From Clostridioides sp. ES-S-0010-02 (GTDB lineage: Bacteria > Bacillota > Clostridia > Peptostreptococcales > Peptostreptococcaceae), in contig CP067345.1 in the NCBI GenBank assembly GCA_020641055.1, positions 4,138,890 through 4,202,889 of the forward strand: a stretch of 64,000 bases of DNA, in the 5' to 3' direction. Numbering within the stretch: position 1 is the stretch's first letter; every line of letters begins with the position of its first letter. The position numbers were made by a program, and so were the translations under genes. Shown piece by piece: positions 1 to 64,000 of this stretch. The notes beneath the pieces were generated by a model. That model was given only the letters and a program-made list of their open reading frames with translations, did no database searches and had not been told where the DNA came from.

Positions 1-1103
<1,103 letters not shown>

Positions 1104-1123
1104 CTAATAAATTTATTCTATAT

Positions 1124-1408
1124 TTATTCAATAACAGCTAATACATCACTTTGTCTTAGTATTGTATACTCTTGTCCTTCTATTTTAACTTCTGTTCCAG
1201 AATATTTTTGGAATATAACCTTGTCTCCAACTGCTAATTCCATTTTTACTTCTTTTCCTTCAACTATCCCACCTGGTCCAACTTCTACAACTTCAGCTAT
1301 TTGAGGTTGCTCTTTAGCTGCTCCTGGTAAAACTATTCCACTTGCAGTTTTTTCTTCTGCTTCCACTTTTTTAATTACTACTCTGTCAGCTAATGGTCTT
1401 ATTTTCAT
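1124..1408 (-). CDS. groES: 10 kDa co-chaperonin GroES
   Basis: The 94-aa lid of the GroEL chamber, at the usual family length. The start [10 protein letters not shown], the mobile-loop region around residues 18-32 ([10 protein letters not shown]) and the C-terminal segment with [14 protein letters not shown] are characteristic. An AGGAGG ribosome binding site lies just upstream of the ATG. It is the first gene of the operon with groEL and follows a CIRCE inverted repeat about 110 bases upstream, so heat-shock control by HrcA is expected from established knowledge of that operator. Confidence 0.98.
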
Positions 1409-1517
1409 TATTCACGCCTCCTAAAATATTAAGTATAGACTAGTTTGCCTATGTTTTTAGTTATTTTTAAATTAATACTACTTTTATATGTAGATTTATA
1501 TATATACTTTTTATTTA

Positions 1518-1544
1518 TTATCACTCTATCTACTAGAGTGCTAA
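1518..1544. promoter_or_regulatory. CIRCE operator (HrcA binding site) of groES-groEL
   Basis: Inverted repeat TTATCACTC, nine bases, GAGTGCTAA. This matches the CIRCE consensus (TTAGCACTC-N9-GAGTGCTAA) with one mismatch in the left arm. It lies between cls and groES and reads towards groES. HrcA repression at such sites is established in Firmicutes. Confidence 0.93.
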
Positions 1545-1600
1545 CAATTATTATAATATACCAATCACACATAATTTTCAATACCTTTTTTAATAATTTT

Positions 1601-3091
1601 TTATAATATTGGTGAAAACAATCTGGCTACAGATTCTTTAATTTTTTGTACAATATTTCTGTTCTTAAATACCTCTAAATTAAGTTCTTCACAATGACTT
1701 AAATCTTCATAGAAATCATCTGTCATTACTTTAATAACATCTTCATCATAGATAAAAGCATTTACTTCAAAATTAAGCATGAAACTTCTTAGGTCCATAT
1801 TTGCTGTACCTGCAGAAGCAATTTTATCATCTATTATTACGACTTTGGAATGTATAAATCCTTTTTTATACAAATAAACTTTACCACCTGCTCTTAATAT
1901 TTCTTCAAAATATGAATAAGATGCTATATTAACTATTTTGTGGTCTGCAATTTTAGGAAATATTATTCTTACATCTACACCACTAAGCGCAGCACTTTTT
2001 ATAGCTTTCAGCAGACTCTCATCTGGAATAAAATATGGAGTCTCTATATAAACACTTTGTTTAGCTTGACATATAGCAGAAAAATAAGCATAATGAATGT
2101 CTTCCCAATCACTATCTGGTCCACTAGCTACAACTTGTATCATACTCTCACCTATATTTCCGACACTTGGAAAGTAATTTTTAGTAACTAAAACCTCTTT
2201 TGTTGTATAGTACCAATCAATCAAAAATGTCATTTGAAGCATATATACAGAAATTCCTTTAATTCTAATATGAGTATCTCTCCAATACCCAAACTTCTCA
2301 TTTTTTCCTAAATATTCATCTCCTATATTTATTCCACCTGTATATCCAATTATTCCATCAATAACAACAATTTTTCTATGATTCCTATAGTTTAACTTTC
2401 CTCCTATTATAGGGAATTTTGTAGGTAAAAAAGCTGCTATTTCTATACCTACTTCTCTCATTTCTCGGAAAAATTTTCTATTAAACCAAAATCTCCAACA
2501 CCCTACATCATCATATAAAATTCTTATTTTAATACCTTCCTTAGCTTTTTTTATAAGCTCTTCTTTTAACACCCTACCTATTTCACTGTCTTTGATTATA
2601 AAGTACTCTAAATGAATATGGTCTTTAGCTTCTCTTATATCTTCTATAAGTCTCTTGAATTTTTCATTTCCATCTACAAAAACATCTACTTTATTGTTCT
2701 TAGTAAATGGAAACATCCCAGTCTTTAGTAGCATACTTATGACTCTTTTTCTATAGCTACCATCTTCCTCATCTCTTAAAAGCTTATTTTGCCTTATAGA
2801 TTCTTTTTCTAGTTCAACAATTTCTGTTATCTTTTCTAATGTATCAAAAAGTTTCTTTTCTTTTATATTATTAGCTAGTTTTTGAGTTTTAAATAATTTT
2901 CGTTTTCTAATATTTCTACCCGAAATAGCATATATAATTAACCCTATCCCAGGAAATATGATAAACATCAATAACCAAGACATGGTTTTTGCAGGATCTC
3001 TATTTTCAAGTAATATAATTACAGAAATTATGGCTCCAGCTAGATATGATATAATTAAATAGAACAGAAATATTGTGCCTATCACTCCCAT
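1601..3091 (-). CDS. cls: Cardiolipin synthase (phospholipase D family)
   Basis: Membrane enzyme that condenses two phosphatidylglycerols to cardiolipin. It is 496 aa, typical of the bacterial Cls type. Two hydrophobic segments lie in the first 60 residues, with the NRDPAKTMSWLL motif between them. Two HKD catalytic motifs follow: NHRKIVVIDG near residue 236 and IHSKVVIIDD near residue 411. The C-terminus carries the DFYEDLSHCEELNLEVF segment common to Firmicute Cls. It ends 192 bases upstream of the groES start and starts 20 bases after the ogg stop codon, so ogg and cls may be co-transcribed. Confidence 0.93.
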   Translation of the reverse strand: MGVIGTIFLFYLIISYLAGAIISVIILLENRDPAKTMSWLLMFIIFPGIGLIIYAISGRNIRKRKLFKTQKLANNIKEKKLFDTLEKITEIVELEKESIRQNKLLRDEEDGSYRKRVISMLLKTGMFPFTKNNKVDVFVDGNEKFKRLIEDIREAKDHIHLEYFIIKDSEIGRVLKEELIKKAKEGIKIRILYDDVGCWRFWFNRKFFREMREVGIEIAAFLPTKFPIIGGKLNYRNHRKIVVIDGIIGYTGGINIGDEYLGKNEKFGYWRDTHIRIKGISVYMLQMTFLIDWYYTTKEVLVTKNYFPSVGNIGESMIQVVASGPDSDWEDIHYAYFSAICQAKQSVYIETPYFIPDESLLKAIKSAALSGVDVRIIFPKIADHKIVNIASYSYFEEILRAGGKVYLYKKGFIHSKVVIIDDKIASAGTANMDLRSFMLNFEVNAFIYDEDVIKVMTDDFYEDLSHCEELNLEVFKNRNIVQKIKESVARLFSPIL

Positions 3092-3110
3092 AATTCCTTC
3101 CCCCTTAAGT

Positions 3111-3986
3111 CTATTTTCCTATACCCAACTCTCTTGCATAGTAAAATAGATATTGTTGTGCAAACCCAGACATTTCTCCAAATTTATCAATCCCATAAGT
3201 TCTCATTTTAGGTAAACTCATATCTTCATTTATGTAGAACTCTTGCATAACTCTCTTAACCCACACATCAACTGGAAAAGAATCATATTTTTGCATACCA
3301 AATAACGCAATACAATCACATACCTTTGGACCTACTCCATTAAATTTTAAAAGCTCTTTTCTACAATCATCTGTACTTAAATTTACATATTCAGATACCT
3401 TATAATTATTTTCTATAACTGCCTGTGTAGTACTCTTTATGTACTTGTCTCTAAAACCTGTTTGACATGCTCTTATTTCCTCTTGTGAGGCTTTATTTAA
3501 CTCTTCTGGTGTTGGAAATGCATAGTATTCTTTACCTTCATACTCACCTATGTATTTACCAAAACTTTTTGATAAGTTTTCTATAGCTCTTTGTATCATA
3601 GGAATTCTATTATTAGAAGAAATTATGAATGATATAAGCATTTCCCATCCATCTTGTCTCAAAATTCTTATTCCCCATCCAAATTCAGTAGCTTTATTTA
3701 AATATTCATCCATACTTTTTAGATTGTTTTTTATTTCTGTATAATCAGTCCCTAAATCAAAGTAATTATACCAAATGCTATTAAACTCCTCTAAATTTGT
3801 ATTATTTAAATATACTTTATCATCTTCTTTTTTTACATTTAATATTCTACCTTTTGCAACTCCTGTGTATGAGCCATCTTCTTGCTTATGCCATCTAAAA
3901 CATTGACCACACTCAAATATATGTTTTGGATCAAAATCTGTTACTCCTTCTAGTATAACTACATTATTCTTTTCATAAACATTCAT
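3111..3986 (-). CDS. ogg: 8-oxoguanine DNA glycosylase / AP lyase
   Basis: Base-excision repair enzyme of the HhH-GPD superfamily, OGG1 type, which removes oxidised guanine from DNA. The 291-aa protein has the N-terminal OGG domain (DFDPKHIFECGQCFRWHK), and near residues 212-222 the helix-hairpin-helix FNGVGPKVCDCIALF, which includes the catalytic lysine. The conserved aspartate is in SFPVDVWVK about 20 residues later. An aaGGAGAtt ribosome binding site precedes the ATG. It lies upstream of cls on the same strand. Confidence 0.93.
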   Translation of the reverse strand: MNVYEKNNVVILEGVTDFDPKHIFECGQCFRWHKQEDGSYTGVAKGRILNVKKEDDKVYLNNTNLEEFNSIWYNYFDLGTDYTEIKNNLKSMDEYLNKATEFGWGIRILRQDGWEMLISFIISSNNRIPMIQRAIENLSKSFGKYIGEYEGKEYYAFPTPEELNKASQEEIRACQTGFRDKYIKSTTQAVIENNYKVSEYVNLSTDDCRKELLKFNGVGPKVCDCIALFGMQKYDSFPVDVWVKRVMQEFYINEDMSLPKMRTYGIDKFGEMSGFAQQYLFYYARELGIGK

Positions 3987-4145
3987 ATAAAAAATCTCCT
4001 TAATATTTATATTTTTATTTTATTTATCTACTTAAATACTTAACTGTGATATGTGCATTTTTCTTATTTTAACACAAAGATAAGTAATTTCAAAATTTAT
4101 AATGTTATTATTATGTAAAATAATATTTTACTTTAAATTTTCACT

Positions 4146-4213
4146 ATAAATAAAAAATGAACTCCAATAAGCTTATACCCATCTACACTTATTAGAATTC
4201 ATTTTTTATTTAT
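4146..4213 (-). terminator. Rho-independent terminator after the YeiH-family gene
   Basis: Long inverted repeat in which ATAAATAAAAAATGAA pairs with TTCATTTTTTATTTAT, with further pairing inside (AATAAG with CTTATT). It lies 67 bases beyond the stop of the gene at 4280-5311 and before ogg. A/T runs on both sides could let it work in both directions. Confidence 0.75.
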
Positions 4214-4279
4214 ATTATCAGTTATTAATAACATATTATTTTGATTAAGTAAATTGATATTATAATCAATACTTCTATT

Positions 4280-5311
4280 CTATATAAATATTTTTATCAA
4301 AACTATCGCTGATATAACTTGTATTATTCCTACAAATAGACCATATAAAGAAACTGCTTTACCTTGTCTTACTAAGTCTTTTACATTAACTTTTAATCCA
4401 ATTGCTGCTAGTGCTATTATTTCAAATTTATTACTTATTTCTTTGCACAATACAGATACTTCTTTTGGTATAATATTAATTGAAAAAAGTGCACAAGTTA
4501 TGAAAAAACCAATTACATACCATGGTATATTTATTTTTTTCTTTTTTATTTCATCTTTTTCTTCTTCAATAATTTCACTGTTAGACTTATTTTTCAAATG
4601 TCCAAATACTAAAACAACTACAACTAAGAATATTACTCTAACTATTTTGAAAATAGTTGCTAAATCCTTTACATTTTCCCCAACTATAGCTCCACTTGCC
4701 ACAACTTGACCAATTGATTGTAATGTTCCACCTATCATTGCTGATGTTTTTACAAGCTCATGACTATATAAGAATTGAGATATTATTGGAAGTAAAAACA
4801 TAAGAAATATACCAGTAACATTGACAATAGTTATTGCTATTCCTTTTTCTTTGTCTGTAGCATTAACTACTGGAACTGTTGCTGCTATAGCAGAAGAACC
4901 ACATACTGCATTCCCACTTGCCATAAGAAATCTAAAGTTTTCACCAAAACCTAGCTTTTTACCTATATAAAGTGCTGATACTATTGTTATTGTCATTTGT
5001 AATATTATAAACAATATACCTGAAATTTTTAAATCTATTAGAGTAGATATACTAAGGGTTGCTCCTAATAATACTATTGAATATGATAGCAAATCTGTTT
5101 CTGAAAATTTATAGCCCCTTTGAAAGACTTTCTGATTTAAAAATAAATTTCCTACAAACATACCTAAAAATATAGAAATTGATGCTGCTCCTACTTTAGG
5201 TATTAATGTTGAAATAAATATACTAATATAACCTACTAATACAGATACAACCAACCCAGGTAATATTTCTTTTATATTCTTTAATGTAAAACTGCTTTTA
5301 TTCTTTAACAT
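4280..5311 (-). CDS. YeiH/UPF0324-family membrane protein, putative sulfate or anion exporter
   Basis: A 343-aa polytopic inner-membrane protein with about ten hydrophobic segments. The family signature region (FGENFRFLMASGNAVCGSSAIAA, near residues 122-144) and the later GGTLQSIGQVVASG segment identify the YeiH/UPF0324 family. Family members are annotated as putative sulfate exporters by similarity only, so the substrate is uncertain. The divergent LysR regulator at 5502-6398 shares its upstream region, the same arrangement as E. coli yeiH/yeiE, suggesting that LysR protein controls it. Confidence 0.82.
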   Translation of the reverse strand: MLKNKSSFTLKNIKEILPGLVVSVLVGYISIFISTLIPKVGAASISIFLGMFVGNLFLNQKVFQRGYKFSETDLLSYSIVLLGATLSISTLIDLKISGILFIILQMTITIVSALYIGKKLGFGENFRFLMASGNAVCGSSAIAATVPVVNATDKEKGIAITIVNVTGIFLMFLLPIISQFLYSHELVKTSAMIGGTLQSIGQVVASGAIVGENVKDLATIFKIVRVIFLVVVVLVFGHLKNKSNSEIIEEEKDEIKKKKINIPWYVIGFFITCALFSINIIPKEVSVLCKEISNKFEIIALAAIGLKVNVKDLVRQGKAVSLYGLFVGIIQVISAIVLIKIFI

Positions 5312-5501
5312 AATATACCTACCTTCTAATTAATATAGTTTTCTTTACAATAATAGTATATAATTGTAATAACCATAAGTAAAATAAATATATAATATCG
5401 TAATGATTAATAATTTTAATGATTAATGTATATATTACAATTATCTGTAAGTAACTGATAAAAAATACAAAATTTTTATTATGCAAAGGAGATGTAAAAA
5501 A

Positions 5502-6398
5502 TTGTTTGAAGAATTAAAAACATTTGTTGCTGTTGTTGAATATAAAAACTTCACCAAAGCTGGTGAATACCTAAATTTATCACAACCAAGTGTAAGTAAA
5601 CATATTAAAAACTTAGAAAATTACTTTAAGGTTGTACTTATAAATAGATCTATTAAACAGAAAACTATTTTTATTACAGAAAGTGGACAAATATTATATA
5701 AAAGAGCCAAGGAAATACTAAATCTTTTAAGTGTTACATATCACGATGTAAATCAGGTTTCAGATGCTATAACTGGGCGTTTAAAGATTGGCGCAAGTTT
5801 AACTATTGGAGAATATATTCTTCCTAATTTTCTTGCACTATTTTCTCAAAAGTATCCTGATATAGATGTAGAAATTTTCATAGAAAATACATCCATTGTA
5901 TCTTCTCATGTTAAGGATTATATTTTAGATATTGGACTTATTGAAGGGACTTGTTCTTCTCCCTCATTTATGCAAGAATATTTTTTTGAAGATAAGATGG
6001 TTTTAGCACTTCCGTATAATAGCCCTTTATTAAAAGATTTTAGTTTTGATAAGCTTCAAAATCAAAAATGGATAGTTAGAGAAGATGGTTCTGGAACTAG
6101 AGATTATTTAGATATGTTTTTAAGCATTAAGGAAATTATTCCAAAAAGTATGATGGTCTTTGGAAGTAATTATGCTGTCAAAGAATCAGTTAGAAATAAT
6201 TTAGGAATTACAATAGTATCTAATCTCGTAACAAGCTTACCTGTTTTAAACAACGAACTGTCTGTCATAGAACTTGGAAGCAACTATAACAGACATTTTT
6301 CATATATCTTTCCAAAAGATATAACTTTATCAAAAGCAGCAAGTATTTTCATTGAAGAGTTAAAAGTATTTAGTAATTTAAATAGCATAAAAGATTAA
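5502..6398 (+). CDS. LysR-family transcriptional regulator (YeiE/CysB-like)
   Basis: DNA-binding regulator with the N-terminal winged helix-turn-helix (FTKAGEYLNLSQPSVSKHIK, about residues 15-34) and a C-terminal periplasmic-binding-like effector domain (GRLKIGASLTIGEYILP onward). I place the start at TTG 5502, ten bases after an AAAGGAG ribosome binding site, giving 298 aa. An ATG at 5481 is in frame but overlaps that site and has none of its own. It is divergent from the YeiH-family gene and probably regulates it; the effector is unknown. Confidence 0.88.
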   Translation: MFEELKTFVAVVEYKNFTKAGEYLNLSQPSVSKHIKNLENYFKVVLINRSIKQKTIFITESGQILYKRAKEILNLLSVTYHDVNQVSDAITGRLKIGASLTIGEYILPNFLALFSQKYPDIDVEIFIENTSIVSSHVKDYILDIGLIEGTCSSPSFMQEYFFEDKMVLALPYNSPLLKDFSFDKLQNQKWIVREDGSGTRDYLDMFLSIKEIIPKSMMVFGSNYAVKESVRNNLGITIVSNLVTSLPVLNNELSVIELGSNYNRHFSYIFPKDITLSKAASIFIEELKVFSNLNSIKD

Positions 6399-6476
6399 TA
6401 TAATTTAAAGCTAACAATAAATTATAAGTTTTTTGAGAATGTTTATAGATTTGTGTAAATATATTTTTTCTTACTC

Positions 6477-6514
6477 AATATTACTGGAAATTTCTAATTC
6501 CAGTAATATTTTTA
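6477..6514 (+). terminator. Rho-independent terminator after the LysR gene
   Basis: A perfect 13-bp stem (AATATTACTGGAA with TTCCAGTAATATT, 6477-6489 and 6498-6510) followed by TTTATT, 79 bases past the LysR stop. T-rich flanks on the other strand suggest it may also serve the convergent gene. Confidence 0.85.
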
Positions 6515-6634
6515 TTCTCAAAATATTAAGTAAGTAATTATTTATAAATTTTTTGTTTCTTTCCTATTCATATTTAATTATTGTTTAAATAAACTTTTCA
6601 TAAAGAACTGGATAGTATTTTCAATCATGTAACA

Positions 6635-7369
6635 TTATTCAATAACTATATTTTTTAATGTTTCCATTATGTTTTTTTTATATAATCCACCATGACTAAA
6701 AACTATTTCCTCTATATCATAGTTACTTAATTTTTTAATAGCTTTTATCAATTCTTGCTTATCACTATGCATTACATCAACTGGTCTAAGTTTACCATCT
6801 CTTATATCTAATAAATCTCCAGCAATAAGTACTTTAGATTTTTTTAAATAAAGACATATATGACCCCTAGTATGACCTCCTGTGTGTATAACCTCTACTT
6901 CTTCACTTAAATTTAAAACTTCATGATTGTTTAAAGATACATCTACTGTAGTATATGATGACTTAAATCCAAATTTCATAGCATTTAACATATCAAGCAT
7001 TTTATCATTAAGACTATCTATTTCTTGTTCTAACATGCAAAGTTTAAATGGGGTTTCTTCCCCTGTTATATAGTTGACTTCACTTTTGTATGCATATACC
7101 TTTATATCATTTTTAGATTTTTCTCTTAAATATTTTATATTTCCTATATGGTCTATATCATGGTGAGTTATTACTATATTTTTTAATTTATTAAAACTTG
7201 TATTACTATTATTAAGAGCATCAATTATTAAATCTCCTTGACCAGGAAGTCCAGTATCAACAAGAGTTACCTCATCTTCTGTATAGATTACTGGAATATA
7301 TATAACTTTATCTTTGCCTAATATACTTGATGGAATTTCTAAAATATCTAATCCTTTTTTTAAATTCAT
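6635..7369 (-). CDS. Metallo-beta-lactamase-fold hydrolase
   Basis: A 244-aa protein of the metallo-beta-lactamase (glyoxalase II-like) superfamily. The metal-binding motif THHDIDHIGN is near residue 68, GGHTRGHICL in the middle, AGDLLDI after it and FSHGGLY near the end. The start was set at ATG 7369 (MNLKKGLDIL), seven bases from a GGAG box; the frame is open 15 codons further upstream without a ribosome binding site. The substrate cannot be read from sequence. It stands alone, converging on the LysR gene. Confidence 0.82.
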   Translation of the reverse strand: MNLKKGLDILEIPSSILGKDKVIYIPVIYTEDEVTLVDTGLPGQGDLIIDALNNSNTSFNKLKNIVITHHDIDHIGNIKYLREKSKNDIKVYAYKSEVNYITGEETPFKLCMLEQEIDSLNDKMLDMLNAMKFGFKSSYTTVDVSLNNHEVLNLSEEVEVIHTGGHTRGHICLYLKKSKVLIAGDLLDIRDGKLRPVDVMHSDKQELIKAIKKLSNYDIEEIVFSHGGLYKKNIMETLKNIVIE

Positions 7370-7682
7370 AATATTTCTCCTTATAAGTATTGAGCTAGAG
7401 GTAAATTTAATCAAAAAAATTAAAAAACATAGATTGTCCTCTAGTTACATTATATTTATAAAAAACTATTAAAACCTAGTATATCACTGAAATAGAGAGA
7501 TTACTCGACTTGATTTTTTTGTTATTTTATGATATAGTATTTAATATAAAAATAAGTAATCCCAATAGTTGTAGCTATTAAAAATATTTTTTAATTCGCA
7601 TTTGATATATTATAAGATGGATAGTTCTAAAATTAAATTAACATTGAATTTCAAACCACTCTTAGTCATATTTGGGTGTTTT

Positions 7683-8009
7683 TTATTTTAGATAAAAGAT
7701 AATTTTTATTTTAGACATCAAATATGTTGTTGGGAATCCTAACATCTGACAGAACCCTACTCCAAAAGCAATAGGTTTAGAACCAATGATTTTCCAACCT
7801 GGAAGCACCTTCATCATAATGAATATATCAATAATAGAAACTGCAAACATACCTACAATTGGTACAAAAAGACTGATTAAACCTGTCAAAGAAACTTTTG
7901 CTAAAGAAGGAATAACAGCTGCGAACACAACCATGTTGATAAAACCTTTGATTTTTACTTTTGCTTCATGATACTCTACTAAAAGACAGTTTGCTTCCAT
8001 TTTTATCAA
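7683..8009 (-). pseudogene. Short hydrophobic ORF, probable C-terminal remnant of a membrane transporter
   Basis: An open frame of 108 codons with two or three hydrophobic segments (residues 24-60 and 72-100) and no recognisable N-terminal domain. The pattern LFVPIVGMFAVSIIDIF followed by GFCQMLGFPTTYLMS looks like the last helices of a multi-pass carrier, but I cannot name the family. Between it and the next gene (8010-8087) another piece of open frame without a start reads like coding debris. I infer a decayed gene; a genuine small membrane protein is the alternative. Confidence 0.4.
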
Positions 8010-8087
8010 TTATGTCTACTAAAAAAGCTGTAGATAAATTTGTTTTGCACAGATTTACTTACAGCCTCAATTTTTTCTAAAAATTTT

Positions 8088-9014
8088 CTAAAATCTACTT
8101 TCAATTACTTTTATCATATAAAAAAAAGTCTGATTTATAGGAGTTGGTATGTTATACTTTCTTCCAAGCTCACAAATATTCTTAGAGAACATATCTACTT
8201 CTGTAAGTCTATGAGCCTCTACATCCTGAAGCATTGATGTTCTACCTTCTCTTGAATGTTCTAGTATTCTATGTAATGAATTTTCTACATCATCTTCCGT
8301 AAGGCATATACCTTTTACTTGAGCTATATCAACCACTTCTCTCATTGCAGATTTTGCTAACTCTCTTAGATATTCAGAATCTTGAAATACTCCATAAGAA
8401 GCGCCAAGTATAGCTGAAGTTTGATTCACCCCAATATTAACCATGTATTTCCACCACATGTCTCGTTGAATATTTTTTGATAATACATATTCTATATTTA
8501 CACTATCAAAAACTTCAGTTATTATATCTGTTTTTCTATCTTCACTATTATCTTTATTTCCAAATACAATTATTCCATCTGTAGTATGTATAATATTATT
8601 TTCTATTTTTTTTGCATCTATATTTGTTACATATGAATATACCATTTTTTCAATTCCAAATCTTTCTCCTATTATCTCTTCACTATTAACTCCATTTAGT
8701 AAAGACATTAGTACTGTATCTTTTCCAACTAATCCATCTAACTCTTCTATATTTTCTTTTAGGTTATTATATTTTAAACCTATAATTATAAAATCAGCTT
8801 CTTGTTTATATTCATCTTTAGTTATATAATCGAAGTCATATCTTTTTCCATTTATTATAAAACCCTCTTCTAAATATCTTTTTTTTCTTTTTTGGTCACA
8901 AAGAATTTTAAAATCATATTTAGAATTTAAAAATTGTTCTGCAAAGGTAGCTCCAACAGCACCAACACCAAAAAATACAACCTTTTTTTGATTTTTCTTT
9001 AATTGATTACTCAT
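8088..9014 (-). CDS. 2-dehydropantoate 2-reductase family protein
   Basis: A 308-aa NADPH-dependent oxidoreductase of the ApbA/PanE family, which reduces ketopantoate to pantoate in pantothenate synthesis. The N-terminus has the Rossmann dinucleotide motif GVGAVGATFA (residues 16-25). The C-terminal half has WWKYMVNIGVNQTSAILG, where the conserved lysine and asparagine of the active site are expected. No other pantothenate genes are adjacent, and PanE-like proteins often act on other 2-keto acids, so the substrate is open. A GGGGAGGG box precedes the ATG. The gene stands alone between the pyr operon terminator and the decayed ORF. Confidence 0.85.
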   Translation of the reverse strand: MSNQLKKNQKKVVFFGVGAVGATFAEQFLNSKYDFKILCDQKRKKRYLEEGFIINGKRYDFDYITKDEYKQEADFIIIGLKYNNLKENIEELDGLVGKDTVLMSLLNGVNSEEIIGERFGIEKMVYSYVTNIDAKKIENNIIHTTDGIIVFGNKDNSEDRKTDIITEVFDSVNIEYVLSKNIQRDMWWKYMVNIGVNQTSAILGASYGVFQDSEYLRELAKSAMREVVDIAQVKGICLTEDDVENSLHRILEHSREGRTSMLQDVEAHRLTEVDMFSKNICELGRKYNIPTPINQTFFYMIKVIESRF

Positions 9015-9108
9015 ACCGAAACCCTCCCCAATATATATAATAATTTTTTATCTTATAATTATATTGTACTGCTACCAGCTACTGTTTTGTAAATATATTT
9101 TTAACAAA

Positions 9109-9143
9109 AAACAGCTAGCTTTTTAAATGAAAGCTAGCTGTTT
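9109..9143 (-). terminator. Terminator of the pyrBKDE operon
   Basis: A perfect 14-bp inverted repeat (AAACAGCTAGCTTT / AAAGCTAGCTGTTT) with a seven-base loop, 90 bases downstream of pyrE. On the minus strand it is followed by TTTTTTG, a typical U-tract. Confidence 0.9.
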
Positions 9144-9233
9144 ATTATATCTTATTTATATATTTAAATTGATATTTATTTAGTAAAAAAATTTGTATTT
9201 ACTAAAATAATGTTAAATTTAATTAATTGGTTA

Positions 9234-9818
9234 TTACATTCCTAATTCTTTAAATTCTCTACTTCCAGGTTTAACAACTGGTAATTTTCCTTCTTTACAT
9301 AAAGGACATTCATCAGCTTCATAAACTTGAATATCAAGTTTTATTGCACTATATATAGGCATACCTATGTCATGATTAGTTCTATCAGCTATACAAGCGA
9401 CACCTATAACTTCGCCACCTAACGCTTCTAATACTCTTTTTGTTTCCATAGTTGACTTACCAGTAGTAACAACATCTTCAGCAATTATTATCTTTGCACC
9501 TTTTTTAACTTCAAATCCTCTTCTTAACTCCATTGTATTATCTTTTCTCTCAGTGAATATAGCTTCTTTTCCTAATTGTCTTCCTAGCTCATAAGAAACT
9601 ACTACTCCACCCATAGCTGGACCAACTACTAAGTCTATATCTAAATCTTTTATTTGTTCAACAACTGTATTTAATACCTCAGCTGCATACTCTGGAAATC
9701 TTAATAGCTTTGCACATTGCACATATCTGTTACTGTGCTTTCCTGAAGATAATAAAAAATGTCCTTCTAATAATGCATCACTTTTCTTTAATATATCTAC
9801 TACATCTACTTTACTCAT
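9234..9818 (-). CDS. pyrE: Orotate phosphoribosyltransferase
   Basis: Converts orotate and PRPP to orotidine 5'-phosphate. At 194 aa it is the short bacterial type. The PRPP-binding motif [14 protein letters not shown] lies near residues 110-123, and the substrate region [14 protein letters not shown] near residue 22. It is the last gene of pyrB-pyrK-pyrD-pyrE, 93 bases after pyrD. No pyrF (decarboxylase) gene follows, so the last step of UMP synthesis is encoded elsewhere. Confidence 0.96.
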
Positions 9819-9911
9819 ATTATTTTTTCCTCCATGTTAAATATTATAAAATTATATTTATTTTAATTTATATTCTTTGCTTTAATTGTACTTATTTGTC
9901 ATACCTGTAAC

Positions 9912-10814
9912 CTATATAATTCCTCTTATTTCTTCTAAATTCTTTATTCCTTCTCTATCCATAAATTCATTGATTCCATCTATTATCTCAAGCCCAATTT
10001 TAGGATTCATGAAATTTGCAGTTCCAACTTGAATACAAGTAGCTCCTGCCATTATAAATTCTATCGCATCTGTAGCTTTAGTTATTCCACCCATTCCCAT
10101 TACTGGTATATTTACATTTTTACAAACTTCATGTACCATTCTAAGAGCTATAGGCTTTATAGCTGGTCCAGATAATCCAGCATATACATTTTCAAATACT
10201 GGCTTTCTATTTTTTATATCAATTGCCATTGCTTTAAAAGTATTAACTAAAGATACTCCATCAGCACCTTCTTCTTCACAAACTTTTGCCATACCCACAA
10301 TATCTTCAGCATTAGGTGATAATTTTATTACTAGAGGTAGTTTAGTTGCGTTTCTTACCTCACGAACAACTTCTCTTGCCACTTCATTTTTTATACCAAA
10401 AGCCATTCCTCCTGCTTTGACATTTGGACAAGATATGTTCAATTCAATAATATCTATAGGTTTATCATTTAACAGCTTAACCCCAAGTAGATAATCTTCT
10501 AATGTTCCACCTCCAACATTAGCAATTCTAACTAAATCTAACTCACTGAAGAAAGGAAGTTCACTGTCTATAAATCCTTGAACTCCAGGATTTTCAAGTC
10601 CAACACTGTTCATCATACCTGATGGCGTCTCATGAACTCTCATACCATTGTTACCAGGTTTTTTATTTAAAGTAAGACCTTTACTACTTATACCACCAAG
10701 TTTTTGTATATCATAAATTTCATTATATTCTCTTCCAAATCCAAAAGTCCCAGACGCCATTATTACTGGATTTTTAAAATCAATATTTCCAAATTTTACG
10801 TTTAAATTAGCCAT
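9912..10814 (-). CDS. pyrD: Dihydroorotate dehydrogenase B, catalytic subunit
   Basis: FMN enzyme of class 1B that oxidises dihydroorotate to orotate and passes electrons through PyrK to NAD+. It is 300 aa. The catalytic-cysteine segment [13 protein letters not shown] lies near residue 130, and the FMN phosphate-binding region [20 protein letters not shown] near residue 235. Its start overlaps the end of pyrK by eight bases, as expected for subunits of one complex. Confidence 0.96.
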
Positions 10815-11499
10815 TAAAAATCACGTCCTCTCCCCAAAATACTGGACCGTCTTTGCAAGTTTTTTTATTTCCTTTAGTAGTCTTACATGTACATACTAAA
10901 CACGCTCCTACTCCACATGCCATATGATTTTCAAGTGACACCATAATCCTTGTTTTAGTACCTTCTACCATTTTAACCAATTTTTCCATCATTGGAGTTG
11001 GCCCACATGTTAATATATAGTCATATTTTTCTACATCAATTATGTCTGTTACAAACTTATTTCCTACTGTTGTATATACCTCATTGCAAACTTCTCTATA
11101 TTCATTTTCTAATATAACATCTTCTCTAAATCCAAGATAAGCATCGCAGTCTTTTATGTTTTTAGCAACTAAATATAATGGTGCTATACCGATTCCACCA
11201 CCTACTAGAGCTACTTTTCCATCAACTTTACTATATCCATTTCCATAAGGACCCTCTAGTTTTATAGTATCGTTTACTTTTAAATTACTAATAATTTGAG
11301 TTCCTTCTCCTACTACTTTATAAAGAAAAGTTATACCTTCTTCATCTATATCATGTATACTTATAGGTCTTGAAAGGACTGGATAAGTATCCCATGCTCT
11401 TAGCATATAAAATTGCCCCATCTTACCTTCAAAAGCGCCTTTTACTTTCATTCTATACATATCTTCACCTATGTATATATTTTCTAGAATTTTATACAT
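10807..11499 (-). CDS. pyrK: Dihydroorotate dehydrogenase B, electron-transfer subunit
   Basis: A 230-aa FAD and [2Fe-2S] protein that connects PyrD to NAD+. The FAD-binding RPISIHDI segment is near residue 45 and the NAD-binding [14 protein letters not shown] near residue 93. The C-terminal cysteine cluster CGVGACLVC followed by KTCKDGPVF binds the [2Fe-2S] centre. It lies between pyrB (41 bases upstream) and pyrD (8-base overlap). Confidence 0.96.
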
Positions 11500-11539
11500 C
11501 CCAAAATCTCCTTTACTTCACTATTATATAATGTAACTA

Positions 11540-12460
11540 CTAACCTTCATTTACACCTAGAAGCTTTATTATTAATGCCATTCTAACGAACATTCCATAT
11601 TTAGCTTGCTTAAAATAAACAGCTCTATCATCTGTATCTACATCAACATCTATTTCATTTACTCTTGGTAGTGGATGCATTACTAACATACTTTCAGATG
11701 CTTTTTCTAATTTAGCTTTATTTAAAATATAATAGTTTTTTAGTCTTTCGTATTCTGATTTATCTTCAAATCTTTCTTGTTGAATTCTAGTCATATATAA
11801 AACATCCAAACTTCCTATAACATCATCTAAATTATTAGTTTCATAGTAAGCATGTCCCTTTATAGCTTCTTTTATATAGTCTGGCATTTTTAGTTCTTCA
11901 GGTGCTATAAATACAAACTTAGTATTTTTGTATCTCGCCATAGCCTTAACTAAAGAATGTACAGTTCTTCCATATTTTAAATCACCACATAATCCTATTG
12001 TGTGATTTTCTAAAGTTCCTTTTAATGATTTTATAGTAAGTAAATCTGTAAGTGTTTGGGTTGGATGCTGATTTCCGCCATCTCCTGCATTTATAAATGG
12101 TACTTCTGTAAATTTTGATGCTTCTGTAGCTGCACCTGATTGAGGGTGTCTCATAGCTATTATATCAACATAACTAGATACTATCCTCATCGTATCACCT
12201 AAAGTTTCACCCTTTGATGCAGATGATGAATTTGGCTCTGAAAAACCTACGACACGACCTCCTAGTCTGTTCATAGCAGATTCAAAACTTAATCTTGTTC
12301 TTGTTGATGGTTCATAAAATAATGTAGCTAATAGTTTACCTTCACATATATGAGAATATTTTGACGGATTGTCAATTATTTTTTGAGCTAATTCTAATAT
12401 TTCATCTATTTCTTCTATAGAAAAGTCTTCTGGTTGGATTAAATTTCTTGATTTTAACAT
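11540..12460 (-). CDS. pyrB: Aspartate carbamoyltransferase catalytic subunit
   Basis: Makes carbamoyl-aspartate from aspartate and carbamoyl phosphate. The 306-aa protein has the carbamoyl-phosphate site [13 protein letters not shown] near residue 48, HPTQTLTDL near 132 and MHPLPRV near 263. No regulatory-subunit gene (pyrI) is adjacent. It is the first gene of the operon. Its AGGAGG ribosome binding site lies six bases from an RNA hairpin that resembles a PyrR binding loop, so translation is probably repressed when pyrimidines are plentiful. Confidence 0.96.
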
Positions 12461-12474
12461 CTTTCGTCCTCCTT

Positions 12475-12496
12475 TTTTAGCCTCTCTGAACTAAAA
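12475..12496 (-). promoter_or_regulatory. Putative PyrR-binding RNA hairpin at the pyrB ribosome binding site
   Basis: On the minus strand the leader reads TTTTAG, then the loop TTCAGAGAGG, then CTAAAA, followed directly by AAGGAGG, seven bases and ATG. The CAGAGAGGCT core matches the binding-loop consensus known for PyrR in Bacillus (established knowledge). No attenuator terminator lies between it and pyrB, so control would be of translation rather than termination (inference). Confidence 0.65.
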
Positions 12497-12640
12497 TTAA
12501 AAGTATTTTTGTACTGTTAGTAGCTTATCACCTTTACCTTATCCTGTCAAGGTATTGCGCAAATAATCATTATCTGGAAAGAATACTATTTAATAGTAAT
12601 ATTAATATAAGTCCACATCAAAATTTAAGATAATACAAAA

Positions 12641-12710
12641 ACACTCTATATTGCATTTAACATATAATCATTTTATATTTCCTGATTAAATTAAATATAA
12701 TATAGAGCAT
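12641..12710 (-). terminator. Probable terminator of the SH3/NlpC-P60 gene
   Basis: On the minus strand GCTCTATATT pairs with AATATAGAGT (one G-U) across a 50-base AT-rich loop, followed by GTTTTTGT. It lies 41 bases past the stop of the hydrolase gene. The long loop lowers confidence. Confidence 0.55.
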
Positions 12711-12751
12711 TTGTATTTATGTATTTATCAATTTGTTATAGTACAAATCGA

Positions 12752-13780
12752 TTATAAGATTCTTTTTGCTGTAACAAATCTCGCTGTATAGTATGCTGAA
12801 TTTATACTAGTTACACGGACTGTTTTTCCTGTTGATGGTGAATGTATCATATTACCTCCACCTACATATATACCAACATGACTAACAGAACCAGAACCAT
12901 TAGTTGTAAAGAATACTAAGTCTCCTGGCTGTAAATTTGCCTTACTTACAGTTTGTCCATAATTAGATTGTGCCTTAGATGTTCTTGGTATCTTCTTTCC
13001 TACTGCATTTCTGTATACATATTGTGTGAATCCTGAACAGTCAAAAGTATTTGGCCCTTCTGCTCCCCAAACATATGGGCAACCTTGCTTAGAATAAGCC
13101 AAATTAAGTACAGCTTGAACTGCATTAGAGTTAGCTGTTGGCACATTTGAATTATTATTTTGTTGATTATTATTTGTGTTGTTTTGTTGAGTGTTATTTG
13201 TGTTTGTAGAATCTCCATTTTGAGTAACATTTTGGTCTACTTGCGGTTCTTCTATTACTGGAGCTTTATCAGTTACATAAGATGATTTTACATATCCTTC
13301 TGTTTCTCCATCTTTAACTTTCAACCAATCTCCATTTTCCTCTAAAACCAATAAAGAGCTTCCTTTTTCTAGCTCTCCAATTACTTCTGAATTTTCACTT
13401 TTATCTTTTCTTAAGTTTACTTTATCAGCGTTAGTATATCCTACCCCTTCAGATATATCTACATATCTAGTAGCTAACCAACCTTCGCCATCTTCAACTT
13501 TAACTTTAACCCATTCTCCTTGAATTCCTAGAACTGTAAATTCGTCTCCAGAATAAGCTATATTTTGAACTTGACCTTCTTCTCTTATCTTTATAGCTAC
13601 TCCATCTTTTATTCTTGCAACTTTATATTTTACTTCTTTATATTCGCCTAAATTTAATTCAGTATTTGTTTTATCATCTTTATTTTGAGATGAATCATTT
13701 ATTTCATCTGCATTTACAATTGAACTTACTGATAATGCCATAACTGATGCAAATACTGGTATTAATATCTTTTTCTTCAC
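12752..13780 (-). CDS. Secreted cell-wall hydrolase, SH3b x2 - NlpC/P60
   Basis: Probable peptidoglycan endopeptidase acting outside the membrane. The 342-aa protein has a signal peptide (residues 1-24, ending VNADE). Two bacterial SH3 domains follow at about 53-109 and 113-173, then an Asn/Gln-rich linker (about 180-215), then a C-terminal NlpC/P60 domain. The catalytic cysteine is in TFDCSGFTQYVYR near residue 249 and the histidine in VSHVGIYVGGG near 302. The binding and linker layout is typical of clostridial wall hydrolases that cut stem peptides. It is monocistronic, with its own terminator and a 440-base upstream region. Confidence 0.92.
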   Translation of the reverse strand: MKKKILIPVFASVMALSVSSIVNADEINDSSQNKDDKTNTELNLGEYKEVKYKVARIKDGVAIKIREEGQVQNIAYSGDEFTVLGIQGEWVKVKVEDGEGWLATRYVDISEGVGYTNADKVNLRKDKSENSEVIGELEKGSSLLVLEENGDWLKVKDGETEGYVKSSYVTDKAPVIEEPQVDQNVTQNGDSTNTNNTQQNNTNNNQQNNNSNVPTANSNAVQAVLNLAYSKQGCPYVWGAEGPNTFDCSGFTQYVYRNAVGKKIPRTSKAQSNYGQTVSKANLQPGDLVFFTTNGSGSVSHVGIYVGGGNMIHSPSTGKTVRVTSINSAYYTARFVTAKRIL

Positions 13781-14167
13781 GATAAACCTCCTAAAATTTT
13801 CCCATAATTATCTTATGATTCTATTTTGTAGGTGAAGAGTACCTAAGGATAAAATACTAATACACAATACATTAATAAAAGCTCTATCTGTAACTTTTTT
13901 GTAAACCTCTTTATATAACTTTTATAGTATCATTATATTAATAAATAATAATTAATTAGTTTATCCAATATGTCACCTAAATATACATTATTTACTTCAT
14001 TATATAATATGAGTTTGTAAAAGTAAAGAATTTTGTACCTTTTGAAGCTAAAGTACGCATAAATATTGTTTTATGTGTTTTTTTGTGCGTTTTTATGCAT
14101 CGTATATTTTTTAATAAAACTTCTATAAAGTTAGAAATATAGTGAATTTTTTAACTTATTCTAAGTA
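13781..14167. other. Intergenic region upstream of the cell-wall hydrolase gene
   Basis: About 390 AT-rich bases between the hydrolase start and the terminator of the M56 protease gene. An AGGAGG box lies just before the hydrolase ATG. I see no open frame of note, no tRNA-like fold and no clear riboswitch; the region should hold the hydrolase promoter. Confidence 0.5.
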
Positions 14168-14195
14168 AAAAGTCACCTTTATAAAAGTGACTTTT
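14168..14195 (-). terminator. Terminator of the downstream M56 protease gene
   Basis: A nine-bp stem (AAAAGTCAC / GTGACTTTT) with a ten-base loop, 25 bases past the stop at 14220, followed on the minus strand by TTTTTACTT. Confidence 0.9.
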
Positions 14196-14219
14196 AGATT
14201 ATAATTTTTTTAAATTTGA

Positions 14220-15353
14220 TTATGGTTCTACTAGTATATCATAAAATTCTACAACAATCTCCATTCTGTCAGAATCTTTAGGAGTTAATCCTATACTTTC
14301 ACAGTTTTCTTTATGTTCTCTTCTCATACTTTCAGGAGCATCTGCATATGTAAATGGTATGGTTGAAACTGTCATAGAAAAAATGTTTCCTGTAACTTTT
14401 ACATCTTTAGGCAATATATTCAAATCAATGATACTAGTTAAGCTAATCTTTAAAAAAGTAATAGAAGATAATAAGCATAAAATTAATGCTATTAAAATAC
14501 CATTTTTATATTTTTCATTAAACATATTCATTACTCTTTTTCTAATATCAGATTGTTTATGTAATCCAGCCACAAATTTATTTGAAGTATTTGAACCTCT
14601 TCTCATTGCATTTATAATTGTTAAAGCATAGTCTTGTTTTTCTTCTTCACTACGGTTCTTTAAAACTCTCTCATCACAATAAAGTTCACAGTCTAAATCT
14701 ATATGTTTATCCATTATATATACAAATGGATTAAACCAATATACTATTTTCAAAAATATCATTACATACTTTAGACAAAGGTCTTTACTCTTAAAATGCA
14801 TAAGCTCATGCCTAAAAATCCAGTCGAGTTCTTTTAAATTATAGTCATGTGGTGGTAAAAGTACACATGAATCAAAAAATGCTGGTGTTTCAACTTCATA
14901 AGAATATTTTAATTTTATATCTTTTGTTATATCAAATTCTTTTAATATATCTTTATAAAGATTTATTATTTCTTTATCCTCAACATCATAGGATAAATCA
15001 TTTATTAAATTTTTAAGTTTTATGTATTTAAATATAGTATAAATTAAATATATTACTACAGTTATAAGCCAAGTATATAATAAAATATTATTCTTTAAAT
15101 TTGAAATATTATTAAAGCCTTCTAAATTTATATTATTAATATTGATATTTTCTTTGTTTCTCAAGATGTTTATTGTAAATGTATAGTATGTAAAAGGTAA
15201 CAACAACTTAATAACTATTATCATCCATATGTAATAATTAAATTTTTTACTAAATCTTTTGAATACATTTTTCTTAAAAATCAATATCAGAAAAATACTT
15301 AAGCTACTTACTATAGTAGTTCTAAAAATCCCATTTAGAATTAAGTTAGTCAT
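14220..15353 (-). CDS. M56-family (BlaR1/MecR1-like) membrane metalloprotease, copy A
   Basis: A 377-aa membrane protein with the BlaR1-type layout: hydrophobic segments near residues 10-25, 40-58 and 92-110, then a cytosolic zinc-protease domain with RHELMHFKSKD near residue 180 and ELYCDERVL near 228. One further helix near 285-303 leads to an external tail of about 70 residues. Classical BlaR1 ends in a penicillin-binding sensor of some 250 aa, which is absent here, and no BlaI repressor gene is adjacent. It is a near-duplicate of the gene at 15883-17013. Function is probably signal-triggered proteolysis; the signal is unknown. Confidence 0.82.
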   Translation of the reverse strand: MTNLILNGIFRTTIVSSLSIFLILIFKKNVFKRFSKKFNYYIWMIIVIKLLLPFTYYTFTINILRNKENININNINLEGFNNISNLKNNILLYTWLITVVIYLIYTIFKYIKLKNLINDLSYDVEDKEIINLYKDILKEFDITKDIKLKYSYEVETPAFFDSCVLLPPHDYNLKELDWIFRHELMHFKSKDLCLKYVMIFLKIVYWFNPFVYIMDKHIDLDCELYCDERVLKNRSEEEKQDYALTIINAMRRGSNTSNKFVAGLHKQSDIRKRVMNMFNEKYKNGILIALILCLLSSITFLKISLTSIIDLNILPKDVKVTGNIFSMTVSTIPFTYADAPESMRREHKENCESIGLTPKDSDRMEIVVEFYDILVEP

Positions 15354-15882
15354 TAATTCTCACCCATCTTATTTTTTAATATTTTATATTTAAGTTTAAT
15401 TATTTGTTAAATTTTTCATAAAATGTTTTTAAATTTTCAATTTAAATGTTTATTTAATAAAATTATTTTAATATTTATATACATTTAATAGCATATTAAA
15501 TATATATTATTTCTTGTTTTTATTAGATATTCTTTACTCTTTAATATATCTATTTCTTATTGTTTTGAATTATCATAAGTTATAATAATAAATAATCTTT
15601 GTTTAATTATAACTTAGCAAGAATTAGCTCACAATTTTCATTAGTTAATTAAAATAATTATCTATAAATTTTATTTTTAATATTTTATCATAATATTATA
15701 AATAACAGTTGAAAAATGTCTTAAATAATTTTGATTCATCTAATTTTTAATGCTTGTACACAATACAATTTTTTTATACCTTGGATAATTATATTTTATT
15801 ATTTGATATGGATAAATTCCTATACCCATATCATAATTGAGTATCTATAAGAAGGTTTAATTGATGACTCTAGACAATTTAA
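15354..15882. other. Intergenic region between the two M56 protease genes
   Basis: About 530 bases, very AT-rich, with no open frame of note and no clear hairpin terminator. The first 70 bases upstream of copy A resemble the same stretch upstream of copy B (17014-17080), so the tandem duplication appears to have included the promoter-proximal DNA. Confidence 0.5.
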
Positions 15883-17013
15883 CTATTGCATTAATACATC
15901 ATTATATTGTATGGGAGTATCTATAATATCAGAATCTTTAGGAATCATGCCCAATGCTTCACAATTTTTTTTATATCTTTCTCTAACTTTTTCAGGAGCA
16001 TCTGCATATGTAAATGGTAAAGTTAAAACTACTGTACTACCAATAATTTGTGTTTCTTCCATATTTTTAGGTAATACATTTAAATTAACAATACTGGTTG
16101 AACTAATTTTCAGAAAAGTAATAGAAGATAATAAGCATAAAGTTAATGCCATTAGAATACCATTTTTATATTTTTCATTAAACATATTCATTACTCTTTT
16201 TCTAATATCAGATTGTTTATGTAATCCAGCCACAAATTTATTTGAAATGTTTGAACCTCTTCTCATTGCATTTATAATTGTTAGAGCATAATCTTGTTTT
16301 TCTTCTTCACTACGATTCTTTAAAACTCTTTCATCACAATAAAGTTCACAATCTAAATCTATATGTTTGTCCATTATATATACAAATGGATTAAACCAAT
16401 ATACTATTTTCAAAAATATCATTACATACTTTAGACAAAGGTCTTTACTCCTGAAATGCATAAGTTCATGCCTAAAAATCCAATCAAGTTCTTTTAGCTT
16501 ATAGTCATGTGGTGGTAAAAGTACACATGAATCAAAAAATGCTGGTGTTTCAACTTCATAAGAATATTTTAATTTTATATCTTTTGTTATATTAAATTCT
16601 TTTAATATATCTTTATAAAGATTTATTACTTCTTCATCCTCAACATCATAGGATAAATCATTTATTAAGTTTTTAAGTTTTATGTATTTAAAGATATTAT
16701 AAATTAAATATATTACTACAGTTATAAGCCAAGCATACAATAAAATGCTATTCTTTAAAGTTGAAATATTATTGAATCCCTCTAAATTAATATTATTAAT
16801 ATTGATATTTTCTTTGCTTCTCAAGATGTTTATTGTAAAGGTATAGTATGTAAAAGGCAACAACAGCTTAATAACAACTATCATCCATATGTAATAATTA
16901 AATTTTTTACTAAATCTTTTAAATACATTTTTCTTGAAAATCAATATCAGAAGAATACTTAAACTACTTACTATAACAGTTCTAAAAATCCCATTTAGAA
17001 TTGAATTAACCAT
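15883..17013 (-). CDS. M56-family (BlaR1/MecR1-like) membrane metalloprotease, copy B
   Basis: Paralog of copy A, 376 aa, with the same transmembrane layout and zinc motif (RHELMHFRSKD near residue 180). Residues 1 to about 300 are almost identical between the copies, with scattered conservative changes. The external tail after the last helix is clearly divergent, although both tails keep the core PFTYADAPE and end in an acidic stretch after PKDSD. This suggests a recent tandem duplication with divergence in the sensing part. No repressor or penicillin-binding domain accompanies it. Confidence 0.82.
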   Translation of the reverse strand: MVNSILNGIFRTVIVSSLSILLILIFKKNVFKRFSKKFNYYIWMIVVIKLLLPFTYYTFTINILRSKENININNINLEGFNNISTLKNSILLYAWLITVVIYLIYNIFKYIKLKNLINDLSYDVEDEEVINLYKDILKEFNITKDIKLKYSYEVETPAFFDSCVLLPPHDYKLKELDWIFRHELMHFRSKDLCLKYVMIFLKIVYWFNPFVYIMDKHIDLDCELYCDERVLKNRSEEEKQDYALTIINAMRRGSNISNKFVAGLHKQSDIRKRVMNMFNEKYKNGILMALTLCLLSSITFLKISSTSIVNLNVLPKNMEETQIIGSTVVLTLPFTYADAPEKVRERYKKNCEALGMIPKDSDIIDTPIQYNDVLMQ

Positions 17014-17483
17014 ATATCTTCACCTAACTTATTTATTAGTATTTTGTATTTGAATTTAATTATCTCTCTAACTTCTTTCTATGACATTTTATGTAATAAT
17101 AAATGTCCATCTTACTTCAATGTGTATTGATTCTATATAAACATGGAGATTTAACTAAAGTTAAACTAGTTTTTGATTTCCTTTACAAAACCTCTTTTAT
17201 TTAAATCATATTTATTTTAGAAATATATTTATTTTTATTTAATATTTTTTCAATTAAGTTTATAAAACTATTTTTATTTAATTATAGCTTATTCATAATT
17301 AGCACGTCAATTGACAAGAATTAGTTTAAGTCATAAATATAGACTCTATCTAAAACCCATTAATATTACATTATAAATGTTTTGAAAGTAAATAATTTTA
17401 ATTGCATCAACTTTAGTTTATTGCTTCTAATTATATTTAATTTTTTTCATAAGTTACATTAATATGTTCTACAAAATAAAAAA
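17014..17483. other. Intergenic region upstream of M56 copy B
   Basis: About 470 AT-rich bases between copy B and the gluD terminators. I see no coding frame, no tRNA-like fold and no known riboswitch. It should hold the promoter of copy B. Confidence 0.45.
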
Positions 17484-17538
17484 TGACCCAAATCACTTTG
17501 AGTCATATAACTTTTAAGGACTGTACATAGTACAGCCC
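17484..17538 (-). terminator. Two tandem terminator hairpins after gluD
   Basis: On the minus strand, first GGGCTGTACTATGTACAGTCC (17518-17538), then TGACTC...GGGTCA (17484-17505) followed by TTTTTTATTTT. The second has the classic U-tract. They lie 49 bases past the gluD stop. Confidence 0.85.
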
Positions 17539-17586
17539 TTTTTATATATTAAATAATTATATCCTATTATTTATTAAGAGTAAATT

Positions 17587-18852
17587 CTAGTACCATCCTC
17601 TTAATTTCATAGCTTCAGCAACTCTCTTAATTGAATGCATATAAGCAGCTTCTCTCATTGTAACATTGTACTCTTCTTTGATTTTCCAAATAGATTCAAA
17701 TGCTTTAACCATAGCTACTTCTTCTTTTTGCTCTACTTCTTCTTCTGACCAGTAGTATCCATATAAGTTTTGTACCCACTCGAAGTAAGAAACTGTAACT
17801 CCACCAGCATTAGTTAATATGTCTGGAGTAAGAACTATTCCTCTTTCAGCAAATACTTCATCAGCCTCTGGAGTAGTTGGTCCATTAGCAGCTTCACAAA
17901 CTAATTTAGCTTTTATAGATTCAGCAACTTCTTTAGTTATAGAGTTTTCTAATGCAGCTGGGATTACTATATCAACATCTGAAGCCCAGAACTCTTCTAA
18001 AGATATTCTCTTAGCTCCTGGGAAGTTTAATAAGTTACCATGCTCTTTCATATGATCTAACATAGCTTGACCATCTAACCCATTTTCATTGTATATAGCA
18101 TAAGAACCTTCTGATTTACACCATTCAGCCATAGCTACGACAGTACCACCAAGTTTTTCACAGTTAAGAACTGTGTAAGAACCAACGTTTCCTATACCTT
18201 GAACAGCTAATTTAGCTTTTTTCATATCTATTCCTAATTTAGCAGCAGCTTCTCTTGCAGTTACAGCAACACCAAATCCAGTAGCAGCTGTTCTTCCTAA
18301 AGAACCACCAAATTCAACTGGTTTACCAGTTAAAACACCTATAGCACTTTGTCCAGTTAATTTATTATATTCATCAACCATCCAAGACATTATTTGTCCA
18401 TTAGTGTTTACGTCTGGTGCAGGAACGTCAACTTTTTCACCTATTAATTTATATATTCCATCTATGTATCCTCTACTTAATCTTTCTAATTCACCTTGAG
18501 ATAAAGTTGATGGATCTACTATTATTCCACCTTTACCTCCACCATATGGTATACCTGTTACAGAACATTTGAAAGTCATCCATATAGATAAAGCTTTTAC
18601 TTCGTCTCTTGAAACATTTGGATGGAATCTTATTCCACCTTTTGTTGGCCCTACTGCATCATTATGTTGTGATCTAAATCCTTTAAAAGTTTTTATAGAA
18701 CCGTCATCCATTTTTACTGGAATTGAAACCTCAATAACTCTCATAGGTTCTTTTAATAATTCATAAACTGCTGGTTCCATACCTAATTTATCACATGCAT
18801 TTTTTACTTGAGATTGCGCCATCTCGAAGACATTTACATCTTTTCCTGACAT
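17587..18852 (-). CDS. gluD: NAD-specific glutamate dehydrogenase
   Basis: Catalyses reversible oxidative deamination of glutamate to 2-oxoglutarate. The 421-aa protein has the active-site region PYGGGKGGIIVDP near residue 105, the GxGNVG dinucleotide motif in VQGIGNVGSYTV near residue 212 and PAALENSIT near 285. The sequence is close to the C. difficile diagnostic antigen GDH as I remember it, with a handful of substitutions. An AGGGGGCTTTC box precedes the ATG. It is monocistronic. In an amino-acid fermenter it supplies 2-oxoglutarate and NADH, and it is used industrially as a species marker. Confidence 0.97.
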   Translation of the reverse strand: MSGKDVNVFEMAQSQVKNACDKLGMEPAVYELLKEPMRVIEVSIPVKMDDGSIKTFKGFRSQHNDAVGPTKGGIRFHPNVSRDEVKALSIWMTFKCSVTGIPYGGGKGGIIVDPSTLSQGELERLSRGYIDGIYKLIGEKVDVPAPDVNTNGQIMSWMVDEYNKLTGQSAIGVLTGKPVEFGGSLGRTAATGFGVAVTAREAAAKLGIDMKKAKLAVQGIGNVGSYTVLNCEKLGGTVVAMAEWCKSEGSYAIYNENGLDGQAMLDHMKEHGNLLNFPGAKRISLEEFWASDVDIVIPAALENSITKEVAESIKAKLVCEAANGPTTPEADEVFAERGIVLTPDILTNAGGVTVSYFEWVQNLYGYYWSEEEVEQKEEVAMVKAFESIWKIKEEYNVTMREAAYMHSIKRVAEAMKLRGWY

Positions 18853-18979
18853 TTGAAAGCCCCCTTATAAATACGTTATAATTATGTATACTCCATTTAG
18901 AAAAACCATTTCCTAAATTTACAGTTTAATTATAGCACACTTTATTGCAAATTAGTATATCATTTTTTCAGTTTATTTT

Positions 18980-19804
18980 TTAACATGGGAGGAAGTTTAT
19001 TTTTTTAATTTTATGAATGTTAATATCTATTTTTTGTACATTAACTAAAGTCATTCTCTCAATAGACTTTTTTATTATCTGTTGCATACTTTCAATTTTT
19101 TTTATAATTTCTAAATCATTGATATTTATACTTACAAAAATATTCATAAAATTATTGCAATTCTCTATATTGATTTTATTTATTCTATCAATGCTTCCAA
19201 AGTTGTACACTTCATATTCAATTATTTGTTTAATTACATCTGCATCAATATAAACTTTGCCAATATAACTAAAAGTAGGTCTTATAATTGTCTTTTCTAA
19301 AACGACCATATTTATATTATTTCCTTTTCTAAAAAGCCTTTTTAATGGATTTATACTAAGACCACTTGTCATATTTTTTATTTCAACTGCTGGAACAGGA
19401 ATTACATGATTTCCTTCTTTTCTAGATTGTTTTGCTATTTCTATTTCATATTTAGTACTTATATCTTGAATATTTATAAATTTATAAACTTTTCCGATTG
19501 ATAATCTATCTACAATCTGATTAATCATTTTTTTTGAAGTTCCTATAACAAGAATCTTATTTATATTTTCCTTCTCTATTACCTCTCTAACCTTCTGCCG
19601 ATGTTCTAAATTATAAAAAATAGCTCTTTTAACTGCCTCAACAGTAGTCTTTGCTTGTTTTGCTGATATACCTGCTAAAACTTTATTTCTATATATTAAA
19701 ATACCATCATCAATTATATAATCTATGTCATTTTCATATGCAAACTCTAGTGCCTTATAACTTTTTCCTGTACCACTTGACCCAACTAAAGCATATACTT
19801 CCAT
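18980..19804 (-). CDS. P-loop ATPase with C-terminal Asp23/Gls24-like domain
   Basis: A 274-aa protein with Walker A motif GSSGTGKSYKA at residues 8-18 and a RecA-like or kinase-like N-terminal half. The C-terminal part (about residues 175-270) has the pattern of the Asp23/Gls24 alkaline-shock family: GKVYIDADVIKQII, then a beta strand, then IKKSIERMTLVNVQKIDINI. I do not recognise a named function. The P-loop suggests nucleotide binding, and Asp23 domains are linked to envelope stress in Firmicutes. It is divergent from cfa, across a 270-base region. Confidence 0.7.
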   Translation of the reverse strand: MEVYALVGSSGTGKSYKALEFAYENDIDYIIDDGILIYRNKVLAGISAKQAKTTVEAVKRAIFYNLEHRQKVREVIEKENINKILVIGTSKKMINQIVDRLSIGKVYKFINIQDISTKYEIEIAKQSRKEGNHVIPVPAVEIKNMTSGLSINPLKRLFRKGNNINMVVLEKTIIRPTFSYIGKVYIDADVIKQIIEYEVYNFGSIDRINKINIENCNNFMNIFVSININDLEIIKKIESMQQIIKKSIERMTLVNVQKIDINIHKIKKINFLPC

Positions 19805-19942
19805 TTGATATCTCCTTTATTAAATAGTTTCAGACTAATTGCTTCAAAACTTTATTATTAATTAAAGTTATTATATCACTACTAATTGAATATTATATCC
19901 AATACTAAAATTTATAAAATAAATAAAATACTAAAAGATAAG

Positions 19943-20016
19943 ATTCCTTTATAAAGTAAAAAGTTGATTCAACGAAAAATCAACAAAAAAAATTTTACTT
20001 TTTAAAAAAAAGGAAT
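19943..20016 (+). promoter_or_regulatory. Three-stem nested hairpin upstream of cfa
   Basis: Three perfectly complementary arm pairs are nested: ATTCCTTT/AAAGGAAT (8 bp), AAAGTAAAA/TTTTACTTT (9 bp) and GTTGATT/AATCAAC (7 bp). Short A-rich bulges separate the arms, and the loop is eight bases. It ends 58 bases before the cfa start codon. It may be a structured 5' leader or an operator; there is no evidence on which. Confidence 0.55.
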
Positions 20017-20074
20017 ATAATATACTTTAAAGCAAGGAAAACTTACTGGATTTACATTAAAAGGAGCTGGTAAT

Positions 20075-21262
20075 ATGAACATTACAAAAAATTTTTTAAA
20101 AGACTATTTAGAAAAATTTAATGAAACACCATTTCTAGTTAGGCTTAAAGATGGGGAAGAATTTCTAGTTGGAGATAGCTCTCCTCAATTTAAAGTTATT
20201 GTAAATAATGATATTAGCAAATCTGAATTATTAAAAAGTACATCTTTAGCACTTGGAGAGGCCTATATAAATAGAGACATTGAAATTGAAGGAGATTTAT
20301 TTTTAACCTTAAACCTACTTCTAAAACAAATAGACAAATTTAGTATTGATAACTCAGCTGTAAAACATTTGCTACATTCATCTAATTCGATGAGACATCA
20401 AAAGAAGGAAATACACGCTCATTATGACATTGGAAATGATTTTTATAGTTTATGGCTAGACAAAACACTTAGTTATTCTTGTGCATATTTTAAATATGAT
20501 AATGATAATCTTTACGAGGCTCAGGTTAATAAAGTTCATCACATATTAACTAAACTAAATTTAGAAGAAGGTATGAGTCTTCTTGATATTGGTTGTGGAT
20601 GGGGATTTCTATTAATAGAAGCTGCAAAAAAATATAAAATTCATGGTGTGGGAATTACACTTAGCGAAGAACAATTTAAAGAGTTTAATACTAGAATTAA
20701 AGAAGAGAATCTTCAAGATTACCTTGAAGTAAAACTTATGGACTATCGAGAACTTAAAGAATCAAACCTTACATTTGATAGAGTTGTTAGCGTTGGTATG
20801 CTTGAACATGTTGGCAGAGAAAACTATGAACTTTTTATTAAAAATGTAAATGCTGTCCTAAAAGATAGTGGATTATTTTTGCTTCACTATATAAGTGGCT
20901 TAAAAGAATCTTATGGAGACCCTTGGATAAAAAAATATATTTTCCCAGGTGGAGTTATCCCTAGCTTAAGAGAAATGATACATATTTGTAGCGATTATAA
21001 CTATCATACTATAGATGTTGAAAGTTTAAGATTACATTATGTAAAAACTTTATTATCTTGGCATGAAAATTTCTATGATAATCTTCCTAAGATTAAAGAA
21101 ATGTTTGATGATAAATTTATAAGAATGTGGGATTTATATCTTTGTTCTTGTGCTGCTGCTTTTAATACTGGCATTATAGATATACATCAAATACTTTTCA
21201 CTAAAGGCATAAAAAATGATTTACCTCTAACTAGAGATTACATGTATTCTTGTTCAAAATAG
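20075..21262 (+). CDS. cfa: Cyclopropane-fatty-acyl-phospholipid synthase
   Basis: Transfers a methylene from S-adenosylmethionine to double bonds of membrane phospholipid acyl chains. The 395-aa protein has an N-terminal lipid-binding half and a SAM methyltransferase domain. HAHYDIGNDFYSLWLD is near residue 110, the SAM motif LLDIGCGWGFLL near 170, VSVGMLEHVGRENY near 242 and SCAAAFNTGIIDIHQ near 362; all are standard for Cfa. An AAGGAG box lies eight bases from the ATG. It is monocistronic, divergent from the P-loop/Asp23 gene and behind a strong hairpin. Confidence 0.95.
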   Translation: MNITKNFLKDYLEKFNETPFLVRLKDGEEFLVGDSSPQFKVIVNNDISKSELLKSTSLALGEAYINRDIEIEGDLFLTLNLLLKQIDKFSIDNSAVKHLLHSSNSMRHQKKEIHAHYDIGNDFYSLWLDKTLSYSCAYFKYDNDNLYEAQVNKVHHILTKLNLEEGMSLLDIGCGWGFLLIEAAKKYKIHGVGITLSEEQFKEFNTRIKEENLQDYLEVKLMDYRELKESNLTFDRVVSVGMLEHVGRENYELFIKNVNAVLKDSGLFLLHYISGLKESYGDPWIKKYIFPGGVIPSLREMIHICSDYNYHTIDVESLRLHYVKTLLSWHENFYDNLPKIKEMFDDKFIRMWDLYLCSCAAAFNTGIIDIHQILFTKGIKNDLPLTRDYMYSCSK

Positions 21263-21302
21263 ATATTTTTATAAATTAATCAAATTTTGAACTTAATTAT
21301 AA

Positions 21303-21370
21303 AAATAGAGCTATCTTTAAGTAAAGATTTTTATAAAGTAAAAATTCTCTATATTAAAATAGCTCTATTT
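21303..21370. terminator. Bidirectional terminator between cfa and the CODH operon
   Basis: AAATAGAGCTAT pairs with ATAGCTCTATTT across a long AT-rich loop, with A/T tracts on both sides. It sits between the convergent ends of cfa and the oxidoreductase gene. Confidence 0.7.
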
Positions 21371-21404
21371 ATTATATTCTTATAAGCTTCTATTCAGCTA
21401 TGTA

Positions 21405-22631
21405 TTATACACTATAACAAAACTCTCCATTTTCTTTTATGTTAAAGAAGTCTGCATAACACACATCAAATATCCTATTTTCTAAATCAGATATTTCAAC
21501 CTTATTTTTTATCAAATAAGTTAATACACCTACATATGAAATATCTCCTTGTATAACTGCTCCATAGATTATATTATCTTTAAAAATAAACTTTTTATAA
21601 CAATCATTTCCATGTCTAGTTAATACTTTATAACTATCATCTACAGGTGTATTCATGCCTATAGAAATGGTTGGTATATCCATAAAATTCATACTATTTT
21701 TAAAAGCAAATTCATCTTCTACCTTTTTATCTTTTCCAACCATATTGTGTGCAGCTATAATTCCTTGTTTTACAGCTATAGGCCAGATAGCATTTTTACC
21801 TACAACATCCCCTGCTGCATAGATATCTTTTTGCGTTGTTTGGCATCTATCATCTATTATTATGCCTCTATCATATTCTATTCCTGTTTCATCTAAAAAG
21901 TCAGCATTAGGTTTCACTCCTGTAGCTACGATTACCATGTCTGCATCAAGAATTTCTCCATTTGAAAATGCAACGCCTTTAACATCTTTACTATCATCTA
22001 AAACAATTTCTTGTATTGATGCACTTGGATAAAATTTTACGCCTTTTTCTTTAAATTTATTTTCGTATACTGATGCTGTATATTCATCTAATTGTCTATC
22101 TAGAATATATTTTTCCATAAAGGCCACTGAAATATCCAGCTGTTCATATTTAAATAGACCAATTAAAGCATCTATTCCAACTAATCCTGCCCCTATTATA
22201 ACAACTTTCTTTGATTTTTCTGCCTTCTCTTTTATTTTATAAATATCATCTATGTTTCTTACAGAGTATACAAAATTTCCTTCTCTTAAATTCTTTATAG
22301 GAGGAATAGCAGAAGATGCACCTGTAGCTATTAAAAGCTTATCATAATTTACAGCGATGTCTTCCATTTGAACTAGTTTTTTATCTGTATCTATTCCTTT
22401 AACCGTTTTACCTGAAATCCAGTTTATGTTGTTTTTCTCCATAAAGTCTTCATCAACAAAGTTTATTTGCTTTAAAGTTCTGTGTTCAGATATAACATGA
22501 TGTAGCATACATCTTGAGTATATATTTTCATCTTTAGAAATTACCACTATATTAGAATCTTTATCTAATTCTCTCAATGTTTTTGCTGCATTTATACCAG
22601 CAGCACTAGCCCCTAACACTACATAATTCAT
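21405..22631 (-). CDS. FAD-dependent NAD(P)H oxidoreductase of the CODH operon
   Basis: A 408-aa pyridine nucleotide-disulfide-type oxidoreductase. The FAD motif VLGASAAGINAAKTL is at residues 4-18, the NAD(P) motif VVIIGAGLVGIDALIGL near 147, and the second FAD motif IYAAGDVVGKNAIWPI near 270. I chose ATG 22631 (MNYVVLGAS), which has an AGAAGGAGG box six bases upstream; it overlaps the end of the Fe-S gene. It is the third gene after cooS and the Fe-S protein, so it probably passes CO-derived electrons to NAD(P)+ (inference from context). Confidence 0.85.
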   Translation of the reverse strand: MNYVVLGASAAGINAAKTLRELDKDSNIVVISKDENIYSRCMLHHVISEHRTLKQINFVDEDFMEKNNINWISGKTVKGIDTDKKLVQMEDIAVNYDKLLIATGASSAIPPIKNLREGNFVYSVRNIDDIYKIKEKAEKSKKVVIIGAGLVGIDALIGLFKYEQLDISVAFMEKYILDRQLDEYTASVYENKFKEKGVKFYPSASIQEIVLDDSKDVKGVAFSNGEILDADMVIVATGVKPNADFLDETGIEYDRGIIIDDRCQTTQKDIYAAGDVVGKNAIWPIAVKQGIIAAHNMVGKDKKVEDEFAFKNSMNFMDIPTISIGMNTPVDDSYKVLTRHGNDCYKKFIFKDNIIYGAVIQGDISYVGVLTYLIKNKVEISDLENRIFDVCYADFFNIKENGEFCYSV

Positions 22632-23079
22632 CATTTTCCTCCTTCTGTAATTCAATTGCACCACTTGGACAATTAGCTACACATCTAGGATATTCTTCAT
22701 CTTTACATAAATCACATTTAAGTATGTTTTGCTTGCTTCTATCATCTGGTTTTAATAATCCATATGGACAAGACATTACACACATATAACATGAACCACA
22801 TTTTTCTTCATCATATGAAACGATTCCACTCTGACTATCTTTATGCATTGCACCACTCATACATGCTAAAGCACATTCTGGCTCATCACAGTGTCTGCAA
22901 AGAATTGGAACTGGATTATTATGTTTGCTATCTAGTTCTATATGCCCTCTACTATCATTATCTACATTTTCTAAATCAAGAGTATACATGTTATAATCTT
23001 TATTATGCTTTAACATACAAGCTAATACACAACTTTTACAGCCTGTACATAAATCTTTATTTATAAAAATTCTATGCAT
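22606..23079 (-). CDS. CooF-like 4Fe-4S electron-transfer protein
   Basis: A 157-aa protein with four iron-sulfur cysteine groups: CTGCKSCVLAC near residue 11, CRHCDEPECALAC near 58, CGSCYMCVMSC near 90 and CDLCKDEEYPRCVANC near 119. This is the layout of CooF/HycB-type electron carriers with four [4Fe-4S] clusters. ATG 23079 (MHRIF) overlaps the cooS stop by eight bases and is preferred; an in-frame ATG four codons upstream is possible. It lies between cooS and the FAD oxidoreductase and is expected to carry electrons between them. Confidence 0.88.
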   Translation of the reverse strand: MHRIFINKDLCTGCKSCVLACMLKHNKDYNMYTLDLENVDNDSRGHIELDSKHNNPVPILCRHCDEPECALACMSGAMHKDSQSGIVSYDEEKCGSCYMCVMSCPYGLLKPDDRSKQNILKCDLCKDEEYPRCVANCPSGAIELQKEENDELCSVRG

Positions 23080-24973
23080 TACATTCCACATCCTTTAACC
23101 CTAAATTTTTTCTTCTGTCTATTATTATTTGTTCTAATTGATCAGCTGAAGATTTAGGATCTGGATTCACTATAACATGTCCTCCTGTTAAGTCTTTTAA
23201 TTTTTCTGTTAATACCTCTGTTACTAACTTTCCTCCTGTTATAAATGGAGGTAATGCTAAATGAAGAGGTAAACCAAGAGCAAGTCCAAAAGCTCCATCA
23301 GCTAATGCTTGTTCTTCCAACCATTGTGGAGCTGAAAGCACTAATGGTAATTGTGGTAAATCTATTCCAAGCTCAGCCGCTAACTCTGTTGCTACTATTT
23401 CAAGTCTACCTATAGCTAAACATGGCCCGAAATTTAATACTGGTGGTATTCCTAAAGTCTTACATACTTCTTTTAAGTTTTCCCCTGCTAATTCTTCTGC
23501 TCCAGGTGACATAAGACCAACATTTTCTAATCCTCCAGTAGAACATCCTGCTGAAAGTACTATAATATCTTTTTTAATTAACTCCTTAGTCAATTCAACA
23601 GTATTTATATCATGACCTCCTGCTGTCATATTTGAACATCCTACAACAGCTGCAACCCCTTTAATTTTTCCTTCTGCAATTAAATTAATAAGAGGTTTCC
23701 ATGAATCTCCTAAAAATGCTTTTAAATTCTTTTCACTTACACCAGTTAAAGACTGCTCAAATCCATGGTCTTTTGGTATATCTATTTCAACACTTCCTCT
23801 TCTCTCCTTATAAGATTCTAGTGATTTTTGTATTAATGAATTACTAAGTTCATCTAAATTACTTCTATCTAATTCTATATATTCTGCATTTGCTTTTTTA
23901 GCAACATCATCTAAGCAAACCATTTTTACTTTATACTTATCTGCTATTGGCTCAAGTCCAGGTATAGTACAGTTAAATTCAGAAAGAACTATATCTATTG
24001 CTCCAGTTGATAAAACAGCTTCACTTGTAAAGTTATTACCCGCATGACCAGCAAATACTTCTTGATAATGTTCTCCTCTTAATTGTAAGTCTTGACCAAC
24101 ACATGTACATCCTACTAACTTAAATCCTTTTGCCCCAACAGATTGAGCTAACTTTATAACATCTTCATCTTTTAATCTATCTTGGAAATTTGCAAATGTT
24201 GAATGTTGATGACCTGTTATCATTATATTTATGTAGTCTGGATCTATTACATTAAATCCTACAGGAGCCATTCTTATAACTGGTTCTCCTAACATAACAT
24301 CATTTAAAAGATTCGTTAGAGTAAGACCATATAACCCTGTTGATATTCCTAAATTTAAACAGTTAACTAACATGTCTACTGGGTCACTGTTTAAGTTTGT
24401 TGATGATTTTACTATTGCATCAAATACTTCTGATTTTGCACCACCAGGCATTATGCCTAACTCTTTCCATTTTTTTACTCTAGGTGCATAAGCTATTTTT
24501 TCTACTAATTCCATCTTGTCATCTCTTGATTTATATAAATCATTTATAACTTTATCAGCTACTTTTATACATTTATCGTATTTTTCATCACTTTCTATTC
24601 CAAACATCTCTGCTAATTGATTTAATGTTTTTTCTCCCTTAATAACACCTTTAGTTATTCCAACATTTTTTAAATTCTTAGCTGTATTTTCTACCACATG
24701 TAAATAACAAGCTGCTCCTGATGCTACTGCTCTTAAAAAGTTTCTTGCTACTATAGTATCTGCATCTGCTCCACATACACCTCTTGGTGATTTTGGAGTT
24801 ACTCTACATGGTCCATTTGAACAGAGTCTACAACAGACTCCTTGAAGTCCAAAACCACATTTAACCTTTTGATCTTCTGTTCTATGAAATGCTGTTTCAA
24901 CATCCTTTGAAGCTACAAAACTTTCTAATTTCTTGTCCGCACTTTCGCACATTTTACAAGTGTTACAAGCCAT
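23072..24973 (-). CDS. cooS: Ni-dependent carbon monoxide dehydrogenase, catalytic subunit
   Basis: Oxidises CO to CO2 (or the reverse) at a Ni-Fe-S C-cluster. The 633-aa protein has N-terminal cluster ligands CGFGLQGVCCRLCSNGPC near residues 39-56, the active-site HQHSTF near 255, and the downstream C-cluster cysteines in GCTCVG, GCSTGG and NFGPC. No acetyl-CoA synthase genes are adjacent, so this is the monofunctional type with its own CooF-like and FAD partners. An AAGGGGGAA box precedes the ATG. Confidence 0.97.
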   Translation of the reverse strand: MACNTCKMCESADKKLESFVASKDVETAFHRTEDQKVKCGFGLQGVCCRLCSNGPCRVTPKSPRGVCGADADTIVARNFLRAVASGAACYLHVVENTAKNLKNVGITKGVIKGEKTLNQLAEMFGIESDEKYDKCIKVADKVINDLYKSRDDKMELVEKIAYAPRVKKWKELGIMPGGAKSEVFDAIVKSSTNLNSDPVDMLVNCLNLGISTGLYGLTLTNLLNDVMLGEPVIRMAPVGFNVIDPDYINIMITGHQHSTFANFQDRLKDEDVIKLAQSVGAKGFKLVGCTCVGQDLQLRGEHYQEVFAGHAGNNFTSEAVLSTGAIDIVLSEFNCTIPGLEPIADKYKVKMVCLDDVAKKANAEYIELDRSNLDELSNSLIQKSLESYKERRGSVEIDIPKDHGFEQSLTGVSEKNLKAFLGDSWKPLINLIAEGKIKGVAAVVGCSNMTAGGHDINTVELTKELIKKDIIVLSAGCSTGGLENVGLMSPGAEELAGENLKEVCKTLGIPPVLNFGPCLAIGRLEIVATELAAELGIDLPQLPLVLSAPQWLEEQALADGAFGLALGLPLHLALPPFITGGKLVTEVLTEKLKDLTGGHVIVNPDPKSSADQLEQIIIDRRKNLGLKDVECNA

Positions 24974-25001
24974 TACAAATTCCCCCTTATATTTTTATAT
25001 T

Positions 25002-25060
25002 AAAAAAGTAGATTTGATAGTATTATAGCAATTGACTATAATTTAACTATTAAAATCTAC
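25002..25060 (-). terminator. Terminator after the CapA-like gene
   Basis: On the minus strand GTAGATTTTAATAGTT pairs with GATAG...AAATCTAC, followed by TTTTTTAAT. It lies between the CapA-like gene and cooS, with only 28 bases from its end to the cooS start codon. Read-through control of cooS cannot be excluded. Confidence 0.65.
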
Positions 25061-25143
25061 TTATTTAATACCACGTTTTCCCAACTTTAAAACAAAATAT
25101 AAATTATTAAAATAAATATATATATTTATTTTTTTTTACACTT

Positions 25144-26211
25144 TTAATTATTTAAATCTTTACTTATTTTTTCTAGCTTATTTAAAACTCTATCTTTCTC
25201 ACTTCCATCTAGTACTTTTGGTTGATAATTATTCCTAGAGCTGCTAGATGTTATTGCTGTTGGTATTATATTTGGCTCTTTAATTGAAGATAGTTTATTA
25301 TCTGAGAAGGTAAAGGTTTGTTGATATATATAGCTATCTGTATCAGAAGGATTCTTATTTCCTCCAAAACAAAAATTTCCTAAACTGTAAGCTATATACT
25401 TATCTTTATACTTTTCTATACCTTGAACTACATGAGGATGAGAGCCTATAACCAGGTCTGCACCATTATCTATTGCATAATGAGCAAAATCTTTTTGTTT
25501 TTTATCTGGAGAATATTCCAGTTCTATTCCCCAGTGAAAATAAACCATAACAACATCTGACTTCTCCTTTATGGCTTTAATATCATCTTCCATTTGTTTT
25601 AAGTTTTTTTCATTGTATTCAGTTGACAATCCATTATATCCCAATAAACCTACTTTAATTCCATTAACATCTATTACTGCGTCTTTACCTAAACCAAAAT
25701 AATTTATCTTATTTTCATCCAGTATGAACTTTGTATCTTTCATACCTTCTTCAAAATAATCCTCTGAATGGTTATTTGCAACACTTACTGCCTCTACACT
25801 TCCAGACTTCAAAATGTTTATATATTCTGGTTTGCCTTTAAATGCAAACTTCTTCTCTTTCGCCTTTGATGCATTAGTAAGAGGACCTTCTAAGTTAACT
25901 ACTGTTAAATCATCTTTTTCAAATATAGATTTTACATTTTTAAGAAAATAATCATAATCTTTTCCTTGTCTTTCAAATTCATGGTTGAAACTACCATAGT
26001 ATGATGAACCCTTATAGTTTCCCATAGTTACATCACCAGTAAAACTTATAGTTATATCTTGTTTTACAGGCTCTCTTTTTTGTTCTTCAACCTGACTTTG
26101 ATTATTATTAGAATCTTTTTTAATGTTATTTTCCTTCTCAGAATTATTAGAACACCCTACTACAAATAACAATAAACTCATAATACATATGTAAACTAAC
26201 TTATTTTTCAT
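25144..26211 (-). CDS. CapA/PgsA-family lipoprotein (metallophosphatase fold)
   Basis: A 355-aa lipoprotein with signal peptide and lipobox LLFVVGCSN (cysteine at residue 20), then a charged Asn/Lys/Gln-rich linker to about residue 52. The CapA domain has the metal-ligand motifs SFTGDVTMGNY near 56, NLEGPLT near 97, ANNHSEDY near 145 and IGSHPHVVQG near 236. CapA-like proteins are named for poly-gamma-glutamate capsule synthesis, but most clostridial ones have unknown function. No other capsule genes are adjacent. It is anchored outside the cytoplasmic membrane. Confidence 0.85.
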   Translation of the reverse strand: MKNKLVYICIMSLLLFVVGCSNNSEKENNIKKDSNNNQSQVEEQKREPVKQDITISFTGDVTMGNYKGSSYYGSFNHEFERQGKDYDYFLKNVKSIFEKDDLTVVNLEGPLTNASKAKEKKFAFKGKPEYINILKSGSVEAVSVANNHSEDYFEEGMKDTKFILDENKINYFGLGKDAVIDVNGIKVGLLGYNGLSTEYNEKNLKQMEDDIKAIKEKSDVVMVYFHWGIELEYSPDKKQKDFAHYAIDNGADLVIGSHPHVVQGIEKYKDKYIAYSLGNFCFGGNKNPSDTDSYIYQQTFTFSDNKLSSIKEPNIIPTAITSSSSRNNYQPKVLDGSEKDRVLNKLEKISKDLNN

Positions 26212-26495
26212 GTTAAATCTCCTTTAAAGCAATAAATTCTTAATAAAATATACTCTTTTAAAAGTATAACATTTTTAAATGTACTCCATACATAACTTTT
26301 AAACTTTAATTTTATTTTTAAGGTAAACTTCTCTAAGATAAATAAAAATATAAGCAGATTAAACTTTATTGTAAAACTTTAAAATAAGAATATCATAATA
26401 AAGTTTTTGTTGTAGAATTAATTTAATTGTTATATTCAATAATATTTGTTATAATGTTATTGAATTACAATACATATAAAAGGGAGGATTTCAAA

Positions 26496-26666
26496 ATGGC
26501 ATATAAAATTACTGACGCTTGTATAAGCTGTGGTGCTTGTGAGGCTGAATGCCCTGTTAGCTGTATATCAGCTGGAGACGACGCATATGTTATAGATGCT
26601 GGTTCTTGTATAGACTGTGGTTCTTGTGCAGGAGCTTGTCCTGTAGATGCACCTCAACCAGAATAA
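26496..26666 (+). CDS. 2[4Fe-4S] clostridial-type ferredoxin
   Basis: A 56-aa low-potential electron carrier with two cluster motifs, CISCGACEAECPVSC (from residue 9) and CIDCGSCAGACPVD (from residue 38). This is the standard clostridial 2[4Fe-4S] ferredoxin length and pattern. The start was set at ATG 26496 (MAYKITD), with a GGGAGG box seven bases upstream. It is the only plus-strand gene here and has its own terminator. It probably serves the fermentative redox enzymes in general. Confidence 0.95.
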   Translation: MAYKITDACISCGACEAECPVSCISAGDDAYVIDAGSCIDCGSCAGACPVDAPQPE

Positions 26667-26681
26667 TAATTGGTTATTCAT

Positions 26682-26730
26682 AAAGAGACTGGCTTAATTT
26701 GATTTTATCAATATTAATCAGTCTCTTTTA
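26682..26730 (+). terminator. Ferredoxin gene terminator
   Basis: AAAGAGACTG pairs with CAGTCTCTTT, followed by TATTTAT. It begins 16 bases after the ferredoxin stop. Confidence 0.85.
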
Positions 26731-26803
26731 TTTATAGCTTAATTGTATTTTATATTTTAGAATGATACTCTGATATATAAATAAATCAGTTTTAAATTAT
26801 TCG

Positions 26804-27005
26804 TTAAATATGACTCATTTCTAAGCTATTAATTTTAATATCACCTATATACCATATTCTATTTTCACAAGTTATATCTTGTTTTGCATCAAAAAAATTC
26901 AAATATAATCTATGAATATTACTATAAGTTTCTTTACATATGTTTATTTCTCAAGTCCACAGGATTCTTATTTTCTACTTTTCTATAAATAGCATATAAT
27001 ATGGA
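26804..27005 (-). pseudogene. Possible decayed coding fragment
   Basis: Within 570 otherwise gene-free bases, the minus strand carries two open stretches joined by a frameshift. About 22 codons, ending at a stop near 26938, are followed in another frame by about 48 codons, ending at TAA 26804 (contains HRLYLNFFDAKQD and RIWYIGDIKINS). The composition looks like protein rather than random AT-rich DNA. I do not recognise the family. It may mark the left edge of the accessory segment. The rest of 26731-27245 shows nothing. Confidence 0.3.
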
Positions 27006-27245
27006 GTTAAATATAAATCTAATATTTTTAAAAACTATTTTATATATTCAATACTCTTATACTTTACTTCTAAAAATATACACAATACTCTCATTACTCA
27101 AAACCTGATTTTTTATTATTTTAAAATATTTTTTAGTTTATTTGTTTTAGTTTTTTCAATAAAAAGGCATTGAACAGATATGTTATTATTTAAATATGTG
27201 TATTATCACAAGCTTATCTATTACAGGATGCTTATTTTGTATACT

Positions 27246-27298
27246 AAAAAGAGAGGCTCTATTGCATGATCTTTAAAACCATTTTGGAGCACTCTCTT
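27246..27298 (-). terminator. Terminator of the RiPP operon
   Basis: AAGAGAG and CTC pair with GAG and CTCTCTT across a 26-base loop. On the minus strand the hairpin is followed by TTTTTAGT. It lies three bases past the stop of the last ABC transporter gene and marks the 3' end of the operon. Confidence 0.8.
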
Positions 27299-27300
27299 CT

Positions 27301-29049
27301 CTATCCAATACCACATTCATATTCTTGTTCATTTAAAAAACTATAATAATATTTTCCAGTATTTATAAGTTCCTCATGAGTTCCCTCCTCTACAGATTTT
27401 CCGTCCTTGATGACATATATCTTGTCTACATTTTTTATTGTCGATAGTCTATGTGCTATAATTATAGTTGTTTTATTTTTCAAAAACTCATTTATATTTT
27501 TTAATATATCTCTTTGTGATATATTGTCCAATGCTGATGTTGCTTCATCAAATATCAATATTTTAGAATTGCTTAGCAACGCTCTTGCAATAGATATTTT
27601 CTGTTTCTGTCCTCCAGATAGTTTTACACCTTTCTCTCCAACTATAGTTTCAAAACTATTCTCAAGGTTACTTATAAAATCATACACATCGATTTTTTTA
27701 CAGATATACTCTACATCGTTTTTAGATATATTTTTATTCCCTAAAGTTAAATTGTTGAAAATTGTATCATCAAATAATAGTAAGTCTTGAGTTATAACAG
27801 ATATCTGTTTTCTTATATCCACTAAATTATAATCCTTTAAATCAACATCATCTACTTTTATACTTCCTTTATCAATATCCCAAAGTCTAAATATCAACCT
27901 AGCTATTGTAGATTTACCACATCCGCTAGATCCAACTAATGCAGTTGTTTTTCCATTTTTAAACTCTAAAGTTAGATTATCTATAGTCTTAATCTCATTA
28001 TCATAGGAAAATTCAACATTCTTAAATTCGATATTGCCTACAAAATTTTCTTTACACCTATTTCCATTATTATTTTGTTTTATAATTACTGGTTCATCCA
28101 ATGCATTAAATATCCTATCTATGGAGACTGATGCCTGTTGAATTCTAGTATTAGACTTAATTATACTTGTGCAAGGCATAATCAGCATACTTGTATATTG
28201 TTGAAATGCAATAAGTTCCCCTATACTCATTTCCCCCTTTATTATTTTTATTCCTCCATAACAATAAATTGATATTGTTATTAAACTGCTCAATATCATT
28301 GCTATTGAAATATTTGTTGAAATTATTGTATTGAGCCTTATCCATTTATCTACTATTCCTTTTTCTTTTTTTACATATGTTCTAAAAAACTTTAATACTG
28401 ATTTTGATATCACTATATTCATCATATTAGAAACATATTCTTGAACTAAGTTTGACACATCTCCTGAATCTGTTCTTATTTCTTTTGTCTTAAGTGCTAT
28501 TTTTTTTGTAAATTTCGATTGACTAAATATTATTACTATCTGAATTACTAAAACTATAAGTAATAAATCAAATCTAATATTAACTAAAAATACTAATGCC
28601 GAAAAAGCTGTTATAACATTTACAATCAAAGAAAATATCATTTCTATCCCAAAATTCTCAACTATAAATATGTCATTTTCTAATATGGTTAATATATTTC
28701 CAGATTTTATATTTGTGTAATAGTTGCCAGATAGTTTTGATAGATGTTTTAGTAGCTTTAATTTTAGATTTATTGTTATTCTTTTTTTCATCTTTGAATA
28801 TATATATTGTAGAGCTATTTCAGATAATGCCACGGTTATCTTTATTACAGAAAATACTATAACAAGCTTTATCAGCAATTCTACATTCCCTAGTTGTATA
28901 GCATCATCTAATATAATTTTTATCACTTGAGGAATTACTAAATCCAAAGCAGATATTGTCAATACGATAATAAATGCCATCATAATAACAACTCTATTAT
29001 TTTTAAAAACCATTCTTAGAAATTTCTTTATATTTTTTTTATTTTTCAA
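27301..29049 (-). CDS. ABC transporter, fused membrane and ATPase domains (peptide exporter type)
   Basis: A 582-aa half-transporter with six transmembrane segments in the first 310 residues and a C-terminal ABC ATPase. Walker A is GSSGCGKST near residue 370, the signature LSGGQKQK near 472 and Walker B ILIFDEATSALD near 492. I set the start at TTG 29049 because a GGGAGG box lies seven bases upstream; an ATG at 29076 has no such site. It lacks the N-terminal C39 peptidase domain of bacteriocin exporters, so leader removal must fall to another protein, probably the subtilisin-like protease encoded just upstream. It is the last gene of the operon and probably exports the mature peptide. Confidence 0.85.
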   Translation of the reverse strand: MKNKKNIKKFLRMVFKNNRVVIMMAFIIVLTISALDLVIPQVIKIILDDAIQLGNVELLIKLVIVFSVIKITVALSEIALQYIYSKMKKRITINLKLKLLKHLSKLSGNYYTNIKSGNILTILENDIFIVENFGIEMIFSLIVNVITAFSALVFLVNIRFDLLLIVLVIQIVIIFSQSKFTKKIALKTKEIRTDSGDVSNLVQEYVSNMMNIVISKSVLKFFRTYVKKEKGIVDKWIRLNTIISTNISIAMILSSLITISIYCYGGIKIIKGEMSIGELIAFQQYTSMLIMPCTSIIKSNTRIQQASVSIDRIFNALDEPVIIKQNNNGNRCKENFVGNIEFKNVEFSYDNEIKTIDNLTLEFKNGKTTALVGSSGCGKSTIARLIFRLWDIDKGSIKVDDVDLKDYNLVDIRKQISVITQDLLLFDDTIFNNLTLGNKNISKNDVEYICKKIDVYDFISNLENSFETIVGEKGVKLSGGQKQKISIARALLSNSKILIFDEATSALDNISQRDILKNINEFLKNKTTIIIAHRLSTIKNVDKIYVIKDGKSVEEGTHEELINTGKYYYSFLNEQEYECGIG

Positions 29050-29103
29050 AAGTTTACCTCCCAAGCATCTAAACATAACAAAACTTCATAAATAAAATAT
29101 TAT

Positions 29104-30120
29104 TCACACTTGTCCATTTATATTTAACTCAACAAGTTTTGTTAGAGTATGTACTGACACAAAGTCATATCTTGAGACATTTATGTATTCAATTTTTATA
29201 TTAAATTTCTCTTCCATTTTTCTTATTACACTGAAACAATTATGATCATTTAAACCAACTCTATTACTAAACAAATTATAATCATATATATCTTCACTCT
29301 TATTATCTATTTTTAATACTTCTTTCAAAGTTTCCTTTACACTTTTTAAAATATAATTATTACTGTCATATGGTTCAACTTTATTATCATAATATCTTTT
29401 ACTTGATAATAAGTCACTCTCAGACCATCTATTTTTTAATGCTAAAGATTCAAGTTCTTCATTCAAACCTTCCAATTCTATTTTGGGATATTTTGACATA
29501 ACCTTAGCTATTTTTCCTGTTAATCTAGCTGTAGCTTGGCTGTTGCTTTTCCCAAATAATTGATATGAGTTATTTAAACTACAACTTAAATAAGAATTGT
29601 TGTCTATTACACATTGTATGTCATAATCCTTATTGTACCAAAATGAATCCTTATTCTCTAAGATAAATCCTTTTACTCCTATTACATTATCAAATATACA
29701 TGGATAACTTGATTTATATCTATTTGCAAGTGAGCTTACTATTATTTTCCCATTTAAAAATAATTCTTTACATATACTATATAAATCACTTTGAAATTTA
29801 TTTTCCTTTATTGATAAGCTTAAATTTATCAACCTTATATCTGTTTTCAATATAAATTTTAATGCTTCTTCAAGAACTTGTATATTGCTTCTTCCTTGAC
29901 TATCCAATATTTTAATTGCAAATATATCTATATCTTTAAATTCTTTTTTTATTAGAGATGCACAAGCACTCCCATGACCATTATCATCACTGTATTCATC
30001 TCCAATTAATATATTTTTATCATTTAATATAAATGACCTTCCTCCAATTATATTTTCTTTTAAATAGTCATGTTTAATATCTATTCCAGTATCTAATATT
30101 GCTACTTTCACTCTGCTCAT
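29104..30120 (-). CDS. Subtilisin-family (S8) protease fused to an acyl-carrier-like domain
   Basis: A 338-aa protein. Residues 1 to about 215 form an S8 protease domain with Asp in VAILDTGIDIKHDYL, His in DDNGHGSACAS and Ser in KSNSQATARLTG near 193 (the usual GTSxAxP is altered). There is no signal peptide, so it acts in the cytosol. Residues about 262-333 follow the helix pattern of acyl/peptidyl carrier proteins (ETLKEVLKID, NRVGLNDHN, VIRKMEEKFNIKIEYINV, VHTLTKLVEL), but the phosphopantetheine serine is replaced (LNDHN instead of xDSL). It probably cleaves the precursor leader; the role of the carrier-like tail is unknown. It follows the ABC ATPase gene by 11 bases. Confidence 0.72.
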   Translation of the reverse strand: MSRVKVAILDTGIDIKHDYLKENIIGGRSFILNDKNILIGDEYSDDNGHGSACASLIKKEFKDIDIFAIKILDSQGRSNIQVLEEALKFILKTDIRLINLSLSIKENKFQSDLYSICKELFLNGKIIVSSLANRYKSSYPCIFDNVIGVKGFILENKDSFWYNKDYDIQCVIDNNSYLSCSLNNSYQLFGKSNSQATARLTGKIAKVMSKYPKIELEGLNEELESLALKNRWSESDLLSSKRYYDNKVEPYDSNNYILKSVKETLKEVLKIDNKSEDIYDYNLFSNRVGLNDHNCFSVIRKMEEKFNIKIEYINVSRYDFVSVHTLTKLVELNINGQV

Positions 30121-30131
30121 TGTAAAATCAC

Positions 30132-30797
30132 CTATTCTTTTATTTTCCCATCAATTATAGAAATAACTCTATCTGAAATTTTGGCAATATTATTATCATG
30201 AGTTACAAGAAGTAATGTTTTATTAAGCCTTTTAGTAGACATCTTTAAAAGATCTATAACTATATCGCTATTTTTACTGTCTAGATTTCCTGTAGGTTCA
30301 TCTGCTAATATAATGCTTGGAGATGTAGATAATGCTCGTCCTATAGCAACTCTTTGCTGTTGACCCCCAGATAACTGACTTGGAAGGGATTTCCTCTTAT
30401 CTTTAAGCCCAAGCATATCTATTAATTCGTTTATATAATTCTCATCAATTTTTTCTTTTCCCATTAACAGTGGAAGTTTAATATTTTCTTCAACTGTAAG
30501 TATTGGGATTAGATTATACTGTTGAAATACAAAACCAATTTTTTTCCTTCTATATTCTGACATAGTTATATCTGAAAATATATTTATATCCTTATTATCA
30601 ACAATTATTTTTCCAGAAGTAGCTCTCTCAATACCTCCTAATAAATAAAGCAATGTGCTTTTTCCACTTCCACTTGGACCCATTATTGATACAAATTCGC
30701 CTTTATCAATTTCAATATTTATATTTCTTAGAACTTCAACTCTTGATTCCTTTCTCCCATATATCTTGCACAAGTCTATTGTTTTTAATATATTCAT
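30132..30797 (-). CDS. ABC transporter ATP-binding protein (MacB/LolD type)
   Basis: A 221-aa ATPase with Walker A GPSGSGKST near residue 39, Q-loop FVFQQYNLIP near 90, signature LSGGQQQRVAIGRAL near 142 and Walker B IILADEPTGNLDS near 162. The length and motif set are those of MacB/LolD/BceA-type ATPases that pair with FtsX-like permeases. It lies 16 bases after such a permease gene. In a peptide operon such a pair often provides self-immunity or export (inference). Confidence 0.9.
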   Translation of the reverse strand: MNILKTIDLCKIYGRKESRVEVLRNINIEIDKGEFVSIMGPSGSGKSTLLYLLGGIERATSGKIIVDNKDINIFSDITMSEYRRKKIGFVFQQYNLIPILTVEENIKLPLLMGKEKIDENYINELIDMLGLKDKRKSLPSQLSGGQQQRVAIGRALSTSPSIILADEPTGNLDSKNSDIVIDLLKMSTKRLNKTLLLVTHDNNIAKISDRVISIIDGKIKE

Positions 30798-30813
30798 TTT
30801 TCCTCCTGTAACT

Positions 30814-33387
30814 TTATTCTACTCCATTTATACATTCAACCACACGTTTGCTTTTAATTTGCTTGAATTGCAAATGAGCAGTTACAGCTCCTATAATTAT
30901 ATTTACTGCTGTAATTAATATATAATCCCAATATAGTAGGCTAAATTCTATTCCTAAACTTGATACTCCACTATTGAGATATATTCTTTTCTGCAAAATA
31001 CATGATAATATAACGGTAACTAAACTTGACAATACTCCATAAGATATACCTTCATATACTATCATTTTATTTAAAATCTTTTGATTTGCTCCTATTGCTA
31101 TTAATATTCCAAATTCATTGATTCTTGAGATTATGCTATATCCTATATTATTTATCACATTTATAATAGTAATTATAAAAATTATAAATACTATTCCTGT
31201 ATTATAAATTTTGATTTTTTTATTTAATATCTCAACATCTTGTTTCTGCTTCACTATATTTGTCAATATTATTCTTTTAGCATTTGATTTTGATATGATT
31301 TTTGATATTTTATCTTCTATATTTTTATCATCTGCGCCTCTATCTAAGTTGATATTAACAGAATAATAATCATTTATACCTGTGCTAGCTTTAAATGTTT
31401 CCTGGTCGACAATAACATCCACGCTATTACTAGTTGTATTATACGCTTCATGCATATAATCATATGATACTATAGCTCCAACTTTAAATTGTTTATATAC
31501 ATATTCTGAATCGTAATCAGTTAATTTATAATACTTATCATCTATAATATTATCTTTCCTAAATTTTATACTAATTTCGTCACCAGGTTTTATATCTACA
31601 ACACTTTTTCCATTTACTTGTGGAACAGGATTTTTTCCATTTATTTGAGGGATATATACAATAGCCAAATTATTTTCTTTAATTTTATTTATATCTATAT
31701 TTCCTTCTATAATATAATCTTTCAATCTATTAAGAGCATTATCATTATATCCTCTAAAGTTGTTCTTTAAAATAGTCTCTTTTATTAATTTATCATTCAT
31801 CAAATACTCTTTTTTAGGAGTATCTTTATTATAATAATTTAAATCATTAAAATAATCTTTATTCAAAATTTTTATATTATTCATTATTAACTTTGAATAT
31901 GTAACTTGAGATGACTCTATATTTTTTACACCTTCAATTTTTTCTATCTCTTCTAAAATACTTTCATTTATTCCACTACTCTTATTATCATTGTATATAT
32001 TCATCATAAAATCAGAATTCATATGTAAATTAGAAAAATAAACTGGATATCTCTTCTCTTTTAGATACCCATTATAGTTCAATAGAACAAACATAGTTCC
32101 ACAAATACACATAGAAAGGATTATCATAAAAAAAGTTTTTTTATTTCTAAATATATTTTTAAGAGAAATTGCCTTAGAAAATTCTACAAACCTATTAAAG
32201 AAACTAAAACTAACAAAATTTCTTTCAAATACATTATCATTGCTTCTTTTTATCAAACTTATAATAGTATTGTTCATAATATTCCTACAAGTTAAAAAAG
32301 CTATTAATATTATAATAACTCCAATTGATAAGATTGATAAAATTATTATGTCTGCTGGAAAAATCAAACCTATTTTTATGATTTCACCATTTAATATAAA
32401 TTTTGTATTTATATTTTCACCTAATTTATAAAAAATTTTAGCTCCTAAATATCCTGTTATTATACCTATAGGTATCGAAATAAAATATAAAATTCTTAGT
32501 TCTTGTAATATAACTTTAAACATGCCATTTCTATTAGTTCCTATTGCTCTTAATACACCATATTCTCCCATTCTGTTATATATAGATATATTGAATATTC
32601 CATATATAACAATTCCACATATTAAACTTACTACTAAAACTATTTTAAACTTATTATAAATTTCTTTATTTTCTGATGTTTCTAAACCTATTAAATCATT
32701 ATGAGGTCTGATATTTTCCTTAGGGATGGAATTTTCTTTTGCTATTTTATTTATTTCATTGTTTATATCAATATTATTTTTAAATGCTATATATGTATTT
32801 ATTTTATCCATATTATACAAATCAAGTGGTAACATTAGTTCCATATTAGCAATTGCCTTATGACTCTCTCTATCTTTAATAATACCAACTATCTTGAATT
32901 TTTCTTTTTTAAATCCTTTTTTATCATCTTTAACTTTCAACTCAATTTCTTGATTAATGTCAGGTTTAATACTTAAATTTTTCAATACCCAACTTTCAGC
33001 AATCATTTCATTTTTTTTATTTGGAAATCTTCCTTTTATTATTTCGGAGTCGCTTTTTATATAATCTTCGTTTACTAAAGTGAGCTCAACTAATTGCTTT
33101 TCTTCTTTTGATGTTGAAGCATTGTATACTTTCAAACCCATGTTAGCTATATTAGCTTTATCTTCAATCCTTTTAATCTGTTTTTTATTCAAATCACTAA
33201 ATATTACATGATAAATTCCTTGAGTATACCTCATATTTTGTATTTCTGCATATCTTGTTGTCTCTAATAAACTTCCGATACCAACAATGAGAGCTATAGA
33301 AAGTATCATGCTTAGTACTATTGATATAGATCTTTTTCTATACATTTTTATATATTTTTTACTTAAATTAAAACAATCTTTATTCAT
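30814..33387 (-). CDS. FtsX-domain ABC permease with two large external domains
   Basis: An 857-aa membrane protein. One helix lies near residues 18-38, then a first external domain of about 200 residues. Three helices follow near 245-370 (first FtsX domain, with GEYGVLRAIGTNRNGM). Another helix near 415 precedes a second external domain of nearly 300 residues, and three C-terminal helices (second FtsX domain, with NEFGILIAIGANQKIL) end the protein. This is the 8-helix, two-domain layout of DUF214/LolC-type permeases. With the ATPase encoded next, it probably exports or expels a peptide. It begins about 108 bases after the precursor gene, beyond a stem-loop. Confidence 0.85.
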   Translation of the reverse strand: MNKDCFNLSKKYIKMYRKRSISIVLSMILSIALIVGIGSLLETTRYAEIQNMRYTQGIYHVIFSDLNKKQIKRIEDKANIANMGLKVYNASTSKEEKQLVELTLVNEDYIKSDSEIIKGRFPNKKNEMIAESWVLKNLSIKPDINQEIELKVKDDKKGFKKEKFKIVGIIKDRESHKAIANMELMLPLDLYNMDKINTYIAFKNNIDINNEINKIAKENSIPKENIRPHNDLIGLETSENKEIYNKFKIVLVVSLICGIVIYGIFNISIYNRMGEYGVLRAIGTNRNGMFKVILQELRILYFISIPIGIITGYLGAKIFYKLGENINTKFILNGEIIKIGLIFPADIIILSILSIGVIIILIAFLTCRNIMNNTIISLIKRSNDNVFERNFVSFSFFNRFVEFSKAISLKNIFRNKKTFFMIILSMCICGTMFVLLNYNGYLKEKRYPVYFSNLHMNSDFMMNIYNDNKSSGINESILEEIEKIEGVKNIESSQVTYSKLIMNNIKILNKDYFNDLNYYNKDTPKKEYLMNDKLIKETILKNNFRGYNDNALNRLKDYIIEGNIDINKIKENNLAIVYIPQINGKNPVPQVNGKSVVDIKPGDEISIKFRKDNIIDDKYYKLTDYDSEYVYKQFKVGAIVSYDYMHEAYNTTSNSVDVIVDQETFKASTGINDYYSVNINLDRGADDKNIEDKISKIISKSNAKRIILTNIVKQKQDVEILNKKIKIYNTGIVFIIFIITIINVINNIGYSIISRINEFGILIAIGANQKILNKMIVYEGISYGVLSSLVTVILSCILQKRIYLNSGVSSLGIEFSLLYWDYILITAVNIIIGAVTAHLQFKQIKSKRVVECINGVE

Positions 33388-33442
33388 TCAGCATCATGTC
33401 CTCCTTATGTCTCATATAATTAATATCATTTTGCATTTGATA

Positions 33443-33477
33443 AAAGTAATCATCTTATATAAAGATGATTACTTTTG
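33443..33477 (-). terminator. Intra-operon stem-loop after the precursor peptide gene
   Basis: A perfect 15-bp inverted repeat (AAAAGTAATCATCTT / AAGATGATTACTTTT) with a five-base loop. It lies 18 bases past the precursor stop and 56 before the permease start. On the minus strand it is followed only by a weak U-tract (TTTTATC). It probably acts as a partial terminator or as 3'-end protection, raising precursor mRNA over the downstream transporter genes. Confidence 0.7.
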
Positions 33478-33494
33478 TCATTTAAAATTTAATT

Positions 33495-33659
33495 TTACCA
33501 ATATTGACTTCCAAAATATGCTGGTTTATCGTCAGCTGTACAGTCATCCCAACAAGGTGCATAATAATTACCATCTGGATCTGCTTGTGTTGAGCAATCT
33601 CTACTTTGAGATAAAACTTCTACCTCTTGTTTGTCCTGTATTTTTTCTACCTTTAACAT
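33495..33659 (-). CDS. Putative RiPP precursor peptide (54 aa)
   Basis: A small gene between the second radical SAM gene and the transporter genes. A GGGGG box lies eight bases from ATG 33659; an ATG two codons upstream is too close to it. The 54-aa product has a polar leader-like start (MLKVEKIQDKQEVEVLSQS) and a C-terminal part with three cysteines (residues 22, 36 and 40) and seven aromatic residues. The middle holds NYYAPCWDDCTADD and the end is PAYFGSQYW. It fits a precursor of a thioether-linked or cyclophane-linked peptide made by the neighbouring radical SAM enzymes. I do not recognise the family. Position, size and composition support it; no homology is claimed. Confidence 0.72.
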   Translation of the reverse strand: MLKVEKIQDKQEVEVLSQSRDCSTQADPDGNYYAPCWDDCTADDKPAYFGSQYW

Positions 33660-33738
33660 ATACATTTCCCCCTTTTATAAATTTATAATTTATCTTAAAA
33701 TACTATGTGTATTTCAAAATCATAGCTATCAAATTTAT

Positions 33739-34758
33739 CTATATAAAGATATTTTTTATATTAAATTTATATCTCATTTTCTCCATAGCACATTGCATAG
33801 GAGGTGGTAAAAGATAATCTCCTGTAATTATTTTATTAATTATCTTACATCTAGCTCCATCACAGTACTGGTATAAATCGCATCCATTACACTCTGGATT
33901 TATCTTTTTAGAATAGCTCAATATTTTTTCTAGTTTATTTTCGTCCATCCCATCCTTCAAATTCCCTATACAAAATTCATTAATACCAACTGATAAAATA
34001 CAAGGATATAAGTTTCCATCAGGATCTATATCAAAGCCTGACCTTCCTCCAACACAACAGCTTTTTTTAAAGTGTAAATCTTTATCAAGTATACTGACCA
34101 CTACATTTTCTTTGTGTTCTAAATATTCTTTCAATTTTTTAACTTGAGCTTGTAATATATATAATGATTCCTCATCCCAATTTTTATCAAATAAATTTGG
34201 AGCTGGCACTATACATTTAAAGCCACCTTCAATCAGAAATTTAACATCTTCATATAAAGTTCTAACACTTTTACTATCAAATGTAGTTCTTATTCTCATA
34301 TTAGGAATATATTTAAGTATTTCATTTGCATTTCTTAATACTATATGATGAGTTCCATTCCCATTTTTAAACTGTCTGTTCATATCATGTGTTTCCCTAG
34401 CTCCATCAATGCTGAAAGTTATATTTTTAATATCTTTTATAATAAACTCTTTTATTTTTCTATTCATAATTGTTCCATTTGTAGTAGTTGCAAATGAAAT
34501 ATTTATACGGTTTTCATCCACTTGTCTTCTAAAACAATTTACTATATATTCAATTATTTCAAATGCTAAAAATGGTTCTCCTCCATGTATTGAAACTATT
34601 AATTCATTTGTATTTAATTTTTTAATGTAGTTCAACGTATAATTTATAGCCTTATCAATAACATTTTTAGACATGTATTTTTTAGCTTTATCCTGGCCCT
34701 CATAGCAATAATTACACTTCAAATTACAGTCATTAGTTACCCAAAATTTAACTATCAC
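33739..34758 (-). CDS. Radical SAM/SPASM peptide maturase 2
   Basis: A 339-aa radical SAM enzyme with the cluster motif CNLKCNYC (cysteines at residues 11, 15 and 18), GGEPFLAFEII near 62, and a C-terminal SPASM domain with CCVGG, GNLYPC, then CNGCDLYQYCDGARC near 287-301. I chose GTG 34758, which has a GGAGAGAAGG box six bases upstream and overlaps the stop of the previous gene by 11 bases. An in-frame ATG at 34836 lies inside that gene and has no ribosome binding site. It lacks its own recognition domain, so it may depend on that of enzyme 1. SPASM enzymes of this kind form thioether or carbon-carbon bonds in peptides. Confidence 0.85.
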   Translation of the reverse strand: MIVKFWVTNDCNLKCNYCYEGQDKAKKYMSKNVIDKAINYTLNYIKKLNTNELIVSIHGGEPFLAFEIIEYIVNCFRRQVDENRINISFATTTNGTIMNRKIKEFIIKDIKNITFSIDGARETHDMNRQFKNGNGTHHIVLRNANEILKYIPNMRIRTTFDSKSVRTLYEDVKFLIEGGFKCIVPAPNLFDKNWDEESLYILQAQVKKLKEYLEHKENVVVSILDKDLHFKKSCCVGGRSGFDIDPDGNLYPCILSVGINEFCIGNLKDGMDENKLEKILSYSKKINPECNGCDLYQYCDGARCKIINKIITGDYLLPPPMQCAMEKMRYKFNIKNIFI

Positions 34759-35992
34759 AACAAACCTTCTCTCCCCAAATTTCTTCAAATAATATTGGTC
34801 TGATTTTTTTACACCTTTTTTCAAAAACTCTTTCATTCTTAATTATTCTTTTAAATTCAGACATACAAGACCAGCAAAATAAACTAACTTCACAATTAAT
34901 ACAGTTTGATTGACTAATGTTATACAATTTGCTATTATCATATTTATTAGTTGTATCTTCTAAATTTTTGATTTCATTTAAATTACCTAGTCTATATTCT
35001 GACTTCATAAAAGATGGACAAGGATATATATCTCCATTGTATGTTATGAAAACTTCTCTTTTAGCTGCAGCGCAACTGAAAAATTTAATAGGTCTTCTGC
35101 TTTCTCTCTTTAAAAATTTGTCTGGAATCTTAAATTCTGAATCATTAGTTGTCAAAAATATTTCCTTACTATCTTTACCTCTTCCAATACTCATAAATCT
35201 TCTTATAATAGCTTTTGTTTTTAGTTTATCGCTTAATTCTCTGAACTTCTCTTCTATGTATTCATTTTTATCACCTGTTACTATAGATAAACTTATTTGA
35301 TGAAATCCATTGTTTTGTAGAAGTTTTACACTTTCAATAACCTTGTTAAAAATACCTTTTCCTCTTATAATTGAACATGTTTTTTCATCATATCCATCTA
35401 AACTTATATCAATTTGAGATGCACATTCAGCTAATATTTCTACATTTTCATTATTTATAAGAGTCCCATTAGTTGATATTATTATTTTTCCTTTGTAATG
35501 ATCTTTTAAATATTTTAATAGTTCTATGAAATCATTTCTAATCATAGGCTCCCCACCACTTAACATTATTCTTTCTGGATTCCATAAAATTAATTTGTCT
35601 AATATATCTTTCAATTCAGAAGTTGTTAAGTCTTCCTTTGTACTATTTTTCATACTATCTGCATCTATTCCACAATGGATACAATTTAAATTACATTTAT
35701 GTGTCATCTCAACTGAAGCTATTTTATTAGTGAACTCTGGTTTATTTTTTCCATCATCAAGTATTCCCATAAAAATTAGCTTTTTATATAGATTTTCAAT
35801 ATAATTCTTGTCCTCATCATCATACAGATTTAATTTTAATTCTTCTAATGAGATTTTATTCTCTATAGATGAATCCAATATATTGAAAACTTCTTGTGAT
35901 ATCCTTATCCATTGACCAGTTTTTGTATTCCCTAATACAACTTTATTGTTATATATAATTTTTTTACTATACTGACTAAATTCATATGTCAT
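34748..35992 (-). CDS. Radical SAM/SPASM peptide maturase 1 with N-terminal PqqD-like recognition domain
   Basis: A 414-aa protein. Residues 1 to about 80 resemble a RiPP recognition element of the PqqD type (GQWIRISQEVFNILDS, then ISLEELKLNLY). The radical SAM core has CNLNCIHCG near residues 99-107 and LSGGEPMIRNDF near 142. The C-terminal SPASM region has SCAAAKREVFITYNGDIYPCP near 300 and CINCEVSLFCWSC near 365. The domain order is that of sactipeptide and related maturases. An AAAGGGTG box precedes the ATG. It is the first intact gene of the operon and follows the decayed agr locus. Confidence 0.87.
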   Translation of the reverse strand: MTYEFSQYSKKIIYNNKVVLGNTKTGQWIRISQEVFNILDSSIENKISLEELKLNLYDDEDKNYIENLYKKLIFMGILDDGKNKPEFTNKIASVEMTHKCNLNCIHCGIDADSMKNSTKEDLTTSELKDILDKLILWNPERIMLSGGEPMIRNDFIELLKYLKDHYKGKIIISTNGTLINNENVEILAECASQIDISLDGYDEKTCSIIRGKGIFNKVIESVKLLQNNGFHQISLSIVTGDKNEYIEEKFRELSDKLKTKAIIRRFMSIGRGKDSKEIFLTTNDSEFKIPDKFLKRESRRPIKFFSCAAAKREVFITYNGDIYPCPSFMKSEYRLGNLNEIKNLEDTTNKYDNSKLYNISQSNCINCEVSLFCWSCMSEFKRIIKNERVFEKRCKKIRPILFEEIWGEKVCCDS

Positions 35993-36182
35993 AATATCAC
36001 CCTTTCAATAATTTAAAATTTTTTAAACTTATAAATGTTTGTTGGTACTTTTGATTGATATAATGTCTAAGCACAAGTTGAATTTGCTGATAGAAATATA
36101 ATTTTGCCACTGCTAATTTACCAATATTTCTTATATATCATATTTGATAATTTTTTCATACTTTAAAATTCTCCACATTACT

Positions 36183-36404
36183 TTAAATGCCTAAGATTAA
36201 CATTATAAAAATCCACATTATTGCTGATGATATATAAAAAGAATATTTATAAATTCGCTTTATATTTATACCTACAATAATAAAAAATAAAGATACAACC
36301 AATACATAAGTGCAAATTTTACAATTCTCATCGTTTATTGAGTTATTATAAAGCAAAATAGATGTTATCTTTTCAGCACATAATTTAATATTTTTTCTTC
36401 TCAA
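36183..36404 (-). pseudogene. Truncated AgrB-like protein
   Basis: An open frame of 73 codons from a TTG start. Residues 1-50 (CAEKITSILLYNNSINDEN, then a helix) resemble the N-terminus of AgrB. The next 23 residues (IYKYSFYISSAIMWIFIM) resemble its last helix. The central part with the catalytic histidine and cysteine, about 110 residues, is missing. It is downstream of broken agrA and agrC remnants, matching an agrA-agrC-agrB order. I infer a deletion derivative with no activity. No agrD precursor was found. Confidence 0.6.
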
Positions 36405-36477
36405 TTAAATTATTTTTATGCTTAAAAGATAACATCTATTATTAACTATTTCAATATCTATGCCCTAACAGGTCAAT

Positions 36478-36876
36478 TTAAAGCCCCAACAGGTATTTTT
36501 CTACATATTTTTTAACAGATTTTTCTACACTGTTTATACCTATTCCATGTGCAAACTCTTTTTTTTATTTCTTTTTGTATACTATCATCATCTATTTTTT
36601 TACATGCTTCTATTGCATTGTCACTTATATTAGAAATATTAAACTAACAATAATTCTCATAAATAATTTTATATTTATAGAAGTACTTATAACATTTGAC
36701 ATGTTCACATAATTAAAAATAGCGCACAAAGACATAAGTATTAAAAAGGAAATTAGTACAAACATTTTGTTTTTCTAATGTAAAAAATTTCATCTAATAA
36801 AAATTTAAATACCAAACATTCTATTACTATTGTCAAAATATCTATTGTATTGTCAGAATAAGTCATTCTCTAACAT
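36478..36876 (-). pseudogene. Decayed AgrC-like sensor histidine kinase
   Basis: Starts with a GGAGGA box and ATG 36876 but is broken by stops and frameshifts. Recognisable pieces in order are a first membrane helix (ILTIVIECLVFKFLLD), two further hydrophobic stretches, the kinase N-box SDNAIEACKKIDDD, and the G-box segment AHGIGINSVEKSVKKYVEKY, ending at TAA 36478. Both ATP-binding boxes are typical of the AgrC/HATPase_c_5 type. Only about 130 codons remain of a usual 430. The dimerisation histidine region is gone. Confidence 0.7.
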
Positions 36877-36919
36877 AGCGTCTCCTCCAATACATAAGAT
36901 AACTTATCTTTTAATTTCT

Positions 36920-37277
36920 TTAATTATGCTTACTTACAGGTATATTATCACTATAAATTGAAATCACACCTTTTTTTAAATACTCAATCTGCTTTAGATT
37001 GACTAAAAAGCTTTTATGACATCTAAAAAAATTATGAGTTTCTAATTCTAGCTCCATTTTCCAATACTTTTCCTAATCTTGTAGTCCTTATATCTAGTAT
37101 GTATTGTTAAATTTTTTCTATCAATTTCTATGTATGTGTTATATCATTAATAAAAATTTTATTTATTTCTCCATTATTTGTAACTACTATAAATTTTTGC
37201 AAATTCTCTCTTATCTTTTTAAGACAATTTAAAAGATAAGTCTCTAGTTCATCATCACATATAACTATTTTATACAT
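36920..37277 (-). pseudogene. Decayed AgrA-like LytTR response regulator
   Basis: AAGGGGAGAG and ATG 37277 open a frame reading MYKIVICDDELETYLLNCLK, a receiver-domain start. It then jumps, by loss of about 110 residues, to the LytTR DNA-binding domain. The rest runs through three frames: KFIVVTNNGEINKIFINDI, then YIEIDRKNLTIHTRYKDYK, then THNFFRCHKSFLVNLKQIEYL, ending VSKHN at TAA 36920. At least two frameshifts and one large deletion make it non-functional. It is adjacent to agrC and agrB remnants and was probably the regulator of that locus, possibly of the RiPP operon too. Confidence 0.75.
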
Positions 37278-37393
37278 AAAAAGTTTCTCTCCCCTTATTT
37301 CAATCTATAAACTAATCTTAATAATAATTATGCACAAATTATATATACTTTTTTAAATTTAAGTTATTCTATATCATAAATATTTTTCAAAAC

Positions 37394-37467
37394 AAAAATG
37401 CTATCTAATAACGTTAAAAATTTAAGTATCCATTTAAATTTTTTGCTTAATGTTAAAAATATAGCAT
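37394..37467 (-). terminator. Terminator after the FmdE-family gene
   Basis: ATGCTAT pairs with ATAGCAT around an inner AAATTTAA/TTAAATTT hairpin. On the minus strand it is followed by TTTTTGTTTT. It lies 34 bases past the stop at 37501 and separates fmdE from the decayed agr locus. Confidence 0.65.
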
Positions 37468-37500
37468 CTTATCTTTTATACATAATTTTAAATTTTTTTA

Positions 37501-38040
37501 TTAATCTTCTTCATAAAACCTTTCATATTTACTAAAACAATCAAGACATACTTTTTTTGTATTTTGAATTCTTATATATTGCTCAGGTGCAAACTCTCCA
37601 CACACTTCACATTTAAGAGACTTAAATATTCTTGCCTTTTCTGGAAGTCTTAATTTTGTGTCTGTAATTTCAAATATATCTTCAAATTCACTTTCCAATA
37701 AGTATTTTTTATACCCTTCTCTATCCATATCAAATGGTTTTGACTTTACATATATTCTTATAGACTTTCCATTTTCCCTATTAAAAAAATGGTATACTGA
37801 TTTCCCTGTCATTCTAAGCAGCAAATTCCCTTTACCCATTGTACAACTTAATACAACTTGTATACCATCTATTCCACATGCATCATTTTCAGAAATACAT
37901 ACAATTTCCTCATCTCCTGATTGTTTACATCCTAAATATTCTCTTGCTGCAAGTGCCGCTTTAAATCCTATAGCTAAACCTGGACATTCATGACCATGAA
38001 ATTCAATTGCTTTTTTCCATAATTCCTCCACAAAACTCAC
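37501..38040 (-). CDS. FmdE-family protein with C-terminal zinc finger
   Basis: A 179-aa protein related to subunit E of formylmethanofuran dehydrogenase. The family motif FHGHECPGLAIGFKAALAA lies at residues 13-31 and ENDACGIDGIQVVLSCTMGKGNL near 52-74. The C-terminal zinc finger has CEVCGEFAP and CLDCF near 144-168. In bacteria outside methanogens the role is not established; metal or molybdopterin-linked functions have been suggested. It starts 139 bases downstream of rex on the same strand, beyond a terminator. Confidence 0.8.
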   Translation of the reverse strand: MSFVEELWKKAIEFHGHECPGLAIGFKAALAAREYLGCKQSGDEEIVCISENDACGIDGIQVVLSCTMGKGNLLLRMTGKSVYHFFNRENGKSIRIYVKSKPFDMDREGYKKYLLESEFEDIFEITDTKLRLPEKARIFKSLKCEVCGEFAPEQYIRIQNTKKVCLDCFSKYERFYEED

Positions 38041-38097
38041 GCTCCCTAATATTATTTATTTGCATACATTATTTAAACTTTTATCCTAATATTTTAA

Positions 38098-38133
38098 AAA
38101 GCCAGATGATTTAATATTAAATCTTCTGACTTT
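38098..38133 (-). terminator. Terminator of rex
   Basis: AAAGCCAGATGATTT pairs with AAATCTTCTGACTTT (two mismatches) around a short loop, 46 bases past the rex stop. On the minus strand it is followed by TTTAAAAT, a weak tract. Confidence 0.65.
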
Positions 38134-38178
38134 CTCAATACTCTTCATAGTTACTTATTATTAATATGTTTAAGTTGT

Positions 38179-38817
38179 CTACTTTCCTTCTTTCATCAAA
38201 TATGATAAAGTAAATAAGCTTTCTGTTAGGTTTACATTTTCAACTATAACACCTTTCGGAACTTCTAAATCTAATGGTGCAAAATTCCATACACCTTTTA
38301 TTCCAGCTTTTACAACTCTATTAATAACTTCTTGTGCTCCATTTTTAGGTATACATAATACAGCAATATCTATATCATTGTTTTTTATAAACTCTTCTAA
38401 AGTGTCTGAATCTAACACTTCAAATTCTCTTATCTTTAAACCTATCATTCTAGGATTTGCATCAAATAAAGCTTTTATCTCGAATCCAGCTTTTCTAAAT
38501 CCTGCATAATTGGCTATAGCTTGTCCTAAGTTACCTGCTCCTACAAGAACTGCATTATATGGTCGGTCTAATCCAAGTATTTTACCTATCTCAGTATGAA
38601 GGGCCTCTACATTATAACCATACCCTTGTTGTCCAAATCCACCAAAGTTGTTCAAATCTTGTCTTATTTGAGAAGCAGTAAAACCTATTATATCACTCAA
38701 TTCTTTAGAAGATATTCTTTGTATATCCCTATCTAATAAGTCTCCAAGATATCTATGATATTTTGGGAGCCTTCTTATAACTGCCATTGATATATTTTTA
38801 TTTCCCAACATTTTCAC
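38179..38817 (-). CDS. rex: Redox-sensing transcriptional repressor Rex
   Basis: A 212-aa NADH/NAD+-sensing repressor. The N-terminal winged helix has RRLPKYHRYLGDL (residues 15-27) and SSKELSDIIGFTASQIRQDL (about 36-55). The Rossmann domain has VLVGAGNLGQAIANY near 90-104. Known Rex proteins control fermentation genes according to the NADH/NAD+ ratio, fitting the surrounding redox and amino-acid metabolism. An AGGAGG box precedes the ATG. It is divergent from the ABC-F gene. Confidence 0.96.
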   Translation of the reverse strand: MKMLGNKNISMAVIRRLPKYHRYLGDLLDRDIQRISSKELSDIIGFTASQIRQDLNNFGGFGQQGYGYNVEALHTEIGKILGLDRPYNAVLVGAGNLGQAIANYAGFRKAGFEIKALFDANPRMIGLKIREFEVLDSDTLEEFIKNNDIDIAVLCIPKNGAQEVINRVVKAGIKGVWNFAPLDLEVPKGVIVENVNLTESLFTLSYLMKEGK

Positions 38818-38946
38818 CTCCTAAAAGTGTCCTCTTTTTTGTTTGATTCACAATAAAATATTTCTTTTTCAAAACTAATACATATAACCTTGATTATATT
38901 ATATCAAAACATTATAATTTTAGATAGTTCAAGGAGGTAGAAATTT

Positions 38947-40860
38947 ATGATTGTTTTGTCATGTAACAACTTAAATAAAAGTTTTGGTATAGATTCTATA
39001 TTGGAAAATATTAGTTTTACAGTAAATGAAGGCGATAAAATTGGTATAATTGGCATTAATGGTACTGGAAAAACTACTTTATTTAAAATAATATCAGGAA
39101 TTTATGGCTATGATAGTGGAGATATTTACACTTCTAAAGATTGTGAAATCGGATATTTAGAACAAAATACCAATTTTTATTCGGATAATACCATTTTAGA
39201 AGAAGTGTTGGAAGTTTTTAAAGATTTGATAGATATGGAGTCCTATTTAAGAGAATTGGAAGTTAAAATATCTGAGGAAAGCACAAAAACAAGCTCTCCA
39301 ATTTTAGAAAAAATCATGGATGAATATTCACATAAGTTGGAATTATTTTCAGATTTAAATGGATATGGATATAAGTCTGAAGCTAAGGGAGTTTTAAAAG
39401 GATTAGGATTTAGTGACAATGATATGGATAAACCAATAAGTATACTTTCTGGTGGTGAAAAAACTAGGGTTCTTTTAGGAAAATTACTTCTTAAAAAACC
39501 AACTTTATTATTACTTGACGAGCCTACTAACCACTTAGATTCTGAAGCAATAGAATGGTTAGAAGTATTTTTAAAACAATACAAAGGTACTGTTATGCTA
39601 ATATCTCATGATAGATATTTCTTAGACCAAGCTGTAAATAGAATTTTTGAAATTCACAATAAAAGACTTAGAGTATATAATGGTAACTATTCTAAATTTG
39701 TTGAACTGTCTAAAATAGAAAAAGAACTAGAACTAAAAAAATTCGAAGACCAACAAAAAGAAATAAAAAAACAAGAAGAATCTATTGAAAGACTAAAAGC
39801 GTATGGTCGGGAAAAGCACCTAAAACGTGCAAGAAGCAAAGAAAAAGCATTGGATAAAGTGGATGTTTTAGATAAGCCTGAAGCTTATAGAAAAAAAGCT
39901 CGTATACAATTTACTCCATCTGTTCAAAGTGGGAATGATGTCCTTCAAATTAGAGACGTCTCTATGGGATATGGAAAAAGAATACTTTTTAAAGATTTAA
40001 ACTTAGACATATATAGAGGAGAAAAAGTTGCTCTTATAGGTGCAAATGGCATTGGTAAGTCTACATTATTTAAAATAATAACTAATGAGCTACAACCTAT
40101 TAATGGTAATATTAAATTTGGAACTAATGTCCATGTTTCTTACTTCCATCAGGAACAAAAAACTCTTAATTTGGATAACACTATAATTGATGAAATTTGG
40201 GAAAACAATAATCATCTTACTCAAACCACTTTAAGAAATATGTTAGGAGCATTTTTATTTGTTGATGAAGAAGTTTTCAAGAAAATTTCTACATTAAGTG
40301 GTGGAGAAAGAGCTAGAGTGGCTATACTTAAACTTATATTATCAAATGCAAATTTCTTATTGTTAGATGAGCCTACTAACCATCTAGATATTGATTCTAA
40401 AGAGGTTCTTGAGGAAGCATTAACTAATTATGATGGTACTATATTTACAATATCACATGATAGATATTTTCTAAATACTGTTGTAGATAAGATTCTTGTT
40501 TTAGATGAAGATGGAGTTACTGAATATTTAGGTAACTATGATTATTATATTGATAAGAAAAGACAAGTTCAAGAAATGAGTATTGTTGAAGAGAAAGAAG
40601 AAAAAACAAGGACTCAAATAAAAGATGAAAAAAGAAAAGAAAGAGAGCAAAGAGAATCAGAAAAGAAAAATAGAATAAAAAGGCAAAGTATAGAAAAAGA
40701 AATTGAAAAACTAGAACTTAAAATTGAAGAATTAGATGTGCTATTGTGTCAAGAAGAAGTATACTCTAATCCTGAGAAAGCTAAAGAAGTCAGTCAAGAA
40801 AAAATCAGTTTAGAAAATGAACTTTCCTCTCTATATGATGAGTGGGAAGAGTTTATGTAA
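38947..40860 (+). CDS. ABC-F family ATPase (two ABC domains)
   Basis: A 637-aa soluble protein without membrane segments. Domain 1 has Walker A GINGTGKTTLF near residue 37, signature LSGGEKTRVLLGKLL near 165 and LLDEPTNHLDSEAIEWL near 188. A charged linker covers about 250-300. Domain 2 has GANGIGKSTLF near 360, LSGGERARVAILKL near 453 and LLDEPTNHLDIDSKEVL near 476. A C-terminal coiled coil runs from about 545 to 635. ABC-F proteins act on the ribosome as translation factors or antibiotic protection factors; this one resembles the Uup/YdiF type. It is followed after 15 bases by a MATE transporter. Confidence 0.9.
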   Translation: MIVLSCNNLNKSFGIDSILENISFTVNEGDKIGIIGINGTGKTTLFKIISGIYGYDSGDIYTSKDCEIGYLEQNTNFYSDNTILEEVLEVFKDLIDMESYLRELEVKISEESTKTSSPILEKIMDEYSHKLELFSDLNGYGYKSEAKGVLKGLGFSDNDMDKPISILSGGEKTRVLLGKLLLKKPTLLLLDEPTNHLDSEAIEWLEVFLKQYKGTVMLISHDRYFLDQAVNRIFEIHNKRLRVYNGNYSKFVELSKIEKELELKKFEDQQKEIKKQEESIERLKAYGREKHLKRARSKEKALDKVDVLDKPEAYRKKARIQFTPSVQSGNDVLQIRDVSMGYGKRILFKDLNLDIYRGEKVALIGANGIGKSTLFKIITNELQPINGNIKFGTNVHVSYFHQEQKTLNLDNTIIDEIWENNNHLTQTTLRNMLGAFLFVDEEVFKKISTLSGGERARVAILKLILSNANFLLLDEPTNHLDIDSKEVLEEALTNYDGTIFTISHDRYFLNTVVDKILVLDEDGVTEYLGNYDYYIDKKRQVQEMSIVEEKEEKTRTQIKDEKRKEREQRESEKKNRIKRQSIEKEIEKLELKIEELDVLLCQEEVYSNPEKAKEVSQEKISLENELSSLYDEWEEFM

Positions 40861-40875
40861 AAAGGAGAGGATTAT

Positions 40876-42252
40876 TTGCAAGCATTGTTTTCTTTAAAGG
40901 ATGAAAATAAAAGGTTTTACAAGATACTTCTATCTTTATGTATACCTATTATCATACAAAACTTAATTTCTACATCTGTAAATGTAATAGATACAGTTAT
41001 GATAAGTAGTTTAGGTGAAGTATCTGTAGCTTCAGTTGGAGTTGCAAACCAATTTTTCTTTCTTTTTAATATGTCTCTGTCTGGTATTACAGGCGGGGCT
41101 GGAGTTTTTATTTCACAGTTTTATGGAAAAAAAGATATTAGTAATATAAGAAAGGTTACAGGTCTTACCTGTATATTAGCACTTGCTTTAAGCTTTGTAT
41201 TTGTTATCCCTGCTCTACTAACACCAAAACCAATAATACACATATTTTCTTATGATTCAGAGGTTGTAAGACTTTGTATAGACTATTTTAGTATCGCAGT
41301 ATTTAGTTATCCATTGATAGCTATAAGTACAGTGTTTAGTACTGGTTCTAGAGGTGTTAGGAATCCTAAGTTGGGTATGATTTGCAGTGCATTTGCTCTT
41401 GTAACAAATGTTATTTTAAATTATGGATTTATATTTGGTAATTTAGGGCTTCCTGCATTAGGCGTAAAAGGAGCTGCTTTAGCAACTGTAATTGCAAGAA
41501 TATGCGAATTAATTTTAATGCTTACTTATGTGTATTTTTATAAAAAAGACTATATATTAAAATTTGGGTTGAAAAATCTAAAGGCTATCGATAGGATTTT
41601 TATCAAATCTTTTTCATCAAAGAGTTTCCCTATATTTGTAAATGACTCTGCATGGGCAGTTGGAACTGTCCTATATTCTGTTGCTTATTCAAGAGCAGGT
41701 ACATCTGCTATAGCAGCAAGTCAAATAGCAACTAGTACAGGTAACTTCTTTATAATGACTGCTGTATGTATTGCATCTGGTGCATCTATTATGCTTGGTA
41801 ATGAACTTGGTGCTGACCATATCAAAAGAGCCATTGAATATGCTAAGAAATTTTCTATACTAGTGTTTTTAGCTGGTTTAATACTTGGAGTTATTTTAAT
41901 TTTAAATATCCCATTATTATTAAAGATGTTCAGTGTTTCTGATAGCTTGTCTTCTGATATAACTAAAATATTTTTTATAATGGGTATACTAATGGCTCTA
42001 AAATCATTTAATACATTAATTATAATTGGTATTTTGAGAAGTGGTGGAGATACTAAATATGCTCTATTTTTAGAATTAGGATGTATGTGGTTAGCTTCAC
42101 TTCCTTTAACTTTTATAGCTGCATTCAAAGGTGCACCTATATTCATCCTTGTTCTACTCACTTACAGTGAAGAAGTTGTAAAATTTATATTTGGGGTACC
42201 TAGAGCATTATCTAAAAAATGGGCTATTAACATAGTTAAGGAAATTGATTAA
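40876..42252 (+). CDS. MATE-family efflux transporter
   Basis: A 458-aa membrane protein with about twelve hydrophobic segments and two MatE repeats; NLISTSVNVIDTVMISSLGE near residue 30 is typical. It likely exports drugs or metabolites in exchange for Na+ or H+. The start is TTG 40876, four bases after AAAGGAGAGG. It is in an operon with the ABC-F gene 15 bases upstream, so both may contribute to resistance (inference). Confidence 0.9.
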   Translation: MQALFSLKDENKRFYKILLSLCIPIIIQNLISTSVNVIDTVMISSLGEVSVASVGVANQFFFLFNMSLSGITGGAGVFISQFYGKKDISNIRKVTGLTCILALALSFVFVIPALLTPKPIIHIFSYDSEVVRLCIDYFSIAVFSYPLIAISTVFSTGSRGVRNPKLGMICSAFALVTNVILNYGFIFGNLGLPALGVKGAALATVIARICELILMLTYVYFYKKDYILKFGLKNLKAIDRIFIKSFSSKSFPIFVNDSAWAVGTVLYSVAYSRAGTSAIAASQIATSTGNFFIMTAVCIASGASIMLGNELGADHIKRAIEYAKKFSILVFLAGLILGVILILNIPLLLKMFSVSDSLSSDITKIFFIMGILMALKSFNTLIIIGILRSGGDTKYALFLELGCMWLASLPLTFIAAFKGAPIFILVLLTYSEEVVKFIFGVPRALSKKWAINIVKEID

Positions 42253-42297
42253 TAACAATAGTGTATTTTAGTAGTATATAATACTTTAAAATAGTAT

Positions 42298-42333
42298 CAC
42301 TGAAAACAGCTAAATTATTTCTAGTTTTCAGTG
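42298..42333. terminator. Terminator between MATE and the Crp-family gene
   Basis: A perfect ten-bp stem (CACTGAAAAC / GTTTTCAGTG), with extra pairing inside, followed by GAAGCTATTTTTTATTTTTT. It lies between convergent genes and probably serves both. Confidence 0.75.
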
Positions 42334-42401
42334 AAGCTATTTTTTATTTTTTATATAAATTATTATATTATATTTTAATTAAATAATAATAATATTAATA
42401 A

Positions 42402-43052
42402 CTATTTATCTTCTAAAAATTCCTTTACTTCAAAGGCTAATCTATGTAATTTATCATAATTCAAAACTTCATATGTGCTATCTATTTTTTTAATTATACC
42501 CTTTTCAATTAAATTCAATAGGGAGTGGTATCTACTTTTTCTACTGATTGAATAAATTTCACTAAAATTACGAATATGCTTTGCTTTACATATACTATGC
42601 TCTTGTTTTTTTAAGATACAATAAGCAATAACTTCCGTACAAGAAAATAATTCTCTTACCATTCTAGTTTTGTACAACTCATATATTCTTCTTGTACATT
42701 TACTGTGAAATAATTCAATAAAATCTCTTTTAAGATATAACTCATCAAATACATCTTTTTTAAATCTAAATAATCTTATATTAGTTTTTGCAAATATATC
42801 ACATTTCAAGTTATGTTCATATATATAACTAATTTTACCTATAAATTCATTTTCTGGTACAATATCAACAAGAAATTTATTTCCTCCTCTAGTGGAACAT
42901 TCTACTAATGCAACTCCCTCTATTATAAAAAAGACTTCTTGCAAATCTTCATCTGATGCTACAAATCTTTGCCCTTTTTTATATTCAACAATGGATACTT
43001 GATTTAAATTATTTTTAATAATTGGGTATATGCTCGTCTCTTCTGCTTTCAT
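42402..43052 (-). CDS. Crp/Fnr-family transcriptional regulator
   Basis: A 216-aa protein with an N-terminal cyclic-nucleotide-binding fold (QRFVASDEDLQEVFFIIEGVALVE near residues 28-51) and a C-terminal winged helix near 160-205. There is no cysteine cluster of the Fnr type, so it is not an oxygen-sensing Fe-S member. The ligand is unknown. Its ATG has a GGAG box upstream. It faces the region with the leader peptide and sigma-54 activator and might control that region, but nothing in sequence proves it. Confidence 0.85.
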   Translation of the reverse strand: MKAEETSIYPIIKNNLNQVSIVEYKKGQRFVASDEDLQEVFFIIEGVALVECSTRGGNKFLVDIVPENEFIGKISYIYEHNLKCDIFAKTNIRLFRFKKDVFDELYLKRDFIELFHSKCTRRIYELYKTRMVRELFSCTEVIAYCILKKQEHSICKAKHIRNFSEIYSISRKSRYHSLLNLIEKGIIKKIDSTYEVLNYDKLHRLAFEVKEFLEDK

Positions 43053-43359
43053 TAAATTCTCCTTTTATGATATATTGTATAAAATATTCTATTCATATAT
43101 TTTAATTTAGATTAATTTTTAACAAAAGATAATATAACAATTAAATTAATCTTGACAAATCTATTCTACTCAAGCAGAATAAACTTATACATATATATTT
43201 TCATATATTATTTATTTTAATATAATTCTATATTTATGAAATTGTATTATCAATAGAATTTGTTAAAATAAATTTTTTAGATGTATATTATAATTTAATC
43301 GAATAGAAATGAAAAATATACATACATTTTGAATTTTAAGCAACAATTAGGGGGATTTG
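43053..43359. other. Intergenic region upstream of the Crp-family gene
   Basis: AT-rich, no coding frame. At 43164-43179 the dyad TTCTACT-CA-AGCAGAA (one mismatch) lies just after a TTGACA hexamer and could be an operator. No other structure is evident. Confidence 0.4.
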
Positions 43360-43437
43360 GTGACAAGATTTAATTATAAGGAAGAAGGTTTCTATGTATG
43401 ATTCTCAAAAAATCATATCTAGGCACCTTCTTTTTTG
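43360..43437 (+). promoter_or_regulatory. Leader peptide overlapping an intrinsic terminator (possible attenuator or small RNA end)
   Basis: A TTAGGGGG box precedes GTG 43360, which opens a 13-codon frame (MTRFNYKEEGFYV, stop 43399-43401). Its last codons form the 5' arm of a hairpin: GAAGGT, CTA and TATGATT pair with AATCATA, TAG and ACCTTC, followed by six T. The stop codon lies inside the arm, so ribosome position would affect folding. The next gene, the sigma-54 activator, starts 228 bases further on. The alternative is a small RNA terminating here. Confidence 0.55.
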
Positions 43438-43664
43438 TATAAAACGCTATTAAATTTAAAATGTTATATATAAAGTTATTGATGTTATATAAAAAAGATA
43501 TTAAAATTAAATTATTTTATAGTATTAATAATGTTTAATAGTTTAAGTATTAATATTATATAAGTTTTGTACAATTTTAGATACAATAAGATATATTGAT
43601 TATGGAAATAACCTTCCTGTAAATATTATTAAAAACTATTTATTATATAAATAAGGAGAAATCA

Positions 43665-45677
43665 ATGAAAAAATCAGTAGCTTTGGTAAATGATAGCAGA
43701 AAAGATTTAATAGATTTTTTGGAAAATAACTTAAAGTTAGTTTTTGGAGATTACATAAAAATTAACAGATACTTTATAGATGAAATAAATAATGATGATA
43801 TTATAAATGATGATGTAATATTGGTAATGTCTGTAGAAAGATTAGACAAAATTATAAATAATATATTAGACAAGAAAAAAGTTATTGTAATAAGAAGAAC
43901 TTTTAAGGAAGATAAAGTATATGATTTATTATCCTTACCACAAGGTACAAATGCTTTAATTGTAAATGATTCTGATGAAACTACTTTAGAGACTATAAGC
44001 TTATTTTATAAGATTGGAGTAACTAATATTAGACCAGTTCCATATATGAACGAAAATAATTATAAAGATATAAAGATAGCTATAACTCCAGGAGTTCCAG
44101 AAAAAGTCCCTAGTTCTATCTCAGATATTTTTGATTTAGGTCATAGATATATAGATATTTCTACCTTTATAGAAATAATAAACTTATTACAAATCGACTC
44201 AAAAGAAATACAATCTAATCTGGTTAAATACTCAGAAGAAATAATAAGTTTAGACACAGGTATAAAAGATAAATATAAAGAACTGTTTTTAAAGATAGAA
44301 GAATTAGATACAATATTGAACTTATCAAAAGATGGAATATTATTTACTTCAAAAGATGGTGTAATAAATACATATAATAGTAAAGTAAAAGACATCTTAA
44401 ACATAAAAGAGGATATCTATGGTAAATATATTCAAGAAGTGTTTATAGATAGTTTAAAGGTTTTATTAAATGAAAAAGAGATATTGGACAAGGTTATTAT
44501 ATTTGATAAAAAGTATATAAATGTAAATAAAAAAAACATATACAATAAAGATGAAAAAATGGGTACATATTACAGTTTACAAGAAATAACATACATAAAA
44601 AAGCTGGAACAAAATTTAACTAAAAAATTAAGAGAAAAAGGGCAAATAGCGAAATATACATTCAAAGATATAAAAACAAATAGCCCAAAGATGCTTGAAT
44701 GCATAGATTTAGCTAAAAAAGTTTCTAAATCTGATTTAAGTATACTTATTAGAGGTGAAAGTGGAACTGGTAAAGAACTCATAGCCCAATCTATACACAA
44801 TAATTCAACTAGAAAAAATCAGCCATTTATAGCAGTAAATTGCGCAGCTGTTCCTGAAAACTTACTAGAAAGTCAGTTATTTGGATATGATAAAGGTACT
44901 TTTACTGGGGGTCTAAAAGAAGGAAAACAGGGATTATTTGAATTAGCAAATAATGGAACTATATTCTTAGATGAAATTGGCGACATGCCCTTAGAACTAC
45001 AAACAAAGCTACTTAGAGTTCTCCAAGAAAAACAAATAATGCCTGTTGGTTCTCATAATATAATTAACATAGATGTTAGAATCATATCGGCTACTAATAA
45101 AAACCTAGAACAAATGATTGATAATAGTAGATTTAGAGAGGATTTATATTATAGATTAAATACAATTCCAATAAATATACCTCCTTTAAGGGAGAGAAAA
45201 GAAGATATCTTAATTATTATGGAAGATTTAATTAATAAAAAGTTATTTATTACACCAGAGGCAAAAGAACTTATACAAAACTATAAATGGAAAGGTAATA
45301 TAAGAGAACTCCAAAATGTAACATCTTACTTAAATATTATGTGTGATGATATTGTACTTGAAAAGGACTTACCTCCAAACTTAAGGACTTTAGATAATAA
45401 GAATTCCCCATTAAAACTAAAGTATAATAAAAATGATATTTTAAATATACTAGAATTGTTGATTTTAAATAAAGAATCAGATGTTGGTATTGGTAGAGGA
45501 CTAATTTTGCAAAGATTACTAGATAAAAATATTCAAATTACTGAAGGTAAAATAAAAAAAATATTTGAATATCTAAAAAAAGAAGAATTTATAATTTGTA
45601 ATTCGGGAAGATATGGAAGTAAAATAACTCAAAAAGGAGAAATCTTTTATAGTAAATTAAAGTATGAAACTCTATAA
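43665..45677 (+). CDS. Sigma-54-dependent transcriptional activator (AAA+)
   Basis: A 670-aa regulator. Residues 1-200 resemble the PrpR-type sensory domain (VALVNDSRKDL, NEDVILVMSVERLDK-like, and PGVPEKVPSS). A PAS-like domain follows at about 210-320. The AAA+ core has Walker A GESGTGKE near 364, the sigma-54 contact loop GTFTGG near 411 (usual form GAFTGA), GTIFLDEIGDMP near 437 and the R-finger region RFREDLYYRLN. The C-terminus is not a Fis-type helix-turn-helix but a winged-helix-like region ending GRYGSKITQKGEIFYSKL. It lies directly upstream of an operon with a sigma-54 promoter and probably activates it. Confidence 0.88.
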   Translation: MKKSVALVNDSRKDLIDFLENNLKLVFGDYIKINRYFIDEINNDDIINDDVILVMSVERLDKIINNILDKKKVIVIRRTFKEDKVYDLLSLPQGTNALIVNDSDETTLETISLFYKIGVTNIRPVPYMNENNYKDIKIAITPGVPEKVPSSISDIFDLGHRYIDISTFIEIINLLQIDSKEIQSNLVKYSEEIISLDTGIKDKYKELFLKIEELDTILNLSKDGILFTSKDGVINTYNSKVKDILNIKEDIYGKYIQEVFIDSLKVLLNEKEILDKVIIFDKKYINVNKKNIYNKDEKMGTYYSLQEITYIKKLEQNLTKKLREKGQIAKYTFKDIKTNSPKMLECIDLAKKVSKSDLSILIRGESGTGKELIAQSIHNNSTRKNQPFIAVNCAAVPENLLESQLFGYDKGTFTGGLKEGKQGLFELANNGTIFLDEIGDMPLELQTKLLRVLQEKQIMPVGSHNIINIDVRIISATNKNLEQMIDNSRFREDLYYRLNTIPINIPPLRERKEDILIIMEDLINKKLFITPEAKELIQNYKWKGNIRELQNVTSYLNIMCDDIVLEKDLPPNLRTLDNKNSPLKLKYNKNDILNILELLILNKESDVGIGRGLILQRLLDKNIQITEGKIKKIFEYLKKEEFIICNSGRYGSKITQKGEIFYSKLKYETL

Positions 45678-45694
45678 GTTTATCAACTATTAAA

Positions 45695-45741
45695 TAAAAA
45701 ATCTATTAGGGAATAGTTTGTCTCCTTAGTAGATTTTTTTG
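45695..45741 (+). terminator. Terminator of the sigma-54 activator gene
   Basis: AAAAAATCTATTAGGGA pairs with TCCTTAGTAGATTTTTTT (a few mismatches), followed by GTTTG. It lies 18 bases past the stop. Confidence 0.8.
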
Positions 45742-45783
45742 TTTGCTAAATACATCAAAATTATAGTCTATTTTTATCTAATT

Positions 45784-45826
45784 AATAGGAATTAATAGGA
45801 ATAGGATAAATAACAATTTTCCTATT
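45784..45826. repeat. AATAGGA repeats, candidate activator-binding sites
   Basis: AATAGGA occurs three times (45784, 45794, 45800), and its inverse TCCTATT once (45820). They lie about 160-200 bases upstream of the sigma-54 promoter, the usual position of enhancer sites for sigma-54 activators. The role is inferred from spacing only. Confidence 0.4.
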
Positions 45827-45985
45827 TTTTTTATAAATACTCATATATAGTGCAATCTTTATCCAAAACAAAATTTTTTACTGAAAATTGCAATATAATA
45901 TTTATTTTTCATACTTTTCATACAATGTAATGATTTTTTTTATTCAATATTTTTATAAAAAACAAAATTCTTAAGTAAAAAAACA

Positions 45986-46001
45986 TGGCATAATAATTGC
46001 T
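45986..46001 (+). promoter_or_regulatory. Sigma-54 promoter of the amidohydrolase-permease operon
   Basis: TGGCATA-ATAA-TTGCT matches the sigma-54 -24/-12 consensus (TGGCAYR-N4-TTGCW) exactly, with GG-N10-GC spacing. Transcription would start near 46012, with a TTGGAGG box and ATG 46046 downstream. Confidence 0.85.
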
Positions 46002-46045
46002 TAACTATATTAACAAGACAATAAAAAGTAATTGGAGGAATAAAA

Positions 46046-47266
46046 ATGCAACCAGCTTTAAAATTAAAAAATCAAGTTAAAGAATTAGAAAAAGATTTTG
46101 TAATAGAAAGTTGTAATTCTATGAAACCTTGGTTAATAGATGTTAGAAGAGAATTACATAGAATACCAGAATTAGCTCTTGAGGAAAATCTTACAAAACA
46201 AAAAGTCATTTCTTATTTAAAAGAAATAGGAATTGATTATATGGAATTTACAAAACACAATGGAATTATGGCATACATTTTAAAAGAAAATGCAGATAAA
46301 ACTATTTGTATAAGAGCAGATATGGATGCGCTTCCTATAGAAGAAGAAAACGATATACCTTATAAATCAATACATAATGGAAAAATGCACGCTTGTGGTC
46401 ATGATGCGCATACAACAATGTTACTTGGAGCATGCAAAGTACTCTATTCAATGAAAGATAATCTAAATGTAAATGTAAAATTTTTATTTCAACCAGCAGA
46501 AGAAGGTTTTGGTGGAGCAAAGTTCTTGGTTGAGGATGGGTGTTTAGAAAACCCTAAAGCTGATTATATATTTGGGCTTCATGTCATGCCACACATTAAA
46601 ACAGGATTTATTGAAACGAAATACGACACATTAAATGCAAGTGTTGATACTATAGAAATAAGTGTTAAGGGTAAAAGAGCTCATGGTGCGTATCCTGAAA
46701 ATGGTATTGATGCAATAGTCACAGCTTCACAAATTGTTACATCACTACAAACCATAATAAGTAGAAACCTAGAACCAAATAATGCTGCAGTTTTGACTAT
46801 AGGCAAAATATATGGTGGTGATGCACATAATGTAATATGTGAAGATGTAAAATTAGAGGGTACATTGAGAACTTTAAATAGTGAGACAAGAGATTTTGTA
46901 ATTAATAAGATTACTAAAATTGTTGAAGATACAGCATCTGCATTTGGATGTATTGGAACATTACACGTGAGCGATGAAAATTACCCTGCTGTTATAAATG
47001 AAAGGGAATTAGTAGATACTGTTATTTCAAGTACTAAGGAATTACTTGGAGAAGAAAAATTTATACTGAGAGCAAACCCTTCATTAGGTGGTGAAGATTT
47101 TTCTTTTTATACAGAACATTGCAAAGGAGCATTCTTCCATTTAGGGTGCAAAAACGAGGAAAAAGGACTGACTTCACCTCTTCATACCTCTAAATTTAAT
47201 GTAGATGAGGATTGTCTTCCAATAGGAGTTATGATGCATGTAATGAATACTTTATATTTTAATTAA
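46046..47266 (+). CDS. M20-family amidohydrolase (aminoacylase/carboxypeptidase type)
   Basis: A 406-aa metal-dependent hydrolase of the M20D peptidase family, which removes N-acyl groups from amino acids or cuts small peptides. RADMDALPIEEEND is near residue 93, the metal-binding CGHDAHTTMLLG near 116, QPAEEGFGGAKFLVEDG near 152, the dimerisation segment VKGKRAHGAYPENGIDAI near 210, and GGEDFSFY near 349. It is the first gene of a sigma-54-driven operon with an amino-acid permease 36 bases downstream, so it probably feeds an imported or released amino acid into catabolism. The substrate is unknown. Confidence 0.88.
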   Translation: MQPALKLKNQVKELEKDFVIESCNSMKPWLIDVRRELHRIPELALEENLTKQKVISYLKEIGIDYMEFTKHNGIMAYILKENADKTICIRADMDALPIEEENDIPYKSIHNGKMHACGHDAHTTMLLGACKVLYSMKDNLNVNVKFLFQPAEEGFGGAKFLVEDGCLENPKADYIFGLHVMPHIKTGFIETKYDTLNASVDTIEISVKGKRAHGAYPENGIDAIVTASQIVTSLQTIISRNLEPNNAAVLTIGKIYGGDAHNVICEDVKLEGTLRTLNSETRDFVINKITKIVEDTASAFGCIGTLHVSDENYPAVINERELVDTVISSTKELLGEEKFILRANPSLGGEDFSFYTEHCKGAFFHLGCKNEEKGLTSPLHTSKFNVDEDCLPIGVMMHVMNTLYFN

Positions 47267-47302
47267 TATGGTAATTAATAAAAGAATAGGAGATAAATTA
47301 AT

Positions 47303-48658
47303 ATGGAAAAAGCTAAAAAATTAGGGTTATTTAGTATGATATTATTAGGAATTAATAGTATCATAGGTTCAGGTATATTCTTACTACCAGGTAAAGTTTA
47401 CAATCTAGCGAGCCAAAATAGTATATTTATATATATTTTTGCTACACTTCTGGTTCTATCAATACTTTTATGTTTTGCAGAGGCTGGAAGTATGTTTGAC
47501 AAAAATGGAGGTGCATATTTATACTCCAAAAAGGCATTTGGTGATTTTATAGGTTTTGAAGTTGGTACAATGTCTTGGGTTATTAGAATCATATCATGGT
47601 CTACACTAGCAGTAGGATTTGCAACAGCTTTAGGTGCATTTTGGCCAGAAGCTGCTACTGAATATAAAGGATATATCGCAGTGGCATTAGTAACATTACT
47701 TTCAATAAACAGCTTATTTGGAATTAAAAGTACAAAGATAATGAATAATGTAATAACCATAGCTAAATTAGTACCATTAATAGTTTTTGTAATAGTAGGA
47801 ATATTCTTTATAAAATTTGGTAATGTTGTTCCTTCAGGCAATGTTGTAAATTCTAGTATAGGACCAGCTATAATATTAGTATTTTACGCGTTTACTGGAT
47901 TTGAATCATTTGTTGTAGCAAGTGGAGAAATGGATAATCCTAAAAAAAATCTTCCAATAGCATTAATAACTACAATATTTATATGTGCAATAATTTATAT
48001 CTTAATTCAAGTTGTCTGTATGGGTATACTTGGAGACAAATTATTTGAAAATAGTATTCCAATCGCAGACGCTTCAAGCGTATTTTTAGGCAATTATGGT
48101 AAAGTATTTATATCTGTAGCAACATTAATATCTATATTTGGAATAAATATAGGTTCTTCAATAGTAACTCCCAAGTGTGGTTCTGCTCTAGCAGAAGAAG
48201 GCTCTCTTCCAGCATTTATAGGAAAAACAAATAAATATGATGCTCCATATGTAGCAATAATAATATCTTTAATCTTCTGCATACCACTTGTATTAACTGG
48301 AAGTTTTGAACAGCTTGCAGTAATGAGTGTAATTGCCAGATTTGCTCAATACATACCAACTTGTTTAGCAGTAATAGTTTTAAGAAAAAGAGCAGATATC
48401 CAGGCTTCATTTAAAATTCCTTTTGGCCCTGTTATACCAACAGTAGCTATATTAGGTAGTATATGGTTGTTACAACAAGCTTGGGTTGAAGATATGTCAA
48501 AACCTATAACTCAAAATAGAGTTTTGATAGGATTAGGAGCAATGTTATTGATAGCACCTTTATATGTACTTATGAAAAAAAACAAAAAAATTGAATGTGA
48601 GTGCAAAGATAAGTCAGAAGATTCAAAATTATATGTTCCAAGAGAAAAAATTCAGTAA
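47303..48658 (+). CDS. APC-family amino acid permease
   Basis: A 451-aa membrane protein with about twelve helices. The signature SIIGSGIFLLPG is near residue 20, FAEAGSMFDKNGGAYLYSKKAFG near 58-80 and FYAFTGFESFVVASGEMDNPKKNLP near 192-216. This is the amino acid-polyamine-organocation family; which amino acid is carried cannot be told. It is co-transcribed with the amidohydrolase under the sigma-54 promoter and is followed by a terminator. Confidence 0.9.
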   Translation: MEKAKKLGLFSMILLGINSIIGSGIFLLPGKVYNLASQNSIFIYIFATLLVLSILLCFAEAGSMFDKNGGAYLYSKKAFGDFIGFEVGTMSWVIRIISWSTLAVGFATALGAFWPEAATEYKGYIAVALVTLLSINSLFGIKSTKIMNNVITIAKLVPLIVFVIVGIFFIKFGNVVPSGNVVNSSIGPAIILVFYAFTGFESFVVASGEMDNPKKNLPIALITTIFICAIIYILIQVVCMGILGDKLFENSIPIADASSVFLGNYGKVFISVATLISIFGINIGSSIVTPKCGSALAEEGSLPAFIGKTNKYDAPYVAIIISLIFCIPLVLTGSFEQLAVMSVIARFAQYIPTCLAVIVLRKRADIQASFKIPFGPVIPTVAILGSIWLLQQAWVEDMSKPITQNRVLIGLGAMLLIAPLYVLMKKNKKIECECKDKSEDSKLYVPREKIQ

Positions 48659-48714
48659 TATTTTATAGATTGCTTGACATTCTTTTTTATTTAAAATCTA
48701 TAGAAAAAGTTAAT

Positions 48715-48765
48715 AAAGACCTAAACTTTATTATTTACACAAAGTTTAGGCCTTTATTTTTTCTA
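48715..48765. terminator. Terminator between the permease and nhaC
   Basis: AAAGACCTAAACTTT pairs with AAAGTTTAGGCCTTT, followed by ATTTTTTC. It lies between convergent genes; A-runs at its left side allow it to act in both directions. Confidence 0.85.
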
Positions 48766-48792
48766 ATAAGTAACATATATCAAATACTATAA

Positions 48793-50214
48793 TCAAACAT
48801 CAAAATTCAAACAAGTTTCAGGTTCATCTTCTATTTTTGCTATTTTAAACTTACATGCAATTAATGCTAGAGATACCAATGGATTTATGATATTTAATAA
48901 TGCATATGGACCATACGTTAATGCAGATACACCTAATGTTGCTGTTATATACGCTCCACATGTATTCCATGGTACCAATGGAGAACTTAAAGTTCCACTA
49001 TCTTCTAAAGCTCTTGATAACATCTTAGGATGTATACCTCTCTTTTTATATTCCTTATTATACATTCTTCCTGGTATAACTATAGACAAGTATTGTTCTC
49101 CTGCTATTATGTTAGTAACTGTGCAAGTTACCATTGTACATAATACTGTTCCAAATACACCCTTTGCTAACCTTAGTAAAGAAGAAGCTACTGCTTCAAG
49201 CATGCCTGTTTTTTCTAAAATACCTCCAAGAGATAAGGCACATATTGTTAAAGATACAGTAGACATCATATTCATAATCCCACCTTTAGACAATAAAGCA
49301 TCTACCTCTTCTACTTGTGTTGATGAAACATATCCATTTTGTGCTGCATCTAATATTACATTCATAGATTCTCCTTGGAAAACTACTGCAAACAATACTC
49401 CTAATACAGCACCTACTATAAGCCCTGGTATAGCAGGAACTTTGAATATAACCAATCCAATTACTATTGCTGGAGCTAATAATAATACTGGTGATAAAGT
49501 ATTAAATGTAGAATCTAATGTAGACCTAATTAGCTCTATCTGTTTTATATCTAATGCTTGACCTGAATACTTCATTCCGATTACACCATAAATTACTAGG
49601 CAAATTAATAATGATGGTATAGTTGAATATAACATATATTTTATATGTGTAAACAAATCTGTTCCTGCCATTGCTGGTGCTAAGTTAGTCGTTTCAGATA
49701 AAGGTGATAGTTTATCTCCAAAGTAAGCTCCAGATATTATAGAACCCACTATTAATCCAGTTGGCATACCTAAACTTTGCCCAATTCCTAAAAGTGCCAC
49801 GCCTACTGTACCCATTGTACTCCAAGATGACCCTGTTGCAAGAGACACTATTGAGCAGACTAATGTGGATGCTACTAAAAAAATATTTGGTGATAAAATT
49901 TTTAGTCCCCAGTAAATCATACATGGAACTACTCCACTTACTATCCAAGTTCCTATAAGCACACCTATTATAATTATGATTAAGATTGCTTGCATTGCCA
50001 TCTTTATACTATTAAACATACTTAATTCTAGGTCTTTCCATTTAAATCCAAGCCTATATACAGCTACAAGGCCTGCTACTGCTGCAGCTCCTATTAGTGG
50101 TACATGAGGTGATGAGCCATACATTAATACCCCTAAACTTAAAAATAATATCAAGCAAGTAATTGGTATCATTGCATCAAACAGATTTGCTTTTCTACAT
50201 TCTCGCTCTTTCAT
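48793..50214 (-). CDS. NhaC-family Na+/H+ antiporter or related carrier
   Basis: A 473-aa membrane protein with about eleven helices. ATGSSWSTMGTVGVALLGIG near residue 127 and GAYFGDKLSPLSETTNLAPAMAG near 162 are the NhaC hallmark motifs. NhaC-type proteins exchange Na+ for H+, and some swap malate or amino acids. It is the last gene of the ornithine operon, 30 bases after orr, so it may import ornithine or export a catabolic product (inference). Confidence 0.88.
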   Translation of the reverse strand: MKERECRKANLFDAMIPITCLILFLSLGVLMYGSSPHVPLIGAAAVAGLVAVYRLGFKWKDLELSMFNSIKMAMQAILIIIIIGVLIGTWIVSGVVPCMIYWGLKILSPNIFLVASTLVCSIVSLATGSSWSTMGTVGVALLGIGQSLGMPTGLIVGSIISGAYFGDKLSPLSETTNLAPAMAGTDLFTHIKYMLYSTIPSLLICLVIYGVIGMKYSGQALDIKQIELIRSTLDSTFNTLSPVLLLAPAIVIGLVIFKVPAIPGLIVGAVLGVLFAVVFQGESMNVILDAAQNGYVSSTQVEEVDALLSKGGIMNMMSTVSLTICALSLGGILEKTGMLEAVASSLLRLAKGVFGTVLCTMVTCTVTNIIAGEQYLSIVIPGRMYNKEYKKRGIHPKMLSRALEDSGTLSSPLVPWNTCGAYITATLGVSALTYGPYALLNIINPLVSLALIACKFKIAKIEDEPETCLNFDV

Positions 50215-50243
50215 AAAATAATTTCCTCCTAATTATTTGAACA

Positions 50244-51308
50244 CTATACTATAATTTTCTTTGAAACATATTCGCTTGTACTAGATGACATGATACCTCC
50301 ATAAGTTAATAAAAAATCTACATTGTCGCCTAATTTATAATCACATTTTGTATTACTTACATCTAATATCATGTGGTCTGAACTTGCCCCTAATATCTCT
50401 ATATCAGTGTCTATTGGAATTAAAGAGTCAATATTTATGTCCTGCTTACCTATGGCTATAATTGCCCTTTTTAAGATTCCTTTATCTTCATAAACAGGTT
50501 TATTTCTAAACGCATCAACTCCTATTTCTCCAATAGGAACTGATGGTTTTTCTTTACATTCAACTATTTGACATATTAATTTGAATACATCTTGATATGT
50601 CCCATTTATATTTTTACCGTATGCCGTTTCTCTACCAAGTAAAATAGATTCACCTATTCTCAAATTATTAATACCTTCTGGCATATTATTACTTGTCATT
50701 AAATGTATAGAACTTGAATTACCTCCTGATACTATTTCTAGATTTATTCCAAATTTACCTTCTATCTTTTGAGCTATACTTACTAGCCTACCTGTATTTT
50801 CTTTAGATGGTATAATAGCTCCATAACAAGTTAAGTTTGTAGCTATACCAATTATTTTAATATTTTTTAGTTTTACTATCTCTTTTATACTATTAAAGAG
50901 GTCTTCTTCATAAAAATACCCTTCTCGTAAATCTCCTAAGTCAAACATAAGAACTATATTATGAATAATATTTTTACTTTCACATAATTCATTTAATTTC
51001 TTTATAGTTTCTAATTCTGAGTTAAAACTTATATCACAATAATTGATAACTTCTTCTAGTTCACTTATCATGGGTATTCTAATTAGTATTTTAGGTAAAT
51101 TTATATTTTGTAACTTTTTTAAGTTTTGTATTCTTGAATCTGCTATATGATCTATTCCTTCATTATATACTGCTTCTACTATTTCTTTTCGTGCACAAAA
51201 TGATTTAGTTACGAAAGATACTTTAATGTTTCTTTCATGACAACTCTGTAAAATTACTTTAGCATTATGTCTTAATTTTTCTATATCTATTTCTAATCTA
51301 GGGTACAT
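50244..51308 (-). CDS. orr: Ornithine racemase (alanine racemase-fold, PLP)
   Basis: Interconverts L- and D-ornithine, the first step before the aminomutase, which needs D-ornithine. A 354-aa PLP protein with the N-terminal barrel of the alanine racemase family; the lysine in VSFVTKSFCARKEI near residue 34 is the expected cofactor site. The ID rests on its place in the ornithine cluster. Its ATG has a GGAGG box and overlaps or3 by 16 bases. Confidence 0.88.
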   Translation of the reverse strand: MYPRLEIDIEKLRHNAKVILQSCHERNIKVSFVTKSFCARKEIVEAVYNEGIDHIADSRIQNLKKLQNINLPKILIRIPMISELEEVINYCDISFNSELETIKKLNELCESKNIIHNIVLMFDLGDLREGYFYEEDLFNSIKEIVKLKNIKIIGIATNLTCYGAIIPSKENTGRLVSIAQKIEGKFGINLEIVSGGNSSSIHLMTSNNMPEGINNLRIGESILLGRETAYGKNINGTYQDVFKLICQIVECKEKPSVPIGEIGVDAFRNKPVYEDKGILKRAIIAIGKQDINIDSLIPIDTDIEILGASSDHMILDVSNTKCDYKLGDNVDFLLTYGGIMSSSTSEYVSKKIIV

Positions 51309-52702
51309 AGTCTTTCCTCCTTGAAGTTTAAACTTTTTAGTAGGAGCTTAAGAGATGCTTCTTCGTATTTTTTAGATAAAACCCCCATAGATGCCATAAT
51401 ATAGTCATTATCTATCAATATCTTTGTTTTTTCCTTTGGAAATAGTAATTCTTTATTTTTATTGTATTTAGTTATACCATCTAATATTTTAATTCTACTA
51501 GGGAGCCTAGTAAGTGCTCCCCCTGTACCCACTATATATCTTACTTCTGTTAAATCTTTTCCTTCTGCAATTTTGGTTTTTCCAGTTGTTCCATAAATAT
51601 TTCTTATTTTCCCTGAATGCCTTAACATAGCTTTAATAACAGCTTCTTTTGTCAATCTCTCCACAAATAATATTTCTTCTTTTGATTTTGGTATTGGTGG
51701 ATAATTATCTATTACTTTATCAATATCTATAGATAATTCATTTTGTAAATTTTCTTTGCCTATAACTTCTACTATATTTTTCATATTTACATATACACCT
51801 AAATCTCCCTCAACACTTCTCTTAGCTACAGGTTCAGGATTAACTAATATTTTATTAATATAGTCACTTCCATATGTAACAGAATGCACATCAGTAGTTG
51901 CTCCACCTACATCTAAAGTTAATAAATCTCCAATATTTTTATATAAAAGTTTAGAAGCTTCCATTACAGCCCCTGGAGTTGGAGTAATATTTTCATTAAC
52001 CATTTCTTTAATATACTTCATTCCTGGTGCTGTAGTTATGTGGTCTTCAAATACACCTTGAATAATTTTTCTTGTAGGTTCTATATTCAATAAATCTATT
52101 TTAGGATATACATTTTCTGTTATATAAAGCTTATAATTCGTATCTTCAAATATTAACCTTACTTCTTCTTGATTTTCAACATTACCAGCATATATAACTG
52201 GTATACCTAAACTCATAGAAGCTATCATTTCAGCATTATAAATAGCTGTATCTCTTTCTCCATAGTCAACTCCACCAGCTATTAAGATTATGTTGGGATT
52301 TATTTCTTTTATTTTCTTTAAATCAGTTCTTTTAATTCTACCTGATGTTACTTGACGAATAACAGCTCCAGCTCCTAGAGCAGCTTCTTTAGCTGCTTTT
52401 ACTGTCATATCATACACTAATCCATGAACAGTCATTTTTAATCCACCAGCTGCACTAGAAGTTGCAAACATATCATTATACTTTATATCATCTACAGATA
52501 ATTTATTAGCTAAATCTTTAATAGCACCCGATAAGCCATTTCTTACATCGCCACCTTCAAACACTGTTGTTGGAGCCTGACCTTGACCCGAAAATACAGG
52601 ATTATCAGAATCAATATTATGGAAAGCGTTTACTACAGTGGTAGTACTTCCTATTTCAGCTACCAACACATCTATTTTTAAAGAAACTTTTTTATTCTCC
52701 AT
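51293..52702 (-). CDS. GlmL/MutL-family chaperone of the ornithine aminomutase
   Basis: A 469-aa protein of the ASKHA ATPase fold (VAEIGSTTTVVNAF near residue 14, LTLDVGGATTDVHSV near 255, IVGTGGALTRLPS near 388). GlmL/MutL proteins accompany B12-dependent aminomutases and probably reactivate them. It is called or-3 in Clostridium sticklandii. Its ATG overlaps the oraE stop by one base (TAATG), indicating translational coupling. Confidence 0.88.
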   Translation of the reverse strand: MENKKVSLKIDVLVAEIGSTTTVVNAFHNIDSDNPVFSGQGQAPTTVFEGGDVRNGLSGAIKDLANKLSVDDIKYNDMFATSSAAGGLKMTVHGLVYDMTVKAAKEAALGAGAVIRQVTSGRIKRTDLKKIKEINPNIILIAGGVDYGERDTAIYNAEMIASMSLGIPVIYAGNVENQEEVRLIFEDTNYKLYITENVYPKIDLLNIEPTRKIIQGVFEDHITTAPGMKYIKEMVNENITPTPGAVMEASKLLYKNIGDLLTLDVGGATTDVHSVTYGSDYINKILVNPEPVAKRSVEGDLGVYVNMKNIVEVIGKENLQNELSIDIDKVIDNYPPIPKSKEEILFVERLTKEAVIKAMLRHSGKIRNIYGTTGKTKIAEGKDLTEVRYIVGTGGALTRLPSRIKILDGITKYNKNKELLFPKEKTKILIDNDYIMASMGVLSKKYEEASLKLLLKSLNFKEERLCTLD

Positions 52703-54906
52703 TATTTATTATTCATTTCTCTTCTTTTTTCAACTAAGAAAGTGGCTACATGTATACCTTTGCTGTTTCTTCCAAATCCAGCATCTATTCCTTGTTCAAT
52801 GGCTATTTCAGGTGTTACCTGTGTTCCTCCACAAGCAATCATTACTTTATCTCTTATACCTTTTTCTACACAATAATCGTGTAATTTCTTCATATTTTTA
52901 TAATGAATATCATCATGACTTATTATTGTAGATGCAAGTATTGCATCTGCATTTAGCTCTATTGCTGCGTCTACTAATTTTTCTACAGGTACAGAAGTTC
53001 CCAAGTAATGACATTCTATACCATATTTTTCAATACCACCATGTTTTATATCTATTATTTCTCTTAAACCAACTGAGTGTTCGTCTTCTCCAACTGTAGC
53101 TGAAACTATTTTCATAGGCTTTTCTTCTATATCTGCTCTTATTTCTTCATCAGTTAGTACTTTAGGTTCTTCTGGTATTACTAAGTCATTTAAATCTATA
53201 TCAAATGGAACTCTTCCCTTCACTTCTATCCTAGTGCCTTCGGATTCATGCATAACTTCTCTACTTATAACTTCAACTTCTTGTAAATTCATTTTTTTGA
53301 CAAATTCCAATGCTGCAAACTCAGCTGTTCTTTTATCAGTAGGAAGCATCATTGTTATCATCACAATTCCATCTGCACACCATTCCATTTCAGGTTTGAT
53401 TTTAGTTCCACCTCTGTATTCCTCTGATTCTTTTAGTCTATTTTCTACATTATCAAAATCATCAAGTTCATCGATATATATTATTTTGTTTGGATTTTCA
53501 AATGTACATCCATCTATTAATATTGATGGATTATCTATAGCTTTTTCATCATATTGAGCTACATTATTGTATCCAAAGTGAGCAGTTACAGGTGCTAAAT
53601 AATCTTTATCTCTTTCATAAACAGTACCCTCACCAACTCCACCTTTTATTTTTCTAGATATACCATCACCATTTCTTTCTGGATAATTTCCTGAGTCAAC
53701 GAAGAATCCTTGTTCTACTGATTCAAAATATCCTCCAACTTCAAAGATTTCTTCCATATATAGTACAGCTCTTTCTTTAATCTCTCTTGCTTTGTATCTT
53801 AATTCTCCAACATCTTTAAGTTCTATCATATCCATAAGACCATCCATTCCAACTAAAGCTTGCTTTGCTGTATCACATGCTTCTATGTTGTATATATGCC
53901 AAGGTACATTTCTACCTTCGTCAGGTGTTATAGTTGATTGTATGTCAGCTCTAGTTAAGACTGATGTTAATAAATTTAATACATGAGTAACTGTTGCTTC
54001 TCTAGTTGATGATTCCATATATTTAGTATTCATTTGAGCTCTCATCTTATAATCACTAAATAATTCTCTAAGTGCAACAGCATAAGGTAAATCTATTCTT
54101 AAACATGGTGCTGGAGGGGCTGTTGGTGGCACTGTTGATAAGCATATATTACTTTTATCTATTCCTATTTTTTCTGAAAATATAGAATTTAAAGCGTGTT
54201 GAACCATAAGTTCAGGCATTACCTTCCATGCTTCTCTAGCAGTAGCATTAGCATTATGTGCTCCATCTATTTGAGCTATATTTGCAAAAGCCATTATTTG
54301 CTTAGCTTCACAAGCATCTACAAAAGATCTTACCATGTTTATATTTCTATATAGAACATTATATTGTGGGTCTTGATGTGCTCCATTGACCCCTTCTTCA
54401 GCAAACATTACTGCTACTTCAGGACCCGCAACACCACTTACATATGAATGGTAATTAATAGGTCTACCAACTTCTTCTTCTATAAAGTCAAGAGCTTTTC
54501 TTTGAGCTCTTACTTGTTTTCTTGTTATTGGAACACCTCCTATACCTTGAGGGGTTCCTTCTATAAGTCCGTCAAAATGTGATTGCCCAGCAGTTCTAAT
54601 GACCATTAAGTGGTCAGCACCGTGATGAGCTGCCATCCTCATTCTTCTTATATCATCTTCAAATCTTCCAGAAGCTATTTCAGTAGTAATAATTGGGCTT
54701 GGTTGAGGGTCTATATTATTAAAATATTTAGATGATGGTAACCCTACACTCTTCTTTAAAGGTTTTGTACAGTCTTTATATTCAAAAGGTCCCATTTCAA
54801 GATTTTCCAAGTGTTCTCTCCAAACCCAACCTCTTCTTTTTGGTTTATATTTATCCAAATCTTTTAATATATAGTCTATATCTAATTTTTTATTTTCCTT
54901 TAACAT
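52702..54906 (-). CDS. oraE: D-ornithine 4,5-aminomutase, large subunit OraE
   Basis: B12- and PLP-dependent enzyme turning D-ornithine into 2,4-diaminopentanoate. The 734-aa protein has a TIM-barrel core (RMAAHHGADHLMVIRTAGQSH near residue 95) and a C-terminal cobalamin-binding domain with the cobalt-ligand histidine in GEDEHSVGLREI near 625 and a later GGTQVTPE. The start overlaps the end of oraS by seven bases, as expected for subunits. Confidence 0.96.
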   Translation of the reverse strand: MLKENKKLDIDYILKDLDKYKPKRRGWVWREHLENLEMGPFEYKDCTKPLKKSVGLPSSKYFNNIDPQPSPIITTEIASGRFEDDIRRMRMAAHHGADHLMVIRTAGQSHFDGLIEGTPQGIGGVPITRKQVRAQRKALDFIEEEVGRPINYHSYVSGVAGPEVAVMFAEEGVNGAHQDPQYNVLYRNINMVRSFVDACEAKQIMAFANIAQIDGAHNANATAREAWKVMPELMVQHALNSIFSEKIGIDKSNICLSTVPPTAPPAPCLRIDLPYAVALRELFSDYKMRAQMNTKYMESSTREATVTHVLNLLTSVLTRADIQSTITPDEGRNVPWHIYNIEACDTAKQALVGMDGLMDMIELKDVGELRYKAREIKERAVLYMEEIFEVGGYFESVEQGFFVDSGNYPERNGDGISRKIKGGVGEGTVYERDKDYLAPVTAHFGYNNVAQYDEKAIDNPSILIDGCTFENPNKIIYIDELDDFDNVENRLKESEEYRGGTKIKPEMEWCADGIVMITMMLPTDKRTAEFAALEFVKKMNLQEVEVISREVMHESEGTRIEVKGRVPFDIDLNDLVIPEEPKVLTDEEIRADIEEKPMKIVSATVGEDEHSVGLREIIDIKHGGIEKYGIECHYLGTSVPVEKLVDAAIELNADAILASTIISHDDIHYKNMKKLHDYCVEKGIRDKVMIACGGTQVTPEIAIEQGIDAGFGRNSKGIHVATFLVEKRREMNNK

Positions 54907-55274
54907 GATTCTACCCCTTCTCTAAATAAACATGTAACTTCATCCCAATATTCACCATTAACTAATAATAAACCAGCTTCTCTAACTGATATATTTTTAG
55001 ATTTAGCAAGCTTATAAACTACATGCCCTGCTCCCTTACCTATAAGACCTCTTTCCATAACACCTTCTAAAATAGGTTTTACCTCAAGAGAAGAAAATCC
55101 CATTCTTAACAAAACAGACCTTTCTATTGATGGTGTTGTATTCTTTTTGCCAAGGTCTATCATTGGTTCTACTATCTGGGCAGCTAAACTCCAAAATCTT
55201 TCTTTTAACTCATCATCGCTCAATTTCTGAAGATGTTTTCTTCTAACCTCAAAATCATCCTCTCTTTTTTTCAT
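54900..55274 (-). CDS. oraS: D-ornithine 4,5-aminomutase, small subunit OraS
   Basis: A 124-aa subunit partner of OraE. It is mostly charged and helical (RRKHLQKLSDDELKERFW near residue 10) and matches the small family size. I chose ATG 55274, seven bases from a GGGGGA box; ATGs further upstream overlap that box. It lies 77 bases downstream of ortB and overlaps oraE. Confidence 0.94.
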   Translation of the reverse strand: MKKREDDFEVRRKHLQKLSDDELKERFWSLAAQIVEPMIDLGKKNTTPSIERSVLLRMGFSSLEVKPILEGVMERGLIGKGAGHVVYKLAKSKNISVREAGLLLVNGEYWDEVTCLFREGVESC

Positions 55275-55351
55275 GAACATTCCCCCATTCATATTAATTT
55301 AAGTGAATTTTCCAACTATTCATTTCATGGTAAATTAAAAAATAGTAATTA

Positions 55352-56782
55352 TTATAAATTATCTAACGTATCAATAACAAAATCTCTTGAACTTTTTACT
55401 TCTTTCATTAGAAATTCTATATCTTCATTACTTAGACTATTAACATTATCAATACCATTATGAGATACACAATTTTTTATAAATGATTTTCTTATTTTAT
55501 TTATGTCGATATCAACACATTTTAATAATTCTGGTCTTTCTGGTAATATTAAGTTTACTCCTGCAATTTCTTCTCTTGGATTTCCAAATTTTATATCTAT
55601 TCCATTTTCTTTTGCAAATGTAAGCTGTGGACATATGTGTTTACCTGCACCTGTATACTCTGTCTCTTGTACTACTACAACTTTATCTTCATCCAATTCT
55701 TGTGCTAAGGAAAATGCTGCTGCTAAAGATGTATTTCCAGCAGGTCCTCTTTCTATACCTTCCAACTGTGCCAATAATTCAGTTGTATAGAAAACTTCTC
55801 CTTGTTTTACTAACACATATCTGTCCATATATCTAAGTGGTCTAGCTGCAGACCTAGGTACATCTGACCTATCAGGCCATGTACAGAATGGTATACCAAA
55901 ACCTGTATGTCCTGTTGTAAATGATTTTTTATTAAATTGACTATCACTAGCCATGTGTAATCCTTTTAAATCAACACTTGCTCCAACTACTTTTGTGTTA
56001 AGAGAACCAGCTTTTATTAGTCCTCTTGCTGTTCCAGTGAGATTACCTCCACCTGCATTTGTACAAACAACTACATCAGGGTCTTTTTTATATTTTTCTC
56101 TAAATTGAATAGCTAGCTCATATCCTAAAGTTTCTACACCTGCAATTCCAAATGGTGAATATAACGATGCGTTAAAATAGCTTGTTTCTTCTAGTAGGAC
56201 TAAGAATGTATAAAATAATTCTGGTCCAACAGTTAATTGAATAACTTCTGCACCATATGCCTCACATTTTCTTGCTTTCTCTATAATCTCAGGTTGACCT
56301 AGACCATTAGAATCATAACATTCTTGAACTATTATACATTTTAAACCCTGCATTGCTGCCTGAGATGCTACAGCTGCTCCATAGTTACCACTAGTAGCTG
56401 CTATTACACCTTTATATCCCATTTTTTTAGCATGATATACTGCAGTAGCTGCTCTTCTTGCTTTAAAACTACCAGATGCATTCATTGCTTCATCTTTTAC
56501 AAATATTCTAGCACCTTTACCTTCTGGAGCACATCTTCTGGCCAACTTAGTTAAATTTTTAAGTTCTATTATAGGAGTATTTCCAACAGCATATTGTGAT
56601 TGAATTGCTTCAATATCTTGTAATGTATATCCTGTTTCACCCATCATTTTTTCATAGTCAAATCCTATTCCTTCTTGTTCAAAAGATGAGTAATCCAATC
56701 CAATTGCGTTTTTCATTATTTCATTGTTTCTTCCCATGACAGCTTGATAGCTCATATCTTTCATTGATGCTGCATTATTCAT
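55352..56782 (-). CDS. ortB: 2-amino-4-oxopentanoate thiolase, beta subunit (PLP)
   Basis: Cleaves 2-amino-4-oxopentanoate with CoA to acetyl-CoA and alanine, together with OrtA. The 476-aa PLP protein has the threonine-synthase-like fold, with the cofactor lysine in NASGSFKARRAATA near residue 110 and ATSGNYGAAVASQAA near 136. I chose ATG 56782, eight bases from a GGAGG box, which overlaps the ortA stop by eight bases. Confidence 0.95.
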   Translation of the reverse strand: MNNAASMKDMSYQAVMGRNNEIMKNAIGLDYSSFEQEGIGFDYEKMMGETGYTLQDIEAIQSQYAVGNTPIIELKNLTKLARRCAPEGKGARIFVKDEAMNASGSFKARRAATAVYHAKKMGYKGVIAATSGNYGAAVASQAAMQGLKCIIVQECYDSNGLGQPEIIEKARKCEAYGAEVIQLTVGPELFYTFLVLLEETSYFNASLYSPFGIAGVETLGYELAIQFREKYKKDPDVVVCTNAGGGNLTGTARGLIKAGSLNTKVVGASVDLKGLHMASDSQFNKKSFTTGHTGFGIPFCTWPDRSDVPRSAARPLRYMDRYVLVKQGEVFYTTELLAQLEGIERGPAGNTSLAAAFSLAQELDEDKVVVVQETEYTGAGKHICPQLTFAKENGIDIKFGNPREEIAGVNLILPERPELLKCVDIDINKIRKSFIKNCVSHNGIDNVNSLSNEDIEFLMKEVKSSRDFVIDTLDNL

Positions 56783-57083
56783 TATATACACCTCCAAATA
56801 ATATTTCTTTAGCCTGTATTCCTATTTGGAGTAACTCAGGTATACATTTACCATAATCATGAGTATAATATGGATTTACTTTAAGTAAATTACCTTTTAC
56901 AAGTCTACCCGTAATTGTTTTAACTTCTACTAAATCACCTATAGAGGCATCCTTTTGTATAAACCCTTTAACCCACATTTCTAAGGATACTTTCTTAGTA
57001 TCCTCTGGAACTTGTGGAGCTCTTTCTTCTGGAGTCAACACTATATTGTGTATAATAACCCAATCATTAATTTTAGCATCCAT
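56775..57083 (-). CDS. ortA: 2-amino-4-oxopentanoate thiolase, alpha subunit
   Basis: A 102-aa subunit of the OrtAB thiolase. The short beta-rich protein (INDWVIIHNIVLTPEERAP near residue 6, YTHDYGKCIPELLQIG near 74) is of usual family length. It lies 35 bases after ord and overlaps ortB. Confidence 0.94.
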   Translation of the reverse strand: MDAKINDWVIIHNIVLTPEERAPQVPEDTKKVSLEMWVKGFIQKDASIGDLVEVKTITGRLVKGNLLKVNPYYTHDYGKCIPELLQIGIQAKEILFGGVYNE

Positions 57084-57117
57084 TTTTTCATCCCCTTATC
57101 AGCTAACTGTTATTTTA

Positions 57118-58185
57118 TTAATTTGCTTTTGACTCTTCTTCTAACTCAATTTCTATCTGATTTCTTATATCTCCCATTATTGCTCTAGGTACTGGTATAT
57201 CCAACATAGTTTTAAGGCCTGGTCTAGCATTTATTATTAATGGAATAGAGTTTACTATCATTGCATAAGTACCTACCCCTCCAGGTATTTCAGGATTTAT
57301 TTGTAAATCAATATTTGGTATCCCTTTTATTGATACATAGTCTCCTGTTTTAATACCTTCTGCTTCAGGTATTATCTGTTGTGGATGCTCCATTTCAATT
57401 AAAACGTCTCCATTTACATATCCATATCCACATTGTCTACAACCAGCAACATTTCCAGCCAATGCCTCTCCGTACTTAGATTTTCTATCTACTGTAGTCA
57501 TTATTGGTTCTTTTGTTTGTTCTATCTTATCTAGTTTCCACCCTAATCCATCAGCTATCATATTTATTGATTCTACAAATCCTACATGACCTGCTATAGT
57601 ATTATTTTCTACACCTTTTATGAACTCTTCTTTTGTTACTCCAACACCTTGTTCTACCATAACAGATTTTCCAAATGGTGATAAATCATTTACCCTCTTC
57701 GCTTTTATACTATTAACTTCTTCACAAGTACCTGAAAGCGCTAATACTAGTAAATCTAGTACAAACCCTGGATTGATTCCTGTTCCAAGAATACTTACTC
57801 CATTCTCTTTTGCAACTTCATCCATTTTCTTAGCCAAGTCTGCATCATCAGCTTGTGGATATGCCATTTGTTCTGCTGTTGATATAACATTTATTTTTCT
57901 ATTTAATAAGAACATTATTTTATCAAAAGCCTTTTTAGTAAATGAATCAGTTGCTAATAAAACAACATCTACACTTTTTTCTTTAAAAACTTCTTCATAA
58001 TTTCCATTGATAATAACTTCTGTTCTTTCTCCTCTTTCAATTCCTAGGACATCATACATACTTTTACCTGAAGTACTTCTACTGCAAACAGATACTATTT
58101 CTATACCTTCTTTTTTTAAAATCATATTAGCCATGCCTATCCCCATAGCTCCAAATCCCCATATACCAACTCTTACTTTTCTCAT
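57118..58185 (-). CDS. ord: 2,4-diaminopentanoate dehydrogenase
   Basis: NAD(P)-dependent oxidative deamination of 2,4-diaminopentanoate to 2-amino-4-oxopentanoate. The 355-aa protein has the Rossmann motif GIWGFGAMGIGMANM at residues 8-22 and a dihydrodipicolinate-reductase-like C-terminal half (LGTGINPGFVLDLLV near 137). It is the first gene of the cluster, with an AGGAGGG box before the ATG and a sigma-54 promoter 45-60 bases upstream. Confidence 0.95.
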   Translation of the reverse strand: MRKVRVGIWGFGAMGIGMANMILKKEGIEIVSVCSRSTSGKSMYDVLGIERGERTEVIINGNYEEVFKEKSVDVVLLATDSFTKKAFDKIMFLLNRKINVISTAEQMAYPQADDADLAKKMDEVAKENGVSILGTGINPGFVLDLLVLALSGTCEEVNSIKAKRVNDLSPFGKSVMVEQGVGVTKEEFIKGVENNTIAGHVGFVESINMIADGLGWKLDKIEQTKEPIMTTVDRKSKYGEALAGNVAGCRQCGYGYVNGDVLIEMEHPQQIIPEAEGIKTGDYVSIKGIPNIDLQINPEIPGGVGTYAMIVNSIPLIINARPGLKTMLDIPVPRAIMGDIRNQIEIELEEESKAN

Positions 58186-58228
58186 ATATACACCCTCCTA
58201 AAAATTTATATTCTTAATTATTAGTTAA

Positions 58229-58244
58229 AGCATGAATCGTGCCA
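58229..58244 (-). promoter_or_regulatory. Sigma-54 promoter of the ornithine operon
   Basis: On the minus strand TGGCACG-ATTC-ATGCT: GG-N10-GC spacing is exact and only one base departs from the -24/-12 consensus (A instead of T in TTGC). It lies about 45 bases upstream of the ord start, beside a sigma-54 activator gene. Confidence 0.8.
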
Positions 58245-58344
58245 ACTTCAAAACAAAAATAAATATTTATTAGAACGTTGAAACTATAATTATCTTGTTA
58301 TGTATTTTCATAAATAAAAAATAATATTTTTTCTGAGAAACAAA

Positions 58345-58370
58345 AAAAGAGCAAAAAAATTTGCTCTTTT
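58345..58370 (-). terminator. Terminator of the second sigma-54 activator
   Basis: AAAAGAGCAAA pairs with TTTGCTCTTTT, followed on the minus strand by TTTTTG. It lies 44 bases past the activator stop, upstream of the ornithine promoter. Confidence 0.88.
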
Positions 58371-58413
58371 ATAATAATTTTGCGCCTTTATTTTTCTTTT
58401 TTATTTTACTTCT

Positions 58414-59814
58414 TTATAGGACTTTAATGTTATATTTTTTTATTTTATATTGTAAATTTTGCCTATTCATACCTAAAATTGATGCAGCCTTAGTTATATT
58501 ATATGATGCCTTTTCTAATGATTCATATATATACTTCTCTTCTATCTCACTGAGAACATTATTAAGTGTCTTATTCTCTAAATCATTTAAAGAATAATTA
58601 TTACGCTCTTTATTCTCTTTAAGATTGTAATAGTCATTTAAATTAATCATGCTTGTTTCTATTTGTATCTCGTTTTCCATCATACTCATAGTACAATAAA
58701 TTATGTTTTCTAGTTCTCTTATGTTCCCTTGCCAGTCATAATTTTTTAAAACCCTGATAGCTTCATCTGAAATACCTACTACTTTTTTATTTAACTTTTT
58801 ATTATACTTTGAAATAAATTTTTTGCATAATACAGATATATCCTCTTTTCTATCTCTAAGAGGAGGAATTTTTATATCTATTATGTTAAGCCTATAATAT
58901 AAATCTTTTCTCATTTTATTCTCATTTAAAATAACTTTTGGACTTTCATTTGTTGTTGCAATAATTCTTACATCAACAGGTATATCCTTAGTCCCTCCAA
59001 CTCTTCTTACATAACCTTCCTGCAAAACTCTTAGCAATTTAGCCTGTAACATAATAGGCATGGAGTTTATTTCATCCAATAATAATGTCCCTTTGTTAGC
59101 TTGCTCAAATAAACCTGGCCTGTCTATTGCCCCTGTAAATCCTCCCTTAGCAGTTCCAAATAGTATTCCTTCGAATAATGATTCTGGTAAAGCTGCACAA
59201 TTTTGTGCTATAAATGGATAATTTTTTCTATTACTTCCATAGTGAATGGACTGGCTAAATAGCTCTTTGCCTGTCCCAGTTTCACCATATATAAATACTG
59301 AGGCATCAGATTTACAAGCTTTCTTAGATTTTGCTATTGCCTCTTTAATCAGATTACTTTCCCCTAAAATATCATCAAATTCATAACCCTTTTTTTGTTT
59401 ATTGTCAACTTTATTAATTAAATTTTTTTTATAGCTTCTGTTTAATAAATTTTCTATAGTTGTCATATTCTTTGATATTTCAAGTGCCCCTACAAATTCT
59501 CCTTTAATATCAATTGGTATCGTAGTATTTATTGCTGTTATTTCTTTTCCATTTTTATCTAGATATTTTTGAATATTGTCTTTAATAATTTCCCTTTTTT
59601 CCAAAACTTCTACTAGTGTACTTCTATTTATTTTCATTTTGCTGACTATATCAAAAAATGAATTAGTTAAAACATCATGTCTATTCATTTTTTCCATTTT
59701 TTGTACAGAATCATTGTAGATTATAGTTTTCCCTTCTTTATTAACAAAATGTACCCCTTCATCAATATTTTCCAATATTTCATTCATTACTTTAAAAAAT
59801 ATTTCTTGGTTCAA
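58414..59814 (-). CDS. Sigma-54-dependent activator of the ornithine cluster (PAS-AAA+-Fis)
   Basis: A 466-aa regulator. An N-terminal PAS domain covers about residues 8-120 (NIDEGVHFVNKEGKTIIYND). The AAA+ core has Walker A GETGTGKE near 180, contact loop GGFTGA near 225 and GTLLLDEINSMP near 242. A Fis-type helix-turn-helix closes the protein (YNITKAASILGMNRQNLQYKIKKY, about 440-463). It is next to and upstream of ord on the same strand and separated from it by a terminator and the sigma-54 promoter, so it probably activates the ornithine genes. Confidence 0.9.
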   Translation of the reverse strand: MNQEIFFKVMNEILENIDEGVHFVNKEGKTIIYNDSVQKMEKMNRHDVLTNSFFDIVSKMKINRSTLVEVLEKREIIKDNIQKYLDKNGKEITAINTTIPIDIKGEFVGALEISKNMTTIENLLNRSYKKNLINKVDNKQKKGYEFDDILGESNLIKEAIAKSKKACKSDASVFIYGETGTGKELFSQSIHYGSNRKNYPFIAQNCAALPESLFEGILFGTAKGGFTGAIDRPGLFEQANKGTLLLDEINSMPIMLQAKLLRVLQEGYVRRVGGTKDIPVDVRIIATTNESPKVILNENKMRKDLYYRLNIIDIKIPPLRDRKEDISVLCKKFISKYNKKLNKKVVGISDEAIRVLKNYDWQGNIRELENIIYCTMSMMENEIQIETSMINLNDYYNLKENKERNNYSLNDLENKTLNNVLSEIEEKYIYESLEKASYNITKAASILGMNRQNLQYKIKKYNIKVL

Positions 59815-60241
59815 CTATATCACCCCAGTACCTAAATATATAACAACCCAAAAATAAGTAAAATATTTCTATATATTTATCTTATCACATATTTATGATA
59901 TTTTTTATGTCCATTATATTTTTAATTAATACTTGATGAACTACATAGTAAAGCATGAATAGTAATGGTTATATTCTTAGTATTTTCCCTTTTGTTGATA
60001 TTTCCTTATTAAAAAAAATATTCTAAATATATTATTTATACTCAAATATTATCTAAAAAAGAGTATTTGTATACCTTTATTCTCGTACATATTTTTAACT
60101 TAAAATATAAACTTTATATAAAACAAGTTAAAATATACTTAATTAAAATACGTAAAAAAGAGCTATCACAGAACAAATTTAATTTACTCATGCGATAACT
60201 CGATTCTACAAACTAATATTTAATTTTCATAATATTTATTT
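59815..60241. other. Intergenic region between hpdA and the sigma-54 activator, with the hpd terminator
   Basis: About 430 AT-rich bases. At 60154-60203 GAGTTATCGC pairs with GTGATAGCTC (minus strand), followed by TTTTTTACG, a terminator for the hpd operon. The remainder, which should contain the activator promoter, shows no coding frame or further structure. Confidence 0.65.
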
Positions 60242-61192
60242 CTAAAAAGCAGTCTCATGCCCAACATAACAGGCTATGCCATTATCTAAAAATATGTCCT
60301 GTAATTCTTCAAGATGCTCTTCATCAACATCTCCTTTATCAGAATACTCATATTCTTTACCTAATTGAATCCATTTTGACTCTCCTAGTCTATGAAATGG
60401 TAACAGATTAATTTCTACTAAATTATTTTTATGCATAAAAGATATAATATCATTTATATTTTCTATACTATCATTAAATCCTGAAATAACTGGTACTCTA
60501 AGTACTAATCTTCCACCCCAGTCAGAGTTCACAAGATTTGATATGTTTTCTAATACTAAATCATTATACACACCTGTTTGTTCCTTATGCTTTTCTCTAT
60601 CCATATGTTTTATATCAATAAATGCAAAGTCGATATCCTTAAATATATTATTAAAAATTTCATTTGAAACACATGCACTCGTTTCAATAGCAGTGTGCAC
60701 ATTTGTTTCATGACATTTTAATAGCACTTCATGTAAAAATTCATGTTGAAGTAGTGGCTCTCCTCCACTAAATGTTACTCCTCCATTACTTCTCCAGTTA
60801 TTAGAATCACGCTTAATCACCTTTACAAGTTCCTCTACAGTATATGGCTTTGCACATAATTTAAACGCATTATAATAACACGAGTTGACACATTCAAAAC
60901 TCTCACAATTCTTACATATGCCCCAATCTATGACTGGCTTATTGTCAAGGTCAAAACTCAATGCACCATTTTTACATTTACCATGACATACAGTACATCC
61001 ATTTTCATATTGACAAGACAACTCACTAAACATCATATGTGGTCTAACAGTCCAACTTTCAGGATTTGCACACCACTTACAACTAAGTGGACATCCATTT
61101 AAAAACACAGTTGTTCTACAACCTGGCCCATCATGAACTGAAAAGCTTTGTATATCAAAAATCATTCCTTCTAATTGTCTTTGACTATTCAT
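60242..61192 (-). CDS. hpdA: 4-hydroxyphenylacetate decarboxylase activating enzyme
   Basis: Radical SAM enzyme that installs the glycyl radical on HpdB. The 316-aa protein has the cluster motif CPLSCKWC near residue 34 and additional ferredoxin-type cysteines (CQYENGCTVCHGKC, CKNCESFECVNSC) between 60 and 105. GGVTFSGGEPLLQ lies near 135. I chose ATG 61192 (MNSQRQLEG), which overlaps the hpdC stop by eight bases; an ATG six codons upstream lacks support. It ends the hpdBCA operon. Confidence 0.96.
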   Translation of the reverse strand: MNSQRQLEGMIFDIQSFSVHDGPGCRTTVFLNGCPLSCKWCANPESWTVRPHMMFSELSCQYENGCTVCHGKCKNGALSFDLDNKPVIDWGICKNCESFECVNSCYYNAFKLCAKPYTVEELVKVIKRDSNNWRSNGGVTFSGGEPLLQHEFLHEVLLKCHETNVHTAIETSACVSNEIFNNIFKDIDFAFIDIKHMDREKHKEQTGVYNDLVLENISNLVNSDWGGRLVLRVPVISGFNDSIENINDIISFMHKNNLVEINLLPFHRLGESKWIQLGKEYEYSDKGDVDEEHLEELQDIFLDNGIACYVGHETAF

Positions 61193-61442
61193 TAAACACA
61201 TGCCCTTCACAAGTAATTGCGTTTAATGTTGAGTATACCCAATCTTCATTCTCTAGCCCAACACATTTACCTATACCTTCATCATTAGCATCAACAAAAT
61301 TTTTACAATTTTTACATTTTGGCATTACTTTTATTTCTGAACATGCTTCATCATCTAAATTAATCATTTGTTTTGATAATCTACAAATCCCTTTAGTCGC
61401 ATCTACTGCGCAAAAATTCATACAATCACTATGTTTTCTCAT
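61185..61442 (-). CDS. hpdC: 4-hydroxyphenylacetate decarboxylase small subunit
   Basis: An 85-aa iron-sulfur subunit with eight cysteines (residues 7, 11, 20, 34, 43, 46, 60 and 78), consistent with two [4Fe-4S] clusters. It is needed for a stable, active complex with HpdB. It starts three bases after the hpdB stop and overlaps hpdA. Confidence 0.96.
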   Translation of the reverse strand: MRKHSDCMNFCAVDATKGICRLSKQMINLDDEACSEIKVMPKCKNCKNFVDANDEGIGKCVGLENEDWVYSTLNAITCEGHVFNE

Positions 61443-61445
61443 ATT

Positions 61446-64000
61446 TTACACCCCTTCATACTCTGTTCTAGCAATTACTTCATCTTGTATTGGTTTACCT
61501 AGTTCACACCAGTATTGAGTAAATCCAGCAACACGTACCATTAGTTGACGATAATTATCAGGATTTTTTTGTGCGTCTTTCAAAGTTTCTGAGTCCACAA
61601 CATTGTATTGAATATGGAATCCACCTTTTCTCAAGTAACTTCTTGTTAAATCTAACAGTTTTTTTGTTCCTTGTTGTCCTCTAATAGTTGTAGGATGAAG
61701 TTTTAAATTCATTTGAGAATTTTGAACTACTGCTTGATCCCAAATAGTCGCAGATTCAAATAATGCATACACACCATTTTTATCTGTTCCTGCATATGCA
61801 GAAACTGAACCATCTGAATATGTTGTTCCACTTAATCTACCATCTGGGGTAGCTAAAGTAGCAGCTCCTTGTGGTCCATGTGTAGATACAGAAATTTGAC
61901 AAGGATACATTTTTTTAGCATATAAAGATTGTGCTTCTTCACACACTTTTGCTAGCCATATTTCATAATTTTTAAGAATCATATCTGCATACAAATCATT
62001 GTTTCCATATTTAGGTGCATCAAGACAGGCCTTATAAATAGCATCATATTTGCCAGTCTTATCCACTTTTACTTGGTCTGCCATAGAATAATTACCAACT
62101 TCTAATGCATCTTTAAATCCAAAATTATTTAATACAGCATCCTTCATTTCTTCAACTGTAAAAGCTTTGTCATCATATACAAGTTTTTTAAGTGCAGCAA
62201 ATGAGTTAACCATAGTAACAGTTCCACAAGTTTCTACATTTAATGTTGCATTATAACGATATCCCATATTTCCTATATGTTGACCTTTATCTAAACAGTC
62301 TGGTTTTAATAGAGAATTTATTATAGAAGTATCAAACTTTCTCCATATATCTAACTCAATATTATTTGCTCTCTCAAGAACATTTATTGCTTGTTTATAA
62401 TAGTCTTTAAATACTTCTACAACTTCTTCATAAGTATCTAATGGCTTATTATGAGGTTCAAATACTTGTATATTCATACGATGGTCTTTACCATTCATGA
62501 GAACAAGTTCTAATATTTTAGGATTAGCAATAAAGTGAACTCCAGAACCAGCAGATTGTCCTGCTCCACCTGCAATAGAATATGTCTTTCCATTTAAAGT
62601 CAGTTGTTTCCAGCATCCTGGAGATGTTTCCAGACATCCACCTAATGCAAATGCTCTAGCTTCTTCAACAGTCATTCCTTCATCAGCAAATTGCTTCATC
62701 ATAAATGTTGTCCCATTTGAATTGTTTACCCATGCTGGATAACCAGAACCAAGTTTTGTACATTCAACAGCTTTCATTAAAAAATCTTCTGGAAGTTTTT
62801 CATCATATAACATAGTTAAGCTAGGCTGAGGAGTTCTACATCTCATACTTGCCTCTAATAATAATTCTTCTAATTCATTAGCTCCTGTAGAACCATCTTC
62901 TCTTAAGCCACCTATAGATAAAGTATTGAATGTATTTCCTGATAAGACTCCTCCATTTACACCTGCTGAAGCAAAACAGTCAATACAAGTGATTTTTATT
63001 CTATAAAGTTCTAATAATTCAATAACTTCTTCTTTTGTAATTAGTCCTTTTTCCATATCCTGTTCATACCAAGGATATAAAATTTGACCAAAACGACCTA
63101 TAGACATACCAGATATAGCATCTTCATTTACTGATGCTATATGAATTGTATAAGTCAATTGAAGAGCTTCTCTAAATGTACGAGGTTGTTTATGTGCAAT
63201 ATGTTCTAATATCTCTACTAAATCTGAATATTCTTTTTTTGATTCTAAATCTGTTTCTATACTCTCTAAATATTTTGCATGTTTTGCATAGTTTAAAATC
63301 CAAGCTTGTAACCCTTCAATGACTTGAATAACAGCTTCATAAAAATATAGACGATCCATTCCGATAAGCCCATCTCCAGATGCATTTCCTGCAACTGCTT
63401 TTTTACATTCTTTTGCCATTTCTATAATTCCATCTAATCCATAATTTAAAGGATAAAAATAGTTTATAACTTCTCTACCTTGAGGAAGTGTATATCCTGA
63501 ATCAAACATACATATAAGTGTACTCATTAAATTTTCTTTTAAATCATAATCTGGCATCATCTTTTCATAGTGAAATCCTAAATCTTCAACTGATTTTCCA
63601 ACCCATTCCTTTGCCATTTTTACAAGAACAGGTACTTCTTCTTTTCTCATTCCAAATTTACCAGCTATTGAAACAACATTTCCAAAACTTTCAGTTACAT
63701 TTCCTCCACCAGAACCAAATTTTGTAAGCTCATCTGCTGTATTACTAGCTAATTTCTTTGCTTCTTCTTTCATTTGTTCTCCCTGAGCAACAAAGAAACT
63801 TTCACTTACCCAAGGCATTGGGAAAGAACCTCTATAATGGCGTGTTTTTTGCATTACTATCTTCTCACCAGGTATTATATTTGGTGTCATATGAGAAAAA
63901 GCAGCTTTAAGAGCTTTAGCTCTTCTAACTACTGCTATATCCCCATCTGATTTTCTATATTCTCTATTGTACCAATATGGAAATTCCATATCAGCTGTAG
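61446..64000 (-). CDS. hpdB: 4-hydroxyphenylacetate decarboxylase, glycyl-radical subunit (5' end off window)
   Basis: Decarboxylates 4-hydroxyphenylacetate, from tyrosine fermentation, to p-cresol. About 851 of some 900 codons are present; the frame is open across the window edge, so the N-terminal 50 residues are simply outside it, and an internal ATG at 63989 is not the true start. The thiyl cysteine and adjacent glutamate are in [12 protein letters not shown], and the glycyl-radical motif [10 protein letters not shown] is near the C-terminus. It is the first gene of hpdB-hpdC-hpdA. p-Cresol output is a known trait of C. difficile. Confidence 0.96.

Follow-up and report, generated by a model that had tools for sequence, protein, structure and literature searches.

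Seven genes at positions 27301-35992 of the window, i.e., the 64,000-nucleotide stretch of Clostridioides sp. ES-S-0010-02 analysed here, probably make, trim, export and protect the cell against a ribosomal peptide cross-linked by radical SAM enzymes. We infer the cross-link chemistry, the cleavage site, the immunity and the activity of the product from the genes and their relatives. A first-pass annotation of the same DNA had proposed that the block is a RiPP operon encoding two radical SAM maturases, a cytosolic leader protease, an exporter and likely immunity, and our analysis supports this as the best reading of the block.

Gene content and insertion site

The seven open reading frames all lie on the minus strand and contain no internal stops, and their number, common direction and coordinates are those of the first-pass annotation. 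Both enzymes that it named as SPASM radical SAM proteins, here rSAM1 and rSAM2, match Radical_SAM and SPASM in Pfam, the SPASM match of rSAM2 being below the cut-off (18.9 vs 21.5 bits). The 54-aa Cys-rich peptide is present as an open reading frame on the same strand, and the claimed FtsX permease and ATPase are recognized by Pfam, with FtsX in two stretches of the former and ABC_tran in the latter. An S8 protease and an ABC exporter complete the set.

The guess that the block is an accessory insertion was right. The whole cluster lies inside an inserted segment of about 10.7 kb, with approximate ends at 26740 and 37470. Of the seven other genomes of the genus, five have an empty site and two hold subsets of the cluster there, without maturases or peptide. 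In G093, G195, G144 and G104, the FmdE and PGA_cap matches are spaced by 627-636 bases, and blastn places the junctions at window positions 26729-26744 and 37466-37479; in G099 they fall at 26736 and 37482, and the PGA_cap gene is also partly missing. The GC content of the segment is 24.6%, vs 28.2% and 26.9% in the flanks of about 10 kb. Scanning the window against Rfam and for tRNAs gave no matches.

The precursor family and its recurrence

The precursor (33495-33659, minus strand) has 54 residues, with an 18-aa leader ending in EVEVLSQ and a predicted 36-aa core. The start at 33659 was preferred to that of a 56-aa open reading frame because of the spacing of the ribosome-binding site and because the peptides of relatives start with MLKI or MIKI. 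The core contains the motif C-W-D-D-C (33540-33554, minus strand), whose general form C-x-x-[DN]-C is found in 30 of 31 aligned precursors vs 0.79 expected per set from shuffling, these rows being related and not independent. Conservation is higher in the leader than in the core, the only near-invariant acidic residue is the one inside the motif, and a Tyr or Trp stands close to the C-terminus of many cores. Leaders end in [LVIM]xxQ in 25 of the 31 precursors; the Gln is missing in six. Some clusters carry tandem copies, namely two in G192 and G205, three in G232 and four in G183. The set of 31 leaves out a G205 copy identical to one from G183, a weak match in G199 (C14, E 0.003) and five of the eight precursor-like frames of L176. 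The family thus shows what is generally asked of a RiPP: a small precursor gene beside modifying enzymes, recurrent, with a conserved leader and a variable core.

The first-pass annotation could not match the peptide to a named class, and the searches here also found none: no curated precursor model matches it, and the search of NCBIfam precursor families at E up to 10 returned nothing. Among the relatives, two of the 31 precursors match the lachnocin peptide NF038169 weakly (best E 0.0083). rSAM2 scores 64.6 bits against the lachnocin maturase NF038170, far under its cut-off of 550, and the name 'lachnocin' was not found in the open-access literature searched. Nor was a description of the C-x-x-[DN]-C peptide family among the papers listed, a weak absence given that few subscription journals are covered. 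The precursor profile had no meaningful match in the PDB, and no plasmid in the collection matched the window peptide in tblastn with a threshold of E 1; the L036 peptide matched its own record alone. A thuricin-CD-like cluster of C. difficile strain 630, CD0159-CD0163, also combines two radical SAM-like genes with an ABC transporter and a two-component regulator, as far as its description goes (PMC3132745). Identity with that cluster was rejected on this description: its proposed 67-aa precursor carries CTIMCPYTC, i.e., C-X3-C-X3-C, instead of C-x-x-D-C, and the gene set differs, no S8 protease being mentioned in the text available.

Both maturases, the S8 protease, the exporter and a precursor-like frame occur together in 16 other clusters from the bacterial family and from plasmids, a joint recurrence beyond chance. 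This count omits L056 and L042 (cut contigs), L173, L176, L060 and L075 (other families or distant), L043, L169 and L170 (degraded), and L039, L045 and L343 (no maturases). In a profile search of 71 genomes of the family, the precursor was found in 13, rSAM2 in 14 and both in 12 (hypergeometric P 9e-11); the profile was built from 12 precursors and took rows from six of the 13 matched genomes, so that the search is partly non-blind. All seven matched genomes outside the profile rows (G183, G205, G147, G162, G159, G087 and G221) have a locus with rSAM1, rSAM2, S8 protease and ABC exporter. Homologous enzymes lacking the small peptide, the case named in the first-pass annotation as telling against it, were sought in the same 71 genomes: each of the 14 with a close rSAM2 (E up to 1e-60) has a precursor-like frame at the locus, 12 by the genome-wide profile and two, G104 and G201, by a looser local search, weakly so in G201 (E 0.014). 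One case from outside the family, L110, combines a maturase with an S8 protease and an exporter and gave no precursor match.

Genome contigs were searched with the rSAM2 alignment. At least 80 loci gave, among the matches listed, distant maturases of at most 32% identity, a listing that may miss records near the window's genome. Among these and the 160 loci of two viral-contig scans, S8 protease and maturase matches coincide in L060, L075, L110 and L176, and L060, L075 and L176 are comparable clusters with weak precursor matches. L175 holds maturase pieces alone, and phage records yielded two partial S8 matches. rSAM1 matched six plasmid records, three of them Streptomyces mftC genes.

Proposed maturation, export and self-protection

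The 54-aa precursor, once made, would be modified in its core by rSAM1 and rSAM2. rSAM2 (33739-34758, minus strand, 339 aa) overlaps with its 5' end the 3' end of rSAM1; it probably starts at the GTG at 34758 and not at the ATG at 34836, to which the frame extends, as judged from the starts of relatives and a ribosome-binding site. PapB is the best of 82 NCBIfam models for rSAM2 (196.8 bits, the runner-up scoring 150.5), though its equivalog cut-off of 340 bits is not reached; the top PDB profile match is 5wgg (172.5 bits). According to the accessible text of PMC9413430, PapB links Cys to Asp across 0-6 residues, and in the window peptide, as in the ranthipeptide freyrasin with its Cys-Asp thioethers, Cys and Asp are closely spaced. 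The likeliest target is taken to be C-x-x-D-C, where thioethers would join Cys to Asp side-chain carbons, as with PapB and QhpD. Freyrasin differs in having six C-X3-D repeats, and the window operon adds a second maturase, an S8 protease and the FtsX-ATPase pair.

rSAM1 (34748-35992, minus strand, 414 aa) matches Radical_SAM at 94 bits and SPASM at 25.8 bits, and its C100, C104 and C107 and seven C-terminal cysteines are invariant in all 13 aligned rows. Its top NCBIfam model is the mycofactocin maturase, at 115.6 bits vs a cut-off of 265, so that it does not belong to that family. A PqqD-like domain, attributed to this enzyme by the first-pass annotation, was not confirmed: Pfam PqqD (PF05402), searched at E up to 1, matches none of the 13 rSAM1 proteins, and the same model matches two other frames of this genome (460 and 119 aa). 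A profile-profile comparison is powerless either way, since its positive control, PqqD vs the N-terminus of a SCIFF-type maturase, reached 3.7% probability. The N-terminal extra part of about 90 aa is possibly a leader-binding domain; in favour of a PqqD-like fold there, the SCIFF maturase alignment, covering residues 36-225, reaches into it.

A different chemistry, i.e., a sactipeptide-type or C-C cross-linked product in which Cys sulfur is bound to alpha-carbons, or ring side chains are joined, instead of Cys to Asp or Glu side chains, seems to us rather unlikely. Residues 15-408 of rSAM1 match the sactipeptide maturase StsB at 99.3 bits, many cores have the aromatic residues near the C-terminus noted above, and the presence of two unlike maturases hints at more than one type of modification; however, the StsB score is far under its cut-off of 625, PapB leads the rSAM2 models widely, and the near-invariant acidic residue sits within C-x-x-D-C.

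After cross-linking of the core, the leader would be removed in the cytosol by the S8 protease (29104-30120, minus strand, 338 aa), after Gln18 (EVEVLSQ|SRDC). The claimed cytosolic location is borne out: Peptidase_S8 begins at residue 3, so that neither a signal peptide nor a propeptide would fit before it, and a secreted protease was rejected on this ground. All 17 aligned proteins keep the triad D10/H49/S194. QhpE, a likeness absent from the first-pass annotation, is the best of seven NCBIfam models and matches all 17, the window protease scoring 97.7 bits and thus not reaching the cut-off of 165. Of the carrier-like tail described earlier, an ACP-family match does exist, but it is weak (best E 7e-4), and the phosphopantetheine serine motif DS[LIVM] is absent from the carrier site and, in 16 of the 17 proteases, from the last 95 residues altogether; the one exception, in L056, lies close to the C-terminus. 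This acyl-carrier-like domain may instead dock the peptide or a maturase.

Two known systems parallel this step. In the qhp pathway of quinohemoprotein amine dehydrogenase (QhpD, QhpE, QhpF), one operon likewise joins radical SAM cross-linking, leader removal by a cytosolic subtilase and ABC export, in that order according to the available text (PMC7876137); unlike there, the window protease has a carrier-like tail, the proposed product is a small peptide, and no dehydrogenase subunit gene is among the family matches listed for the seven genes. ElxP of epilancin is also a cytosolic S8 leader protease, and the window leader end fits its cleavage motif, (D/E)(L/V)xxQ as given in the accessible part of a review (PMC10885120). 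ElxP serves a lanthipeptide pathway, the likeness comes from motif and description and not from sequences, and in the family the strict motif is present at the leader end of 15 and missing there in 16 of the 31 precursors.

The counterpart of QhpF, which would export the product, is a permease-ATPase fusion (27301-29076, minus strand, 591 aa; ABC_membrane 93 bits, ABC_tran 110 bits) with no C39 peptidase among the 12 families listed as matches, as claimed earlier. At two loci of G087, L039 and L045, the protease and exporter remain with no maturases beside them, and may thus have other substrates.

We propose that the producer would be protected by the FtsX-type permease (30814-33387, minus strand, 857 aa; Pfam FtsX 81 bits) and its LolD/FtsE-type ATPase (30132-30797, minus strand, 221 aa; ABC_tran 126 bits, LolD 226 vs 307.75 bits). 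The pair outlasts the maturases and the peptide in G109 and G087; at the G109 site it is kept, and maturases, peptide, protease and exporter all went unmatched. Both genes are constrained (dN/dS 0.06-0.16), but the S8 protease and exporter of G087 are equally so, and the constraint is perhaps older than the loss, so that immunity is not singled out. By BLAST, 14 of the 16 relatives' clusters have an FtsX match, pTW11 and G201 having none. On plasmid pTW11, the cluster adjoins an additional, divergent gene for the lipid II flippase MurJ.

Expression and the probable nature of the product

Just upstream of the block lie the decayed remains of an agr locus, likewise absent from the first-pass annotation. 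Matches by tblastn to the agr proteins of relatives, all on the minus strand, identify AgrD, the autoinducer precursor (36016-36159, over 48 aa, E 1e-8), AgrB (36162-36389, E to 9e-9), fragments of an AgrC-type sensor kinase in several frames (36505-36851, E to 1e-8) and an AgrA-type LytTR response regulator, also in several frames (36926-37277, E to 3e-14). The cluster is thus flanked by remnants and not by an intact agrBDCA. Some relatives have a complete agr quorum-sensing locus; agr-type kinase or regulator genes or remnants stand at the fetched loci of at least 12 of 16 relatives (11 by BLAST, L040 by Pfam), and AgrB at those of at least six, these counts being lower bounds since part of the unmatched frames was scanned. 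Elsewhere in the genome are four well-matching AgrC-type kinases that could act on the cluster in trans.

Two stem-loops, both on the minus strand, may shape the transcript. A strong one directly 3' of the precursor gene (33438-33480; -19.4 kcal/mol, z -5.0 vs 200 shuffles) is a possible attenuator or mRNA stabiliser, and one directly 3' of the exporter gene (27246-27301; z -3.1, two of 200 shuffles folding equally well) is a possible transcription end. A consensus terminator scan of the region reported neither, nor any other site, and a promoter scan found 105 sites vs 98 expected. With agr decayed, expression would be constitutive, silent or controlled in trans; the agr cassette is broken, and the cluster may be silent.

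A step further, the loss of agr could mark a block on its way out, with no product in this strain. The remnants in several frames are consistent with this, and like clusters are partly lost in G087, G109, G199 and at a second G099 locus. We nevertheless regard decay as improbable, since the seven frames are intact, gene order and the hairpin after the precursor are kept, ribosome-binding sites precede the peptide and rSAM2, and the kinases elsewhere could substitute.

An active cross-linked peptide being preferred, its target is probably neighbouring bacteria. That it instead serves as a redox cofactor, in the manner of mycofactocin, or is secreted as a signal is less probable than either alternative above: the leading mycofactocin model for rSAM1 and the agr-type genes near the relatives' clusters speak for it, but the frequency of FtsX matches and the persistence of the pair fit self-protection, and variable cores and tandem copies also argue against it.

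More tentatively, the family may be a new Bacillota RiPP class. Its hallmarks would be C-x-x-D-C precursors, two SPASM maturases, one of them PapB-like, and a QhpE-like protease whose serine-less carrier tail has turned to peptide docking. The MurJ gene beside the FtsX-less pTW11 cluster suggests that the transport of cell-wall precursors may be what the product targets.

If our reading is true, genomes with the FtsX pair but without the biosynthetic genes make self-protection directly testable. Clostridia of this family and some plasmids would carry cross-linked peptides, often quorum-linked, that the curated models searched do not name, and the products could target close relatives of their makers.

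Recurrence and identity of the cluster

The first-pass annotation had read the seven genes at 27301-35992 as an operon for a ribosomally made, modified peptide (RiPP), and this reading is upheld by recurrence. Sixteen further clusters with both radical SAM maturases (rSAM1 and rSAM2) were found in genomes of the Peptostreptococcaceae and on three clostridial plasmids, by mapping the rSAM1 plasmid matches and the S8 protease and precursor loci. Each of the 16 also encodes an ABC exporter and an S8 protease and has a small ORF resembling a precursor (weak in genome G201, E 0.014), and an FtsX match is present in 14 of 16, weak in G159 and in three pieces in G232. A precursor profile built from 12 precursors gave 22 matches in 13 of 71 family genomes (E up to 0.01), six of which had supplied rows to it; in the seven others, rSAM1, rSAM2, S8 protease and exporter all lie at the locus. 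The rSAM2 profile matched 14 of the 71 (E up to 1e-60), and 12 genomes matched both profiles (P 9e-11). The sole genome with a precursor and no rSAM2, G199, has a degraded cluster. It is nearly certain that this is a RiPP cluster.

At wider range, 30 out of 297 genomes from the order contain relatives of the S8 protease (E up to 1e-15). Among plasmids, rSAM1 matched six records: two from Paraclostridium sordellii and pTW11 of C. difficile, which are the three clostridial plasmids above, and three Streptomyces mftC genes. Clusters of similar make-up were found in a Eubacterium MAG (L060), in Paenibacillus bouchesdurhonensis (L075) and on an IMG/VR contig (L176), with weak precursor scores (E 0.04 to 4). 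On the last (L176:1-14339), eight weak precursor-like ORFs of the VEVQYCDPDDC type flank two maturases, alongside an S8 protease, a split exporter and two FtsX-ATPase pairs. At locus L110, a maturase, S8 protease and exporter are present and no precursor match was found.

Precursor, maturases and protease

The precursor gene (33659-33495, minus strand) encodes 54 residues that match no NCBIfam or Pfam model; among the 31 aligned precursors, two weakly match the NCBIfam model 'lachnocin' (E 0.0083). The motif C-x-x-[DN]-C is present in 30 of the 31, with Asp in 28, where shuffling expects 0.79 per set; because the rows are related, they do not count as 30 separate observations. The exception, L043, comes from a degraded locus. 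At the leader end, [LVIM]xxQ is found in 25 of 31. The stricter (D/E)(L/V)xxQ, which a review gives as the recognition motif of the cytoplasmic S8 leader protease ElxP (PMC10885120), occurs in 16 (shuffling expects 0.95), or 15 at the leader end, since that of L173 lies outside it. In the window precursor the leader end reads EVEVLSQ, which predicts an 18-residue leader and a 36-residue core; cleavage after Gln is a good guess.

Both maturases, rSAM1 (35992-34748, minus strand) and rSAM2 (34758 or 34836 to 33739, minus strand), have Pfam radical SAM and SPASM domains. The best model for rSAM2 is PapB; among solved structures, 5wgg is its best profile match. PapB is described as joining Cys to carbons in the side chain of Asp or Glu, with 0-6 intervening residues tolerated (PMC9413430). 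A fair guess at the chemistry of the cluster is Cys-Asp cross-linking. The PqqD-like domain that had been proposed was not recovered: Pfam PqqD matched none of 13 rSAM1 proteins, and the same model finds two other places in the window's genome. The N-terminal domain of rSAM1 could still be leader-binding.

The S8 protease (30120-29104, minus strand; Pfam Peptidase_S8) has QhpE as its best model, which all 17 aligned proteins match, and each of the 17 retains the triad residues. Its supposed carrier-like tail is weakly supported: ACP models match weakly, each in at most 5 of the 17 proteins, and the phosphopantetheine motif is absent from the tail in this alignment. In the qhp pathway, as outlined in PMC7876137, QhpD forms thioethers between Cys and Asp or Glu; QhpE then cleaves off the leader inside the cytosol, before QhpF exports the product. 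The cluster works like PapB combined with the leader and export logic of qhp, but it is a member of neither by curated cut-offs, with rSAM2 at 196.8 of 340 bits for PapB and the protease at 97.7 of 165 bits for QhpE. We file it among the radical-SAM RiPP systems, as a variant.

All eight genomes of this genus, and three from another genus, encode a paralogue of the S8 protease that has the same kind of tail and lies away from any matching maturase (L048:9968-11008, that is, G000:C1:595991-596983; also L044, L046, L047 and L049-L055). In the S8 tree the paralogue groups separately, with moderate support (87/98), and a LytTR response regulator gene accompanies it in 11 of 11 loci. At L048, Pfam identifies valS and a folC-like Mur-ligase gene as its neighbours; those in the other 10 loci were inferred from ORF sizes.

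Layout, insertion and partial loss

All seven genes are intact and lie on the minus strand, running in one direction as first described. The 3' end of rSAM1 is overlapped by rSAM2, for which GTG 34758 is the favoured start, based on relatives and a ribosome-binding site. The precursor gene is followed by a strong hairpin (z -5.0), the FtsX permease (33387-30814; Pfam FtsX), its ATPase (30797-30132; Pfam ABC ATPase), the S8 protease and, by Pfam, an ABC exporter without a C39 domain (29076-27301), after which comes a second hairpin (z -3.1). Despite both hairpins, a consensus terminator scan reported no terminator in the region. The flanks are an FmdE-like gene (37501-38040), a name from the first-pass annotation with 0 NCBIfam matches, and a PGA_cap-type lipoprotein gene (25144-26211). 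Farther along, window 48793-63989 holds amino-acid fermentation genes, apparently for ornithine degradation, and, at the window edge, a glycyl radical enzyme that closely resembles 4-hydroxyphenylacetate decarboxylase.

The genus was sampled as eight genomes, one per species, including the window's own (4.26 Mb, one contig). The distance from FmdE to PGA_cap is about 11.3 kb in the window, 7.8 kb in G087 and 6.3 kb in G109, and 636, 627, 628 and 628 bases in G093, G195, G144 and G104. In G099, where the PGA_cap gene is partly missing, the counterparts of window positions 26736 and 37482 are separated by 80 bases; the site is therefore empty in five of the seven other genomes, in agreement with the accessory insertion first suggested. 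The insert has a GC content of 24.6%, lower than its flanks.

The G087 site keeps the FtsX permease, ATPase, S8 protease and exporter at 96.6% nucleotide identity (flanks 88-93%); of the cluster, the G109 site keeps only the permease and ATPase, beside a LytTR regulator that is intact (236 aa) and an AgrC-like frame interrupted by an early stop, after which 434 codons stay open. The kept genes have dN/dS of 0.06-0.16, and because the protease and exporter are equally low, the FtsX pair is not singled out. Loss at this one site is graded: G109 (L343) retains the FtsX pair together with genes for agr sensing, and G087 (L039) the FtsX pair, protease, exporter and agr remnants, both without maturases and peptide. 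Another G087 locus (L045, contig C154) has an S8 protease, exporter and FtsX-ATPase, no maturases and no precursor match, and adjoins a two-component system and another FtsX-type transporter.

Regulation, probable immunity and possible target

Remnants like AgrA, AgrC, AgrB and AgrD lie in several frames at 36016-37277. The fetched loci of at least 12 of 16 relatives contain genes for agr-type kinases or regulators, or remnants of such genes, 11 by BLAST and the twelfth, G192, by Pfam AgrB and GHKL; all four agr genes are present in L036, L037 and L167. Four other strong AgrC-type kinases are encoded elsewhere in the window's genome, and control of the cluster in trans is therefore possible.

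The related cluster on pTW11 (L038; 25 of 42 kb examined) gave no match to FtsX. It adjoins an extra gene for the lipid II flippase MurJ (L038:10173-11696), 39-43% identical to the copies in the eight genomes of the genus; this single case may point to the target or to immunity. For the cluster itself, the FtsX permease and its ATPase likely confer immunity, and it is plausible that the product is antibacterial.
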